Origin: Marchantia polymorpha subsp. ruderalis
Lineage: Eukaryota > Streptophyta > Marchantiopsida > Marchantiales > Marchantiaceae
Assembly (NCBI GenBank): GCA_037833965.1
Contig: AP031354.1
Span: 4,008,001-4,072,000 of the forward strand
DNA: 64,000 nt
Reading direction: 5' to 3'
The notes below the pieces were generated by a model that worked only from the letters and a program-made list of their open reading frames with translations, searched no databases and had not been told where the DNA came from. How positions within the stretch are numbered: the first letter of the stretch is position 1; the number at the start of each line of letters is the position of its first letter. Below, in pieces: positions 1 to 64,000 of this stretch. The position numbers and the translations under genes are program-made.

Positions 1-437
1 AACAAGTACCGAAGCAGTGTCTGTAGTTAGAAAAGGGTACGTTAAATAGAGTGGATTGAGAAGATCGTCACGAGGTCACGAAGAATCGCGTAGTCGGATG
101 TACCAACGCCAATGTCTTCGGCGCCTTCGGCAAAAGCTCCTTTTCTGAGGTGTCTCTACTCACGCGCTTCCAGCGGTTAAGGAAGCTACGCTTCCGGCGC
201 AAACACCTCCGGAGGAGATTTTGCTAAAGACGTCAGAAGAACGGCACGGACCTCTGAAGACTTCCGACCATGAGTGCGCCTTCGGCGATGCGCCGCTAGC
301 GCGGAAAGGGAAACCTTCACAACGGTCGGAATACACGGTAGTCCCAGTTGGTTGAAGTCGCATTAGAAAGAGCTTGGGACGCTCGTCCTAACGAGCCCAA
401 GAGCGTCGGAGATGGATCAGGGACGAAGAAGTTATGA
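1..437 (+). repeat. Family B LTR fragment (U3, near 5' end)
   Basis: This piece matches the U3 start of the family B LTR that begins at 22797. Window base 5 aligns with 22851, so the first ~50 LTR bases lie outside the window or are missing. It ends at the GAAGTTATGA motif also seen at 9562-9573 and 23273-23283. It holds no credible gene. It includes the conserved island around 360-437 (AAAGAGCT..., CGAGCCCAAGA) that is shared with family A. A short unassigned stretch, 438-452, separates it from the next fragment. Confidence 0.85.
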
Positions 438-452
438 AAAGAGTCCAACGTT

Positions 453-808
453 ACGGTGAGAAGTGTCCAACTTCTCCACAATTATAACAAGCTCGCGGTG
501 GCGGTGGGTCAAACGTCCCTGGAGGTGCCCTCCGCCTCACGGGTACCGTAGTGGCCCGATCCACCGGATGATATCGTGGAACCTGCATTGCTGAAACTGC
601 AGTAGGGGTGGGAACCGACTGGACGGCGTAGGCTGTCTCTTCGCTAGCCTCTCCATAGTACTGGGGGTGTTCTCCATAGTACGGTTGTGCCCACTCTACT
701 GCGTTGACTGGATATGACGGACGGGTGGTAAGGCACTCGGTGTTTGCATGTCCCACCGCTCCGCAAGTAGTGCACCACAAGTTCGCTCGCACTCCCCTGG
801 GTGATTTT
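453..808 (-). pseudogene. gag: Family A gag fragment with zinc knuckles (truncated)
   Basis: Reading leftwards, this segment encodes the middle of the family A Gag. It contains zinc knuckle 1 (C-X2-C-X4-H-X4-C, WCTTCGAVGHANTEC), the spacer with two YYGE units, and the first part of knuckle 2 (CYNCGEVGH). It joins directly to the primer-binding site at 809-826. The first ~375 Gag codons are therefore deleted, and everything after knuckle 2 is lost at the junction near 453. It cannot make a working Gag. The YYGEHP repeat is one unit shorter than in the intact genes at 35580 and 46789. Confidence 0.85.
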
Positions 809-826
809 TCCCCGGCAGCGGCGCCA
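809..826 (-). other. Primer-binding site (tRNA-Asp type), minus strand
   Basis: The reverse complement is TGGCGCCGCTGCCGGGGA, identical to the PBS of the intact elements at 35515 and 46724. It lies 22 bp inside the LTR end at 849. It would pair with the 3' end of a plant-type tRNA-Asp. Confidence 0.85.
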
Positions 827-848
827 AAAAGAAGTTGTCGGCTTCTTA

Positions 849-1025
849 TGTAATAACCCACTAAAGGCTAAAACTGCAATATAGTGGTAGAAAGGTCGAA
901 CCCACAGGGACAGAGGAACACACAGGGTACAAAGTGTCACGTTTAACAGACTATTGAGGAGTTTGAATTCTCAGGCGACTGTCACTCCCAGAAATACTGC
1001 AAGTGTCCACTCGGAGCGCACTCGG
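849..1025 (-). repeat. Family A LTR 3'-terminal fragment (U5 end)
   Basis: This is the last ~177 bp of a family A LTR in minus orientation, starting with the reversed terminus TGTAATAACCC. At 1018-1025 it joins gag through the shared octamer GCACTCGG, which occurs in both gag and U5. The rest of this LTR copy is absent. Confidence 0.9.
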
Positions 1026-2223
1026 TGTTTGCATGTCCCACCGCTCCGCACGTAGTGCACCACAAGTTCGCTCGCACTCTCCCGGGTGATTTTCGGCGAT
1101 CATGGCCGCCTACCACTTGAACTTTGAGGTCGGCGAAGTCCTTCACAAGGGTCTCCATCTTCGAGGCTATGTCTCCCGGCGCTCTGTCCGTAGTCACTCG
1201 TCGGGTGCCCTTCTTCTTCGCTGCCCCATGCTTCTTCCTCTTCTTCTCTTCCTCCGACGATGAGGTTTCCTCTTCTTCGGATGAGGAACGGTTCTCGTCC
1301 GAGGACGATTCTTCCGATGACGGAGTTGCACCTCTGCGTCGTCTTCGCCCTCCCTTCGGTTTTCGCTCCTTTGACTCCCGTCTCTCTCTCCCTCTTCGGT
1401 TGAGAGTGGAAGTTTTGAAGGCTTCGGCCGATGCAATCACATCCTCAATAGTATCGCACTTACTGCGTCGGCAAAAAGTCTCCATCTCCCGAGTTAAGCC
1501 GGTCACGTACCAATCCACAGCTTGCTGTACCGAGAAAGGGGACCCTGGTCCTGTTTTTGGTATTCTGTCAAGGAGGTCCAGAAATCTCTCAGTGTAGTCA
1601 CGCAGACTCTCCTTCTTTTCTCGCTGCAGATTACGCAACTTTGTCAATACCCGACTGTCGTAGCCGAGCTCGCGGAAGCGTCGAAGGAACTTCTCCTTCA
1701 GCTGGGCCCATGTTGTCAACCCAGTCGGATCGATGCTCTCATGATTGTACCAACTTCTTGCTTTCTTCCGCAGAAGACTGGGAAAGATCCTTAGTCGGTC
1801 TTCGTCTGCGATCTCGCGATTAGCAATGGACACCGATTCAAACAACTTGATGTATGAATCTGCATCGTCGTCATCCCCACTCCCTTTATACTTTGGGTAG
1901 GAATGTTTAGTAATCAGCTGAGGTAGCCGCACATTGGCTTGTCCGTCCGCCATCGGTGTGTCTGTCGACGGTTCTCGGGCGGTCGGTTCTAAATCACGAG
2001 GGGGGTCCGTGCAAGGAATATCTAGTAGAACTGTAAGCACCAAGTTTGGTTCCGAGTCGTTGGGGGTAGGTTCCCCAAGGATGTCGGCCGAACTAGGCTT
2101 AGGTACTCTTTTTGGTGTTTTCTTGTTTTGACGCCGTGTCTCTTCCACGGCCTTCTCTGAATCTCGTCGGAACCTGCGGGCAGCTCTCGCACTTAGGTTG
2201 CTCCCGCTAGCTCCAGTCGACAT
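1018..2223 (-). pseudogene. gag: Family A gag, N-terminal 402 codons (truncated)
   Basis: The ATG at 2223-2221 is the same start (MSTGASGSN) as in the intact family A gag. The segment covers the N-terminal region, the retrotransposon Gag domain (KKARSWYNHES, WAQLKEKFLRRF) and the Lys/Glu/Ser-rich linker. It stops exactly at the last Cys of zinc knuckle 1 (ANTEC). There an 8-bp microhomology joins it to U5, adding 11 foreign residues before a stop. Knuckles 2 and 3 and the protease are lost. It lies just inside a PBS and LTR, as in a normal element. Confidence 0.9.
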
Positions 2224-2273
2224 TCACCGAGCATGGCTGCTCGTAAAAAAAAACCCTGGTGTTGACGCAACTG

Positions 2274-2291
2274 TCCCCGGCAGCGGCGCCA
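2274..2291 (-). other. Primer-binding site (tRNA-Asp type), minus strand
   Basis: The reverse complement TGGCGCCGCTGCCGGGGA lies between the gag start (2223) and the LTR end (2314), with the same 22-bp spacer as the intact copies. Confidence 0.88.
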
Positions 2292-2507
2292 AAAAGAAGT
2301 TGTCGGCTTCTTATGTAATAACCCACTAAAGGCTAAAACTCCAATATAGTGGTAGAAAGGTCGAACCCACAGGGACAGAGGAACACACAGGGTACAAAGT
2401 GTCACGTTTAACAGACTATTGAGGAGTTTGAATTCTCAGGCGACTATCACTCCCAGAAATACTGCAAGTGTCCACTCGGAGCGCACTCGGAGGTCGCACA
2501 GTGCAGC

Positions 2508-2510
<3 letters not shown>

Positions 2511-2538
<28 letters not shown>
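2511..2538. repeat. (AC)14 microsatellite in R/U5
   Basis: A perfect dinucleotide run lies in the R/U5 part of the LTR. The same site carries 10 units at 3710-3729, 8 units at 15089-15104 and 10 GT units (plus orientation) at 35275-35294, so its length varies between copies. Confidence 0.95.
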
Positions 2539-3286
2539 CTGAAACTACAGAAACACAACCCAGAGATCCGTTAGGACCTCTACTCAAGATTTCAGGGGGA
2601 AAGTCTCTCGCGAGCACACTCGGCAAAGCTGCGGGCAGTGACTCCCAACTCCGGCTTTTACAACACTTTCACTAGCTTGCTGCTAGTGTAGGAAACCCGG
2701 TTTGGACTGCCTACTTCGGATCGAAGTCACTCCTATGCGGTGAACAACACTCTCAACTCACAAAACGCGCAGAGAACACAGGTCCGCACTGAAGGACTCA
2801 CTGAGAGACATTTCAGTAACACAACAACAGTCTATTGAAGAGTTTGAATTCTCAGGCACTTGTCATTCCCAGAAATACTACAGGGGTTACCCTCAAGGCA
2901 CCTGCTGCAGCGTAACCTGAATTTACAACCAAGGCTTACACGAAGTAGCAAAACTTCACTTTGGCATTCAGGGGAAAAATCCCAAAGGAGTACAATCAGA
3001 AAGAAACACTCGAAGGTGTAGGGGCGAAACTGTTCAAGTATCTAACTAGTTATTGGCTCTGAGCATCAGCAGTCACCCGCAGGTGCAAATCCGAACTACT
3101 CAAGTCTCTAACCAATGTACTAGCTCTGAACATTCGGCCGAAGGCCTTCAGCTACAAAATGCGGAACGCTAAGTTGTAACTCCTCCTGCGTGGTGACAGA
3201 ACTCAAGGACACAAACACGCAAAGGAAATGGGTTCCTGATCTGCACTCTGAAATTGGGAAAGAACCCCAGGCAAAACGCCTGGAAC

Positions 3287-3295
3287 TATTTTATA
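3287..3295 (-). promoter_or_regulatory. LTR TATA box, minus strand
   Basis: The reverse complement TATAAAATA lies 36 bp past the U3ORF stop. It is followed by the TTCCAGGC...GCCTGG hairpin found in all family A copies. Confidence 0.75.
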
Positions 3296-3331
3296 CCTTC
3301 TAAGTCCTAACTAGCACTACACTGCACTACG

Positions 3332-3506
3332 CTACACGCCTGCACGGAACCACGCTACACTACACTCCGCGGAACCTGTGCTACGTCTCCTGCGCGACGG
3401 ACTGCCGCGCACTAACTCCCTACCCTGCCAGTCTTCCGCTCGACTGCGCAGTCCCAATCGCTGCAACGCCGCGGACACCTCCACTTCGAGGGCGGACATG
3501 GTATCC
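3332..3506 (-). pseudogene. U3ORF C-terminal tail, detached by the nested solo LTR
   Basis: This is the last ~58 codons of the outer LTR's U3ORF, from DTMSALE to the conserved end (RRRRSTGSAE..., stop TAG at 3334-3332). It is cut from the rest of the ORF (7566-9131) by insertion of the solo LTR with CGCGC duplications. Downstream come the LTR TATA box and R/U5. Confidence 0.8.
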
Positions 3507-3511
3507 CGCGC
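3507..3511. repeat. Target-site duplication CGCGC (left)
   Basis: CGCGC abuts the reversed LTR end TGTAATAACCC and is repeated at 7566-7570 on the other side of the solo LTR. Confidence 0.9.
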
Positions 3512-4475
3512 TGTAATAACCCACTAAAGGCTAAAACTGCAATATAGTGGTAGAAAGGTCGAACCCACAGGGACAGAGGAACACACAGGGTACAAAGTGT
3601 CACGTTTTAACAGACTATTGAGGAGTTTGAATTCTCAGGCTACTGTCACTCCCAGAAATACTGCAAGTGTCCACTCGGAGCGCACTCGGAGGTCGCACAG
3701 TGCAGCGTAACACACACACACACACACACCTGAAACTACAGAAACACAACCCAGAGATCCGTTAGGACCTCTACTTCAAGATTTCAGGGGGAAAGTCTCT
3801 CAAGAGCACACTCGGCAAAGCTGCGGGCAGTGACTTCCAACTCCGGCTTTTACAACACTTCCACTAGCTTGCTGCTAGTGTAGGAAACCCGGTTTGGACT
3901 GCTTACTTCGGATCGAAGTCACTCATACGTGGTGAACAACACTCTCAACTCACAAAACGCGCAGAGAACACAGGTCCGCACTGAAGGACTCACTGTGAAA
4001 CATTCCAGTAACACAACAACAGTCTATTGAAGAGTTTGAATTCTCAGGCACTTGTCATTCCCAGAAATACTACAGGGGTTACCCTCAAGGCACCTGCTGC
4101 AGCGTAACCTGAATTTACAACCAAGGCTTACACGAAGTAGCAAAACTTCACTTTGGCATTCAGGGGAAAAATCCCAAGGAGTACAATCAGAAAGAAACAC
4201 TCGAAGGTGTAGGGGCGAAACTGTTCAAGTATCTAACTAGTCACTGGCTCTGAGCATCGGCAGTCACCCGCAGGTGCAGATCCGAACTACTCAAGTCTCT
4301 AACCAATGTACTAGCTCTGAACATTCGGCCGAAGGCCTTCAGCTACAAAATGCGGAACGCTAAGTTGTAACTCCTCGTGCGTGGTGACAGAACTCAAGGA
4401 CACAAACACGCAAAGGAAATGGGTTCCTGATCTGCACTTCTGATGGGAAAGAACCCCAGGCAAAACGCCTGGAAC

Positions 4476-4484
4476 TATTTTATA
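4476..4484 (-). promoter_or_regulatory. LTR TATA box of solo LTR, minus strand
   Basis: TATAAAATA on the minus strand, 36 bp beyond the U3ORF stop at 4521, with the CCAGGC/GCCTGG hairpin immediately after it. Confidence 0.75.
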
Positions 4485-4520
4485 CCTTCTAAATCCTACC
4501 TAGCACTACACTGCACTACG

Positions 4521-6076
4521 CTACACGCCTGCACGGAACCACGCTACACTACACTCCGCGGAACCTGTACTACGTCTCCTGCGCGGCCGACTGCCGCGCA
4601 CTAACTCCCTACCCTGCCACTCTTCCGCTCGACTACGCAGTCCCAACCTCTGCAACGCCGCGGACACCTCCCCCTCGAGGGCGGACATGGTATCCTGTGC
4701 CTTCGACAGAAAGGCCTCGAGCTTCTTCGCTACCTTCCGCCGACTCCTACTGTCGCCTGACAACAACCCGGCTGCGCGCAATTCAAACTCACGCAGTGTG
4801 AGTTTCTCCTGCGCCTTCACTTCCCAGTGGGCGTAGCCCTTGAGACAGTGGGCGACTCGCCTCGCCGTCTCCACCTTCGTGCGATCCGCCTCCTTCCTGC
4901 GATCCTCTTCAATCGTCACTAATTGCGATTCGGCTTCAGCACGTTGCGCTCTCAATTCGCCACACTCTGACTGCAAACTGCGGATTAATTCTTCATCCGC
5001 CTGCCGTGCGAGCTGACATTGTTCCAACAACCGCGTCTGTCGCACAAGCTCCTCTGACAAAATCCGATTCTGGGCCTGCTCAGAATCGAGTGCTTCCTTG
5101 ACCTTCACCTGCTCCTTGGTGAGCTCGCCCAGTTTCTCATCCTTCATCTTCTCGGAGTGCTTGTAGAATTTCTGATTAAGCTTGTACTGTCCCCACAAGC
5201 ACTCATGCTTCTCCTTCAAGTCCCTCAACTCCTGGTCCACTCTAGCTAATAGCTTGCTGGTGTGGACTTTAGTGCGAGTCCGCCTGCGCACTAACTCGAT
5301 GTAAGATCCCGGCTGGAGTGGGTCGGCGTATTTATCGACCTTGCGATCCAAGTACCGCAGCAACGGAATCACCTGCTCAGAGAGCGCCGCCGCCGGCGCT
5401 CCAACAATTTCCTCCTCCTCCTCCTCGGTGTCTTCTGCTCCTGACATCTCTTCCGTGGAGCCTCCGTCGTCATCATCCGAGTGGAGAATCTCAGTCGCCA
5501 TTGATTGTGTCGGCGACTGCCCCGAGTGGGGCTGCACGTCCTCGACGTGTGCTGCCGCATCACCCTGTGCAGGATGCTCGCCCAGTGAATTGGAGTTCCC
5601 TCGATGACGCACTCCACAAAAGAGACCTGCCACAATGTGATGTAGCAGGCGCGGTGCGGCTGCAGTAATTGCATCAGCGCCGCGGACAGAGTCCGGCGAA
5701 ATCGATCTTTGTAATCACGGGTCCTATACCCATTCTTGGTAGACCTCCCGGTCTTGAACAGCTCCACAAATTGCGCCTCTTCTTGCTTGGTCACCTTGAT
5801 GCTCTCGCTGTCGAAAAGGAGATGCCCTGGCATGCCAGCACATCTTCCCAACGCCTGTGCCCAATCTTGGACTGTCCACCGGTCAACATGCGGACGCAAT
5901 CCGCGCGAGGGTGGTCCCTGTGGCTCTAGCCACTCGCGCACCATATTCGCGCAGATGTAATTCCATCCCCATAGCAAGAAATCGAGCTTTCTTGCTATTA
6001 AGCGCTCTTCGAAAGCGCGCAGCCCGTTCTGCGGCAGGCGAAGTGGCACCATCCGCAATCTGCTCGGTCTCGTCAT
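4521..6076 (-). pseudogene. U3ORF in solo LTR, internally deleted and frameshifted
   Basis: This begins at the conserved Met (MTRPSRLRM) at 6076 and reads the N-terminal domain as far as ILHRVMRQH. A ~1.33-kb deletion then joins it to AAHVEDVQPH near 5550-5558 in a shifted frame. The C-terminal coiled-coil half is still open, down to the normal stop at 4521 (TAG 4523-4521). The Pro/Arg-rich middle with its palindromes is lost. It is not expected to give a full protein, but both halves match the intact copies closely. Confidence 0.85.
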
Positions 6077-7565
6077 TGCGTTCCTGGGGTTCGCTCGCCC
6101 GCTCATTCTACTTCCGCACTGTCCGCGATTCTTTCTCTCTCGGCAAACTCTAATCGCTCTCAATTCCAAATCACGCGCACTCACTTCTCCCTCAATCAAC
6201 AAGAAATCTCCTGTGTGACGACGTCGAGAATGGTCCGCAGCCAGCAGATGGATGCGCGCAGCGCGCACAAGAGATTGGAATCGCGAATTCAAGAATGGGA
6301 CGTTCTCCGCCGCCCGGTCGAAGGTCATGGTCGGCTCTTGGTCGTCTCACTTGATGGCCGCGCCGGCTGTACGCTGGAACGGTCTTCGCTCTCACGCGCG
6401 GCTTCACGCTCCGCCGTCGTCGATTAAACTCTCACGCTCGAATTGGCGGATTTGAACTCCGCGAGCGTGTCACCATGTGGACATGGGGGCGTAGCGCCGA
6501 AGGCGAGTTTTCCGCCTTGCGCGGTACACTTGTTCGTACCGCCCCTCGGCCAATCTCCTTCTGCCTTGACGCGTGTGTCCGCATGTCGGACCAAAATTCA
6601 ACTCCTGCCTGTGCGCAGGCAGGGGCCTCGGCGGTTTCTCCGCCGGCGCGTAACTTGAACATCCTCCTGTGCACAGGCGTTCGCCTGTGCGCAGGCGAAT
6701 TCCGTCCGCGGCGCTGCGCTGGCGCGGAAGGCGTTGACCGTGGTCAGCCGTCTCCGTCCAGACTGTCCGTTCCTTGTCTCTCCGTCGGCGCTTCCACCGC
6801 CGCAACTCCGTCCGTCCAAGAGTGCATCCACCCGTGCCGTCCGCACGGTCCGTACCTGTTGGATTACTCTGGCGGCTCTTCCGACGTACGCGGCGCTGCG
6901 CTGGCGCGGAAGGCGCCGTACACTTTCTACCTCACAAGGCGCATTTCTAGGGCCCAAGGCGGATTTTCCGCCGACGCCGAAGTGCCTGTGCACAGACGTA
7001 CGCCTGTGCGTAAGCGGACTTCGCGCCTTCCCTAACCCTACTTCGCCTGTGCACAGGCGAACGCCTTCGTCCGCGCATAGGACAAAACTTGAATCCCCCT
7101 TCCGCGTAGGCGGAATTCGCGCCGGTGGCGAACTCCTTCCGCCGTAGGCGACCGCCTCCGTTTCTTCCAGTAGCGATAACTCCCTAAGTCCTCGTCCGTT
7201 CCAAGCGTTCTTGGGCTCGTTAGAATCAGCGCGTCGAGCTCTTTCCAACGGGACCCTAACTTGATCAAGGCGCCCAAGGGTTGACCTAATTACGGGGGCT
7301 TCCCTACAGCCGCGGACGCAACCTCCGAAGGCGGGTTTTGCGCCGTGCGCCGTAGAGATCCTAACTGCGGAGCTCGCAGGGAGGGTGGTGCCTGTCCTTA
7401 CTGCGGCACCCCAAATCCCAGATTCTACAAGATCCCTCGAGAATTCCCGCGATCTTCCGGATTCACTCTGTTTTGATGTACCGAAGGCTATTTACAATGC
7501 TGCCAGGGTACAGTTTTTCAAAAATGTTTTAATTTCCTCAAAATTGCCAAAAGTGGGGTAACACA

Positions 7566-7570
7566 CGCGC
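7566..7570. repeat. Target-site duplication CGCGC (right)
   Basis: Second copy of CGCGC, directly next to the LTR start (reverse complement TGTGTTACCCC). Confidence 0.9.
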
Positions 7571-9131
7571 CTTCGACAGAAAAGCGTCGAGCTTCTTTGC
7601 TACCTTCCGCCGACTCCTGCTGTCGCCTGACAACAACCCGGCCGCGCGAAGTTCAAACTCACGCAGTGTGAGTTTCTCCTGCGCCGCCACTTCCCAGTGG
7701 GCGTAGCCCTTGAGACAGTGGGCGACACGCCTCGCCGTCTCCTCCTTTGTGCGATCTGCCTCCTTCCTGCGATCCTCTTCAATTACCACTAATTGCGATT
7801 CGGCCTCAGCACGTTGCGCTCTCAATTCGCCACACTCTGACTGTAGCCTGCGGATTACATCCTCATCCGCCTGTCGTGCGAGCTAACACTGTTCTAACAA
7901 CCGCGTCTGTCGCACGAGCTCCTCTGACAAAATCCGATTCTGGGCCTGCTCAGAAATTAGTGCTTCTGTGACCTTCACCTGCTCCTTGGTGAGCTCTTCC
8001 CGTTTCCCATCACTCACCTTCTCGGAGTACTTGTAGAATTTCTGATTGAGTTTATACTGCCCCCACAAGCATTCATGCTTCTCCTTCAATTCCCTCAACT
8101 CCTGGTCCACTCTAGCTAGTAGCTTGCTGGTGTGGACTTTAGTGCGAGTCCGCCTACGCACTAACTCGATGTAAGATCCCGGCTGAAGTGGGTCGGCGTA
8201 TTTATCGACTTTGCGATCCAAGTACCTCAGCAACGGAATCACCTGCTCAGAGAGCGCCGCCGCCGGCGCTCCAACAATTTCCTCCTCCTCCTCCTCGGTG
8301 TCCTCTGCTCCTGACATTTCTTCGGTGGAGCCTCCGTCGTCATCATCCGAGTTGAGAATTTCAGTCGCCATTGATTGCGTCGGCGACTGACCCGCATGGG
8401 GCTGCACGTCGTCGACGTGTGCTGCCTGCGAAGGCACTGCTGCAGCCTCGCTGCTCTTCGCCAAAATGTCTAAGGCGGTAGGCGAATGTGCCCGTGCTGC
8501 ATCCCCGCCGCCCGCTCGTTGGTCGTCTACCGTATCCTCTCTGCCGCCGACGTCCGCCGCCGAAGGCGATCGAGCGGAGGGTGGCTGCGCGGGGTTTGAT
8601 TGCGCATCGCGCACCGAAATTTCATCCCGCGGACAGTCACTCCGCTCCTCCGCCTGTTGCTGCTCCCTTGATTGGTCCGCGGGGACTGTGCATGGCCTGT
8701 GCGCAGGCGCAAATGCTGGCGCCTTGTCCGCCGCAGGCGTAGCGCCGCGGACGTCCATCGCCAAAGGCGACATGGCCGGGGGCCGCTCGCCCGATGTCCC
8801 TTGGCCCTGAGGCCCTACCGCCGAAGGCGCATCTACCGGCGGATTACCCGCCGATGGTGCGGCCTCCACACGCTCCCTGCTCGTATCTCCTCGGCTCGAA
8901 GGCCCTAGCGCCGAAGGCGCAAATCGCGGCGCGTTGTGCGCCGGAGGGTCTGGCCCCGAAGGCCGGTGTCTCGTAGGCGGCTCTTCCGCCGGCTCCTTCC
9001 CCTTCCTACGTTGGAACGGGGGTGATTCCTGCCTGTGCACAGGCGGCACGTGTGGAGGTGAACTGTGCACAGGCGGACTGCTTCCGCCGCTTACTGCGCC
9101 GCGGACTGCTTCCGCCGCCGCGGACCCTTCC
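7566..9131 (-). pseudogene. U3ORF of outer LTR, main part (broken)
   Basis: Reading leftwards from 9131, this carries the Pro/Arg-rich middle (PPHVPPVHRQ), the acidic tract, EQVIPLLRYLDRK and most of the coiled coil. A TAG at 7885-7883 (after RLLEQC) breaks the frame. The frame reopens and runs to FLSKA at 7571, where the nested solo LTR interrupts it; the last ~58 codons lie at 3332-3506. The N-terminal domain is absent because the LTR is cut at 9131/9132. Confidence 0.82.
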
Positions 9132-9795
9132 TTAGAAAACTAGTACCGAAGCAGTGTTTGTAGTTAGAAAAGGGTACGTTAAATAGAGTGGATTCAGGAG
9201 ATCGTCACGAGGTCACGAAGAATCACGAAGCCGGATGTACTAGCGCCAATGTCTTCGGCGCCTTCGGCAAAAGCTCCTTTTCTGAGGTGTCTCTACTCAC
9301 GCGCTTCCAGCGTTTAAGGAAGCTACGCTTCCGGCGCAGACACCTCAGGAGGAGATTTTGCTAAAGACGTCAGAAGAACGGCCCGGACCTCTGAAGGCTT
9401 CCGACCATGAGTGCGCCTTCGGCGATGCGCCGCTAGCGCGGAAAGGGAAACCTTCATAACGATCGGAATACACGGTAGTTCCAGTTGGTTGAGGTCGCAT
9501 TAGAAAGAACTCGGGACGCTCGTTCTAACGAGCCCAAGAACGTTGGAGATGGATTAGGGACGAAGAAGTTATGAGCGTCGGAAAAACTCGTAGCCGGACA
9601 TGCGCCGTTCGCGCTAGGGTTCACAGTCGGAAAGGACTCCCGTACGCCTTCGGCGATGCGCCTTCGGCGGAATCACGCGCTCATGGGAGGAAATCAACTC
9701 AGAGTCGGAAGCGCCTTTGGCGGCTGCGCAACGGAAGAAACGCGCCGGCCGGATGTACGCCTCCGACGTGGCGCTGATAGCCGGATGCGCTGGCA

Positions 9796-9840
9796 TGATT
9801 TGCGCCGGTATGACTTGCGCCGGCGGGATATGCGCCGTCA
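9796..9840 (+). repeat. 15-bp imperfect tandem repeat, 3 units
   Basis: Three units share the core TGCGCCG (starts 9796, 9811, 9826). The 3' LTR has only one unit at 23503-23517, so the two LTRs differ by two units. Confidence 0.75.
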
Positions 9841-10465
9841 GCAATGGACGAGGCAGAAAGGACAAAACAAGCGTTACGAATACGCGCCGGCGTAATTCGC
9901 GCCGACTGGATGTGCGCCTCCAGCAAGGCGCCGACGGATAAGGAACACGCCAGCGGCAACACGCCTCCGGTGATGGACGGGTTAGGAAAAGACAACATAG
10001 CCGACGTATACACTGCGGCGGACTCGAGTCCGGAAGATGGTGGCGGCGGGAGAATTCAACATTCACGCATGCGAATGCGCGCAGTGCGGAGACGTGAATT
10101 CGAGCATGCAAGGGCGAACCGTTAGGCCGTATAGCTGGCTACGTAAATTGTAACCAGTAAGAACGTTGGACGATCTTGAATTCGGAGAAGAAAAGACTGC
10201 TCTCCAGTCTCATTCTCTCATTCTTGATTTTGCGATTCCCAGCTTCCAAGATTACGCGCAAGGGCGGAGAGACGTGCAGAGAGAGGAGAGAGTGCGGAGA
10301 CGAGTTGCGCAAGGATCTTGACAGACCTTGGAGAGAATTGCGAGTAGCGAACTTGAGCGCGAGAGAAGAGCGAGTGACAGCAGTCAGTGCTTGAGCGGCC
10401 GAAGCGCAGCGGCGATTGTGAGAGAGCGAGCGGAAGGGAGAACGTTTGTGTGTGCAGGAAACGCA

Positions 10466-11023
10466 ATGTCAAAGGTCCCCCAACTGCGAGTGTCTCCACT
10501 CAGAGTGCCGCAGATCGGTCTACGCGCATTTCAAGATGTGCTGATAGGGCTGAAGCTCGATTTCCTCCTGTGGGGATGGAACTGGACATGTCCGGAGATG
10601 GTGCGCGAGTATCTGCAGGAGAGACACAAGCCCTCACGCGGATTCCGCCCACATCCAGAGAGGTGGGACATTTGTGACTGGGCGCAGGTGTTGGGCAGGT
10701 GTGCCGGCGAGGAAGGGTATCTCCTCTTCGAGGCCGATAGCGTGAAGGTGTCCCATGAGGAAGAAATCTCCTACAATGAGCTTTTCAAAGTTGCTAGGCA
10801 TCCCAAGAACGGTTTCCGGACACGGGATTACAAAGATCGATTGCGGAGAAATGTCGCGACTGCATTGTTGCAGATATTGCAGCCGACCAAGACCGCTTAC
10901 ATGCAAGATTGGCAAGGTAGAGATAGAGAGCGAGGCAGTCCGGCGCGCAGGAGGCGGAGCACCGGATCTGCAGAGTGCAGTAGCATAGTTTGGTTTCGTG
11001 CAAGAGTTGCGAGTAGTAGATAG
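10466..11023 (+). pseudogene. Family B U3ORF with large internal deletion
   Basis: The ATG at 10466 lies in the context AACGCAATG, shared with the family A U3ORF. The first ~148 residues are the conserved N-terminal domain (PLRVPQIGLRAFQ, LLWGWNW, FRTRDYKDRLRR). The ORF then jumps, at a short TGGCA(A)GGTAGA homology, to the conserved C-terminal tail (RRRRSTGSAECS). The deletion keeps the frame, so a 185-residue protein without the middle and coiled coil is still open. The TATA box follows 32 bp after the stop. Confidence 0.8.
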
Positions 11024-11055
11024 GATAGCGTAGTGTTAGTTAGGACCTTTGAGGG

Positions 11056-11064
11056 TATAAAGTA
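11056..11064 (+). promoter_or_regulatory. Family B LTR TATA box (first)
   Basis: TATAAAGTA lies 32 bp after the U3ORF stop and is followed by the hairpin CAAGGC-GTTTT-GCCTTG. Confidence 0.7.
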
Positions 11065-11207
11065 GATCAAGGCGTTTTGCCTTGGAACTCTTCCAGTTTC
11101 GGAAGTGCAGATCAAGAACTCACTTTCTTGGCGTGTTTGTGCATTTTTGGTCCTGGCACCACGTAGAGAAGTTGCAGCATAGCGAAGTTACCGTATGTTG
11201 TAGTTGA

Positions 11208-12151
11208 AGGCTCGTCTCATCCTCGAGACTAAGGATGAGACGAGCTCGGAAGAGCAGGAAGCGGATTCTGTGCAGAAAACGCCAACAGGGGTGTTGTGCG
11301 AGCAGATAGTCCCACTCCTGCGATATCTGGATCGCAAGACATCCAAGTACTCGGGTACTGGAAAACCGCAGTCTTATGTGGAGACTATCAAGCGAAGGAC
11401 GAGGAGCAAGGTGGCCACTTGGGCCTCTAGGTGCCAAGTATATGTGGATAGGAACACCGCCCTCCGACAACACCTGGCGGTCACACAGAAGCTATACCAA
11501 GCCTTGCAGCAGCAGAGGGAGGATGCGGGGACGAAAAGCCAGGCGGAGGCCGAGCTAATGCGGGTAAAGATCGAGTCGGAATTGCAGGAAGAGCGGAGAC
11601 AAAACCGCATCCTAGCAGCAGAGCTTGCGCGCCAGACGCGCGCCTTAGAAGAAAGTCAAAGAGCCCGCAAGGAGGATGAGGAGTTGTTGCGCAACTTGCA
11701 ATCCGAGTGCTCGGATTTGAGGGCGCAGCGTGCGGAAGCGGAAATGCAGCTAGCAGAGGTGGAAGGCAGCTAACGGGCGCGAGAAGAGTTGGCGACGCGG
11801 GTGACTCACTGTCTAAAAGGATACGCCCATTGGGAGGTGGCAGCTCAAGAGAGGATCACACTCAGGGAGTTCGAGCTTCGGGCGGCGGCATTGACGGAGG
11901 GTGACAGTCGGAGTCGGCGGCGAGTAGCGAGGAAATTAGAAACCTTCTTGTCGGGTGCGCGCGACACTATGGCGCACTTAGAGTTGGAAGTCACTGCAGC
12001 CCTCCGACGCCTGGGGTTGCGCAGCCGGTCGGAAGACTGGCAAGGTAGAGACAGCGAGCGGAGCAGTCCGGCGCGCAGGAGGCGCAGCACCGGATCCGCC
12101 GAGTGCAGTAGTATAGTTTGGTTTCGCGCAGAAGTTGCGAGTAGTAGATAG
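11208..12151 (+). pseudogene. Family B U3ORF, C-terminal coiled-coil half
   Basis: Homologous to the C-terminal half of the family A U3ORF. It starts in the acidic tract, then CEQIVPLLRYLDRK, SYVETIKRRTRSKV, the coiled coil (LQSECSDLRAQRAEAEMQL), HCLKGYAHWEV, REFELRAA and the tail RRRRSTGSAECS. A single TAA at 11771-11773 interrupts an otherwise open frame. The 5' end is the breakpoint with R sequence at ~11208, so there is no native start. This and the N-terminal part at 24142 together show that family B encodes the same protein type. Confidence 0.85.
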
Positions 12152-12183
12152 GATAGCGTAGTGCTAGTTAGGACCTTTGAGGG

Positions 12184-12192
12184 TATAAAGTA
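12184..12192 (+). promoter_or_regulatory. Family B LTR TATA box (second)
   Basis: TATAAAGTA, again 32 bp after a U3ORF stop (12151), followed by CAAGGC-GTTTT-GCCTTG. This is the promoter copy nearest the internal region. Confidence 0.75.
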
Positions 12193-13129
12193 GATCAAGG
12201 CGTTTTGCCTTGGGACTCTTCCAGTTTTGGAAGTGCAGATCAGGAACTCACTTTCTTGGCGTGTTTGTGCATTTGGTCCTGGCACCGCGTAGAGAAGCTG
12301 CAGCATAGCGAAGTTACCGTATGTTGTAGTTGAAGGCCTTCGGCTGAATGTTCAGAGCTAGTACCCGGTTAGAGACTTGAGTAGTGCGGATCTGCACCTG
12401 CGGGTGATTTCTGATGCTCAGAGCCGGCTGCGAGTTAGATACTTGAACAGTTCCCCCTTACTCCTTCGAGTGATATATCCTGATTGTACTCCTACGGGAA
12501 GTTTCCCCTGAATGCCAATGTGAAGTTTTATTACTTCGTGTAAGCCTTGGTTTGCAATTCAGGTTGTGTGTGTGTTACTGGATCGTGTCTCAGTTAAGTT
12601 CTCAGTCGGGCCTGCACTCCCTGCGTTTGGTGTGAGTCGACGGTGACGTCCACGGCGTATGAAGAGGCTTCGTTCCGAAGTGGGAAGTCTAGTCTGGGTA
12701 CCCTACGCTAGTTCCTGGCGGAAGGGCAGTAAAAGCCGGAGTGGGAGTCACTACCTGCAGAACCTCTAAGTGAACTTTTGAGACCCTTTCCTCCTGAAAT
12801 CCGAAGCGGAGGTCCTGACTGACCTCCGAGTTGTGCTTTTGCCAGTTTCAGGTGTGTGTGTGTGTGTGTTGAGTGACTACGCTGTACTGTGCATCCTCCG
12901 AGCATCCTCCGAGTCGAGATCCTCCTCCGAGTCGAGCCTCCGAGTCGAGCACTGCAGTATTTATGGGAGTGACAGTCGCCTGAGAATTCAAACTCTACAA
13001 AAGTCTGTTAAACGTGACACTTTTACTCTATGTGTTGCCTCTGTCCCTATGGGTTCGATCTTTTTACCACCATACTGCAGTTTTAGCCTTTGGTGGGTTA
13101 TTACATAAGGAGCCGACAACTTCTTTTTG

Positions 13130-14890
13130 TAGGGACATCGCAGGGACATCGCAGCCAAGGTAGACAACCTGGTGAAGAATTTTGCGGACCTGAAAGTTCA
13201 TGTAGTGGGAGGCCAAGACCGACGTAAATCACCTGCGAGACAGCGAGCGAATCTCTGGTGTACTACGTGCGGACAGGTGGGACATGCCAACACGGAGTGC
13301 ATGTCCGCTCGCCCAACTTACCCAGTGAATGCGGTCGAATGGGCACCACAGTGGGAGAATCCCATGTATTATGCTGAGCCGGTTGAGGACACCGCCTACG
13401 CGGTGCAGACAGCTCCTGCTACACCTCCGAACCCACCTGTGCATATACCGCGCTTTGTTCCGAGAGAAATGGCGGGTACGCTCCCACCGAGACGCATGGC
13501 ATCTCCAGGCAATTACAACCGACCTCCACCACAATTCAATGGTTGCTACAACTGCGGGGACATGGGACATTACGCGCCAAGCTGTCCCCATCCGAGGAAG
13601 CAAATGGGGTATGCACCGTTGTGCAGCAATTGCAAGAAGTCTGGACATACGGCAGCCGAATGTGATCAGCCACCAGTCCCCAGGCAAACCGTGCGTTTCG
13701 TATCGACACCTGGCAAGGAAGAGGTGCAGGTCAACCAGGTAGAACTAAGCCCGGACCCAGCTGAAGAAGACGAAGTATGGCCGGAAGAAGAAGTAATGTG
13801 CGGACGGGTAGAGACCCGAAGTTCGAAGAGGAGGGGAGAGGACCACGAGGACACGCGCCGCCTCGAGCGTAGGGAAGAGAGGAGGAAGTCTAAAGAAGTT
13901 AGAGAAGGCCAAAGGAGAAGGCCGGGTACACCTCCGGCGATGCGGAACATCCAGCCGGAGCAGAACTCAGAGAAGGTGGACAGGTCTTTAGAAGGGTTCC
14001 GGACTCAAGACTACCTTCCGGACATCAAAGATGAGGTGAGTCACCTCATCAAGGAAGCACTGGGCGCCGGAACGACATCCGACGACCGGAAGGCGGCTAG
14101 GCCCCCTACACCACTTCTGACCGCGAGTACAGAGAGAGTGGCGGCTGTGACTTCCAACACTTCCTACGACATAGTGGAGGACATAGGGAGTCAGAGGGCA
14201 AATATTTCCTTCCACCAGCTGTTGGAGGACAATAAGACGTACCGAAGGATGCTGATGCTTTCGTTGCGCCGACCACGCAAACCCCGAAAAGGGAAACTTC
14301 CGGCTGTGTACAGAGTGGAAGGAGGAGACCTAGGACCTCCAGAGATCGAAGTAGAGATCGGAGGCTGCGTCATACAGAAGGTACCAGTGGACTCCGGCTC
14401 GGGCGTGAACATCATGACCGAGGAGACAGCGAACTCCTTGGGGTTCCAGACCTTCGAACCTACAACCCGAGTGTTGCGGCTGGCCGATCAAACGCGCAGA
14501 ATGCCGCTAGGAATGTTGAGCAATGTGAGAACCAACATTGGAGGAGTGGACTTTCAACTGTCCTACATAATATTGCAGCCTCTAATGAAGAAAGGTTATG
14601 ATGTGCTGCTTGGCAGACCGTGGCTATACGATGCCAAAGCAAGGTGTGACTGGAGGAGGAAGAGATTGCAGTTCCGGAATCCTACGGACCCTCCGACTGT
14701 CATTACCGTACCATGGACCAAGGTACCACACGAGGGCGAAACACCTTCCACCACCTCCGGTTACACGACTGGAGGGGAGACCAGCTCGTCATGCACTTCA
14801 GAGACAGAAATGTCGGATGAGTTTGTGGGTTACGTCACTTGCTGCTCCATTGAGGAGGAAGGAGACGATGTGCATCCGGATGACGAATAG
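13130..14890 (+). pseudogene. gag-pro: Family B gag-protease, 5'-truncated
   Basis: The PBS and the first ~360 Gag codons are deleted: sequence just inside the LTR (AACTTCTTTTTG) joins to the region matching GDIASKMETL of family A. What remains is open to TAG at 14888-14890. It has three CCHC zinc knuckles (WCTTCGQVGHANTEC, CYNCGDMGHYAPSC, CSNCKKSGHTAAEC), the aspartic protease motif DSGSGVNIMT and the DVLLGRPWLY motif. The product would be the nucleocapsid and protease part of a Gag-Pro polyprotein. The family A minus LTR begins on the base after the stop, so the readthrough context is lost. Confidence 0.88.
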
Positions 14891-15851
14891 TGTAATAACC
14901 CACTAAAGGCTAAAACTGCAATATAGTGGTAGAAAGGTCGAACCCACAGGGACAGAGGAACACACAGGGTACAAAGTGTCACGTTTTAACAGACTATTGA
15001 GGAGTTTGAATTCTCAGGCGACTGTCACTCCCAGAAATACTGCAAGTGTCCACTCGGAGCGCACTCGGAGGTCGCACAGTGCAGCGTAACACACACACAC
15101 ACACCTGAAACTACAGAAACACAACCCAGAGATCCGTTAGGACCTCTACTTCAAGATTTCAGGGGGAAAGTCTCTCAAGAGTACACTCTGCGAAGCTGCG
15201 GGTAGTGACTTCCAACTCCGGCTTTTACAACACTTCCACTAGCTTGCTGCTAGTGTAGGAAACCCGGTTTGGACTGCCTACTTTGGATCGAAGTCACTCA
15301 GACGCGGTGAACAACACTCTCAACTCACAAAACGCGTAGAGAACACAGGTCCACACTGAAGGACTCACTAAGAAACATTCCAGTAACACAACAACAGTCT
15401 ATTGAAGAGTTTGAATTCTCAGGCACTTGTCATTCCCAGAACTACTACAGGGGTTACCCTCAAGGCACCTGCTGCAGCGTGGCCTGAATTTACAACCAAG
15501 GCTTACACGAAGTAGCAAAACTTCACTTTGGCATTCAGGGGAAAAATCCCAAAGGAGTACAATCAGAAAGAAACACTCGAAGGTGTAGGGGCGAAACTGT
15601 TCAAGTATCTAACTAGTCACTGGCTCTGAGCATCGGCAGTCACCCGCAGGTGCAGTTCCGAACTACTCAAGTCTCTAACCAATGTACTAGCTCTGAACAT
15701 TCGGCCGAAGGCCTTCAGTTACAAAATGCGGAACGCTAAGTTGTAACTCCTCGTGCGTGGTGACAGAACTCAAGGACACAAACACGCAAAGGAAATGGGT
15801 TCCTGATCTGCACTTCTGATGGGAAAGAACCCCAGGCAAAACGCCTGGAAC

Positions 15852-15860
15852 TATTTTATA
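15852..15860 (-). promoter_or_regulatory. LTR TATA box, minus strand
   Basis: TATAAAATA on the minus strand, 36 bp after the U3ORF stop at 15897, with the CCAGGC/GCCTGG hairpin following. Confidence 0.75.
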
Positions 15861-15896
15861 CCTTCTAAGTCCTAACTAGCACTACACTGCACTATG

Positions 15897-18773
15897 CTAC
15901 ACGCCTGCACGGGACCACGCTACACTAAACTCCGCGGAACCTGTGCTACGTCTCCTGCGCGGCGGACTGCCGCGCACTAACTCCCTACCATGCCAGTCTT
16001 CCGCTCGACTGCGCAGTCCCAATCGCTGCAACGCCGCGGACACCTCCCCTTCGAGGGCGGACATGGTATCCTGCGCCTTCGACAGAAAAGCATCGAGCTT
16101 CTTTGCTACCTTCCGCCGACTCCTACTGTCGCCTGACAACAACCCGGCTGCGCGAAGTTCAAACTCACGCAGTGTGAGTTTCTCCTGCGCCGCCACTTCC
16201 CAGTGGGCGTAGCCCTTGAGACAGTGGGCGACACGCCTCGCCGTCTCCACCTTTGTGCGATCTGCCTCCTTCCTGCGATCCTCTTCAACTATCACTAATT
16301 GCGATTCGGCCTCAGCACGTTGCGCTCTCAATTCGCCACACTCTGACTGTAGCCTGCGGATTACCTCCTCATCCGCCTGCCGTGCGAGCTGACATTGTTC
16401 CAACAACCGCGTCTGTCGCACGAGCTCCTCTGACAAAATCCGATTCTGGGCCTGCTCAGAAATTAGTGCTTCTGTGACCTTCACCTGCTCCTTGGTGAGC
16501 TCTTCCAGTTTCCCATCACTCACCTTCTCGGAGTACTTGTAGAATTTCTGATTAAGTTTATACTGACCCCACAAGCATTCATGCTTCTCCTTCAATTCCC
16601 TCAACTCCTGGTCCACTCTAGCTAATAGCTTGCTGGTGTGGACTTTAGTGCGAGTCCGCCTGCGCACTAACTCGATGTAAGATCCCGGCTGAAGTGGGTC
16701 GGCGTATTTATCGACTTTGCGATCCAAGTACCTCAGCAACGGAATCACCTGCTCAGAGAGCGCCGCCGCCGGCGCTCCAACAATTTCCTCCTCCTCCTCC
16801 TCGGTGTCCTCTGCTCCTGACATTTCTTCGGTGGAGCCTCCGTCGTCATCATCCGATTGGAGAATTTCAGTCGCCATTGATTGCGTCGGCGACTGACCCG
16901 AGTGGGGCTGCACGTCGTCGACGTGTGCTGCCTGCGAAGGCACGGCTGCAGCCGCGCTGCTCTTCGCCAAAATGTCTAAGGCGGTAGGCGAATGTGCCCG
17001 TGCGGCATCCCCGCCGCTCGCTTGTTGGTCGTCTACCGTGTCCTCTCTGCCGCCGACGCCCGCCGCCGAAGGCGATCGAGCGGAGGGTGGCTGCGCGGGG
17101 TTTGATTGCGCATCGCGCATCGAAATTTCATCCCGCGGACAGTCACTCCGCTCCTCCGTCTGTTGCTGCTCCCTTGATCGGTCCGCGGGGGCTGTGCTTG
17201 GCCTGTGCGCAGGCGCAAATGCCGGCGCCTTGTCCGCCGCAGGCGTAGCGCCGCGGACGTCCATCGCCAAAGGCGACATGGCCGGGGGCCGCTCGCCCGA
17301 TGTCCCTTGGCCCTAAGGCCCTACCGCCGAAGGCGCATCTACCGGCGGATTACCCGCCGATAGTGTGGCCTCCGCACACTCCCTGCTCGTATCTCCTCGG
17401 CTCGAAGGCCCTGGCGCCGAAGGCGCAAATTGCGGCGCGTGGTGCGCCGGAGGGGCTGGCCCCGAGGGCCGGTGTCTCGTAGGCGGCTCTTCCGCCGGCT
17501 CCTTCCCCTTCCTACGTTGGAACGGGGGTGATTCCTGCCTGTGCACAGGCGGCACGTGTGGAGGTGACCTGTGCACAGGCGAGCGCCTGTGCACAGGCTG
17601 ACTGCTCCTTCCCACGCGTAAGCGTAGATCTACGTCCACTTGTGATCGTTTGTCCGCGGAGGCTCGTCCGTCCGCGGAGTCTCGTCTGTGCGCAAACGGA
17701 ACACCTGTCCGCAACGCACGTGGTAACTCCGGAGGCCCTTGGCCCGTAGGCGGCCTCACGCCCGTCGAGGCTGCAGCGTGGTCCGTTGCTCCTGCGGTCG
17801 TCCGCGCTTCCTCATGCTTCTCTGGCGACGCACTTCCTTTCTCCGTCACAATAGTCGCCGTGTCCGCACTGTTGGCTGGTAACACCAGTCTGCGTGCCTT
17901 CTGCTTCGGCCGGCTGTATGACTCGTACAACGGCCGCGGTCGAATGGGAGCAGAGGGTTCTTGATGCTGCTCCTCTTCGGACTCTTCTCTCCATCGCCGC
18001 TTCCGCGGCACTCGTGCTGCAGGAGTGTTTCTCCCTTCGTCCCTCCGCCTTGATGGGGTAGAAGTCGGTGACTCCTCTGCATCAGTGTCGACCTCATTCT
18101 CCCGCACATACTTCCCGGGATGGTCGACGGACAACGGCGGAAAATGCTCAAGCTCCGCTGCTGTCAAACAATTCCACTGTCGATAAAAATTGATGAGGAA
18201 AGGAGAGAGATGGTTTAGAGTCCCCCCCTTCTCCTCAAAAGCGTGCTGTCGCATCACCCTGTGCAAGATGCTCGCCCAGTGAATTGGAGTTCCCTCGATG
18301 ACGCACTCCACAAAAGAGACCTGCCACAATGTGATGTAGCAGGCGCGGTGTGGCTGCAGTAATTGCATCAGCGCCGCGGACAAAGTCCGGCGAAATCGAT
18401 CCTTGTAATCACGGGTCCTGTACCCATTCTTAGTAGACCTCCCGGTCTTGAACAGCTCCACAAATTGCGCCTCTTCCTGCTTGGTCACCTTGATGCTCTC
18501 ACTGTCAAAGAGGAGATGCCCTGGCATGCCGGCACATCTTCCCAATGCCTGCGCCCAATCTTGGACTGTCCACCGATCAACATGCGGACGCAATCCGCGC
18601 GAGGGTGGTCCCTGTGGCTCTAGCCACTCGCGCACCATATCCGCACAGATGTAGTTCCATCCCCATAGCAAGAAATCGAGCTTTCTTGCTATTAAGCGCT
18701 CCTCGAAAGCGCGCAGCCCGTTCTGTGGTAGGCGAAGCGGCAGCATCCGCAATCTGCCCGGTCTCGTCATTGC
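15897..18773 (-). pseudogene. U3ORF with one nonsense codon
   Basis: Near full-length copy in the 14891-20269 LTR. The conserved Met (MTRPGRLRM) is at 18773. The N-terminal domain, PRKRRWREE motif, PVHR repeats, acidic tract, EQVIPLLRYLDRK and coiled coil are all present. A single in-frame TAG near 17311 (GP*GQ, where intact copies read GPIGQ) splits it into two long open parts. Upstream of the conserved Met an in-frame TGA (after RKELER) closes the 84-residue extension found in other copies, which argues that the extension is not essential coding sequence. Confidence 0.87.
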
Positions 18774-20269
18774 GTTCCTGGAGTTCGCTCGCCCGCTCAT
18801 TCTACTTCCTCACCGCTCGAGCTCCTTTCTCTCTCGGCAAACTCTAATCGCCCTCAATTCCAAATCACGCGCACTCACTTCTCCCTCAATCACCAAGAAA
18901 TCCCCCGTGCGGCGACGTCGAGAATGTTTAGCAGCCAGCAGATGGACGCGCGCAGCGCGCACAAGAGATTGGAATCGCGAATTCAAGAATGGGACGCTCC
19001 CCGCCGCCCGGTCGAAGGTCATGGTCGGCTCTTGCTCGTGGAGGACGTCTCACTTGATGGCCGCGCCGGCTCTACGCTGGAACGGTCTCCGCTCTCACGC
19101 GCGGCTTCACGCTCCGCCGTCGCCGATTAAACTCTCACGCTCGAATTGGCGGATTTGAACTCCGCGAGCGTATTACCCCGCGGACATGGGAGCGCAGCGC
19201 CGAAGGCGAGTTTTCCGCCTTGCGCGGTACACTTGTTCGTACCGCCCCTCGGCCAATCCCCTTCTGCCTCGACGCGTGTGTCCGCATGTCGGACAAAAGT
19301 TCAACTCCTGCCTGTGCGCAGGCAGACTCCTCGGCGGATTCTCCGCCGGCGCGGAACTTCATCCTCCTGTGCACAGGCGCTCGCCTGTGCGCAGGCGAAT
19401 TCCGTGCGCGGCGTCGCGCTGGCGCGGAAGGCGTTGACCGTGGTCAGCCGTCTCCGTCCAGTCTGTCCGTTCCTTGTCTCTTCGTCGGCGCTTCCGCCGC
19501 CGCACTCCGTCCGTCCAAGAGCGCATCCACCCGTCCCGTCCGCATGGTCCGTACGGATTTGATTACTCTGGCGGCTCCTTGCTCGTCCGCGGCGCCGCGC
19601 TGGCGCAGAAGGCGCCGTACACTTTCTACCTCACAAGGCGCATTTCTAGGGCCCAAGGCGGATTTTCCGCCGACGCCGAAGCGCCTGTGCACAGGCGAAC
19701 GCCTGTGCGTAGGCGGACTTCGCGCCTCCCCAAACCCTACTTCGCCTGTGCACAGGCGAACTTCCTTCGTCCGCGCATAGGACAAAACTTGATTCCCCCT
19801 TCCGCGTAGGCGGAATTCCCGCCGGTGGCGAACTCCTTCCGCCGAAGGCGAACGTCTACGAATCTTCCAATAGTGATAACTCCCTAAGTCCTCATCCGTT
19901 CCAAGCGTTCTTGGACTCGTTGGAATCAGTGCGTCGAGCTCTTTCCAACGAGACCCTAACTCGGTCAAGGCGCCCGAGGGTTGACCTAATTATGAAGGAT
20001 TTCCCTACCGCCGCGGACGCAACCTCCGAAGGCGGGTTTTGCGCCTTGCGTCGCAGGGATCCTAACTGCAGAGCTCGCAGGGAGGGTGGTGCCCATCCTT
20101 ACTGCTGCACCCCAAATCCTAGATTCTACAAGATCCCTCGAGAATTCCCGCGATCTTCCGGATTCACTCTGTTTTGATGTACCGAAGGCTATTTACAATG
20201 CTGCCAGGGTACAGTTTTTTTCCAAAAATGTTTTAATTTCCTCAATATTACCAAAAGTGGGGTACCACA

Positions 20270-22759
20270 AGGCATTTCTTCGCCAGTATGAGGATGTCTT
20301 CGCATGGAAGATTGAAGACATGAAAGGCATACCTGCAAGGTATGGGGAGCACAGGATCGACTTGTTGGACGAGGCAGTTCCGGTTCGCCAACGCCAATAC
20401 AGGCTCAACCCAAAATATTCATTATTGGTGAAGGACGAGATCGATAAGTACCTGAGCGCAGGGATCATCTACCCGGTACTCAGTAGCGAGTGGGTGTCGC
20501 CTATCGTAATCGTGCCCAAGAAACTGACGGGTAAGATCCGGGTGTGCCATGACTTCCGAAAGCTTAACGCAGCAACGAGGAAGGACCATCACCCTCTCCC
20601 TTTCACGGACTCTATTTTGGACCATGTCGTAGGGCATGAATGCTACAGTTTCCTAGACGGATTCTCCGGCTACAACCAGGTGTCCATCAGAGAACAGGAC
20701 AAGGACAAAACAACCTTCACGACCGACTGGGGAACCTATGCTTATCACAAGATGCCGTTCGGGCTGTGCAACGCGCCAGCAACGTTCCAGCGGATGATGA
20801 CAAACATCTTCCAAGAGCACCTGAGGAAGTTCCTGGAAATTTTCATCGATGACTTTTGTGTCTTCGGTAAGAGGTCGGAGCACCTTAACCATCTTCGGCA
20901 GACGTTTGACAGATGTAGGGAGAGCAGCTTGTCCTTGCACCCTGAGAAGTGTTTTTTCTTCATGACCAGCGAAATCCTGCTGGGGCACCAAGTTTCGTCC
21001 GATGGCATTGCAGTGGATGTAGAGAAGGTGAAGATTATTCTCGAACTTCAGCCGCCGACGAACCTGCGTGAGTTGAGGGCCTTCCTTGGCCATGTAGGCT
21101 ATAACAGAAGGTTCATAAATATGTACGCCATCTTGGCAGCCGATCTGACGAAGCTGCTTAAGAAGGAGGAACCCTATGTGTGGGGCAAGGAGCAACAGCT
21201 AGCCTTTGAAACACTCAAAGCCAAACTGACGACTGCTCCGGTTCTGAGAAGTCCGGATTGGAACAGACCTTTCCATGTCTATGTAGACACGTCGGCATTT
21301 GCAATCGGAGTGGTTCTTAGTCAGAAGGACGACAACAAGAAAGACTACCCGATTTACTTCGCGAGCCGTCAGTTGTCAGCAGCAGAGAAGAAGTACACGA
21401 CAACTGAGAGGGAGGCGTTGGGAATGGTGTACTCCTGTAAGAAGTTCAGACATTATTTAATCTGCTACGAGTTCGTGTTTCATGTGGATCATTACGCCTT
21501 ACAGCACCTGGTGAAGAAGGCGGATCTGTCCGGACGAATTGCCAGGTGGGTACTACTGCTGCAGGAATTCACCTACACTGTGCAGACTAGGAAAGGCGTT
21601 TACCATGAGAACGCGGACTACCTCTCCAAACTATGGACCGAACCCATAGAAGAGGAAGTAGTGGATGATTTTCCCGACGAACAACTTTTTCAGTCGTCCG
21701 CCAGCCATGAGTCCAGGTACGCGGACTTATACAGGTTTCTGCTCACACTCCAATGTCCGGAAGGATTGGATGCGGAGCAGCGCACAATCTTCGTTCATAA
21801 AGCGGGACCTTACCAGCTCCAACAGGGGGTCTTATTCAAGAAAATGGCAGACGAGAGGCTGTGCAGATGCTTAGAGGAGTCCGAAGTTCCGCGAGTCGTT
21901 AAAGCCATGCACACAGAAGACGCTGGTGGTCATTACGCCACCAGGAATACAGTGACCAAAATTGTGAATGCAGGATACTAGTGGCCGACGATGTTCAAAG
22001 ATGTACACGACTACGTTCGCAAATGCGATAGCTGCCAGAGGACGGGAAGGCCGACTCCGACCACGAGATGGCTTCTGACACCAATCATGCCCTTGGCACC
22101 ATTTGAAAAATGGGGGATCGACTTCGTGAGACCAATACAACCTGTCACTAAAGGCACGCGCAGGCGCTACATATTGGTAGCAACAGACTATGCGACCAAG
22201 ATGGTGGAGGCAGAGGCCACAAGGCACGACGACGCAGCAGCAGTAGCACGGTTCCTATTCAAATCAATCATCACACGCTACGGGTGCCCACTAGAAATAG
22301 TCAGTGACAGGGGAACGCACTTTCTGAATCAGGTGATAGAAAGTTTGACGCGGCACTTCCAGATTAAGCATCGGAAGCATCGAATTCGAGATACCCACCA
22401 AGAGGACCTTAGATCAGAGAAGGCTGGATGCGGAAGAAAGTGAGGCATATCGACTGCAAGAAGTAATGGCACTGGAGGGAAGACGTCAAGAGGCCGAAGA
22501 TCGAACAAAGCAACTACAACTCAGGCGGAAGGAGAAGTACGATCGAAGACTCAAACCAGTACTACTTGAGAAGGGCGACTTGGCTCTGCTCTACGATAGC
22601 AGACATGCTAGATTTCCAGGCAAGCTACACTTGAGATGGATGGGACCTTACAAGGTGATCGAAGTTTTTCCCAATGGATCAATCCAACTCGCAGAACTGA
22701 CAGGAGAATGGCTAGGCACCCGCGTGAACGGGTGGCGTCTGAAGAAATACCACGTGTAA
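20270..22759 (+). pseudogene. pol: Family B pol (RT-RNase H-integrase), broken
   Basis: The polyprotein starts directly at the LTR junction with AFLRQYEDVFAWK, so ~50 N-terminal codons are lost. It keeps RT (MPFGLCNAPATFQ, catalytic FIDDF), RNase H (VDTSAFAIG, TEREALGM) and the start of integrase. TAG at 21979-21981 replaces the first Trp of the integrase WWPT motif. A deletion of ~206 bp near 22378 shifts the frame and removes the DDE glutamate region. The C-terminal GPY module (MGPYKVIEVFPNG) and stop at 22757-22759 remain. No chromodomain follows. Confidence 0.9.
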
Positions 22760-22783
22760 ATGTTCGCGTGGGCGCTCACAATT

Positions 22784-22796
22784 GAGGAGGGGGGCA
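22784..22796 (+). other. Polypurine tract of family B element
   Basis: GAGGAGGGGGGCA lies directly before the 3' LTR start TGTGGTAACAC. It is identical in form to the family A tract and would prime plus-strand DNA synthesis. Confidence 0.85.
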
Positions 22797-25403
22797 TGTG
22801 GTAACACACTTTTTGTTTTTTTTGCAGAATTTAAACAATTTTAGAAAACTAGTACCGAAGCAGTGTTTGTAGTTAGAAAAGAGTACGTTAAATAGAGTGG
22901 ATTGATGAGATCGTCACGGGGTCACGAAGAATCGCGTAGTCGGATGTACCAACGCCAATGTCTTCGGCGCCTTCGGCAAAAGCTCCTTTTCTAAGGTGTC
23001 TCTACTCACGCGCTTCCAGCGTATAAGGAAGCTACGCTTCCGGCGCAGACACCTCAGGACGAGGTTTTGCTAAAGACGTCAGAAGAAGGGCCCGGACCTC
23101 TGAAGGCGTCCGACCATGAGTGCGCCTTCGGCGATGCGCCGCTAGCGCGGAAAGGGAAACCTTCATAACGAGCGGAATACATAGTAGATCCAGTTGGTTG
23201 AAGTTGCATTATAAAGAGCTCGGGACGCTCGTTCTAACGAGCCCAAGAGCGTTGGAGATGGATCAGGGACGGAGAAGTTATGAGCGTCGGAAAACTCGTA
23301 GCCGGACATGCGCCGTTCGCGCTAGGGTTCACAGCCGGAAAGGACTCCCGTACGCCCTCGGCGATGCGCCTTCGGCGGAATCGCGCGCTCATGGGAGGAA
23401 ACCAACTCAGAGTCGGAAGCGCTTTTGGCGGCTGCTCATGGAAGGAAAGCGCCGGTCGGATGTACGCCTCCGACGTGGCGCTGATGGCCGGATGCGCTGG
23501 CATGATTTGCGCCGTCAGTAATGGACGAGGCATAAAGGACAAAATAAGCGGTACGAATACGCGCCGGCGTAATTCGCGCCGACTGGATGTGCGCCTCCAG
23601 CAAGGCGCCGATGGATAAGGAACACGCCAGCGGCGACACGCCTCCGGTGATGGACGGGTTAGGGAAAGACAACATAGCCGACGTATACCCTACGGCGGAC
23701 TCGAGTCCGGAAGGCGGCGGCGGCGGGAGAATTCAACATTCACGCATGCGAATGCGCGCAGTGTGGAGACGTGAGTTCGCGCATGCAAAGGGCAAACCGT
23801 TAGGCCGTATAGCCGGCTGCGTACGTTGTAACCAGTAAGAACGTTGGACGTTCTTGAATTCGGAGAAGAAAAGACTGCGCTCCAGTCTCATTCTCTCATT
23901 CTTGATTTTGCGATTTCCAGCTTCCAAGATCACGCGCAAGGGCGGAGAGACCTGCAGTGAGAGGAGAGAGTGCGGAGACGAGTTGCGTAAGGATCTTGAC
24001 AGACCTTGGAGAGAATTGCGAGTAGCGAACTTGAGCGTGAGCGGAGAGAGAGTGAGCAGTCAGTGCTTGAGCGGCCGACGCGCAGTGGCGATTGTGAGAG
24101 AGCGAGCGAAAGGGAGAACGTTTGTGTGTGCAGGAAACGCAATGTCGAAGGTTCCCCAGCTGCGAGTGTCTCCCCTCAGGGTGCCGCAGATCGGTCTACG
24201 CGCATTTCAAGATGTGCTGCTGGGGCTGAAGCTCGATTTCCTCCTGTGGGGGTGGAACTGGACATGTCCGGAGATGGTGCGCGAGTATCTGCAGGAGAGA
24301 CACAAGCCCTCACGCGGATTCCGTCCACATCCAGAAAGATGGGACATTTGTAACTGGGCGCAGGTGTTGGGCAGGTGTGCCGGCGAGGAAGGGGATCTCC
24401 TCTTCGAGGCCGATAGCGTGAAGGTGTCCCAGGAGGAAGAAATCTCCTACAATGAGCTCTTCAAAGTTGCCAGGCATCCCAAGAACGGTTTCCGGACACG
24501 GGATTACAAAGATCGATTGCGGAGAAATGTCGCGACTGCATTGCTGCAGATATTGCAGCCGACCAAGACCGCTTACATGCATGGTTGGCAGGTAGAATTT
24601 GTGGAGCTAGTGTTGTCAGGAGCTCCAGTGCAATGGGCACGGCTCCTGTGGAAGGTGACGCGCCAGCATGCGCAAGAAGAGAGAGGAGGAACCCTCAATC
24701 ATCTTTCGCCTTACCTGATTGTGTTTTATCGGGCGATGGGATGTTTGACAAATTCAGAGCGGACACGGTTTCTGCTGCTGACACAGAGCTATCCAGGTAG
24801 ATACTCACGGGAGGCCGAAGTAGACACGGATCCGGACAAGGAACCTGCCAGTCCGCCTCCGGCTCCGGCCCCAGCAAGAGCAGCAGAAGAACGTCGAAGT
24901 GAGCGCATTCCGCGAAAGCGGAAGTGGGATGAGAGACCTGAGGACAGGCAGCCGGAAGTGCCAGCTGCGCCGACTCGTGGTCGGCCCACCCACGAGCCTC
25001 ACAGTCGACCAAAACAGAGGGCACACAAAATGCCAACTAGTACTGAGGAGACCGGGCGTACTCCGCTCCGGCGGAATCCCACGCAGGAGGAGATAATCGC
25101 GCAGATTCTAGGGAAGTCGACAAATACCTCTGCGCAGAAGGCACCAATGCCTTCGGAAGGAGATGGACGGACTGACAGTCGGCCGACTACAAGTCGGGCG
25201 ACTGAAGGTCGACAAGCGGAAGGAAGGCCAACTGAACGGCGCGTTGAACCGGACAGCAGGCCGGAAGCAGAAGAGAGTTTGGCTGACGAGCCAACAATCC
25301 TCAGAAGGTCGTCTTCGGCGGAAGGCACTTCTGGGAAAACGCCACCAGCAAGCAGGCCAAGTGGAGTGAAGACGCGTAGGGTGTATCCGACTCCCAGTCG
25401 GAC
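22797..25403 (+). repeat. Family B 3' LTR, truncated by element X
   Basis: Starts TGTGGTAACACAC right after the polypurine tract. U3 22797-24141 holds no gene; it has the conserved AAAGAGCTCG...CGAGCCCAAG island (~23210-23285) and GC-rich palindromes. The U3ORF (from 24142) is cut at 25403, where a family A LTR starts. The rest of U3, R and U5 is not in this window. Confidence 0.88.
24142..25403 (+). pseudogene. Family B U3ORF, N-terminal 420 codons (interrupted)
   Basis: The ATG at 24142 (context AACGCAATG) aligns with the conserved Met of the family A protein. The N-terminal ~245 residues are clearly homologous: PLRVPQIGLRAFQ, FLLWGWNW, MVREYLQ, WAQVLGRCAG, FRTRDYKDRLRR, GGTLNHLSPYL. A basic motif (IPRKRKW) and SRPKQRA follow, then a charged, poorly conserved linker. 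The frame is open to the family A insertion at 25403 and then reads 7 foreign codons to a stop. The region upstream of the Met (23854-24141) is also open but is not similar to family A. Confidence 0.85.
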
Positions 25404-25618
25404 TGTGGTACCCCACTTTTGGTAATTTTGAGGAAATTAAAACATTTTTGGAAAAAACTGTACCCTGGCAGCATTGTAAATAGCCTTCGGTACATCAAAA
25501 CAGAGTGAATCCGGAAGATCGCGGGGATTCTCGAGGGATCTTGTAGAATCTAGGATTTGGGGTGCAGCAGTAAGGATGGGCACCACCCTCCCTGCGAGCT
25601 CTGCAGTTAGGAACCCTG
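25404..25618 (+). repeat. Family A LTR head fragment (element X)
   Basis: The first 215 bp of a family A LTR (TGTGGTACCCCAC to GCAGTTAGGAACCC). A second LTR start follows at 25619. No gene. Confidence 0.85.
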
Positions 25619-28296
25619 TGTGGTACCCCACTTTTGGCAATTTTGAGGAAATTAAAACATTTTTGGAAAACTGTACCCTGGCAGCATTGTAAATAGCCTT
25701 CGGTACATCAAAACAGAGTGAATCCGGAAGATCGCGGGGATTCTCGAGGGATCTTGTAGAATCTGGGATTTGGGGCGCAACAGTGAGGACAGGCGCCACC
25801 CTCCCTGCGAGCTCTGCAGTTAGGACCCCTACGACGCAAGGCGCAAAACCCGCCTTCGGAGGTTGCGTCCGCGGCTGTAGGGAAACCCTCCATAATTAGG
25901 TCAACCCTCGGGCGCCTTGACCAAGTTAGGGTCCCGTGGGAAAGAGCTCGACGCACTGATTCCAACGAGCCCAAGACCGCTTGGAACGGATGAGGACTTA
26001 GGGAGTTATCACTATTGGAAGAAACGGAGGCGGTCGCCTACGGCGGAAAGAGTTCGCCACCGGCGCGAATTCCGCCTACGCGGAAGGGGGAATCAAGTTT
26101 TGTCCTATGCGCGGACGAAGGCGTTCGCCTGTGCACAGGCGAAGTAGGGTTTGGGAAGGCGCGAAGTCCGCCTACGCACAGGCGCTCGCCTGTGCACAGG
26201 CGCTTCGGCGTCGGCGGAAAATCCGCCTTGGGCCCTAGAAATGCGCCTTGTGAGGTAGAAAGTGTACGGCGCCTTCCGCGCCAGCGCAGCGCCGCGTACG
26301 GCGGAAGAGCCGCCAGAGTAATCAAATCGGTACGGACCATGCGGACGGGACGGGTGGATGCGCTCTTGGACGGACGGAGTTGCGGCGGCGGAAGCGCCGA
26401 CGAAGAGACAAGGAACGGACAGACTGTACGGAGACGGCTGACCACGGTCAACGCCTTCCGCGCCAGCGTAGCGCCGCGCACGAACTTCGCTTGCGCACAG
26501 GCGAACGCCTGTGCACAGGAGGATGTTCAAGTTCCGTGCCGGCGGAGCATCCGCCGAGGCTCCTGCCTGCGCACAGGCAGGAGTTGAACTTTTGTCCGAC
26601 ATGCGGACACACGCGTCAAGGCAGAGGGGGATTGGCCGAGGGGCGGTACGAACAAGTGTACCGCGCAAGGCGGAAAACTCGCCTTCGGCGCTACGCCCCC
26701 ATGTCCGCGGGGTAATACGCTCGCGGAGTTCAAATCCGCCAAATCGAGCGTGAGAGTTTAATCGACGACGGCGGAGCGTGAAGCCGCGCGTGAGAGCGAA
26801 GACCGTTCCAGCGTACAGCCGGCGCGGCCATCAAGTGAGACGTTCTTCACGAACAAGAGCCGACCATGACCTTCGACCGGGCGGCGGAGAACGTCCCATT
26901 CTTGAATTCGCGATTCCAATCTCTTGTGCGCGCTGCGCGCATCCATCTGCTGGCTGCTGAACATTCTCGACGTCGCCGCACAGGAGATTTCTTGTTGATT
27001 GAGGGAGAAGTGAATGCGCGTGATTTGGAATTGAGGGCGATTAGAGTTTGCCGAGAGAGAAAGGCACTCGGGCGGTGTAGCGAAGAAGCTCGAGGCCTTT
27101 CTGTCGAAGGCACAGGATACCATGTCCGCCCTCGAGGGGGAGGTGTCCGCGGCGTTGCAGAGGTTGGGACTGCGTAGTCGAGCGGAAGAGTGGCAGGGTA
27201 GGGAGCTAGTGCGCGGCAGTCGGCCGCGCAGGAGACGTAGTACAGGTTCCGCGGAGTGTAGTGTAGCGTGGTTCCGTGCAGGCGTGTAGCGTAGTGCAGT
27301 GTAGTGCTAGGTAGGACTTAGAAGGTATAAAATAGTCCCAGGCGTTTTGCCTGGGGTTCTTTCCCATCAGAAGTGCAGATCAGGAACCCATTTCCTTTGC
27401 GTGTTTGTGTCCTTGAGTTCTGTCACCACGCACGAGGAGTTACAACTTAGCGTTCCGCATTTTGTAGCTGAAGGCCTTCGGCCGAATGTTCAGAGCTAGT
27501 ACATTGGTTAGAGACTTGAGTAGTTCGGATCTGCACCTGCGGGTGACTGCCGATGCTCAGAGCCAGTGACTAGTTAGATACTTGAACAGTTTCGCCCCTA
27601 CACCTTCGAGTGTTTCTTTCTGATTGTACTCCTTGGGATTTTTCCCCTGAATGCCAAAGTGAAGTTTTGCTACTTCGTGTAAGCCTTGGTTGTAAATTCA
27701 GGTTACGCTGCAGCAGGTGCTTTGAGGGTAACCCCTGTAGTATTTCTGGGAATGACAAGTGCCTGAGAATTCAAACTCTTCAATAGACTGTTGTTGTGTT
27801 ACTGGAATGTTTCACAGTGAGTCCTTCAGTGCGGACCTGTGTTCTCTGCGCGTTTTGTGAGTTGAGAGTGTTGTTCACCGCGTAGGAGTTACTTCGATCC
27901 GAAGTAGGCAGTCCAAACCGGGTTCCTACACTAGCAGCAAGCTGGTGGAAGTGTTGTAAAAGCCGGAGTTGGAAGTCACTGCCCGCAGCTTTGCCGAGTG
28001 CGCTCGCGAGAGACTTTCCCCCTGAAATCTTGAAGTAGAGGTCCTAACGGATCTCTGGGTTGTATTTCTGTAGCTTTAGGTGTGTGTGTGTGTGTGTGTT
28101 ACGCTGCACTGTGCGACCTCCGAGTGCGCTCCGAGTGGACACTTGCAGTATTTCTGGGAGTGACAGTCGCCTGAGAATTCAAACTCATCAATAGTCTGTT
28201 AAACGTGACACTTTGTACCCTGTGTGTTCCTCTGTCCCTGTGGGTTCGACCTTTCTACCACTATATTGCAGTTTTAGCCTTTAGTGGGTTATTACA
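25619..28296 (+). repeat. Family A LTR with U3ORF deleted (2678 bp)
   Basis: Has both LTR ends (TGTGGTACCCCAC, TTATTACA), but ~2.7 kb is deleted near 27062-27072. This fuses ~65 codons of the N-terminal extension to the last ~80 codons of U3ORF out of frame. U3, the TATA box and R/U5 are retained, with no internal region. Its flanks (CCCTG and CTATG) do not match, so it is a solo LTR without a clean target duplication. Confidence 0.87.
27326..27334 (+). promoter_or_regulatory. LTR TATA box in ORF-less LTR
   Basis: TATAAAATA, followed by a hairpin one pair longer than in other copies (CCCAGGC-GTTTT-GCCTGGG). Confidence 0.75.
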
Positions 28297-30101
28297 CTAT
28301 GGGGATGGAACTACATCTGTGCGAATATGGTGCGCGAGTGGCTAGAGCCACAAGGACCACCCTCGCGCGGATTGCGTCCGCATGTTGATCGGTGGACAGT
28401 CCAAGATTGGGCGCAGGCGTTGGGAAGATGTGCTGGCATGCCAGGGCATCTCCTTTTCGACAGTGAGAGCATCAAGGTGACCAAGCAGGAAGAGGCGCAA
28501 TTTGTGGAGCTGTTCAAGACCGGGAGGTCTACCAAGAATGGATACAGGACCCGTGATTACAAGGATCGATTTCGCCGGACTTTGTCCGCGGCGCTGATGC
28601 AACTACTGCAGCCGCACCGCGCCTGCTACATCACATTGTGGCAGGTCTCTTTTGTGGAGTGCGTCATCGAGGGAACTCCAATTCACTGGGCGAGCATCCT
28701 GCACAGGGTGATGCGACAGCACGCGTTTGAGGAGAAGGGGGGAACTCTAAACCATCTTTCTCCTTTCCTCATCAATTTTTATCGACAGCGGAATTGTTTG
28801 ACAGCGGCGGAGCTTGAACATTTTCCGCCATTGTCCATCGACCATCCCGGGAAGTATGTGCGGGAGAATGAGGTCGACACTGATGCAGAGGAGTCACCGA
28901 CTTCTACCCCATCAAGGCGGAGGGACGAAGGGAGACACACTCCTGCAGCACGAGTGCCGCGGAAGCGGCGATGGAGGGAAGAGTCTGAAGAGGAGCAGCA
29001 TCAAGAACCCTCTGCTCCCATTCGACCGCGGCCGCTGTGCGAGCCATACAGCCGGCCGAAGCAGAAGGCACGCAGACTGGTGTTACCAGCCGACAGTGCG
29101 GACACGGCGACGATCGCGACGGAGAAAGGAAGTGCGTCGCCAGAGAAGCATGAGGAAGCGCGGACGACCGCAGGAGCGACGGGCCACGCTGCAACCTCGA
29201 CGGGAGAGAGGCCGCCTACGGGCCAAGGGCCTCCGGAGTTACCACGTGCGATGCGGACAGATGTTCCGTTTGCGCACAGACGAGCCTCCGCGGACGGACG
29301 AGCCTCCGCGGACAGGCGATCACAAGTGGACGTGGATCTACGCTTACGCGTGGGAAGGAGCAGTCCGCCTGTGCACAGGCGCTCACCTGTGCACAGGTCG
29401 CCTGTGCACAGGACACCTCCACACGTGCCGCCTGTGCACAGGCAAGAATCACCCCCGTTCCAACGTAGGAAGGGGAAGGAGCCGGCGGAAGAACCGCCTA
29501 CGAGACACCGGCCCTCGGGGCCAGACCTTCCGGCGCACCACGCGCCGCAATTTGCGCCTTCGGCGCCCGGGCCTTCGAGCCGAGGAGATACGAGCAGGGA
29601 GCGTGCGGAGGCCGCACCATCGGCGGGAAGTCCGCCGATAGATGCGCCTTCGGCGGTAGGGCCTATAGGCCAAGGGACATCGGGCGAGCGGCCCCCGGCC
29701 ATGTCGCCTTCGGCGATGGATATCCGCGGCGCTACGCCTGCGGCGGACAAGGCGCCGGCAATCGCGCCTGCGCACGGGCCGGGCACAGCCCCCACGGACC
29801 GATCAAGGGAGCAGCAACAGACGGAGGAGCGGAGTGACTGTCCGCGGGATGAAATTTCGATGCGCGATGCGCAATCAAACCCCGCGCAGTCACCCTCCGC
29901 TAGATCGCCTTCGGCGGCGGGCGACGGCGGCAGAGAGGACGCGGTAGACAACCAACAAGCGAGCGACGGGGATGCCGCACGGGTACATTCGCCTTCCGCC
30001 TTAGACATTTTGGCGACGAGCAGCGAGGCTGCAGCCGTGCCTTCGCAGGCAGCACACGTCGATGACGTGCAGCCCCACTCGGGGCAGTCGCCGACGCAAT
30101 C
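28297..30101 (+). pseudogene. U3ORF fragment (element X), cut at both ends
   Basis: An open frame from LLWGWNYICAN-equivalent sequence to SPTQS. It lacks the first ~33 codons of the conserved protein and everything after SPTQS (acidic tract and coiled coil). The left end abuts the LTR end TTATTACA; the right end abuts LTR1 of the tandem array at 30102. It shares GGGGGGAACTCTAAACC with the 3' LTR at 60554-64000 rather than GGGGGAACGCTTAACC of the young array, supporting common origin with X. Confidence 0.82.
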
Positions 30102-30410
30102 TGTGGTACCCCACTTTTGGCAATTTTGAGGAAATTAAAACATTTTTGGAAAACTGTACCCTGGCAGCATTGTAAATAGCCTTCGGTACATCAAAACAGA
30201 GTGAATCCGGAAGATCGCGGGGATTCTCGAGGGATCTTGTAGAATCTGGGATTTGGGGTGCAGTAGTAAGGTCAGGCACCACCCTCCCTGCGAGCTCCGC
30301 AGTTAGGATCTCTACGGCGCAAGGCGCAAAACCCGCCTTCGGAGGTTGCGTCCGCGGCTGTAGGGAAACCCTCGTAATTAGGTAACCCTCGGGCGCCTTG
30401 ACCAAGTTAG

Positions 30411-30480
30411 GATCCCGTTGGAAAGAGCTCGACGCGCTGATTCCAACGAGCCCAAGAACGCTTGGAACGGACGAGGACTT
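30411..30480 (+). other. Conserved U3 island with inverted repeats
   Basis: CGTTGGAA...TTCCAACG (17-bp spacer), followed by CCAAG-AACG-CTTGG. Family B has the same island (~23210-23285, 360-437, ~9488-9571), with the stem changed to TTAGAA...TTCTAA at 23210 and 9490. The rest of U3 upstream of the ORF is not alignable by eye between the families. Confidence 0.6.
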
Positions 30481-31597
30481 AGGGAGTTATCGCTACTGGA
30501 AGAAACGGAGGCGGTCGCCTGCGGCGGAAGGAGTTCGCCACCGGCGCGAATTCCGCCTGCGCGGAAGGGGGATTCAAGTTTTGTCCTATGCGCGGACGAA
30601 GGCGTTCGCCTGTGCACAGGCGAAGTAGGGTTAGGGAAGGCGCGAAGTCCGCCTACGCACAGGCGTTCGCCTGTGCACAGGCACTTCGGCGTCGGCGGGA
30701 GATCCGCCTTGGGCCCTAGAAATGCGCCTTGTGAGGTAGAAAGTGTACGGCGCCTTCCGCGCCAGCGCAGCGCAGCGTACGTCGGAAGACCGCCAGAGTA
30801 ATCCAATCGGTACGGACCATGCGGACGGCACGGGTGGATGCGCTCTTGGACGGACGGAGTTGCGGCGGCGGAAGCGCCGACGGAGAGACAAGGAACGGAC
30901 AGACTGGACGGAGACGGCTGACCACGGTCAACGCCTTCCGCGCCAGCGCGGCGCCGCGGACGGAATTCGCCTGCGCACAGGCGAACGCCTGTGCACAGGA
31001 GGATGTTCAAGTTCCGCGCCGGCGGAGAATCCGCCGAGGCCCCTGCCTGCGCACAGGCAGGAGTTGAATTTTCGTCCGACATGCGGACACACGCGTCAAG
31101 GCAGAAGGGGATTGGCCGAGGGGCGGTACGAACAAGTGTACCGCGCAAGGCGGAAAACTCGCCTTCGGCGCTACGCCCCCATGTCCGGAGGGTGACACGC
31201 TCGCGGAGTTCAAATCCGCCAATTCGAGCGTGAGAGTTTAATCGACGACGGCGGAGCGTGAAGCCGCGCGTGAGAGCAAAGACCGTTCCAGCGTACAGCC
31301 GGCGCGGCCATCAAGTGAGACGTTCTTCACGACCAAGAGACGACCATGACCTTCGACCGGGCGGCGGAGAGCATCCCATTCTTGAATTCGCGATTCCAAT
31401 CTCTTGTGCGCGCTGCGCGCATCCATCTGCTGGCTGCGGAACATTCTCGTCGTCGTCGCTCAGGAGATTTCTTGTTGATTGAGGGAGAAGTGAGTGCGCG
31501 TGATTTGGAATTGAGAGCGATTAGAGTTTGCCGAGAGAGAAAGAAACGCGGACAGTGCGGAAGTAGAATGAGCGGGCGAGCGAACCCCAGGAACGCA

Positions 31598-34483
31598 ATG
31601 ACGAGACCGAGCAGATTGCGGATGGTGCCACTTCGCCTGCCGCAGAACGGGCTGCGCGCTTTCGAAGAGCGCTTAATAGCAAGAAAGCTCGATTTCTTGC
31701 TATGGGGATGGAATTACATCTGCGCGAATATGGTGCGCGAGTGGCTAGAGCCACAGGGACCACCCTCGCGCGGATTGCGTCCGCATGTTGACCGGTGGAC
31801 AGTCCAAGATTGGGCGCAGGCGTTGGGAAGATGTGCTGGCATGCCAGGGCATCTCCTTTTCGACAGCGAGAGCATCAAGGTGACCAAGCAAGAAGAAGCG
31901 CAATTTGTGGAGCTGTTCAAGACCGGGAGGTCTACCAAGAATGGGTACAGGACCCGTGATTACAAAGATCGATTTCGCCGGACTTTGTCCGCGGCGCTGA
32001 TGCAATTACTGCAGCCGCACCGCGCCTGCTACATCACATTGTGGCAGGTCTCTTTTGTGGAGTGCGTCATCGAGGGAACTCCAATTCACTGGGCGAGCAT
32101 CCTGCACAGAGTGATGCGACAGCACGCGTTTGAGGAGAAAGGGGGAACGCTTAACCATCTTTCTCCTTTCCTCATCAATTTTTATCGACAGCGGAATTGT
32201 TTGACAGCGGCGGAGCTTGAACATTTTCCGCCATTGTCCATCGACCATCCCGGGAAGTATGTGCGGGAGAACGAGGTCGACACTGATGCGGAGGAGTCAC
32301 CGACTTCTACCCCATCAAGACGGAGAGACGAAGGGAGACACACCCCTGCAGCGCGAGTGCCGCGGAAGCGGCGATGGAGGGAAGAGGCCGAAGAGGAGCA
32401 GCATCAAGAACTCTCTGTTCCCATTCGACCGCGGCCGCTGTGCGAGCCATACAGCCGGCCGAAGCAGAAGGCACGCAGACTGGTGTTGCCAGCTGACAGT
32501 GCAGACACGGCGACGATTGCGACGGAGATAGGAAGTGCGTCGCCAGAGAGACGAGAGGAAGCGCGGACGACCGCAGGAGCGACGGGCCACGCTGCAACCT
32601 CGTCGGGAGAGAGGCCGCCTACGGGCCAAGGGCCTCCGGAGTTACCACGTGCGATGCGGACAGATGTTCCGTTTGCGCACAGGCGAACCTCCGCGGACGG
32701 ACGAGCCTCCGCGGATCGGCGAACACAAGTGGACGTGGATCTACGCTTACGCGTGGGAAGGAGCAGTCCGCCTGTGCACAGGCGCTCGCCTGTGCACAGG
32801 TCGCCTGTGCACAGAACACCTCCACACGTGCCGCCTGTGCACAGGCAAGAATCACCCCCGTTCCAACGTAGGAAGGGGAAGGAGCCGGCGGAAGAACCGC
32901 CTACGAGACACCGGCCCTCGGGGCCAGACCCTCCGGCGCACCACGCGCCGCAATTCGCGCCTTCGGCGCCAGGGCCTTCGAGCCGAGGGGATACGAGCAG
33001 AGAGCGTGCGGAGGCCGCACCATCGGCGGGAAGTACGCCGATAGATGCGCCTTCGGCGGTAGGGCCTATAGGCCAAGGAGCATCGGGCGTGCGGCCCCCG
33101 GCCATGTCGCCTTCGGCGATAGATGTCCGCGGCGCTACGCCTGCGGCGGACAAGACGCCGGCACATGCGCCTGCGCACGGGCCGGGCACAGCCCCCACGG
33201 ACCGATCAAGGGAGCAGCAGACGGAGGAGCGGAGTGACTGTCCGCGGGACGACATCTCGATGCGCGATGCGCAATCCAACCCCGCGCAGCCACCCTCCGC
33301 TCGATCGCCTTCGGCGACGGACGACGGCGACAGAGAGAATGCGGTGGGCAATCAACCAGCGAGCGACGGGGATGCCGCTCGGATACATTCGCCTTCCGCC
33401 TTAGACATTTTGGCGACGAGCAGCGAGGCTGCAGCCGTGCCTTCGCAGGCAGCACACGTCGAGGACGTGCAGCCCCACTCGGGGCAGTCGCCGACGCAAT
33501 CAATGGCGACTGAAATTCTCCACTCGGATGATGAGGACGGAGGCTCCACGGAAGAAATGTCAGGAGCAGAAGACACCGAGGAGGAGGAGGAGGAAATTGT
33601 TGGAGCGCCGGCGGCGGCGCTCTCTGAGCAGGTGATTCCGTTGCTGCGGTACTTGGATCGCAAGGTCGATAAATACGCCGACCCACTCCAGCCGGGATCT
33701 TACATCGAGTTAGTGCGCAGGCGGACTCGCACTAAAGTCCACACCAGCAAGCTATTAGCTAGAGTGGACCAGGAGTTGAGGGACTTGAAGGAGAAGCATG
33801 AGTGCTTGTGGGGACAGTACAAGCTTAATCAGAAATTCTACAAGCACTCCGAGAAGATGAAGGATGAGAAACTGGGCGAGCTCACCAAGGAGCAGGTGAA
33901 GGTCAAGGAAGCACTCGATTTTGAGCAGGCCCAGAATCGGATTTTGTCAGAGGAGCTCGTGCGACAGACGCGGTTGTTGGAACAATGTCAGCTCGCACGG
34001 CAGGCGGATGAAGAATTAATCCGCAGTTTACAGTCAGAGTGTGGCGAATTGAGGGCGCAACGTGCTGAAGCCGAATCGCAATTAGTGACCATTGAAGAGG
34101 ATCGCAGGAAGGAGGCGGATCGCACGAAGGTGGAGACGGCGAAGCGAGTCGCCCACTGTCTCAAGGGCTACGCCCACTGGGAAGTGAAGGCGCAGGAGAA
34201 ACTCACACTGCGGGAGTTTGAATTGCGCGCAGCCGGGTTGTTGTCAGGCGACAGTAGGAGTCGGCGGAAGGTAGCGAAGAAGCTCGAGGCCTTTCTGTCG
34301 AAGGCACAGGATACCATGTCCGCCCTCGAGGGGGAGGTGTCCGCGGCGTTGCAGCGGTTGGGACTGCGTAGTCGAGCGGAAGAGTGGCAGGGTAGGGAGC
34401 TAGTGCGCGGCAGTCGGCCGCGCAGGAGACGTAGTACAGGTTCCGCGGAGTGTAGTGTAGCGTGGTTCCGTGCAGGCGTGTAG
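31598..34483 (+). CDS. U3ORF protein: LTR-encoded coiled-coil protein, copy 1
   Basis: 961 residues, role unknown. The start at 31598 is chosen because protein similarity to family B begins at this Met, both have AACGCAATG, and another copy (14891-20269) has a stop just upstream; the frame is open 84 codons further, to ATG 31346. Residues 1-241 form a conserved domain (LLWGWNYIC, YRTRDYKDRFRR, GGTLNHLSPFLINFY). A basic motif PRKRRW (~255-260) could be a nuclear localisation signal. A Pro/Arg-rich linker has PVHR repeats encoded by GCCTGTGCACAGGC palindromes (~388-418). An acidic tract lies at ~650-668, then EQVIPLLRYLDRK (~677-689) and a long coiled coil, ending in RRRRSTGSAECS. I see no membrane segment or enzyme motif. 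The N-terminal fold may be related to ORFs of Tat/Athila elements, but that is a guess. The ORF lies wholly in U3, ending 36 bp before the TATA box. Confidence 0.85.
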   Translation: MTRPSRLRMVPLRLPQNGLRAFEERLIARKLDFLLWGWNYICANMVREWLEPQGPPSRGLRPHVDRWTVQDWAQALGRCAGMPGHLLFDSESIKVTKQEEAQFVELFKTGRSTKNGYRTRDYKDRFRRTLSAALMQLLQPHRACYITLWQVSFVECVIEGTPIHWASILHRVMRQHAFEEKGGTLNHLSPFLINFYRQRNCLTAAELEHFPPLSIDHPGKYVRENEVDTDAEESPTSTPSRRRDEGRHTPAARVPRKRRWREEAEEEQHQELSVPIRPRPLCEPYSRPKQKARRLVLPADSADTATIATEIGSASPERREEARTTAGATGHAATSSGERPPTGQGPPELPRAMRTDVPFAHRRTSADGRASADRRTQVDVDLRLRVGRSSPPVHRRSPVHRSPVHRTPPHVPPVHRQESPPFQRRKGKEPAEEPPTRHRPSGPDPPAHHAPQFAPSAPGPSSRGDTSRERAEAAPSAGSTPIDAPSAVGPIGQGASGVRPPAMSPSAIDVRGATPAADKTPAHAPAHGPGTAPTDRSREQQTEERSDCPRDDISMRDAQSNPAQPPSARSPSATDDGDRENAVGNQPASDGDAARIHSPSALDILATSSEAAAVPSQAAHVEDVQPHSGQSPTQSMATEILHSDDEDGGSTEEMSGAEDTEEEEEEIVGAPAAALSEQVIPLLRYLDRKVDKYADPLQPGSYIELVRRRTRTKVHTSKLLARVDQELRDLKEKHECLWGQYKLNQKFYKHSEKMKDEKLGELTKEQVKVKEALDFEQAQNRILSEELVRQTRLLEQCQLARQADEELIRSLQSECGELRAQRAEAESQLVTIEEDRRKEADRTKVETAKRVAHCLKGYAHWEVKAQEKLTLREFELRAAGLLSGDSRSRRKVAKKLEAFLSKAQDTMSALEGEVSAALQRLGLRSRAEEWQGRELVRGSRPRRRRSTGSAECSVAWFRAGV
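32770..32846 (+). repeat. Palindrome cluster GCCTGTGCACAGGC inside U3ORF
   Basis: Exact 14-bp palindromes at 32770-32783 and 32833-32846, with near copies at ~32788 and ~32802. In this frame each unit encodes PVHR. The same palindrome occurs in non-coding U3 (30608, 30669). Confidence 0.85.
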
Positions 34484-34519
34484 CGTAGTGCAGTGTAGTG
34501 TTAGGTAGGACTTAGAAGG

Positions 34520-34528
34520 TATAAAATA
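34520..34528 (+). promoter_or_regulatory. LTR1 TATA box (element promoter)
   Basis: TATAAAATA, 36 bp after the U3ORF stop. The expected RNA start is about 34550, placing the U3ORF entirely in U3 and leaving ~940 bp of R/U5. Confidence 0.8.
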
Positions 34529-34531
34529 GTT

Positions 34532-34548
34532 CCAGGCGTTTTGCCTGG
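34532..34548 (+). other. Inverted repeat next to the LTR start site
   Basis: CCAGGC-GTTTT-GCCTGG. Family B has CAAGGC-GTTTT-GCCTTG at the same place, a paired change that keeps the stem. Confidence 0.65.
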
Positions 34549-35514
34549 GGTTCTTTCCCATCAGAAGTGCAGATCAGGAACCCATTTCCTTTGCGTGTTT
34601 GTGTCCTTGAGTTCTGTCACCACGCACGAGGAGTTACAACTTAGCGTTCCGCATTTTGTAGCTGAAGGCCTTCGGCCGAATGTTCAGAGCTAGTACATTG
34701 GTTAGAGACTTGAGTAGTTCGGATCTGCACCTGCGGGTGACTGCCGATGCTCAGAGCCAGTGACTAGTTAGATACTTGAACAGTTTCGCCCCTACACCTT
34801 CGAGTGTTTCTTTCTGATTGTACTCCTTGGGATTTTTCCCCTGAATGCCAAAGTGAAGTTTTGCTACTTCGTGTAAGCCTTGGTTGTAAATTCAGGTTAC
34901 GCTGCAGCAGGTGCCTGGAGGGTAACCCCTGTAGTATTTCTGGGAATGACAAGTGCCTGAGAATTCAAACTCTTCAATAGACTGTTGTTGTGTTACTGGA
35001 ACGTTTCACAGTGAGTCCTTCAGTGTGGACCTGTGTTCTCTGCGCGTTTTGTGAGTTGAGAGTGTTGTTCACCGCGTATGAGTGACTTCGATCCGAAGTA
35101 GGCAGTCCAAACCGGGTTTCCTACACTAGCAGCAAGCTAGTGGAAGTGTTGTAAAAGCCGGAGTTGGAAGTCACTGCCCGCAGCTTTGCCGAGTGTACTC
35201 TTGAGAGACTTTCCCCCTGAAATCTTGAAGTAGAGGTCCTAACGGATCTCTGGGTTGTGTTTCTGTAGTTTCAGGTGTGTGTGTGTGTGTGTGTTACGCT
35301 GCACTGTGCGACCTCCGAGTGCGCTCCGAGTGGACACTTGCAGTATTTCTGGGAGTGACAGTTGCCTGAGAATTCAAACTCCTCAATAGTCTGTTAAAAC
35401 GTGACACTTTATACCCTGTGTGTTCCTCTGTCCCTGTGGGTTCGACCTTTCTACCACTATATTGCAGTTTTAGCCTTTAGTGGGTTATTACATAAGAAGC
35501 CGACAACTTCTTTT

Positions 35515-35532
35515 TGGCGCCGCTGCCGGGGA
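35515..35532 (+). other. Primer-binding site (tRNA-Asp type), unit 1
   Basis: TGGCGCCGCTGCCGGGGA, complementary to a tRNA ending UCCCCGGCAGCGGCGCCA. This resembles the plant tRNA-Asp 3' end with one difference (from memory). A 22-bp spacer separates it from the LTR end at 35492; in most LTR elements the PBS is within a few bases. The spacer holds AAGAAG...CTTCTT. Confidence 0.85.
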
Positions 35533-35579
35533 CAGTTGCGTCAACACCGGGGTTTTTTACGAGCAGCCATGCTCGGTGA

Positions 35580-38432
35580 ATGTCGACTGGGGCTGGCGGG
35601 AGCAACCTAAGTGCTAGAGCTGTCCGCAAGTTCCGACGAGATTCAGAGAAGGCCGTGGAAGAGACACGGCGTCAAACCAAGAAAACACCAAAAAGAGTAC
35701 CTAAGCCTAGTTCGGCCGACATCCTTGGGGAACCTACCCCCGGCGACTCGGAACCAAACTTGGTGCTTACAGTTCTACTAGATATTCCTTGCACGGACCC
35801 GCCTAGTGAAGTAGAACCGACCGCCCGAGGACCGTCGACAGACACACTGATGGCGGACGGACAAGCCAATGTGCGGCTACCTCAGCCGATTACTAAACAT
35901 TCCTACCCGAAGTACAAAGGGAGTGGGGATGACGACGATGCAGATTCATACATCAAGTTATTCGAGTCGGTGTCTATTGCCAATCGCGAGATCGCAGACG
36001 ACGACCGACTAAGGATCTTTCCAAGCCTTCTGCGGAAGAAAGCGAGGAGTTGGTATAATCACGAGAGCATCGATCCGACTGGGTTGACAACATGGGCCCA
36101 GCTGAAGGAGAAGTTCCTTCGTCGCTTTCGCGAGCTCGGCTACGACAGCCGGGTTTTGACGAAGTTACGTAATTTGCAGCGAGAGAAGAAGGAGAGTCTG
36201 CGTGACTACACTGAGAGATTTATGGACCTCCTCGACAGAATACCGAAAACAGGACCAGGGTCCCCTTTCTCGGTACAACAAGCTGTGGATTGGTACGTGA
36301 CCGGTTTAACTCGGGAGATGGAGACTTTTTGCCGACGCAGCAAGTGCGACACTATTGAGGATGTGATTGCATCGGCAGAAGCCTTCGAAACTTCCACTCT
36401 CAACCGAAGAGGGAGAGAGAGACGGGAGTCGAAGGAGCGCAAACAGAAAGGAGGGCGAAGACGGCGTAGAGGTACAACTCCGTCATCGGAGGAATCGTCT
36501 TCGGACGAGAACCGTTCTTCATCCGAAGAAGAGGAAACCTCATCGTCGGAGGAGGAGAAGAAGAGGAAGAAGCATGGGTCAGCGAAGAAAAAGGGCATCC
36601 GACGAGTGACTACGGACAGAGCGCCGGGAGATATAGCTTCGAAGATGGAGACCCTTGTGAAGGACTTCGCCGATCTCAAGGTTCAAGTGGTAGGCGGGCA
36701 TGATCGCCGAAAATCACCCGGGAGAGTGCGAGCGAACTTATGGTGTACTACGTGCGGGGCGGTGGGACATGCAAACACCGAGTGCCTTACCACCCGGCCG
36801 TCATATCCAGTCAACGCAGTAGAGTGGGCGCAACCGTACTATGGAGAGCACCCTCCGTACTATGGAGAGCACCCTCAGTACTATGGAGAGGCTAGCGAAG
36901 AGACAGCCTACGCCGTCCAGTCGGTGCCTACCCCTCCTGCGGTTTCAGCAATGCAAGTTCCACGATATATTCCGGTGGATCGGGCCACTACGGTACCGGT
37001 GAGGCGGAGAGCACCTCCAGGGACGTTTGACCCACCGCCACCGCGAGCTTGTTATAATTGCGGGGAAGTTGGGCACTTCTCACCGCAGTGTCCCCATCCA
37101 AAAAGGCGAAACGATTATGCTCCGACATGTAGCAATTGCAAGAAGGTCGGGCACACTGCGCCAGAGTGTGATCAGCCACCAGTCCCTCGGCCAGTGGTAC
37201 GATTTGTGAACACTCCTGCCAAGGAGGACGTGCAAGTTAACCAGGTCGAAGTAGGTTCAGACGGGGATGGCGAAGACGAAGAATGGCCGGCTGAAGAGGT
37301 TATGTGCGCACGGGTCGAAACTCGTAGCTCCAAGAAATCCAAGGAGCAAGAGCGTGACACTCGCAAGCACGAACGGAGAACCGCCGACCGGACGGGAAAA
37401 GGAAAGGAGAAGACATCCAGCAAGTCCGACTCGCGACCTGCTCGGAAGTCTTTGACTACGCGGGAGGCACCAGCAGTGCGCCCCCAGGCAGCAGTCGAGG
37501 ACGAGCCAGTGCGCCTACTGAAACGGGACTATGCTCCGGATATCCGCAACGAGGTAGCCAACCTGTTGCAGGAAGCGATCCGCACTCAAAAGGATCCACC
37601 GCGGCCAGACCTGACATCCTCCCTTGGGGCGAAGTTGGCAGCCACCGTGGAACCTCGCAGAGCGTCGCCGACCCCGGCGCCCCAACGCGCCCACTATGAC
37701 TTGGTTGAAGATCTCGGGAGTCGAAAAGTGAACATTACGTTCAAGCAGCTCTTGGAGGACAATAAGACGTATCGGAGAATGTTGATGCTTTCGCTACGGC
37801 ATCCGCGGAAGCCGCGCGCATCCACATCCTCTCAAGTATATCAAGTGGAGAGCGAAGACCAAGGGCCACCCGAGATCGATGTGGAGATAGCCGGATGTTG
37901 TGTACGCAGAGTGCCAATCGACTCTGGATCAGGAGTCAACATAATGACGGAGGATACAGCGAGAGCCTTGGGGTTCAGTCAATACGAACCCTCGAAGCGT
38001 GTGTTGAGATTAGCGGATCAGACGCGGAGAATGCCTGCAGGTATGCTGCGCAATGTCAAGACAACCATCGGGGGTGCGGACTTTCGGTTGACGTATATCA
38101 TCCTTCAACCGATGATGAAGCAGGGCTATGACGTTCTGCTCGGGCGACCATGGCTATATGGTGCACAAGTCAGATGTGACTGGCGAAGACATCGCCTTAA
38201 GTTTCCTCATCCTTCGGAACCGACCAAAACCATTACAGTGCCCTGGAATAGGGTCAGGCACGAAGGAGAGACCCCATCGACAAGTGCAGGTTACACATCG
38301 GGCGAGGACAGTGAGTCGACCGCGCGATCGGATTCCAGTGGTACCGAATCCGATTACTTCGTGGGATTCGTTGCCTGCTGTTCGGTGGAAGAAGAAGAAG
38401 AGACGGAAGCTATTCAGCCGGAAGACGAATAG
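35580..38432 (+). CDS. gag-pro: Gag-protease polyprotein, unit 1
   Basis: 950 residues, forming the particle and nucleocapsid and the protease. The retrotransposon Gag (capsid) domain is at roughly 115-285 (KKARSWYNHES, LKEKFLRRF). It is followed by a Lys/Ser/Glu-rich linker and three CCHC zinc knuckles (C389-C402, C491-C504, C517-C530) that would bind RNA. The YYGEHP repeats lie between knuckles 1 and 2. The retropepsin-type protease has catalytic D781-S-G (DSGSGVNIMT) and DVLLGRPWLY. The start ATG at 35580 follows the PBS by 47 bp. An overlapping out-of-frame ATG at 35569 opens a 14-codon ORF, and several more ATGs lie in R/U5. The gene ends with TAG in a leaky context, followed in frame by pol. 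Confidence 0.93.
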   Translation: MSTGAGGSNLSARAVRKFRRDSEKAVEETRRQTKKTPKRVPKPSSADILGEPTPGDSEPNLVLTVLLDIPCTDPPSEVEPTARGPSTDTLMADGQANVRLPQPITKHSYPKYKGSGDDDDADSYIKLFESVSIANREIADDDRLRIFPSLLRKKARSWYNHESIDPTGLTTWAQLKEKFLRRFRELGYDSRVLTKLRNLQREKKESLRDYTERFMDLLDRIPKTGPGSPFSVQQAVDWYVTGLTREMETFCRRSKCDTIEDVIASAEAFETSTLNRRGRERRESKERKQKGGRRRRRGTTPSSEESSSDENRSSSEEEETSSSEEEKKRKKHGSAKKKGIRRVTTDRAPGDIASKMETLVKDFADLKVQVVGGHDRRKSPGRVRANLWCTTCGAVGHANTECLTTRPSYPVNAVEWAQPYYGEHPPYYGEHPQYYGEASEETAYAVQSVPTPPAVSAMQVPRYIPVDRATTVPVRRRAPPGTFDPPPPRACYNCGEVGHFSPQCPHPKRRNDYAPTCSNCKKVGHTAPECDQPPVPRPVVRFVNTPAKEDVQVNQVEVGSDGDGEDEEWPAEEVMCARVETRSSKKSKEQERDTRKHERRTADRTGKGKEKTSSKSDSRPARKSLTTREAPAVRPQAAVEDEPVRLLKRDYAPDIRNEVANLLQEAIRTQKDPPRPDLTSSLGAKLAATVEPRRASPTPAPQRAHYDLVEDLGSRKVNITFKQLLEDNKTYRRMLMLSLRHPRKPRASTSSQVYQVESEDQGPPEIDVEIAGCCVRRVPIDSGSGVNIMTEDTARALGFSQYEPSKRVLRLADQTRRMPAGMLRNVKTTIGGADFRLTYIILQPMMKQGYDVLLGRPWLYGAQVRCDWRRHRLKFPHPSEPTKTITVPWNRVRHEGETPSTSAGYTSGEDSESTARSDSSGTESDYFVGFVACCSVEEEEETEAIQPEDE

Positions 38433-38438
38433 CAATTA
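38430..38438 (+). promoter_or_regulatory. Leaky stop UAG-CAA-UUA between gag-pro and pol
   Basis: The gag-pro stop TAG is followed by CAATTA. UAG-CAR-YYA is the established plant readthrough context first described in tobacco mosaic virus. The downstream frame is the same as gag-pro and stays open for 946 codons, with no ATG until about 38628. Pol is therefore probably made as a Gag-Pro-Pol readthrough product. Confidence 0.8.
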
Positions 38439-41273
38439 ACTGTGGGACTGGGAAGGAGTGAGACGAGTCACACCGAGGGCATTGTCGACCCTAGTGACTG
38501 TCATGAAGTACAACTCAGTCCCGGCAAGTGCTTGAAGGTATCAAGCGCAGTGAGAGGAGACGAGCTAAGGAAAGTACAGGCGTTCCTTAGCCACTATGTC
38601 GACGTCTTCGCCTGGAAGATCGAGGACATGAAGGGGATACCTGCACGGTATGGGGAGCACCGTATCGATTTACTGGACGACTCAGTACCCATACGACAGC
38701 GCCAGTATCGCCTCAACCCAAAGTACTCCTTGCTAGTGAAAGAGGAGATAGATAAGTACTTGAGCGCTGGTATTATTTACCCTGTGCTCAGCAGTGAGTG
38801 GGTGTCGCCGATTGTTATCGTACCCAAGAAGTTGACGGGTAAGATACGAGTGTGTCAGGATTTCCGGAAGTTGAATGCGGCAACACGCAAGGATCATCAC
38901 CCGTTACCATTCACGGATGCCATTCTAGACCATGTTGCCGGACATGAATGTTATAGCTTCCTGGATGGGTTCTCAGGTTACAATCAGGTGTCTATCCGTG
39001 AACAGGACAAGGATAAAACTACGTTCACAACCGACTGGGGAACTTACGCATACCACAAGATGCCCTTCGGTCTGTGCAACGCGCCTGCCACCTTTCAACG
39101 GATGATGACCAATATCTTTCAGGAACAACTGAGGAAGTTCCTAGAAATATTCATAGATGACTTCTGTGTCTTTGGGAAGCGGTCTGAACACCTAAGTCAC
39201 TTGAAGCAGACCTTCGATAAATGTAGAGAGAGCAGTTTATCGCTGCATCCCGAGAAGTGCTTTTTCTTCATGACTAGTGGGATCTTGTTGGGTCATCGGG
39301 TCTCGGCAGAAGGCATTGCGGTGGACATCGAGAAGGTCAAGGTTATACTCGAGCTTGAGCCACCCACGAATCTAAGAGAGCTGCGAGCATTCCTGGGTCA
39401 TGTGGGCTACTACCGAAGATTCATACACATGTATGCAATACTGGCGGCGGACCTGACCAAGTTGTTGAAGAAGGACGAGCCTTATGCTTGGGGTGCGAAC
39501 CAGCAGACAGCATTTGAAGCTCTGAAAGCGAAACTCACGACTGCTCCCGTACTAAGGAGTCCAGACTGGAATCGACCATTCCATGTTTACGTTGACACTT
39601 CGGCATTCGCCATCGGTGTAGTACTGAGTCAAAAGGATGACAACAAAAAGGACTACCCGATCTACTTCGCGAGCCGACAGCTGTCTCTAGCAGAGCGGAA
39701 GTACACCACGACGGAGAGAGAAGCGTTGGGGATGGTGTACTCCTGTAAAAAGTTCCGTCACTACCTAATCTGTTACGAGTTTGTGTTCCATGTGGACCAC
39801 TACGCATTGCAACACCTAGTTAAGAAAGCCGACCTATCCGGTCGAATCGCCAGGTGGGTGTTATTACTACAAGAGTTCACCTACACAGTCCAGACCAGGA
39901 AAGGGGTGCACCACGAAAATGCGGATTACTTGTCCCGATTATGGACACAGCCGACAGAGGAGGAATTGGTGGACGATTTTCCAGATGAAGAGTTATTTCA
40001 GTTGTCTGCAGGACATGAGTCCCGCTATGCCGACCTGTATCGATATCTGCTAACCCTCCAGTGCCCCGAGGGCATGGATTTGGAACAGCGAACTGTCTTT
40101 ATTCATAAGGCAGGCCCGTATCAACTCCAGCAGGGGGTTTTGTTCAAGAAGATGGCGGATGAGCGCTTATGCAGATGCCTGGAGGAATCAGAAGTACCAA
40201 GAATAGTGAGTGCGATGCATACAGAGGAGGCGGGTGGACACTATGCCACCAGGAACACGGTCACAAAGATCCTAAATGCGGGATATTGGTGGCCGACCAT
40301 GTTTAAGGATGTTCTCGATTACATCCGCAAGTGCGACAGTTGCCAGAGGACGGGGAGACCGACGCCTACAACACGCTGGCCCCTGACTCCCATCATGCCT
40401 CTAGCACCTTTCGAAAAGTGGGGTATTGACTTTGTAGGGCCGATACAACCAGTGACTAGAAGTACACGAAGGCGCTACATTCTGGTAGCAACGGACTACG
40501 CCACCAAAATGGTAGAGGCCAGAGCCACCAGAAGGGATGATGCTGCCACAGTGGCAGCATTCTTGTTTGAGTCGATCATCACACGCTACGGATGTCCCTT
40601 AGAGCTAGTGAGCGACCGGGGCACGCATTTTCTGAATCAGATCATCGAAGATCTGACACGGTACTTCCACATCAAGCACCGGAAGACTACTCCATACAAT
40701 CCTAAGGCAAATGGACTGACGGAGAAGTCCAATGGTCTGCTGTGTAAAATACTACTCAAGGTCACGGTGAATCACGCTCACGACTGGGATACGAAGCTAG
40801 CAGCCGCTCTATGGGCGTACCGCACAGCTGAGAAGATCACGACCAAACAGACACCATACTTTCTGGTGTATGGGCAACACCCGATCCTCCCAATCGAATT
40901 TGAAGTACCCACACATCGAACGATGGATTTGCAGAGGATGGGCGCAGAGGAGAGTCAGCTCTACAGGTTACAGGAGGTCATGCTGCTGGAGGAGAGGAGA
41001 AGAGACGCCGAAGATCGCACCAGGAAAATCCAGCTCCGCCGAAAGGAGAGGTACGATAAAAAGATCAAACCGGTACTACTGCAGGCGGGTGATTTGGCAT
41101 TGCTCTACGACAGCAGGCATGCCAGATTCCCAGGCAAACTGCACCTAAGGTGGATGGGACCTTACAGGGTTGTCGAAGCCTTCCCGAATGGGTCCATCCA
41201 ACTTGCGGACCTGGCCGGCGATTTGTTAGGCACCCGAGTGAACGGGTGGCGGTTGAAGAAATACCACATGTGA
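38433..41273 (+). CDS. pol: Pol: reverse transcriptase, RNase H, integrase, unit 1
   Basis: 946 codons in frame with gag-pro after the leaky UAG; no native ATG precedes the RT domain. RT spans about 38660-39420 (MPFGLCNAPATFQ, catalytic FIDD, Asp codons 39156-39161). RNase H spans about 39560-39940 (VDTSAFAIG with Asp at 39594, TEREALG, ENADYLSRL). The integrase H2C2 finger has His at 40218 and 40239 and Cys at 40332 and 40341. The catalytic core has Asp 40428, Asp 40614 and Glu 40722, a D,D(35)E spacing. The GPY module (MGPYRVVEAFPNG) lies near the end. The RT-RH-IN order marks Ty3/gypsy. There is no chromodomain, so it is not a chromovirus and is likely Tat/Athila-related. All catalytic residues are present. 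Confidence 0.95.
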   Translation, partial: QLTVGLGRSETSHTEGIVDPSDCHEVQLSPGKCLKVSSAVRGDELRKVQAFLSHYVDVFAWKIEDMKGIPARYGEHRIDLLDDSVPIRQRQYRLNPKYSLLVKEEIDKYLSAGIIYPVLSSEWVSPIVIVPKKLTGKIRVCQDFRKLNAATRKDHHPLPFTDAILDHVAGHECYSFLDGFSGYNQVSIREQDKDKTTFTTDWGTYAYHKMPFGLCNAPATFQRMMTNIFQEQLRKFLEIFIDDFCVFGKRSEHLSHLKQTFDKCRESSLSLHPEKCFFFMTSGILLGHRVSAEGIAVDIEKVKVILELEPPTNLRELRAFLGHVGYYRRFIHMYAILAADLTKLLKKDEPYAWGANQQTAFEALKAKLTTAPVLRSPDWNRPFHVYVDTSAFAIGVVLSQKDDNKKDYPIYFASRQLSLAERKYTTTEREALGMVYSCKKFRHYLICYEFVFHVDHYALQHLVKKADLSGRIARWVLLLQEFTYTVQTRKGVHHENADYLSRLWTQPTEEELVDDFPDEELFQLSAGHESRYADLYRYLLTLQCPEGMDLEQRTVFIHKAGPYQLQQGVLFKKMADERLCRCLEESEVPRIVSAMHTEEAGGHYATRNTVTKILNAGYWWPTMFKDVLDYIRKCDSCQRTGRPTPTTRWPLTPIMPLAPFEKWGIDFVGPIQPVTRSTRRRYILVATDYATKMVEARATRRDDAATVAAFLFESIITRYGCPLELVSDRGTHFLNQIIEDLTRYFHIKHRKTTPYNPKANGLTEKSNGLLCKILLKVTVNHAHDWDTKLAAALWAYRTAEKITTKQTPYFLVYGQHPILPIEFEVPTHRTMDLQRMGAEESQLYRLQEVMLLEERRRDAEDRTRKIQLRRKERYDKKIKPVLLQAGDLALLYDSRHARFPGKLHLRWMGPYRVVEAFPNGSIQLADLAGDLLGTRVNGWRLKKYHM

Positions 41274-41297
41274 GTGTTCGCGTGGGCGCTCACAATT

Positions 41298-41310
41298 GAG
41301 GAGGGGGGCA
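41298..41310 (+). other. Polypurine tract, unit 1
   Basis: GAGGAGGGGGGCA directly precedes the LTR2 start at 41311. Priming site for plus-strand DNA. Confidence 0.88.
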
Positions 41311-42806
41311 TGTGGTACCCCACTTTTGGCAATTTTGAGGAAATTAAAACATTTTTGGAAAACTGTACCCTGGCAGCATTGTAAATAGCCTTTGGTACAT
41401 CAAAACAGAGTGAATCCGGAAGATCGCGGGGATTCTCGAGGGATCTTGTAGAATCTGGGATTTGGGGTGCAGTAGTAAGGTCAGGCACCACCCTCCCTGC
41501 GAGCTCCGCAGTTAGGATCTCTACGGCGCAAGGCGCAAAACCCGCCTTCGGAGGTTGCGTCCGCGGCTGTAGGGAAACCCTCGTAATTAGGTAACCCTCG
41601 GGCGCCTTGACCAAGTTAGGATCCCGTTGAAAAGAGCTCGACGCGCTGATTCCAACGAGCCCAAGAACGCTTGGAACGGACGAGGACTTAGGGAGTTATC
41701 GCTACTGGAAGAAACGGAGGCGGTCGCCTGCGGCGGAAGGAGTTCGCCACCGGCGCGAATTCCGCCTGCGCGGAAGGGGGATTCAAGTTTTGTCCTATGC
41801 GCGGACGAAGGCGTTCGCCTGTGCACAGGCGAAGTAGGGTTAGGGAAGGCGCGAAGTCCGCCTACGCACAGGCGTTCGCCTGTGCACAGGCACTTCGGCA
41901 TCGGCGGGAGATCCGCCTTGGGCCCTAGAAATGCGCCTTGTGAGGTAGAAAGTGTACGGCGCCTTCCGCGCCAGCGCAGCGCAGCGTACGTCGGAAGACC
42001 GCCAGAGTAATCCAATCGGTACGTCCCATGCGGACGGCACGGGTGGATGCGCTCTTGGACGGACGGAGTTGCGGCGGCGGAAGCGCCGACGGAGAGACAA
42101 GGAACGGACAGACTGGACGGAGACGGCTGACCGCGGTCAACGCCTTCCGCGCCAGCGCGGCGCCGCGGACGGAATTCGCCTGCGCACAGGCGAACGCCTG
42201 TGCACAGGAGGATGTTCAAGTTCCGCGCCGGCGGAGAATCCGCCGAGGCCCCTGCCTGCGCACAGGCAGGAGTTGAATTTTCGTCCGACATGCGGACACA
42301 CGCGTCAAGGCAGAAGGGGATTGGCCGAGGGGCGGTACGAACAAGTGTACCGCGCAAGGCGGAAAACTCGCCTTCGGCGCTACGCCCCCATGTCCGGAGG
42401 GTGACACGCTCGCGGAGTTCAAATCCGCCAATTCGAGCGTGAGAGTTTAATCGACGACGGCGGAGCGTGAAGCCGCGCGTGAGAGCAAAGACCGTTCCAG
42501 CGTACAGCCGGCGCGGCCATCAAGTGAGACGTTCTTCACGACCAAGAGACGACCATGACCTTCGACCGGGCGGCGGAGAGCATCCCATTCTTGAATTCGC
42601 GATTCCAATCTCTTGTGCGCGCTGCGCGCATCCATCTGCTGGCTGCGGAACATTCTCGTCGTCGTCGCTCAGGAGATTTCTTGTTGATTGAGGGAGAAGT
42701 GAGTGCGCGTGATTTGGAATTGAGAGCGATTAGAGTTTGCCGAGAGAGAAAGAAACGCGGACAGTGCGGAAGTAGAATGAGCGGGCGAGCGAACCCCAGG
42801 AACGCA

Positions 42807-45692
42807 ATGACGAGACCGAGCAGATTGCGGATGGTGCCACTTCGCCTGCCGCAGAACGGGCTGCGCGCTTTTGAAGAGCGCTTAATAGCAAGAAAGCTCG
42901 ATTTCTTGCTATGGGGATGGAATTACATCTGCGCGAATATGGTGCGCGAGTGGCTAGAGCCACAGGGACCACCCTCGCGCGGATTGCGTCCGCATGTTGA
43001 CCGGTGGACAGTCCAAGATTGGGCGCAGGCGTTGGGAAGATGTGCTGGCATGCCAGGGCATCTCCTTTTCGACAGCGAGAGCATCAAGGTGACCAAGCAA
43101 GAAGAAGCGCAATTTGTGGAGCTGTTCAAGACCGGGAGGTCTACCAAGAATGGGTACAGGACCCGTGATTACAAAGATCGATTTCGCCGGACTTTGTCCG
43201 CGGCGCTGATGCAATTACTGCAGCCGCACCGCGCCTGCTACATCACATTGTGGCAGGTCTCTTTTGTGGAGTGCGTCATCGAGGGAACTCCAATTCACTG
43301 GGCGAGCATCCTGCACAGAGTGATGCGACAGCACGCGTTTGAGGAGAAAGGGGGAACGCTTAACCATCTTTCTCCTTTCCTCATCAATTTTTATCGACAG
43401 CGGAATTGTTTGACAGCGGCGGAGCTTGAACATTTTCCGCCATTGTCCATCGACCATCCCGGGAAGTATGTGCGGGAGAACGAGGTCGACACTGATGCGG
43501 AGGAGTCACCGACTTCTACCCCATCAAGACGGAGAGACGAAGGGAGACACACCCCTGCAGCGCGAGTGCCGCGGAAGCGGCGATGGAGGGAAGAGGCCGA
43601 AGAGGAGCAGCATCAAGAACTCTCTGTTCCCATTCGACCGCGGCCGCTGTGCGAGCCATACAGCCGGCCGAAGCAGAAGGCACGCAGACTGGTGTTGCCA
43701 GCTGACAGTGCAGACACGGCGACGATTGCGACGGAGATAGGAAGTGCGTCGCCAGAGAGACGAGAGGAAGCGCGGACGACCGCAGGAGCGACGGGCCACG
43801 CTGCAACCTCGTCGGGAGAGAGGCCGCCTACGGGCCAAGGGCCTCCGGAGTTACCACGTGCGATGCGGACAGATGTTCCGTTTGCGCACAGGCGAACCTC
43901 CGCGGACGGACGAGCCTCCGCGGATCGGCGAACACAAGTGGACGTGGATCTACGCTTACGCGTGGGAAGGAGCAGTCCGCCTGTGCACAGGCGCTCGCCT
44001 GTGCACAGGTCGCCTGTGCACAGAACACCTCCACACGTGCCGCCTGTGCACAGGCAAGAATCACCCCCGTTCCAACGTAGGAAGGGGAAGGAGCCGGCGG
44101 AAGAACCGCCTACGAGACACCGGCCCTCGGGGCCAGACCCTCCGGGGCACCACGCGCCGCAATTCGCGCCTTCGGCGCCAGGGCCTTCGAGCCGAGGGGA
44201 TACGAGCAGAGAGCGTGCGGAGGCCGCACCATCGGCGGGAAGTACGCCGATAGATGCGCCTTCGGCGGTAGGGCCTATAGGCCAAGGAGCATCGGGCGTG
44301 CGGCCCCCGGCCATGTCGCCTTCGGCGATAGATGTCCGCGGCGCTACGCCTGCGGCGGACAAGACGCCGGCACATGCGCCTGCGCACGGGCCGGGCACAG
44401 CCCCCACGGACCGATCAAGGGAGCAGCAGACGGAGGAGCGGAGTGACTGTCCGCGGGACGACATCTCGATGCGCGATGCGCAATCCAACCCCGCGCAGCC
44501 ACCCTCCGCTCGATCGCCTTCGGCGACGGACGACGGCGACAGAGAGAATGCGGTGGGCAATCAACCAGCGAGCGACGGGGATGCCGCTCGGATACATTCG
44601 CCTTCCGCCTTAGACATTTTGGCGACGAGCAGCGAGGCTGCAGCCGTGCCTTCGCAGGCAGCACACGTCGAGGACGTGCAGCCCCACTCGGGGCAGTCGC
44701 CGACGCAATCAATGGCGACTGAAATTCTCCACTCGGATGATGAGGACGGAGGCTCCACGGAAGAAATGTCAGGAGCAGAAGACACCGAGGAGGAGGAGGA
44801 GGAAATTGTTGGAGCGCCGGCGGCGGCGCTCTCTGAGCAGGTGATTCCGTTGCTGCGGTACTTGGATCGCAAGGTCGATAAATACGCCGACCCACTCCAG
44901 CCGGGATCTTACATCGAGTTAGTGCGCAGGCGGACTCGCACTAAAGTCCACACCAGCAAGCTATTAGCTAGAGTGGACCAGGAGTTGAGGGACTTGAAGG
45001 AGAAGCATGAGTGCTTGTGGGGACAGTACAAGCTTAATCAGAAATTCTACAAGCACTCCGAGAAGATGAAGGATGAGAAACTGGGCGAGCTCACCAAGGA
45101 GCAGGTGAAGGTCAAGGAAGCACTCGATTTTGAGCAGGCCCAGAATCGGATTTTGTCAGAGGAGCTCGTGCGACAGACGCGGTTGTTGGAACAATGTCAG
45201 CTCGCACGGCAGGCGGATGAAGAATTAATCCGCAGTTTACAGTCAGAGTGTGGCGAATTGAGGGCGCAACGTGCTGAAGCCGAATCGCAATTAGTGACCA
45301 TTGAAGAGGATCGCAGGAAGGAGGCGGATCGCACGAAGGTGGAGACGGCGAAGCGAGTCGCCCACTGTCTCAAGGGCTACGCCCACTGGGAAGTGAAGGC
45401 GCAGGAGAAACTCACACTGCGGGAGTTTGAATTGCGCGCAGCCGGGTTGTTGTCAGGCGACAGTAGGAGTCGGCGGAAGGTAGCGAAGAAGCTCGAGGCC
45501 TTTCTGTCGAAGGCACAGGATACCATGTCCGCCCTCAAGGGGGAGGTGTCCGCGGCGTTGCAGCGGTTGGGACTGCGTAGTCGAGCGGAAGAGTGGCAGG
45601 GTAGGGAGCTAGTGCGCGGCAGTCGGCCGCGCTGGAGACGTAGTACAGGTTCCGCGGAGTGTAGTGTAGCGTGGTTCCGTGCAGGCGTGTAG
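42807..45692 (+). CDS. U3ORF protein, copy 2
   Basis: 961 codons from the conserved Met (open from 42555). Nearly identical to copy 1. Differences seen: PPGHHAP for PPAHHAP in the linker, SALKGEVS for SALEGEVS and PRWRRST for PRRRRST near the C terminus. The last two are shared with copy 3. All landmarks of copy 1 are present and no break is seen. Confidence 0.85.
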   Translation: MTRPSRLRMVPLRLPQNGLRAFEERLIARKLDFLLWGWNYICANMVREWLEPQGPPSRGLRPHVDRWTVQDWAQALGRCAGMPGHLLFDSESIKVTKQEEAQFVELFKTGRSTKNGYRTRDYKDRFRRTLSAALMQLLQPHRACYITLWQVSFVECVIEGTPIHWASILHRVMRQHAFEEKGGTLNHLSPFLINFYRQRNCLTAAELEHFPPLSIDHPGKYVRENEVDTDAEESPTSTPSRRRDEGRHTPAARVPRKRRWREEAEEEQHQELSVPIRPRPLCEPYSRPKQKARRLVLPADSADTATIATEIGSASPERREEARTTAGATGHAATSSGERPPTGQGPPELPRAMRTDVPFAHRRTSADGRASADRRTQVDVDLRLRVGRSSPPVHRRSPVHRSPVHRTPPHVPPVHRQESPPFQRRKGKEPAEEPPTRHRPSGPDPPGHHAPQFAPSAPGPSSRGDTSRERAEAAPSAGSTPIDAPSAVGPIGQGASGVRPPAMSPSAIDVRGATPAADKTPAHAPAHGPGTAPTDRSREQQTEERSDCPRDDISMRDAQSNPAQPPSARSPSATDDGDRENAVGNQPASDGDAARIHSPSALDILATSSEAAAVPSQAAHVEDVQPHSGQSPTQSMATEILHSDDEDGGSTEEMSGAEDTEEEEEEIVGAPAAALSEQVIPLLRYLDRKVDKYADPLQPGSYIELVRRRTRTKVHTSKLLARVDQELRDLKEKHECLWGQYKLNQKFYKHSEKMKDEKLGELTKEQVKVKEALDFEQAQNRILSEELVRQTRLLEQCQLARQADEELIRSLQSECGELRAQRAEAESQLVTIEEDRRKEADRTKVETAKRVAHCLKGYAHWEVKAQEKLTLREFELRAAGLLSGDSRSRRKVAKKLEAFLSKAQDTMSALKGEVSAALQRLGLRSRAEEWQGRELVRGSRPRWRRSTGSAECSVAWFRAGV

Positions 45693-45728
45693 CGTAGTGC
45701 AGTGTAGTGTTAGGTAGGACTTAGAAGG

Positions 45729-45737
45729 TATAAAATA
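45729..45737 (+). promoter_or_regulatory. LTR2 TATA box
   Basis: TATAAAATA, 36 bp after the U3ORF stop, followed by the CCAGGC/GCCTGG inverted repeat. Would drive unit 2. Confidence 0.78.
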
Positions 45738-46723
45738 GTTCCAGGCGTTTTGCCTGGGGTTCTTTCCCATCAGAAGTGCAGATCAGGAACCCATTTCCTT
45801 TGCGTGTTTGTGTCCTTGAGTTCTGTCACCACGCACGAGGAGTTACAACTTAGCGTTCCGCATTTTGTAGCTGAAGGCCTTCGGCCGAATGTTCAGAGCT
45901 AGTACATTGGTTAGAGACTTGAGTAGTTCGGATCTGCACCTGCGGGTGACTGCCGATGCTCAGAGCCAGTGACTAGTTAGATACTTGAACAGTTTCGCCC
46001 CTACACCTTCGAGTGTTTCTTTCTGATTGTACTCCTTGGGATTTTTCCCCTGAATGCCAAAGTGAAGTTTTGCTACTTCGTGTAAGCCTTGGTTGTAAAT
46101 TCAGGTTACGCTGCAGCAGGTGCCTGGAGGGTAACCCCTGTAGTATTTCTGGGAATGACAAGTGCCTGAGAATTCAAACTCTTCAATAGACTGTTGTTGT
46201 GTTACTGGAACGTTTCACAGTGAGTCCTTCAGTGTGGACCTGTGTTCTCTGCGCGTTTTGTGAGTTGAGAGTGTTGTTCACCGCGTATGAGTGACTTCGA
46301 TCCGAAGTAGGCAGTCCAAACCGGGTTTCCTACACTAGCAGCAAGCTAGTGGAAGTGTTGTAAAAGCCGGAGTTGGAAGTCACTGCCCGCAGCTTTGCCG
46401 AGTGTACTCTTGAGAGACTTTCCCCCTGAAATCTTGAAGTAGAGGTCCTAACGGATCTCTGGGTTGTGTTTCTGTAGTTTCAGGTGTGTGTGTGTGTGTG
46501 TGTTACGCTGCACTGTGCGACCTCCGAGTGCGCTCCGAGTGGACACTTGCAGTATTTCTGGGAGTGACAGTTGCCTGAGAATTCAAACTCCTCAATAGTC
46601 TGTTAAAACGTGACACTTTATACCCTGTGTGTTCCTCTGTCCCTGTGGGTTCGACCTTTCTACCACTATATTGCAGTTTTAGCCTTTAGTGGGTTATTAC
46701 ATAAGAAGCCGACAACTTCTTTT

Positions 46724-46741
46724 TGGCGCCGCTGCCGGGGA
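46724..46741 (+). other. Primer-binding site (tRNA-Asp type), unit 2
   Basis: Same 18-mer and 22-bp spacer from the LTR end (46701) as in unit 1. Confidence 0.85.
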
Positions 46742-46788
46742 CAGTTGCGTCAACACCGGGGTTTTTTACGAGCAGCCATGCTCGGTGA

Positions 46789-49641
46789 ATGTCGACTGGG
46801 GCTGGCGGGAGCAACCTAAGTGCTAGAGCTGTCCGCAAGTTCCGACGAGATTCAGAGAAGGCCGTGGAAGAGACACGGCGTCAAACCAAGAAAACACCAA
46901 AAAGAGTACCTAAGCCTAGTTCGGCCGACATCCTTGGGGAACCTACCCCCGGCGACTCGGAACCAAACTTGGTGCTTACAGTTCTACTAGATATTCCTTG
47001 CACGGACCCGCCTAGTGAAGTAGAACCGACCGCCCGAGGACCGTCGACAGACACACTGATGGCGGACGGACAAGCCAATGTGCGGCTACCTCAGCCGATT
47101 ACTAAACATTCCTACCCGAAGTACAAAGGGAGTGGGGATGACGACGATGCAGATTCATACATCAAGTTATTCGAGTCGGTGTCTATTGCCAATCGCGAGA
47201 TCGCAGACGACGACCGACTAAGGATCTTTCCAAGCCTTCTGCGGAAGAAAGCGAGGAGTTGGTATAATCACGAGAGCATCGATCCGACTGGGTTGACAAC
47301 ATGGGCCCAGCTGAAGGAGAAGTTCCTTCGTCGCTTTCGCGAGCTCGGCTACGACAGCCGGGTTTTGACGAAGTTACGTAATTTGCAGCGAGAGAAGAAG
47401 GAGAGTCTGCGTGACTACACTGAGAGATTTATGGACCTCCTCGACAGAATACCGAAAACAGGACCAGGGTCCCCTTTCTCGGTACAACAAGCTGTGGATT
47501 GGTACGTGACCGGTTTAACTCGGGAGATGGAGACTTTTTGCCGACGCAGCAAGTGCGACACTATTGAGGATGTGATTGCATCGGCAGAAGCCTTCGAAAC
47601 TTCCACTCTCAACCGAAGAGGGAGAGAGAGACGGGAGTCGAAGGAGCGCAAACAGAAAGGAGGGCGAAGACGGCGTAGAGGTACAACTCCGTCATCGGAG
47701 GAATCGTCTTCGGACGAGAACCGTTCTTCATCCGAAGAAGAGGAAACCTCATCGTCGGAGGAGGAGAAGAAGAGGAAGAAGCATGGGTCAGCGAAGAAAA
47801 AGGGCATCCGACGAGTGACTACGGACAGAGCGCCGGGAGATATAGCTTCGAAGATGGAGACCCTTGTGAAGGACTTCGCCGATCTCAAGGTTCAAGTGGT
47901 AGGCGGGCATGATCGCCGAAAATCACCCGGGAGAGTGCGAGCGAACTTATGGTGTACTACGTGCGGGGCGGTGGGACATGCAAACACCGAGTGCCTTACC
48001 ACCCGGCCGTCATATCCAGTCAACGCAGTAGAGTGGGCGCAACCGTACTATGGAGAGCACCCTCCGTACTATGGAGAGCACCCTCAGTACTATGGAGAGG
48101 CTAGCGAAGAGACAGCCTACGCCGTCCAGTCGGTGCCTACCCCTCCTGCGGTTTCAGCAATGCAAGTTCCACGATATATTCCGGTGGATCGGGCCACTAC
48201 GGTACCGGTGAGGCGGAGAGCACCTCCAGGGACGTTTGACCCACCGCCACCGCGAGCTTGTTATAATTGCGGGGAAGTTGGGCACTTCTCACCGCAGTGT
48301 CCCCATCCAAAAAGGCGAAACGATTATGCTCCGACATGTAGCAATTGCAAGAAGGTCGGGCACACTGCGCCAGAGTGTGATCAGCCACCAGTCCCTCGGC
48401 CAGTGGTACGATTTGTGAACACTCCTGCCAAGGAGGACGTGCAAGTTAACCAGGTCGAAGTAGGTTCAGACGGGGATGGCGAAGACGAAGAATGGCCGGC
48501 TGAAGAGGTTATGTGCGCACGGGTCGAAACTCGTAGCTCCAAGAAATCCAAGGAGCAAGAGCGTGACACTCGCAAGCACGAACGGAGAACCGCCGACCGG
48601 ACGGGAAAAGGAAAGGAGAAGACATCCAGCAAGTCCGACTCGCGACCTGCTCGGAAGTCTTTGACTACGCGGGAGGCACCAGCAGTGCGCCCCCAGGCAG
48701 CAGTCGAGGACGAGCCAGTGCGCCTACTGAAACGGGACTATGCTCCGGATATCCGCAACGAGGTAGCCAACCTGTTGCAGGAAGCGATCCGCACTCAAAA
48801 GGATCCACCGCGGCCAGACCTGACATCCTCCCTTGGGGCGAAGTTGGCAGCCACCGTGGAACCTCGCAGAGCGTCGCCGACCCCGGCGCCCCAACGCGCC
48901 CACTATGACTTGGTTGAAGATCTCGGGAGTCGAAAAGTGAACATTACGTTCAAGCAGCTCTTGGAGGACAATAAGACGTATCGGAGAATGTTGATGCTTT
49001 CGCTACGGCATCCGCGGAAGCCGCGCGCATCCACATCCTCTCAAGTATATCAAGTGGAGAGCGAAGACCAAGGGCCACCCGAGATCGATGTGGAGATAGC
49101 CGGATGTTGTGTACGCAGAGTGCCAATCGACTCTGGATCAGGAGTCAACATAATGACGGAGGATACAGCGAGAGCCTTGGGGTTCAGTCAATACGAACCC
49201 TCGAAGCGTGTGTTGAGATTAGCGGATCAGACGCGGAGAATGCCTGCAGGTATGCTGCGCAATGTCAAGACAACCATCGGGGGTGCGGACTTTCGGTTGA
49301 CGTATATCATCCTTCAACCGATGATGAAGCAGGGCTATGACGTTCTGCTCGGGCGACCATGGCTATATGGTGCACAAGTCAGATGTGACTGGCGAAGACA
49401 TCGCCTTAAGTTTCCTCATCCTTCGGAACCGACCAAAACCATTACAGTGCCCTGGAATAGGGTCAGGCACGAAGGAGAGACCCCATCGACAAGTGCAGGT
49501 TACACATCGGGCGAGGACAGTGAGTCGACCGCGCGATCGGATTCCAATGGTACCGAATCCGATTACTTCGTGGGATTCGTTGCCTGCTGTTCGGTGGAAG
49601 AAGAAGAAGAGACGGAAGCTATTCAGCCGGAAGACGAATAG
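46789..49641 (+). CDS. gag-pro: Gag-protease polyprotein, unit 2
   Basis: 950 codons, open, with the same Gag domain, three CCHC knuckles and DSG protease as unit 1. The only amino-acid difference I noticed is DSNGTES for DSSGTES near the C terminus. It ends in TAG followed by CAATTA. Gag-Pro from this copy should be functional even though pol of the same unit is broken. Confidence 0.92.
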   Translation: MSTGAGGSNLSARAVRKFRRDSEKAVEETRRQTKKTPKRVPKPSSADILGEPTPGDSEPNLVLTVLLDIPCTDPPSEVEPTARGPSTDTLMADGQANVRLPQPITKHSYPKYKGSGDDDDADSYIKLFESVSIANREIADDDRLRIFPSLLRKKARSWYNHESIDPTGLTTWAQLKEKFLRRFRELGYDSRVLTKLRNLQREKKESLRDYTERFMDLLDRIPKTGPGSPFSVQQAVDWYVTGLTREMETFCRRSKCDTIEDVIASAEAFETSTLNRRGRERRESKERKQKGGRRRRRGTTPSSEESSSDENRSSSEEEETSSSEEEKKRKKHGSAKKKGIRRVTTDRAPGDIASKMETLVKDFADLKVQVVGGHDRRKSPGRVRANLWCTTCGAVGHANTECLTTRPSYPVNAVEWAQPYYGEHPPYYGEHPQYYGEASEETAYAVQSVPTPPAVSAMQVPRYIPVDRATTVPVRRRAPPGTFDPPPPRACYNCGEVGHFSPQCPHPKRRNDYAPTCSNCKKVGHTAPECDQPPVPRPVVRFVNTPAKEDVQVNQVEVGSDGDGEDEEWPAEEVMCARVETRSSKKSKEQERDTRKHERRTADRTGKGKEKTSSKSDSRPARKSLTTREAPAVRPQAAVEDEPVRLLKRDYAPDIRNEVANLLQEAIRTQKDPPRPDLTSSLGAKLAATVEPRRASPTPAPQRAHYDLVEDLGSRKVNITFKQLLEDNKTYRRMLMLSLRHPRKPRASTSSQVYQVESEDQGPPEIDVEIAGCCVRRVPIDSGSGVNIMTEDTARALGFSQYEPSKRVLRLADQTRRMPAGMLRNVKTTIGGADFRLTYIILQPMMKQGYDVLLGRPWLYGAQVRCDWRRHRLKFPHPSEPTKTITVPWNRVRHEGETPSTSAGYTSGEDSESTARSDSNGTESDYFVGFVACCSVEEEEETEAIQPEDE

Positions 49642-49647
49642 CAATTA
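49639..49647 (+). promoter_or_regulatory. Leaky stop UAG-CAA-UUA, unit 2
   Basis: Same readthrough context as in unit 1, followed in frame by pol. Confidence 0.78.
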
Positions 49648-52482
49648 ACTGTGGGACTGGGAAGGAGTGAGACGAGTCACACCGAGGGCATTGTCGACCC
49701 TAGTGACTGTCATGAAGTACAACTCAGTCCCGGCAAGTGCTTGAAGGTATCAAGCGCAGTGAGAGGAGACGAGCTAAGGAAAGTACAGGCGTTCCTTAGC
49801 CACTATGTCGACGTCTTCGCCTGGAAGATCGAGGACATGAAGGGGATACCTGCACGGTATGGGGAGCACCGTATCGATTTACTGGACGACTCAGTACCCA
49901 TACGACAGCGCCAGTATCGCCTCAACCCAAAGTACTCCTTGCTAGTGAAAGAGGAGATAGATAAGTACTTGAGCGCTGGTATTATTTACCCTGTGCTCAG
50001 CAGTGAGTGGGTGTCGCCGATTGTTATCGTACCCAAGAAGTTGACGGGTAAGATACGAGTGTGTCAGGATTTCCGGAAGTTGAATGCGGCAACACGCAAG
50101 GATCATCACCCGTTACCATTCACGGATGCCATTCTAGACCATGTTGCCGGACATGAATGTTATAGCTTCCTGGATGGGTTCTCAGGTTACAATCAGGTGT
50201 CTATCCGTGAACAGGACAAGGATAAAACTACGTTCACAACCGACTGGGGAACTTACGCATACCACAAGATGCCCTTCGGTCTGTGCAACGCGCCTGCCAC
50301 CTTTCAACGGATGATGACCAATATCTTTCAGGAACAACTGAGGAAGTTCCTAGAAATATTCATAGATGACTTCTGTGTCTTTGGGAAGCGGTCTGAACAC
50401 CTAAGTCACTTGAAGCAGACCTTCGATAAATGTAGAGAGAGCAGTTTATCGCTGCATCCCGAGAAGTGCTTTTTCTTCATGACTAGTGGGATCTTGTTGG
50501 GTCATCGGGTCTCGGCAGAAGGCATTGCGGTGGACATCGAGAAGGTCAAGGTTATACTCGAGCTTGAGCCACCCACGAATCTAAGAGAGCTGCGAGCATT
50601 CCTGGGTCATGTGGGCTACTACCGAAGATTCATACACATGTATGCAATACTGGCGGCGGACCTGACCAAGTTGTTGAAGTAGGACGAGCCTTATGCTTGG
50701 GGTGCGAACCAGCAGACAGCATTTGAAGCTCTGAAAGCGAAACTCACGACTGCTCCCGTACTAAGGAGTCCAGACTGGAATCGACCATTCCATGTTTACG
50801 TTGACACTTCGGCATTCGCCATCGGTGTAGTACTTAGTCAAAAGGATGACAACAAAAAGGACTACCCGATCTACTTCGCGAGCCGACAGCTGTCTCTAGC
50901 AGAGCGGAAGTACACCACGACGGAGAGAGAAGCGTTGGGGATGGTGTACTCCTGTAAAAAGTTCCGTCACTACCTAATCTGTTACGAGTTTGTGTTCCAT
51001 GTGGACCACTACGCATTGCAACACCTAGTTAAGAAAGCCGACCTATCCGGTCGAATCGCCAGGTGGGTGTTATTACTACAAGAGTTCACCTACACAGTCC
51101 AGACCAGGAAAGGGGTGCACCACGAAAATGCGGATTACTTGTCCCGATTATGGACACAGCCGACAGAGGAGGAATTGGTGGACGATTTTCCAGATGAAGA
51201 GTTATTTCAGTTGTCTGCAGGACATGAGTCCCGCTATGCCGACCTGTATCGATATCTGCTAACCCTCCAGTGCCCCGAGGGCATGGATTTGGAACAGCGA
51301 ACTGTCTTTATTCATAAGGCAGGCCCGTATCAACTCCAGCAGGGGGTTTTGTTCAAGAAGATGGCGGATGAGCGCTTATGCAGATGCCTGGAGGAATCAG
51401 AAGTACCAAGAATAGTGAGTGCGATGCATACAGAGGAGGCGGGTGGACACTATGCCACCAGGAACACGGTCACAAAGATCCTAAATGCGGGATATTGGTG
51501 GCCGACCATGTTTAAGGATGTTCTCGATTACATCCGCAAGTGCGACAGTTGCCAGAGGACGGGGAGAACGACGCCTACAACACGCTGGCCCCTGACTCCC
51601 ATCATGCCTCTAGCACCTTTCGAAAAGTGGGGTATTGACTTTGTAGGGCCGATACAACCAGTGACTAGAAGTACACGAAGGCGCTACATTCTGGTAGCAA
51701 CGGACTACGCCACCAAAATGGTAGAGGCCAGAGCCACCAGAAGGGATGATGCTGCCACAGTGGCAGCATTCTTGTTTGAGTCGATCATCACACGCTACGG
51801 ATGTCCCTTAGAGCTAGTGAGCGACCGGGGCACGCATTTTCTGAATCAGATCATCGAAGATCTGACACGGTACTTCCACATCAAGCACCGGAAGACTACT
51901 CCATACAATCCTAAGGCAAATGGACTGACGGAGAAGTCCAATGGTCTGCTGTGTAAAATACTACTCAAGGTCACGGTGAATCACGCTCACGACTGGGATA
52001 CGAAGCTAGCAGCCGCTCTATGGGCGTACCGCACAGCTGAGAAGATCACGACCAAACAGACACCATACTTTCTGGTGTATGGGCAACACCCGATCCTCCC
52101 AATCGAATTTGAAGTACCCACACATCGAACGATGGATTTGCAGAGGATGGGCGCAGAGGAGAGTCAGCTCTACAGGTTACAGGAGGTCATGCTTCTGGAG
52201 GAGAGGAGAAGAGACGCCGAAGATCGCACCAGGAAAATCCAGCTCCGCCGAAAGGAGAGGTACGATAAAAAGATCAAACCGGTACTACTGCAGGCGGGTG
52301 ATTTGGCATTGCTCTACGACAGCAGGCATGCCAGATTCCCAGGCAAACTGCACCTAAGGTGGATGGGACCTTACAGGGTTGTCGAAGCCTTCCCGAATGG
52401 GTCCATCCAACTTGCGGACCTGGCCGGCGATTTGTTAGGCACCCGAGTGAACGGGTGGCGGTTGAAGAAATACCACATGTGA
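49642..52482 (+). pseudogene. pol: Pol, unit 2, one nonsense codon
   Basis: Collinear with unit 1 pol, but TAG at 50680-50682 replaces an AAG Lys codon just after the RT domain (TKLLK*DEPYAW). A readthrough product would stop after RT, without RNase H and integrase. Past the stop the frame is open to 52482, with all integrase catalytic residues; RTGRTTPT replaces RTGRPTPT after the zinc finger. The TAG is followed by GAC, not the leaky CAATTA context. The single change suggests recent inactivation. Confidence 0.93.
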
Positions 52483-52506
52483 GTGTTCGCGTAGGCGCTC
52501 ACAATT

Positions 52507-52519
52507 GAGGAGGGGGGCA
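52507..52519 (+). other. Polypurine tract, unit 2
   Basis: GAGGAGGGGGGCA directly before LTR3 at 52520. Confidence 0.87.
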
Positions 52520-54015
52520 TGTGGTACCCCACTTTTGGCAATTTTGAGGAAATTAAAACATTTTTGGAAAACTGTACCCTGGCAGCATTGTAAATAGCCT
52601 TCGGTACATCAAAACAGAGTGAATCCGGAAGATCGCGGGGATTCTCGAGGGATCTTGTAGAATCTGGGATTTGGGGTGCAGTAGTAAGGTCAGGCACCAC
52701 CCTCCCTGCGAGCTCCGCAGTTAGGATCTCTACGGCGCAAGGCGCAAAACCCGCCTTCGGAGGTTGCGTCCGCGGCTGTAGGGAAACCCTCGTAATTAGG
52801 TAACCCTCGGGCGCCTTGACCAAGTTAGGATCCCGTTGGAAAGAGCTCGACGCGCTGATTCCAACGAGCCCAAGAACGCTTGGAACGGACGAGGACTTAG
52901 GGAGTTATCGCTACTGGAAGAAACGGAGGCGGTCGCCTGCGGCGGAAGGAGTTCGCCACCGGCGCGAATTCCGCCTGCGCGGAAGGGGGATTCAAGTTTT
53001 GTCCTATGCGCGGACGAAGGCGTTCGCCTGTGCACAGGCGAAGTAGGGTTAGGGAAGGCGCGAAGTCCGCCTACGCACAGGCGTTCGCCTGTGCACAGGC
53101 ACTTCGGCGTCGGCGGGAGATCCGCCTTGGGCCCTAGAAATGCGCCTTGTGAGGTAGAAAGTGTACGGCGCCTTCCGCGCCAGCGCAGCGCAGCGTACGT
53201 CGGAAGACCGCCAGAGTAATCCAATCGGTACGGACCATGCGGACGGCACGGGTGGATGCGCTCTTGGACGGACGGAGTTGCGGCGGCGGAAGCGCCGACG
53301 GAGAGACAAGGAACGGACAGACTGGACGGAGACGGCTGACCACGGTCAACGCCTTCCGCGCCAGCGCGGCGCCGCGGACGGAATTCGCCTGCGCACAGGC
53401 GAACGCCTGTGCACAGGAGGATGTTCAAGTTCCGCGCCGGCGGAGAATCCGCCGAGGCCCCTGCCTGCGCACAGGCAGGAGTTGAATTTTTGTCCGACAT
53501 GCGGACGCACGCGTCAAGGCAGAAGGAGATTGGCCGAGGGGCGGTACGAACAAGTGTACCGCGCAAGGCGGAAAACTCGCCTTCGGCGCTACGCCCCCAT
53601 GTCCGGAGGGTGACACGCTCGCGGAGTTCAAATCCGCCAATTCGAGCGTGAGAGTTTAATCGACGACGGCGGAGCGTGAAGCCGCGCGTGAGAGCAAAGA
53701 CCGTTCCAGCGTACAGCCGGCGCGGCCATCAAGTGAGACGTTCTTCACGACCAAGAGACGACCATGACCTTCGACCGGGCGGCGGAGAGCGTCCCATTCT
53801 TGAATTCGCGATTCCAATCTCTTGTGCGCGCTGCGCGCATCCATCTGCTGGCTGCGGACCATTCTCGTCGTCGTCGCACAGGAGATTTCTTGTTGATTGA
53901 GGGAGAAGTGAGTGCGCGTGATTTGGAATTGAGAGCGATTAGAGTTTGCCGAGAGAGAAAGAAACGCGGACAGTGCGGAAGTAGAATGAGCGGGCGAGCG
54001 AACCCCAGGAACGCA

Positions 54016-56901
54016 ATGACGAGACCGAGCAGATTGCGGATGGTGCCACTTCGCCTGCCGCAGAACGGGCTGCGCGCTTTCGAAGAGCGCTTAATAGCAA
54101 GAAAGCTCGATTTCTTGCTATGGGGATGGAATTACATCTGCGCGAATATGGTGCGCGAGTGGCTAGAGCCACAGGGACCACCCTCGCGCGGATTGCGTCC
54201 GCATGTTGACCGGTGGACAGTCCAAGATTGGGCGCAGGCGTTGGGAAGATGTGCTGGCATGCCAGGGCATCTCCTTTTCGACAGCGAGAGCATCAAGGTG
54301 ACCAAGCAAGAAGAAGCGCAATTTGTGGAGCTGTTCAAGACCGGGAGGTCTACCAAGAATGGGTACAGGACCCGTGATTACAAAGATCGATTTCGCCGGA
54401 CTTTGTCCGCGGCGCTGATGCAATTACTGCAGCCGCACCGCGCCTGCTACATCACATTGTGGCAGGTCTCTTTTGTGGAGTGCGTCATCGAGGGAACTCC
54501 AATTCACTGGGCGAGCATCCTGCACAGAGTGATGCGACAGCACGCGTTTGAGGAGAAATGGGGAACGCTTAACCATCTTTCTCCTTTCCTCATCAATTTT
54601 TATCGACAGCGGAATTGTTTGACAGCGGCGGAGCTTGAACATTTTCCGCCATTGTCCATCGACCATCCCGGGAAGTATGTGCGGGAGAACGAGGTCGACA
54701 CTGATGCGGAGGAGTCACCGACTTCTACCCCATCAAGACGGAGAGACGAAGGGAGACACACCCCTGCAGCGCGAGTGCCGCGGAAGCGGCGATGGAGGGA
54801 AGAGGCCGAAGAGGAGCAGCATCAAGAACTCTCTGTTCCCATTCGACCGCGGCCGCTGTGCGAGCCATACAGCCGGCCGAAGCAGAAGGCACGCAGACTG
54901 GTGTTGCCAGCTGACAGTGCAGACACGGCGACGATTGCGACGGAGATAGGAAGTGCGTCGCCAGAGAGACGAGAGGAAGCGCGGACGACCGCAGGAGCGA
55001 CGGGCCACGTTGCAACCTCGTCGGGAGAGAGGCCGCCTACGGGCCAAGGGCCTCCGGAGTTACCACGTGCGATGCGGACAGATGTTCCGTTTGCGCACAG
55101 GCGAACCTCCGCGGACGGACGAGCCTCCGCGGATCGGCGAACACAAGTGGACGTGGATCTACGCTTACGCGTGGGAAGGAGCAGTCCGCCTGTGCACAGG
55201 CGCTCGCCTGTGCACAGGTCGCCTGTGCACAGAACACCTCCACACGTGCCGCCTGTGCACAGGCAAGAATCACCCCCGTTCCAACGTAGGAAGGGGAAGG
55301 AGCCGGCGGAAGAACCACCTACGAGACACCGGCCCTCGGGGCCAGACCCTCCGGCGCACCACGCGCCGCAATTCGCGCCTTCGGCGCCAGGGCCTTCGAG
55401 CCGAGGGGATACGAGCAGAGAGCGTGGGGAGGCCGCACCATCGGCGGGAAGTACGCCGATAGATGCGCCTTCGGCGGTAGGGCCTATAGGCCAAGGAGCA
55501 TCGGGCGTGCGGCCCCCGGCCATGTCGCCTTCGGCGATAGATGTCCGCGGCGCTACGCCTGCGGCGGACAAGACGCCGGCACATGCGCCTGCGCACGGGC
55601 CGGGCACAGCCCCCACGGACCGATCAAGGGAGCAGCAGACGGAGGAGCGGAGTGACTGTCCGCGGGACGACATCTCGATGCGCGATGCGCAATCCAACCC
55701 CGCGCAGCCACCCTCCGCTCGATCGCCTTCGGCGACGGACGACGGCGACAGAGAGAATGCGGTGGGCAATCAACCAGCGAGCGACGGGGATGCCGCTCGG
55801 ATACATTCGCCTTCCGCCTTAGACATTTTGGCGACGAGCAGCGAGGCTGCAGCCGTGCCTTCGCAGGCAGCACACGTCGAGGACGTGCAGCCCCACTCGG
55901 GGCAGTCGCCGACGCAATCAATGGCGACTGAAATTCTCCACTCGGATGATGAGGACGGAGGCTCCACGGAAGAAATGTCAGGAGCAGAAGACACCGAGGA
56001 GGAGGAGGAGGAAATTGTTGGAGCGCCGGCGGCGGCGCTCTCTGAGCAGGTGATTCCGTTGCTGCGGTACTTGGATCGCAAGGTCGATAAATACGCCGAC
56101 CCACTCCAGCCGGGATCTTACATCGAGTTAGTGCGCAGGCGGACTCGCACTAAAGTCCACACCAGCAAGCTATTAGCTAGAGTGGACCAGGAGTTGAGGG
56201 ACTTGAAGGAGAAGCATGAGTGCTTGTGGGGACAGTACAAGCTTAATCAGAAATTCTACAAGCACTCCGAGAAGATGAAGGATGAGAAACTGGGCGAGCT
56301 CACCAAGGAGCAGGTGAAGGTCAAGGAAGCACTCGATTTTGAGCAGGCCCAGAATCGGATTTTGTCAGAGGAGCTCGTGCGACAGACGCGGTTGTTGGAA
56401 CAATGTCAGCTCGCACGGCAGGCGGATGAAGAATTAATCCGCAGTTTACAGTCAGAGTGTGGCGAATTGAGGGCGCAACGTGCTGAAGCCGAATCGCAAT
56501 TAGTGACCATTGAAGAGGATCGCAGGAAGGAGGCGGATCGCACGAAGGTGGAGACGGCGAAGCGAGTCGCCCACTGTCTCAAGGGCTACGCCCACTGGGA
56601 AGTGAAGGCGCAGGAGAAACTCACACTGCGGGAGTTTGAATTGCGCGCAGCCGGGTTGTTGTCAGGCGACAGTAGGAGTCGGCGGAAGGTAGCGAAGAAG
56701 CTCGAGGCCTTTCTGTCGAAGGCACAGGATACCATGTCCGCCCTCAAGGGGGAGGTGTCCGCGGCGTTGCAGCGGTTGGGACTGCGTAGTCGAGCGGAAG
56801 AGTGGCAGGGTAGGGAGCTAGTGCGCGGCAGTCGGCCGCGCTGGAGACGTAGTACAGGTTCCGCGGAGTGTAGTGTAGCGTGGTTCCGTGCAGGCGTGTA
56901 G
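54016..56901 (+). CDS. U3ORF protein, copy 3
   Basis: 961 codons from the conserved Met (open from 53764), no break. Distinct changes include EEKWGTL for EEKGGTL in the N-terminal domain, GHVATS for GHAATS and RERGEAA for RERAEAA. Like copy 2 it has SALKGEVS and PRWRRST at the C terminus. The open frame in all three young LTRs fits a functional gene, though their youth limits the weight of this. Confidence 0.85.
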   Translation: MTRPSRLRMVPLRLPQNGLRAFEERLIARKLDFLLWGWNYICANMVREWLEPQGPPSRGLRPHVDRWTVQDWAQALGRCAGMPGHLLFDSESIKVTKQEEAQFVELFKTGRSTKNGYRTRDYKDRFRRTLSAALMQLLQPHRACYITLWQVSFVECVIEGTPIHWASILHRVMRQHAFEEKWGTLNHLSPFLINFYRQRNCLTAAELEHFPPLSIDHPGKYVRENEVDTDAEESPTSTPSRRRDEGRHTPAARVPRKRRWREEAEEEQHQELSVPIRPRPLCEPYSRPKQKARRLVLPADSADTATIATEIGSASPERREEARTTAGATGHVATSSGERPPTGQGPPELPRAMRTDVPFAHRRTSADGRASADRRTQVDVDLRLRVGRSSPPVHRRSPVHRSPVHRTPPHVPPVHRQESPPFQRRKGKEPAEEPPTRHRPSGPDPPAHHAPQFAPSAPGPSSRGDTSRERGEAAPSAGSTPIDAPSAVGPIGQGASGVRPPAMSPSAIDVRGATPAADKTPAHAPAHGPGTAPTDRSREQQTEERSDCPRDDISMRDAQSNPAQPPSARSPSATDDGDRENAVGNQPASDGDAARIHSPSALDILATSSEAAAVPSQAAHVEDVQPHSGQSPTQSMATEILHSDDEDGGSTEEMSGAEDTEEEEEEIVGAPAAALSEQVIPLLRYLDRKVDKYADPLQPGSYIELVRRRTRTKVHTSKLLARVDQELRDLKEKHECLWGQYKLNQKFYKHSEKMKDEKLGELTKEQVKVKEALDFEQAQNRILSEELVRQTRLLEQCQLARQADEELIRSLQSECGELRAQRAEAESQLVTIEEDRRKEADRTKVETAKRVAHCLKGYAHWEVKAQEKLTLREFELRAAGLLSGDSRSRRKVAKKLEAFLSKAQDTMSALKGEVSAALQRLGLRSRAEEWQGRELVRGSRPRWRRSTGSAECSVAWFRAGV

Positions 56902-56937
56902 CGTAGTGCAGTGTAGTGTTAGGTAGGACTTAGAAGG

Positions 56938-56946
56938 TATAAAATA
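56938..56946 (+). promoter_or_regulatory. LTR3 TATA box
   Basis: TATAAAATA, 36 bp after the U3ORF stop. Any transcript would run into the X pol remnant. Confidence 0.75.
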
Positions 56947-57910
56947 GTTCCAGGCGTTTTGCCTGGGGTTCTTTCCCATCAGAAGTGCAGATCAGGAACC
57001 CATTTCCTTTGCGTGTTTGTGTCCTTGAGTTCTGTCACCACGCACGAGGAGTTACAACTTAGCGTTCCGCATTTTGTAGCTGAAGGCCTTCGGCCGAATG
57101 TTCAGAGCTAGTACATTGGTTAGAGACTTGAGTAGTTCGGATCTGCACCTGCGGGTGACTGCCGATGCTCAGAGCCAGTGACTAGTTAGATACTTGAACA
57201 GTTTCGCCCCTACACCTTCGAGTGTTTCTTTCTGATTGTACTCCTTGGGATTTTTCCCCTGAATGCCAAAGTGAAGTTTTGCTACTTCGTGTAAGCCTTG
57301 GTTGTAAATTCAGGTTACGCTGCAGCAGGTGCCTGGAGGGTAACCCCTGTAGTATTTCTGGGAATGACAAGTGCCTGAGAATTCAAACTCTTCAATAGAC
57401 TGTTGTTGTGTTACTGGAACGTTTCACAGTGAGTCCTTCAGTGTGGACCTGTGTTCTCTGCGCGTTTTGTGAGTTGAGAGTGTTGTTCACCGCGTATGAG
57501 TGACTTCGATCCGAAGTAGGCAGTCCAAACCGGGTTTCCTACACTAGCAGCAAGCTAGTGGAAGTGTTGTAAAAGCCGGAGTTGGAAGTCACTGCCCGCA
57601 GCTTTGCCGAGTGTACTCTTGAGAGACTTTCCCCCTGAAATCTTGAAGTAGAGGTCCTAACGGATCTCTGGGTTGTGTTTCTGTAGTTTCAGGTGTGTGT
57701 GTGTGTGTGTGTTACGCTACACTGTGCGACCTCCGAGTGCGCTCCGAGTGGACACTTGCAGTATTTCTGGGAGTGACAGTTGCCTGAGAATTCAAACTCC
57801 TCAATAGTCTGTTAAAACGTGACACTTTATACCCTGTGTGTTCCTCTGTCCCTGTGGGTTCGACCTTTCTACCACTATATTGCAGTTTTAGCCTTTAGTG
57901 GGTTATTACA

Positions 57911-60516
57911 ATTTACTGGACGACTCAGTACCCATACGACAGCGCCAGTATCGCCTCAACCCAAAGTACTCCTTGCTAGTGAAAGAGGAGATAGATAAGT
58001 ACTTGAGCGCTGGTATTATTTATCCTGTGCTCAGCAGTGAGTGGGTGTCGCCGATTGTTATCGTACCCAAGAAGTTGACGGGTAAGATACGAGTGTGTCA
58101 GGATTTCCGGAAGTTGAATGCGGCAACACGCAAGGATCATCACCCGTTACCATTCACGGATGCCATTCTAGACCATGTCGCAGGACATGAATGTTATAGC
58201 TTCCTGGATGGGTTCTCAGGGTACAATCAGGTGTCTATCCGTGAACAGGACAAGGATAAAACTACGTTCACAACCGACTGGGGAACTTACGCCTACCACA
58301 AGATGCCCTTCGGTCTGTGCAACGCGCCTGCCACCTTTCAACGGATGATGACCAATATCTTTCAGGAACAACTGAGGAAGTTCCTGGAGATATTCATAGA
58401 TGACTTCTGTGTCTTTGGGAGGCGGTCTAAACACCTAAGTCACTTGAAGCAGACCTTCGATAAATGTAGAGAGAGCAGTTTATCGCTGCATCCCGAGAAG
58501 TGCTTTTTCTTCATGACCAGTGGGATCTTGTTGGGTCATCGGGTCTCGGCAGAAGGCATTGCGGTGGACATCGAGAAGGTCAAGGTTATACTCGAGCTTG
58601 AGCCACCCACGAATCTAAGAGAGCTGCGAGCATTCCTGGGTCATGTGGGCTACTATCGAAGATTCATACACATGTATGCAATACTGGCGGCGGACCTAAC
58701 CAAGTTGTTGAAGAAGGACGAGCCTTATGCTTGGGGTGCGAACCAGCAGACAGCATTTGAAGCTCTGAAAGCGAAACTCACGACTGCTCCCGTACTAAGG
58801 AGTCCAGACTGGAATCGACCATTCCATGTTTACGTTGACACTTCGGCATTCGCCATCGGTGTAGTACTGAGTCAAAAGGATGACAACAAAAAGGACTACC
58901 CGATCTACTTCGCGAGCCGACAGCTGTCTCTAGCAGAGCGGAAGTACACCACGACGGAGAGAGAAGCGTTGGGGATGGTGTACTCCTGTAAAAAGTTCCG
59001 TCACTACCTAATCTGCTACGAGTTTGTGTTCCATGTGGACCACTACGCATTGCAACACCTAGTCAAGAAAGCCGACCTATCCGGTCGAATCGCCAGGTGG
59101 GTGTTGTTACTACAAGAGTTCACCTACACAGTCCAGACCAGGAAAGGGGTGCACCACGAAAATGCGGATTACTTGTCCCGATTATGGACCCAGCCGACAG
59201 AGGAGGAATTGGTGGACGATTTTCCAGATGAAGAGTTATTTCAGTTGTCTGCAGGACATGAGTCCCGCTATGCCGACCTGTATCGATATCTGTTAACCCT
59301 CCAGTGCCCCGAGGGCATGGATTTGGAACAGCGAACTGTCTTTATTCATAAGGCAGGCCCGTATCAACTCCAGCAGGGGGTTTTGTTCAAGAAGATGGCG
59401 GATGAGCGCTTATGCAGATGCCTGGAGGAATCAGAAGTACCAAGAATAGTGAGTGCGATGCACACAGAGGAGGCGGGTGGACACTATGCCACCAGGAACA
59501 CGGTCACAAAGATCCTAAATGCGGGGTATTGGTGGCCGACCATGTTTAAGGATGTTCTCGATTACATCCGCAAGTGCGACAGTTGCCAGAGGACGGGGAG
59601 ACCGACGCCTACAACACGATGGCCCCTGACTCCCATCATGCCTCTAGCACCTTTCGAAAAGTGGGGTATTGACTTTGTAGGGCCGATACAACCAGTGACT
59701 AGAAGTACACGAAGGCGCTACATTCTGGTAGCAACGGACTACGCCACCAAAATGGTAGAGGCCAGAGCCACCAGAAGGGATGATGCTGCCACAGTGGCAG
59801 CATTCTTGTTCGAGTCAATCATCACACGCTATGGATGTCCCTTAGAACTAGTCAGCGACCGGGGCACGCATTTTCTGAATCAGATCATCGAAGACCTGAC
59901 ACGGTATTTCCACATCAAGCACCGGAAGACTACTCCATACAACCCCAAGGCAAATGGACTGACGGAGAAGTCCAATGGACTGCTGTGTAAAATACTACTC
60001 AAGGTCACGGTGAATCACGCTCACGACTGGGATACGAAGCTAGCAGCCGCTCTATGGGCGTATCGCACAGCTGAGAAGATCACGACCAAACAGACACCAT
60101 ACTTTCTGGTGTATGGGCAACACCCGATCCTTCCAATCGAATTTGAAGTACCCACCCATCGAACGATGGATTTGCAGAGGATGGGCGCAGAGGAGAGTCA
60201 GCTCTACAGGTTACAGGAGGTCATGCTGCTGGATGAGCGGAGAAGAGACGCCGAAGATCGCACCAGGAAAATCCAGCTCCGCCGAAAGGAGAGATACGAT
60301 AAAAAGATCAAACCGGTACTCCTGCGGGCGGGTGATTTGGCATTGCTCTACGACAGCAGGCATGCCAGATTCCCAGGCAAACTGCACCTAAGGTGGATGG
60401 GACCTTACAGGGTTGTCGAAGTTTTCCCGAATGGATCCATCCAACTTGCGGACCTGGCCGGCGATTTGTTAGGCACCCGAGTGAACGGGTGGCGGTTGAA
60501 GAAATATCACATGTGA
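57911..60516 (+). pseudogene. pol: Pol of element X, 5'-truncated
   Basis: Starts exactly at the LTR3 end with LLDDSVPIRQRQYRLNP, so the ~78 N-terminal pol codons, gag and the PBS are missing. Everything after that is open to TGA at 60514-60516: RT with FIDDF, RNase H, the integrase H2C2 finger, the DDE core and the GPY module. It differs from units 1 and 2 at many silent sites and a few residues (GRRSKHL for GKRSEHL, LLRAGDL for LLQAGDL), so it belongs to an older copy. It has no promoter-proximal start or gag. Confidence 0.9.
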
Positions 60517-60540
60517 GTGTTCGCGTGGGCGCTCACAATT

Positions 60541-60553
60541 GAGGAGGGGGGCA
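60541..60553 (+). other. Polypurine tract of element X
   Basis: GAGGAGGGGGGCA directly before the LTR start at 60554. Confidence 0.87.
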
Positions 60554-63500
60554 TGTGGTACCCCACTTTTGGCAATTTTGAGGAAATTAAAACATTTTTG
60601 GAAAACTGTACCCTGGCAGCATTGTAAATAGCCTTCGGTACATCAAAACAGAGTGAATCCGGAAGATCGCGGGGATTCTCAAGGGATCTTGTAGAATTTG
60701 GGATTTGGGGTGCCGCAGTAAGGGCAGGCACCACCCTCCCTGCGAGCTCCGCAGTTAGGATCTCTACGGCGCAAGGCGCAAAACCCGCCTTCGGAGGTTG
60801 CGTCCGCGGCGGTAGGGAAACCCCCGTAATTAGGTCAACCCTCGGGCGCCTTGACCAAGTTAGGATCCCGTTGGAAAGAGCTCGACGCGCTGATTCCAAC
60901 GAGCCCAAGAACGCTTGGAACGGACAAGGACTTAGGGAGTTATCGCTACTGGAAGAAACGGAGGCGGTCGCCCCCGGCGGAAGGATTTCGCCACCGGCGC
61001 GAATTCCGCCTACGGAAGGGGGATTCAAGTTTTGTCCTATGCGCGGACGAAGGCGTTCGCCTGTGCGCAGGCGAAGTAGGGTTAGGGAAGGCGCGAAGTC
61101 CGCCTACGCACAGGCGTTCGCCTGTGCACAGGCACTTCGGCGTCGGCGGGAAATCCGCCTTGGGCCCTAGAAATGCGCCTTGTGAGGTAGAAAGTGTACG
61201 GTGCCTTCCGCGCCAGCGCAGCGCAGCGTACGTCGGAAGAGCCGCCAGAGTAATCCAATAGGTACGGACCGTGCGGACGGCACGGGTGGATGCGCTCTTG
61301 GACGGACGGAGTTGCGGCGGCGGAAGCGCCGACGGAGAGACAAGGAACGGACAGACTGGACGGAGACGGCTGACCACGGTCAACGCCTTCCGCGCCAGCG
61401 CAGCGCCGCGGACGGAATTCGCCTGCGCACAGGAGAACGCCTGTGCACAGGAGGATGTTCAAGTTCCGCGCCGGCGGAGAATCCGCCGAGGCCCCTGCCT
61501 GCGCACAGGCAGGAGTTGAATTTTCGTCCGACATGCGGACACACGCGTCAAGGCAGAAGGGGATTGGCCGAGGGGCGGTACGAACAAGTGTACCGCGCAA
61601 GGCGGAAAACTCGCCTTCGGCGCTACGCCCCCATGTCCGGAGGGTGACACGCTCGCGGAGTTCAAATCCGCCAATTCGAGCGTGAGAGTTTAATCGACGA
61701 CGGCGGAGCGTGAAGCCGCGCGTGAGAGCAAAGACCGTTCCAGCGTACAGCCGGCGCGGCCATCAAGTGAGACGTTCTTCACGACCAAGAGACGACCATG
61801 ACCTTCGACCGGGCGGCGGAGAGCATCCCATTCTTGAATTCGCGATTCCAATCTCTTGTGCGCGCTGCGCGCATCCATCTGCTGGCTGCGGAACATTCTC
61901 GTCGTCGTCGCTCAGGAGATTTCTTGTTGATTGAGGGAGAAGTGAGTGCGCGTGATTTGGAATTGAGAGCGATTAGAGTTTGCCGAGAGAGAAAGAAACG
62001 CGGACAGTGCGGAAGTAGAATGAGCGGGCGAGCAAACCCCAGGAACGCAATGACGAGACCGAGCAGATTGCGGATGGTGCCACTTCGCCTGCCGCAGAAC
62101 GGGCTGCGCGCTTTCGAAGAGCGCTTAATAGCAAGAAAGCTCGATTTCTTGCTATGGGGATGGAATTACATCTGCGCGAATATGGTGCGCGAGTGGCTAG
62201 AGCCACAGGGACCACCCTCGCGCGGATTGCGTCCGCATGTTGACCGGTGGACAGTCCAAGATTGGGCGCAGGCGTTGGGAAGATGTGCTGGCATGCCAGG
62301 GCATCTCCTTTTCGACAGCGAGAGCATCAAGGTGACCAAGCAAGAAGAAGCGCAATTTGTGGAGCTGTTCAAGACCGGGAGGTCTACCAAGAATGGGTAC
62401 AGGACCCGTGATTACAAAGATCGATTTCGCCGGACTTTGTCCGCGGCGCTGATGCAATTACTGCAGCCGCACCGCGCCTGCTACATCACATTGTGGCAGG
62501 TCTCTTTTGTGGAGTGCGTCATCGAGGGAACTCCAATTCACAAGGCGAGCATCCTGCACAGGGTGATGCGACAGCACGCGTTTGAGGAGAAGGGGGGAAC
62601 TCTAAACCATCTTTCTCCTTTCCTCATCAATTTTTATCGACAGCGGAATTGTTTGACAGCGGCGGAGCTTGAACATTTTCCGCCATTGTCCATCGACCAT
62701 CCCGGGAAGTATGTGCGGGAGAACGAGGTCGATACTGATGCGGAGGAGTCACCGACTTCTACCCCATCAAGACGGAGGGATGAAGGGAGACACACCCCTG
62801 CGGCGCGAGTGCCGCGGAAGCGGCTATGGAGGGAAGAGGCCGAAGAGGAGCAGCATCAAGAACTCTCTGCTCCCATTCGACCGCGGCCGCTGTGCGAGCC
62901 ATACAGCCGGCCGAAGCAGAAGGCACGCAGACTGGTGTTGCCAGCTAACAGTGCAGACACGGCGACGATTGCGACGGAGATAGGAAGTGCGTCGCCAGAG
63001 AGACGAGAGGAAGCGCGGACGACCGCAGGAGCAGCGGGCCACGCTGCAACCTCGTCGGGAGAGAGGCCGCCTACGGGCCAAGGGCCTCCGGAGTTACCAC
63101 GTGCGATGCGGACAGATGTTCCGTTTGCGCACAGGCAAACCTCCGCGGACGGACGAGCCTCCGCGGACCGGCGAACACAAGTGGACGTGGATCTACGCTT
63201 ACGCGTGGGAAGGAGCAGTCCGCCTGTGCACAGGCGCTCGCCTGTGCACAGGTCGCCTGTGCACAGGTCACCTATGCACAGAACACCTCCGCACGTGCCG
63301 CCTGTGCACAGGCAAGAATCACCCCCGTTCCAACGTAGGAAGGGGAAGGAGCCGGCGGAAGAACCGCCTACGAGACATCGGCCCTCGGGGCCAGACCCAC
63401 CGGCGCACCACGCGCCGCAATTCGCGCCTTCGGCGCCAGGGCCTTCGAGCCGAGGAGATACGAGCAGAGAGCGTGCGGAGGCCGCACCATCGGCGGGAAG

Positions 63501-64000
63501 TACGCCGATAGATGCGCCTTCGGCGGTAGGGCCTATAGGCCAAGGAACATCGGGCGTGCGGCCCCCGGCCATGTCGCCTTCGGCGATAGATGTCCGCGGC
63601 GCTACGCCTGCGGCGGACAAGGCGCCGGCAAATGCGCCTGCGCACGGGCCGGGCACAGCCCCCACGGACCGATCGAGGGAGCAGCAGACGGTGGAGCGGA
63701 GTGACTGTCCGCGGGATGAAAGCTCGATGCGCGATGCGCAATCCAACCCCGCGCAGCCACCCTCCGCTCGATCGCCTTCGGCGACGGACGACGGCGACAG
63801 AGAGAATGAGGTGGGCAATCAACCAGCGAGCGACGGGGATGCCGCTCGGATACATTCGCCTTCCGCCTTAGACATTTTGGCGACGAGCAGCGAGGCTGCA
63901 GCCGTGCCTTCGCAGGCAGCACACGTCGAGGACGTGCAGCCCCACTCGGGGCAGTCGCCGACGCAATCAATGGCGACTGAAATTCTCCACTCGGATGATG
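60554..64000 (+). repeat. Family A LTR4, 3' LTR of element X (runs off window)
   Basis: Starts TGTGGTACCCCAC after the polypurine tract; 3447 bp are in the window. The U3 head 60554-62049 has no gene and shows small indels relative to LTR1 (for example near 61012). It shares variants with the X fragment 28297-30101 (GGGTGATG, GGGGGGAACTCTAAACC, AAGGCGCCGGCA). Confidence 0.88.
62050..64000 (+). CDS. U3ORF protein, copy 4 (partial, cut by window edge)
   Basis: Open from the conserved Met at 62050 (and from 61798 upstream) to the window edge, ~650 codons, with no stop that I can find. It covers the N-terminal domain, the basic motif and the linker, with one extra PVHR-type unit near 63250-63280, and ends just before the acidic tract. 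It has an unusual change, Trp to Lys (TGG to AAG), in TPIHKASILHRV, at a position that is Trp in families A and B. Whether the rest is intact cannot be seen. Confidence 0.75.
   Translation, partial: MTRPSRLRMVPLRLPQNGLRAFEERLIARKLDFLLWGWNYICANMVREWLEPQGPPSRGLRPHVDRWTVQDWAQALGRCAGMPGHLLFDSESIKVTKQEEAQFVELFKTGRSTKNGYRTRDYKDRFRRTLSAALMQLLQPHRACYITLWQVSFVECVIEGTPIHKASILHRVMRQHAFEEKGGTLNHLSPFLINFYRQRNCLTAAELEHFPPLSIDHPGKYVRENEVDTDAEESPTSTPSRRRDEGRHTPAARVPRKRLWREEAEEEQHQELSAPIRPRPLCEPYSRPKQKARRLVLPANSADTATIATEIGSASPERREEARTTAGAAGHAATSSGERPPTGQGPPELPRAMRTDVPFAHRQTSADGRASADRRTQVDVDLRLRVGRSSPPVHRRSPVHRSPVHRSPMHRTPPHVPPVHRQESPPFQRRKGKEPAEEPPTRHRPSGPDPPAHHAPQFAPSAPGPSSRGDTSRERAEAAPSAGSTPIDAPSAVGPIGQGTSGVRPPAMSPSAIDVRGATPAADKAPANAPAHGPGTAPTDRSREQQTVERSDCPRDESSMRDAQSNPAQPPSARSPSATDDGDRENEVGNQPASDGDAARIHSPSALDILATSSEAAAVPSQAAHVEDVQPHSGQSPTQSMATEILHSDD

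What the first reader, a model, noticed from the sequence alone, without database searches (positions are those of the whole stretch)
30102..35492. A giant LTR encodes its own large protein: a 961-codon ORF wholly inside U3
Seen: three complete 5391-bp LTRs each carry an open 961-codon frame (31598, 42807, 54016), ending 36 bp upstream of the TATA box. The LTR ends are fixed by the solo LTR with CGCGC duplications at 3507-7570. Known: extra ORFs in Tat/Athila/Ogre elements lie in the internal region, upstream of gag or downstream of pol. A large gene wholly in U3 is rare; the well-known case is sag of mouse mammary tumour virus. Inference: this is a retrotransposon accessory gene duplicated in every LTR, so every solo LTR keeps a copy.
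Basis: partly seen in the sequence, partly recalled or inferred. Interest (0 to 1): 0.9.

Follow-up and report, generated by a model that had tools for sequence, protein, structure and literature searches.

The report
Large gene inside liverwort retrotransposon LTRs
In the liverwort Marchantia polymorpha, a young family of jumping genes carries a large protein gene, kept intact by selection, entirely inside its terminal repeats, so that an insertion installs two copies and a leftover single repeat can still carry one.

Summary
The 5,391-bp segment is a true LTR of a Ty3/gypsy element: TG...CA ends, tRNA-Asp primer site, polypurine tract, gag-PR and RT-RH-INT. Beyond the window's tandem array, nine insertions elsewhere in the genome are bounded by two such LTRs and nine different perfect 5-bp duplications. 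The genome is Marchantia polymorpha, almost surely Tak-2: contig C1 has exactly the implied length of chrU. The 961-codon ORF lies wholly in U3 and is a real gene: window copies give dN/dS 0.20-0.37 (short pieces 0.00-0.58), and the N-terminal domain of the one full-length diverged copy has dN 0.009 against dS 0.219. A second LTR family, B, with a 42-58% identical protein, carries it too. Four solo LTRs with perfect duplications keep the ORF intact, but both solo LTRs in the window have it broken. 117 relatives were found; all named ones are Marchantia. No Pfam, PDB or viral-structure match passed threshold. Best reading: an accessory gene placed like MMTV sag, probably encoding a nuclear protein acting for the element. 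Expression and function are untested. A selected gene of this size wholly in U3 looks undescribed in plants within the papers I could search.

The parts
30102..35492 (+). LTR copy 1 (5,391 bp, TG...CA)
31598..34483 (+). U3 ORF, 961 codons plus stop (frame open upstream to an ATG at 31346, 1,045 codons)
34520..34525 (+). TATAAA, 36 bp after the ORF stop; presumed promoter of the genomic RNA, placing the ORF in U3
   Evidence: promoter role inferred
35515..35532 (+). primer binding site, complementary over 18 nt to the 3' end of Marchantia tRNA-Asp(GTC) with CCA added
35580..38432 (+). gag (Retrotrans_gag, CCHC knuckles) plus aspartic protease, 950 aa
38628..41273 (+). pol: RT, RNase H, integrase, 881 aa; no chromodomain match
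41298..41310 (+). polypurine tract GAGGAGGGGGGCA immediately before the next LTR
41311..46701 (+). LTR copy 2 with U3 ORF 42807-45692
46702..52519 (+). internal region copy 2 (6 differences from copy 1; pol has one stop, codon 282)
52520..57910 (+). LTR copy 3 with U3 ORF 54016-56901
57911..60553 (+). internal region copy 3, 5' part missing (starts in pol)
60554..64000 (+). LTR copy 4, cut by the window end, ORF open from 62050 to the window end
3507..7570 (-). solo LTR (3512-7565) with CGCGC duplications; LTR positions 2029-3346 deleted, ORF broken
14891..20269 (-). full-length LTR without internal region, 93.8% identical, no matching duplication; ORF with in-frame indels only and one stop (codon 486)
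22797..25403 (+). 3' LTR (cut short) of related element B; homologous U3 ORF from 24142
9132..13105 (+). probable 5' LTR region of element B, rearranged, with three pieces of the homologous ORF (10460-10915, 10904-11008, 11219-12136)

Best explanation
This is a recently active Ty3/gypsy LTR retrotransposon family of Marchantia polymorpha whose U3 contains a complete accessory protein gene. SHOWN: the segment is an LTR, the ORF is in both LTRs of insertions with target duplications and in solo LTRs, and the protein sequence is under purifying selection, strongest in an N-terminal domain of about 245 residues. INFERRED: the genomic RNA starts after the TATA box of the 5' LTR, so it carries the ORF once, as a 3' gene after pol. 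Reverse transcription then copies U3 to both ends, as for sag of MMTV. The protein is probably made from the 3' (or a solo) LTR, either through a spliced subgenomic RNA or from a promoter in the ~1.5 kb of U3 upstream of the ORF. In the 5' LTR the ORF lies upstream of the TATA box and would need that second promoter. The protein (conserved N-terminal domain, basic NLS-like clusters, long proline/alanine/serine-rich segment, low-proline C-terminal part that looks coiled-coil-like) most likely works in the nucleus for the element, as a transcriptional or anti-silencing regulator or an import/integration cofactor.
For: LTR anatomy and gag-pol. PBS matching tRNA-Asp over 18 nt. Nine insertions with matching 5-bp duplications; eight LTR pairs differ by 0-9 substitutions (two of them also by 15 gap columns), the ninth pair differs in length and was not counted. 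All 44 scored genome hits of 13,386 first-look candidates were full length and stop-free. The 30 of these held as loci (three are the window's own) are, by their ends, 12 3' LTRs, 9 5' LTRs, 3 middle LTRs, 4 solo LTRs with duplication, 1 solo-like without, 1 undetermined. dN/dS over the longer stretches: 0.20 (602 codons), 0.27 (955), 0.29 (645), 0.33 (352), 0.37 (501); gag/pol yardstick 0.05-0.11 where usable. N-domain dN 0.009, dS 0.219; codon-position counts 6/0/31 there against 23/22/31 in the 5' U3; both ORF indels are multiples of 3 against 2 of 9 outside. M. polymorpha gene models join the ORF's N-domain to integrase (P0113) and its C-part to gag (P0118), as expected of an ORF on both sides of gag-pol.
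Against: No RNA, ribosome or protein evidence was available. Family A has only a poor splice acceptor before the ORF, and the leader donor is only a crude consensus match. No TATA in the 5' U3 of A, though B has one at 23210. Fold prediction was poor (mean pLDDT 39.8 and 53.3), with no significant structure match. Nuclear function rests on composition and on analogy with GENE23 of Grande (PMC7264820). Searches used hits ranked by protein score, which biases against amino-acid changes and stops. B's 5' LTR is rearranged, so an ORF at both ends of B is shown only in pieces.
Confidence: 0.72

Rival explanations
1. The stretch is kept mainly because its DNA or RNA is part of the LTR (promoter, packaging) and acts in cis; coding capacity is a by-product.
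For: LTRs carry regulatory DNA; the part after the ORF (mostly R-U5) of the diverged copy is even better conserved than the ORF (0.020 against 0.05-0.08 substitutions per site).
Against: Changes are concentrated at third codon positions (6/0/31 in the N-domain) and both ORF indels are multiples of 3; family B keeps the protein with dN/dS 0.25-0.35 at dS above 1 in its two longer usable pieces.
Confidence: 0.05
2. The ORF was recently captured from a host gene (transduction) and is not an old gene of the element.
For: Gene capture by plant LTR elements is known (PMC7264820, parts 1 and 2 read). One relative, P0119, is a gene model joining a protein-kinase part to a piece of the ORF, more likely a fused annotation than an ancestor.
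Against: All named relatives are Marchantia proteins, nearly all called hypothetical, that look like copies of the same kind; two LTR families share the ORF at 42-58% protein identity in the window; no clear non-element homologue was seen in about 5.8 billion proteins within the reach of those searches.
Confidence: 0.1
3. The 5.4-kb segment is not an LTR but a tandem repeat or segmental duplication containing a gene.
For: The window itself shows a tandem array of 11,209-bp units.
Against: Nine insertions with distinct matching 5-bp duplications, and four solo LTRs with duplications; TG...CA ends, PBS, PPT.
Confidence: 0.01
4. The protein works as an env-like or movement-related product, like the sense 3' ORFs of Athila and SIRE elements, that has come to lie in U3.
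For: In the genomic RNA it sits after pol in sense orientation, the position of env-like ORFs (PMC7264820).
Against: Athila ORF-1, Transposase_28 and plant mobile domain were not among the Pfam matches of any of 22 relatives. Membrane segments were not tested.
Confidence: 0.12

Closest known systems
MMTV superantigen gene (sag) in the 3' LTR (PMC3026287, passages seen)
   Same: A protein gene in an unusually long LTR, at the 3' end of the genomic RNA and so duplicated at both ends; many endogenous copies keep the gene intact.
   Different: sag is viral, sits in a ~1.3-kb LTR and is made from spliced RNA; here the LTR is 5.4 kb, the ORF 961 codons, the host a liverwort, and splicing is unknown. 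No sequence comparison with Sag was made.
Additional ORFs of plant LTR retrotransposons: Athila, SIRE, Grande gene23, Retand, Ogre (PMC7264820, parts 1-2 of 3; PMC6317226, passages)
   Same: An extra, conserved, element-borne ORF of unknown function; GENE23 is nuclear.
   Different: Those described lie in the internal region, mostly between pol and the 3' LTR; this one is wholly inside U3. No shared Pfam domain was found.
Lentiviral nef (recalled)
   Same: 3' accessory gene overlapping U3.
   Different: nef lies only partly in U3; this ORF lies wholly in it and is far larger. Recalled, not tested.

Membership tests
Ty3/gypsy LTR retrotransposon | Two LTRs with TG...CA and a short target duplication | tested here: met
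   9 insertions with matching 5-bp duplications. Of the 10 pairs fetched for, 5 matched, 3 (chrU copies of one another) did not, 2 had no 3' end found
Ty3/gypsy LTR retrotransposon | gag-PR then RT-RNase H-integrase order, PBS and PPT | tested here: met
Chromovirus branch | Chromodomain at the end of integrase | tested here: not met
   no chromodomain among Pfam hits of pol up to E = 1
Tat clade (Ogre, Retand) | Second, archaeal-type RNase H (aRH; PMC6317226, passages) | tested here: not met
   only the two RT-linked RNase H models matched pol, at one place
Athila / OTA superclade | RT-RH-INT phylogeny | not tested
   no labelled reference set at hand; a tRNA-Asp PBS fits non-chromoviruses as described in PMC6317226 but is not diagnostic
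Athila ORF-1, Transposase_28 or plant mobile domain accessory proteins | Match to PF03078, PF04195 or PF10536 | tested here: not met
   not among the 12 families listed for 22 members scanned at E up to 10; HMMER's filters drop most weak matches, so remote kinship is not excluded
sag-like U3 accessory gene (works like) | Complete ORF inside U3, duplicated in both LTRs | tested here: met
   U3 boundary inferred from the TATA box
sag-like U3 accessory gene (works like) | Expressed from a spliced or U3-promoted RNA | not testable with these tools
   no transcript data; crude splice and TATA scan inconclusive
MMTV sag (member of) | Sequence homology to Sag | not tested
   no direct comparison; no significant viral structural match for the poorly modelled N-domain

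The most novel reading that the evidence does not exclude
A plant retrotransposon lineage has turned its LTR into a gene cassette: each LTR, including solo LTRs, is an independently expressed source of a nuclear regulator that acts in trans on the family (for example against host silencing). Hundreds of dispersed solo LTRs would then form a self-made reservoir of helper genes that survives LTR-LTR recombination, and loss of the internal region would not silence the family's regulator.
Probability: 0.3. Interest if true: 0.85.

Novelty: new variant of a known kind. Interest (0 to 1): 0.66.

Why it matters
Extra ORFs of plant retrotransposons have been described in the internal region (PMC7264820). 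A selected gene of 961 codons wholly in U3 changes the bookkeeping: an insertion makes two gene copies, and solo LTRs, usually seen as gene-free remnants, can stay coding. The family is young (two of five LTR pairs with 0 differences in 5.4 kb), abundant (2,910 LTR 5' ends at up to 2 mismatches) and lives in a genetically tractable model plant, so expression and function are directly testable. It also warns annotators: copies are listed as ordinary M. polymorpha genes (for example Mp_8g15400).

Tried and rejected
Pfam gave no match above its cut-off for the U3 protein (best for the full protein: phage Inj_translocase, E 0.03, 14.5 bits against a cut-off of 29.7; each of 12 families matched 1 of 22 members, best E 0.044). 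Rfam gave nothing for 30000-42000, the only part searched. PDB sequences gave one hit at E 0.56; PDB and viral folds gave none at E up to 0.001. The two AlphaFold jobs gave weak models (mean pLDDT 39.8 and 53.3), so fold matches were not interpreted. A hunch that the N-domain is related to Athila ORF-1 or Transposase_32 (recalled motifs) found no support. A crude splice/TATA scan gave no clear expression route. The antisense 283-aa ORFs inside the U3 ORF were dropped: that length is within the shuffle range (99th percentile 367). The estimate of solo LTRs by subtraction (2,910 LTR starts less 1,250 LTR/PBS and 781 PPT/LTR junctions, about 880) is rough: the patterns differ in length and tolerance, and truncated LTRs are counted.

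Full report
WHAT IS THERE. The window holds a tandem array of a Ty3/gypsy element: LTR 30102-35492, internal region 35493-41310, LTR 41311-46701, internal 46702-52519, LTR 52520-57910, a 5'-truncated internal region 57911-60553, and a fourth LTR running off the window. The three complete LTRs differ from each other at 10 to 19 of 5,391 positions, and the two complete internal regions at 6 positions. The internal region encodes gag with zinc knuckles and an aspartic protease in one ORF, and RT, RNase H and integrase in a second; no chromodomain model matched. The primer site lies 22 bp after the LTR. All 29 genome matches to a tRNA 3'-end pattern that allowed A or G at two positions read CAGCGGCG. 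One of them, fetched, is tRNA-Asp(GTC) by ARAGORN. With CCA added, 18 of 18 primer-site bases are complementary if the gene ends one base before ARAGORN's boundary, the end at which all 7 acceptor-stem pairs form; at ARAGORN's own boundary only 3 bases would pair. A polypurine tract ends at the LTR start.

WHICH ORGANISM. The genome behind the window is 241,466,482 bp in 9 contigs. Contig C1 is 5,591,195 bp, exactly the chrU length implied by Table 1 of the MarpolBase paper (248,042,680 minus 242,451,485; PMC13078153, passages seen). So the window is from Marchantia polymorpha, female Tak-2 or a near-identical assembly; the printed Tak-2 total, 241,484,302, differs by about 18 kb, which I cannot explain. 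Protein relatives agree: all named hits are M. polymorpha.

IS IT AN LTR? The array alone could not show this. I therefore fetched both LTRs of 10 pairs of LTR starts about 11.2 kb apart. Five (E4, E5, E7, E8, E9) have perfect 5-bp duplications and LTR differences of 0, 5, 8, 9 and 0 substitutions (E7 and E8 also 15 gap columns). Three (E1-E3) have none and are copies of one another on chrU by their flanks, with LTRs differing at 181-193 positions. In two (E6, E10) the 3' end was not found. Four more pairs among the 30 loci also match. In total nine insertions have nine different duplications; chance for one match is about 1 in 1,024. In the five fetched pairs the long ORF is present in both LTRs, with one 5' copy (E5) cut at 629 codons; in the other four pairs both ORFs are stop-free.

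SOLO LTRs. In the window, 3512-7565 has CGCGC on both sides but lacks LTR positions 2029-3346. The LTR at 14891-20269 is full length, has no matching duplication and one stop at codon 486. So neither window solo LTR keeps an intact frame. Elsewhere, four loci (L018, L021, L029, L030) are solo LTRs with perfect duplications and the complete ORF; L018 lacks about 76 bp of U3 upstream of the ORF. Pattern counts (2,910 LTR starts, 1,250 LTR/primer-site junctions, 781 polypurine/LTR junctions) suggest several hundred solo or truncated LTRs.

IS THE ORF A GENE? Its length exceeds the longest ORF in each of 300 dinucleotide shuffles. Codon evidence is stronger. Against the first copy, window copies give dN/dS 0.20, 0.25, 0.27, 0.27, 0.29, 0.33, 0.35 and 0.37 (one of the 0.27 values rests on 59 codons, with an interval reaching 1.08); other short or rearranged stretches give 0.00 (176 codons), 0.19 (60 codons) and 0.58 (98 codons, two stops); a piece at 16967-17608 with 27% identity and two stops, 0.66, lies antisense to the copy there and is probably a chance match; one family-B piece gave no usable dS; the two nearly identical tandem copies (0.96 and 1.60) have too few changes to tell. 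gag and pol, the yardstick, give 0.05-0.11 where usable, 0.14 in a copy with almost no changes; some family-B comparisons are saturated. In the copy at 14891-20269 the N-terminal 246 codons have dN 0.009 and dS 0.219, the middle 0.067 and 0.125, the C-terminal part 0.039 and 0.155. Codon-position counts are 6/0/31 in the N-domain against 23/22/31 in the 5' U3; both indels in the ORF are multiples of 3, against 2 of 9 elsewhere in the LTR. In 30 genome loci, single-base codon variants are 74 synonymous to 45 non-synonymous, and 21 to 2 in the N-domain; this sample was ranked by protein score and so is biased. All 44 scored hits, of 13,386 first-look candidates, were full length without stops (same bias).

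A SECOND FAMILY. An older element (B) spans roughly 9132-25403. Its 3' LTR (22797-25403, cut short) carries the homologous ORF from 24142; its probable 5' LTR is rearranged and holds three pieces of the ORF. The two LTR regions are 93% identical over 1,791 columns. LTR nucleotide identity to family A is about 68-75% in the stretches that align; protein identity is 42-58%. B is abundant in the genome (100 of 9,418 first-look candidates scored; some copies have no stop in the matched 420 codons and an open frame of 952 codons, others contain one to three stops). M. polymorpha protein Mp_8g15400 (P0077) is 87% identical to the B piece at 11219-12148.

THE PROTEIN. It has a conserved N-terminal domain of about 245 residues, basic clusters (for example RKRRW at residue 256), a middle 415 residues with 14% proline, 14% alanine and 11% serine, and a C-terminal 301 residues low in proline and rich in Leu, Glu, Lys and Arg, coiled-coil-like by eye only. 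117 relatives were found at E up to 0.1, 108 of them named, all Marchantia; only the best 7,996 candidates were scored, so absence from other plants is not proven. Pfam gave no consistent hit for 22 relatives, PDB sequences none below E 0.56. The better structure model had mean pLDDT 53 and no significant match.

HOW IT LIKELY WORKS. Position is shown; expression is inferred. With the TATA box at 34520 the genomic RNA would carry the ORF once, about 1.5 kb after the end of pol. Reverse transcription then copies U3 to both ends. This is the sag arrangement (PMC3026287, passages seen: the MMTV 3' LTR encodes Sag and is exceptionally long because of it; [quoted passage not shown] A crude scan found one weak donor in the leader of both families, a good acceptor and a TATAAA (23210) in family B's U3, but only a poor acceptor and no TATA in A's. 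So either route is possible. The faster evolution than gag-pol and the composition fit a regulatory accessory protein; nuclear action is my guess, by analogy with GENE23 of Grande (PMC7264820, parts 1 and 2 of 3 read).

WHAT IS KNOWN. A review places plant additional ORFs in the internal region (PMC7264820, parts 1-2); the REXdb survey (PMC6317226, passages) reports extra ORFs up- or downstream of the polyprotein, does not mention Marchantia in its main text, and searched LTRs up to 6,000 bp. Searches for LTR-encoded ORFs and for Marchantia LTR elements showed no plant case in the listings and passages I saw; most listed papers were not opened, and preprints and most subscription papers are not in the library. 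I therefore call it a new variant of a known kind: a retroelement accessory gene, with a U3 location known from retroviruses.

Noticed in passing
30102-64000; also G000:C2 31345292-31390028: The element forms head-to-tail arrays (LTR-int-LTR-int-LTR); on C2 five LTR starts are spaced by exactly 11,184 bp. Long LTRs may favour unequal recombination into arrays.
   Followed up: partly
G000:C1 (chrU) about 2.34-3.26 Mb: LTR/PBS junctions repeat in three sets with nearly the same spacing (2336135/2343101, 2742504/2749468, 3095686/3102654), suggesting a tandem segmental triplication (0.35-0.4 Mb units) on the female sex chromosome; E1-E3 share flanks too.
   Followed up: no
14891-20269 against 30102-35492: The part after the ORF (mostly R-U5) differs at 0.020 per site while U3 differs at 0.05-0.08; unexplained constraint or exchange.
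   Followed up: no
proteins P0113, P0118, P0119, P0077: M. polymorpha gene models fuse parts of this LTR ORF with integrase, gag or a kinase part, or list it as an ordinary gene (Mp_8g15400): probable transposon contamination of the annotation.
   Followed up: partly
49837-52482: The second tandem copy's pol has a single stop at codon 282 while the first copy is open.
   Followed up: no
31346-31597: The frame is open for 84 codons before the likely start, and family B is also open there without an ATG. Constraint is inconclusive (dN 0.061, dS 0.143; another copy's codons 1-77 give dN/dS 0.59). It might be part of a spliced exon.
   Followed up: partly
25404-30101: A mosaic of family-A LTR fragments (LTR positions 1-207, 1-1456, 4170-5391, 1599-3400) lies directly before the array, whose first LTR begins inside another copy's ORF.
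   Followed up: no
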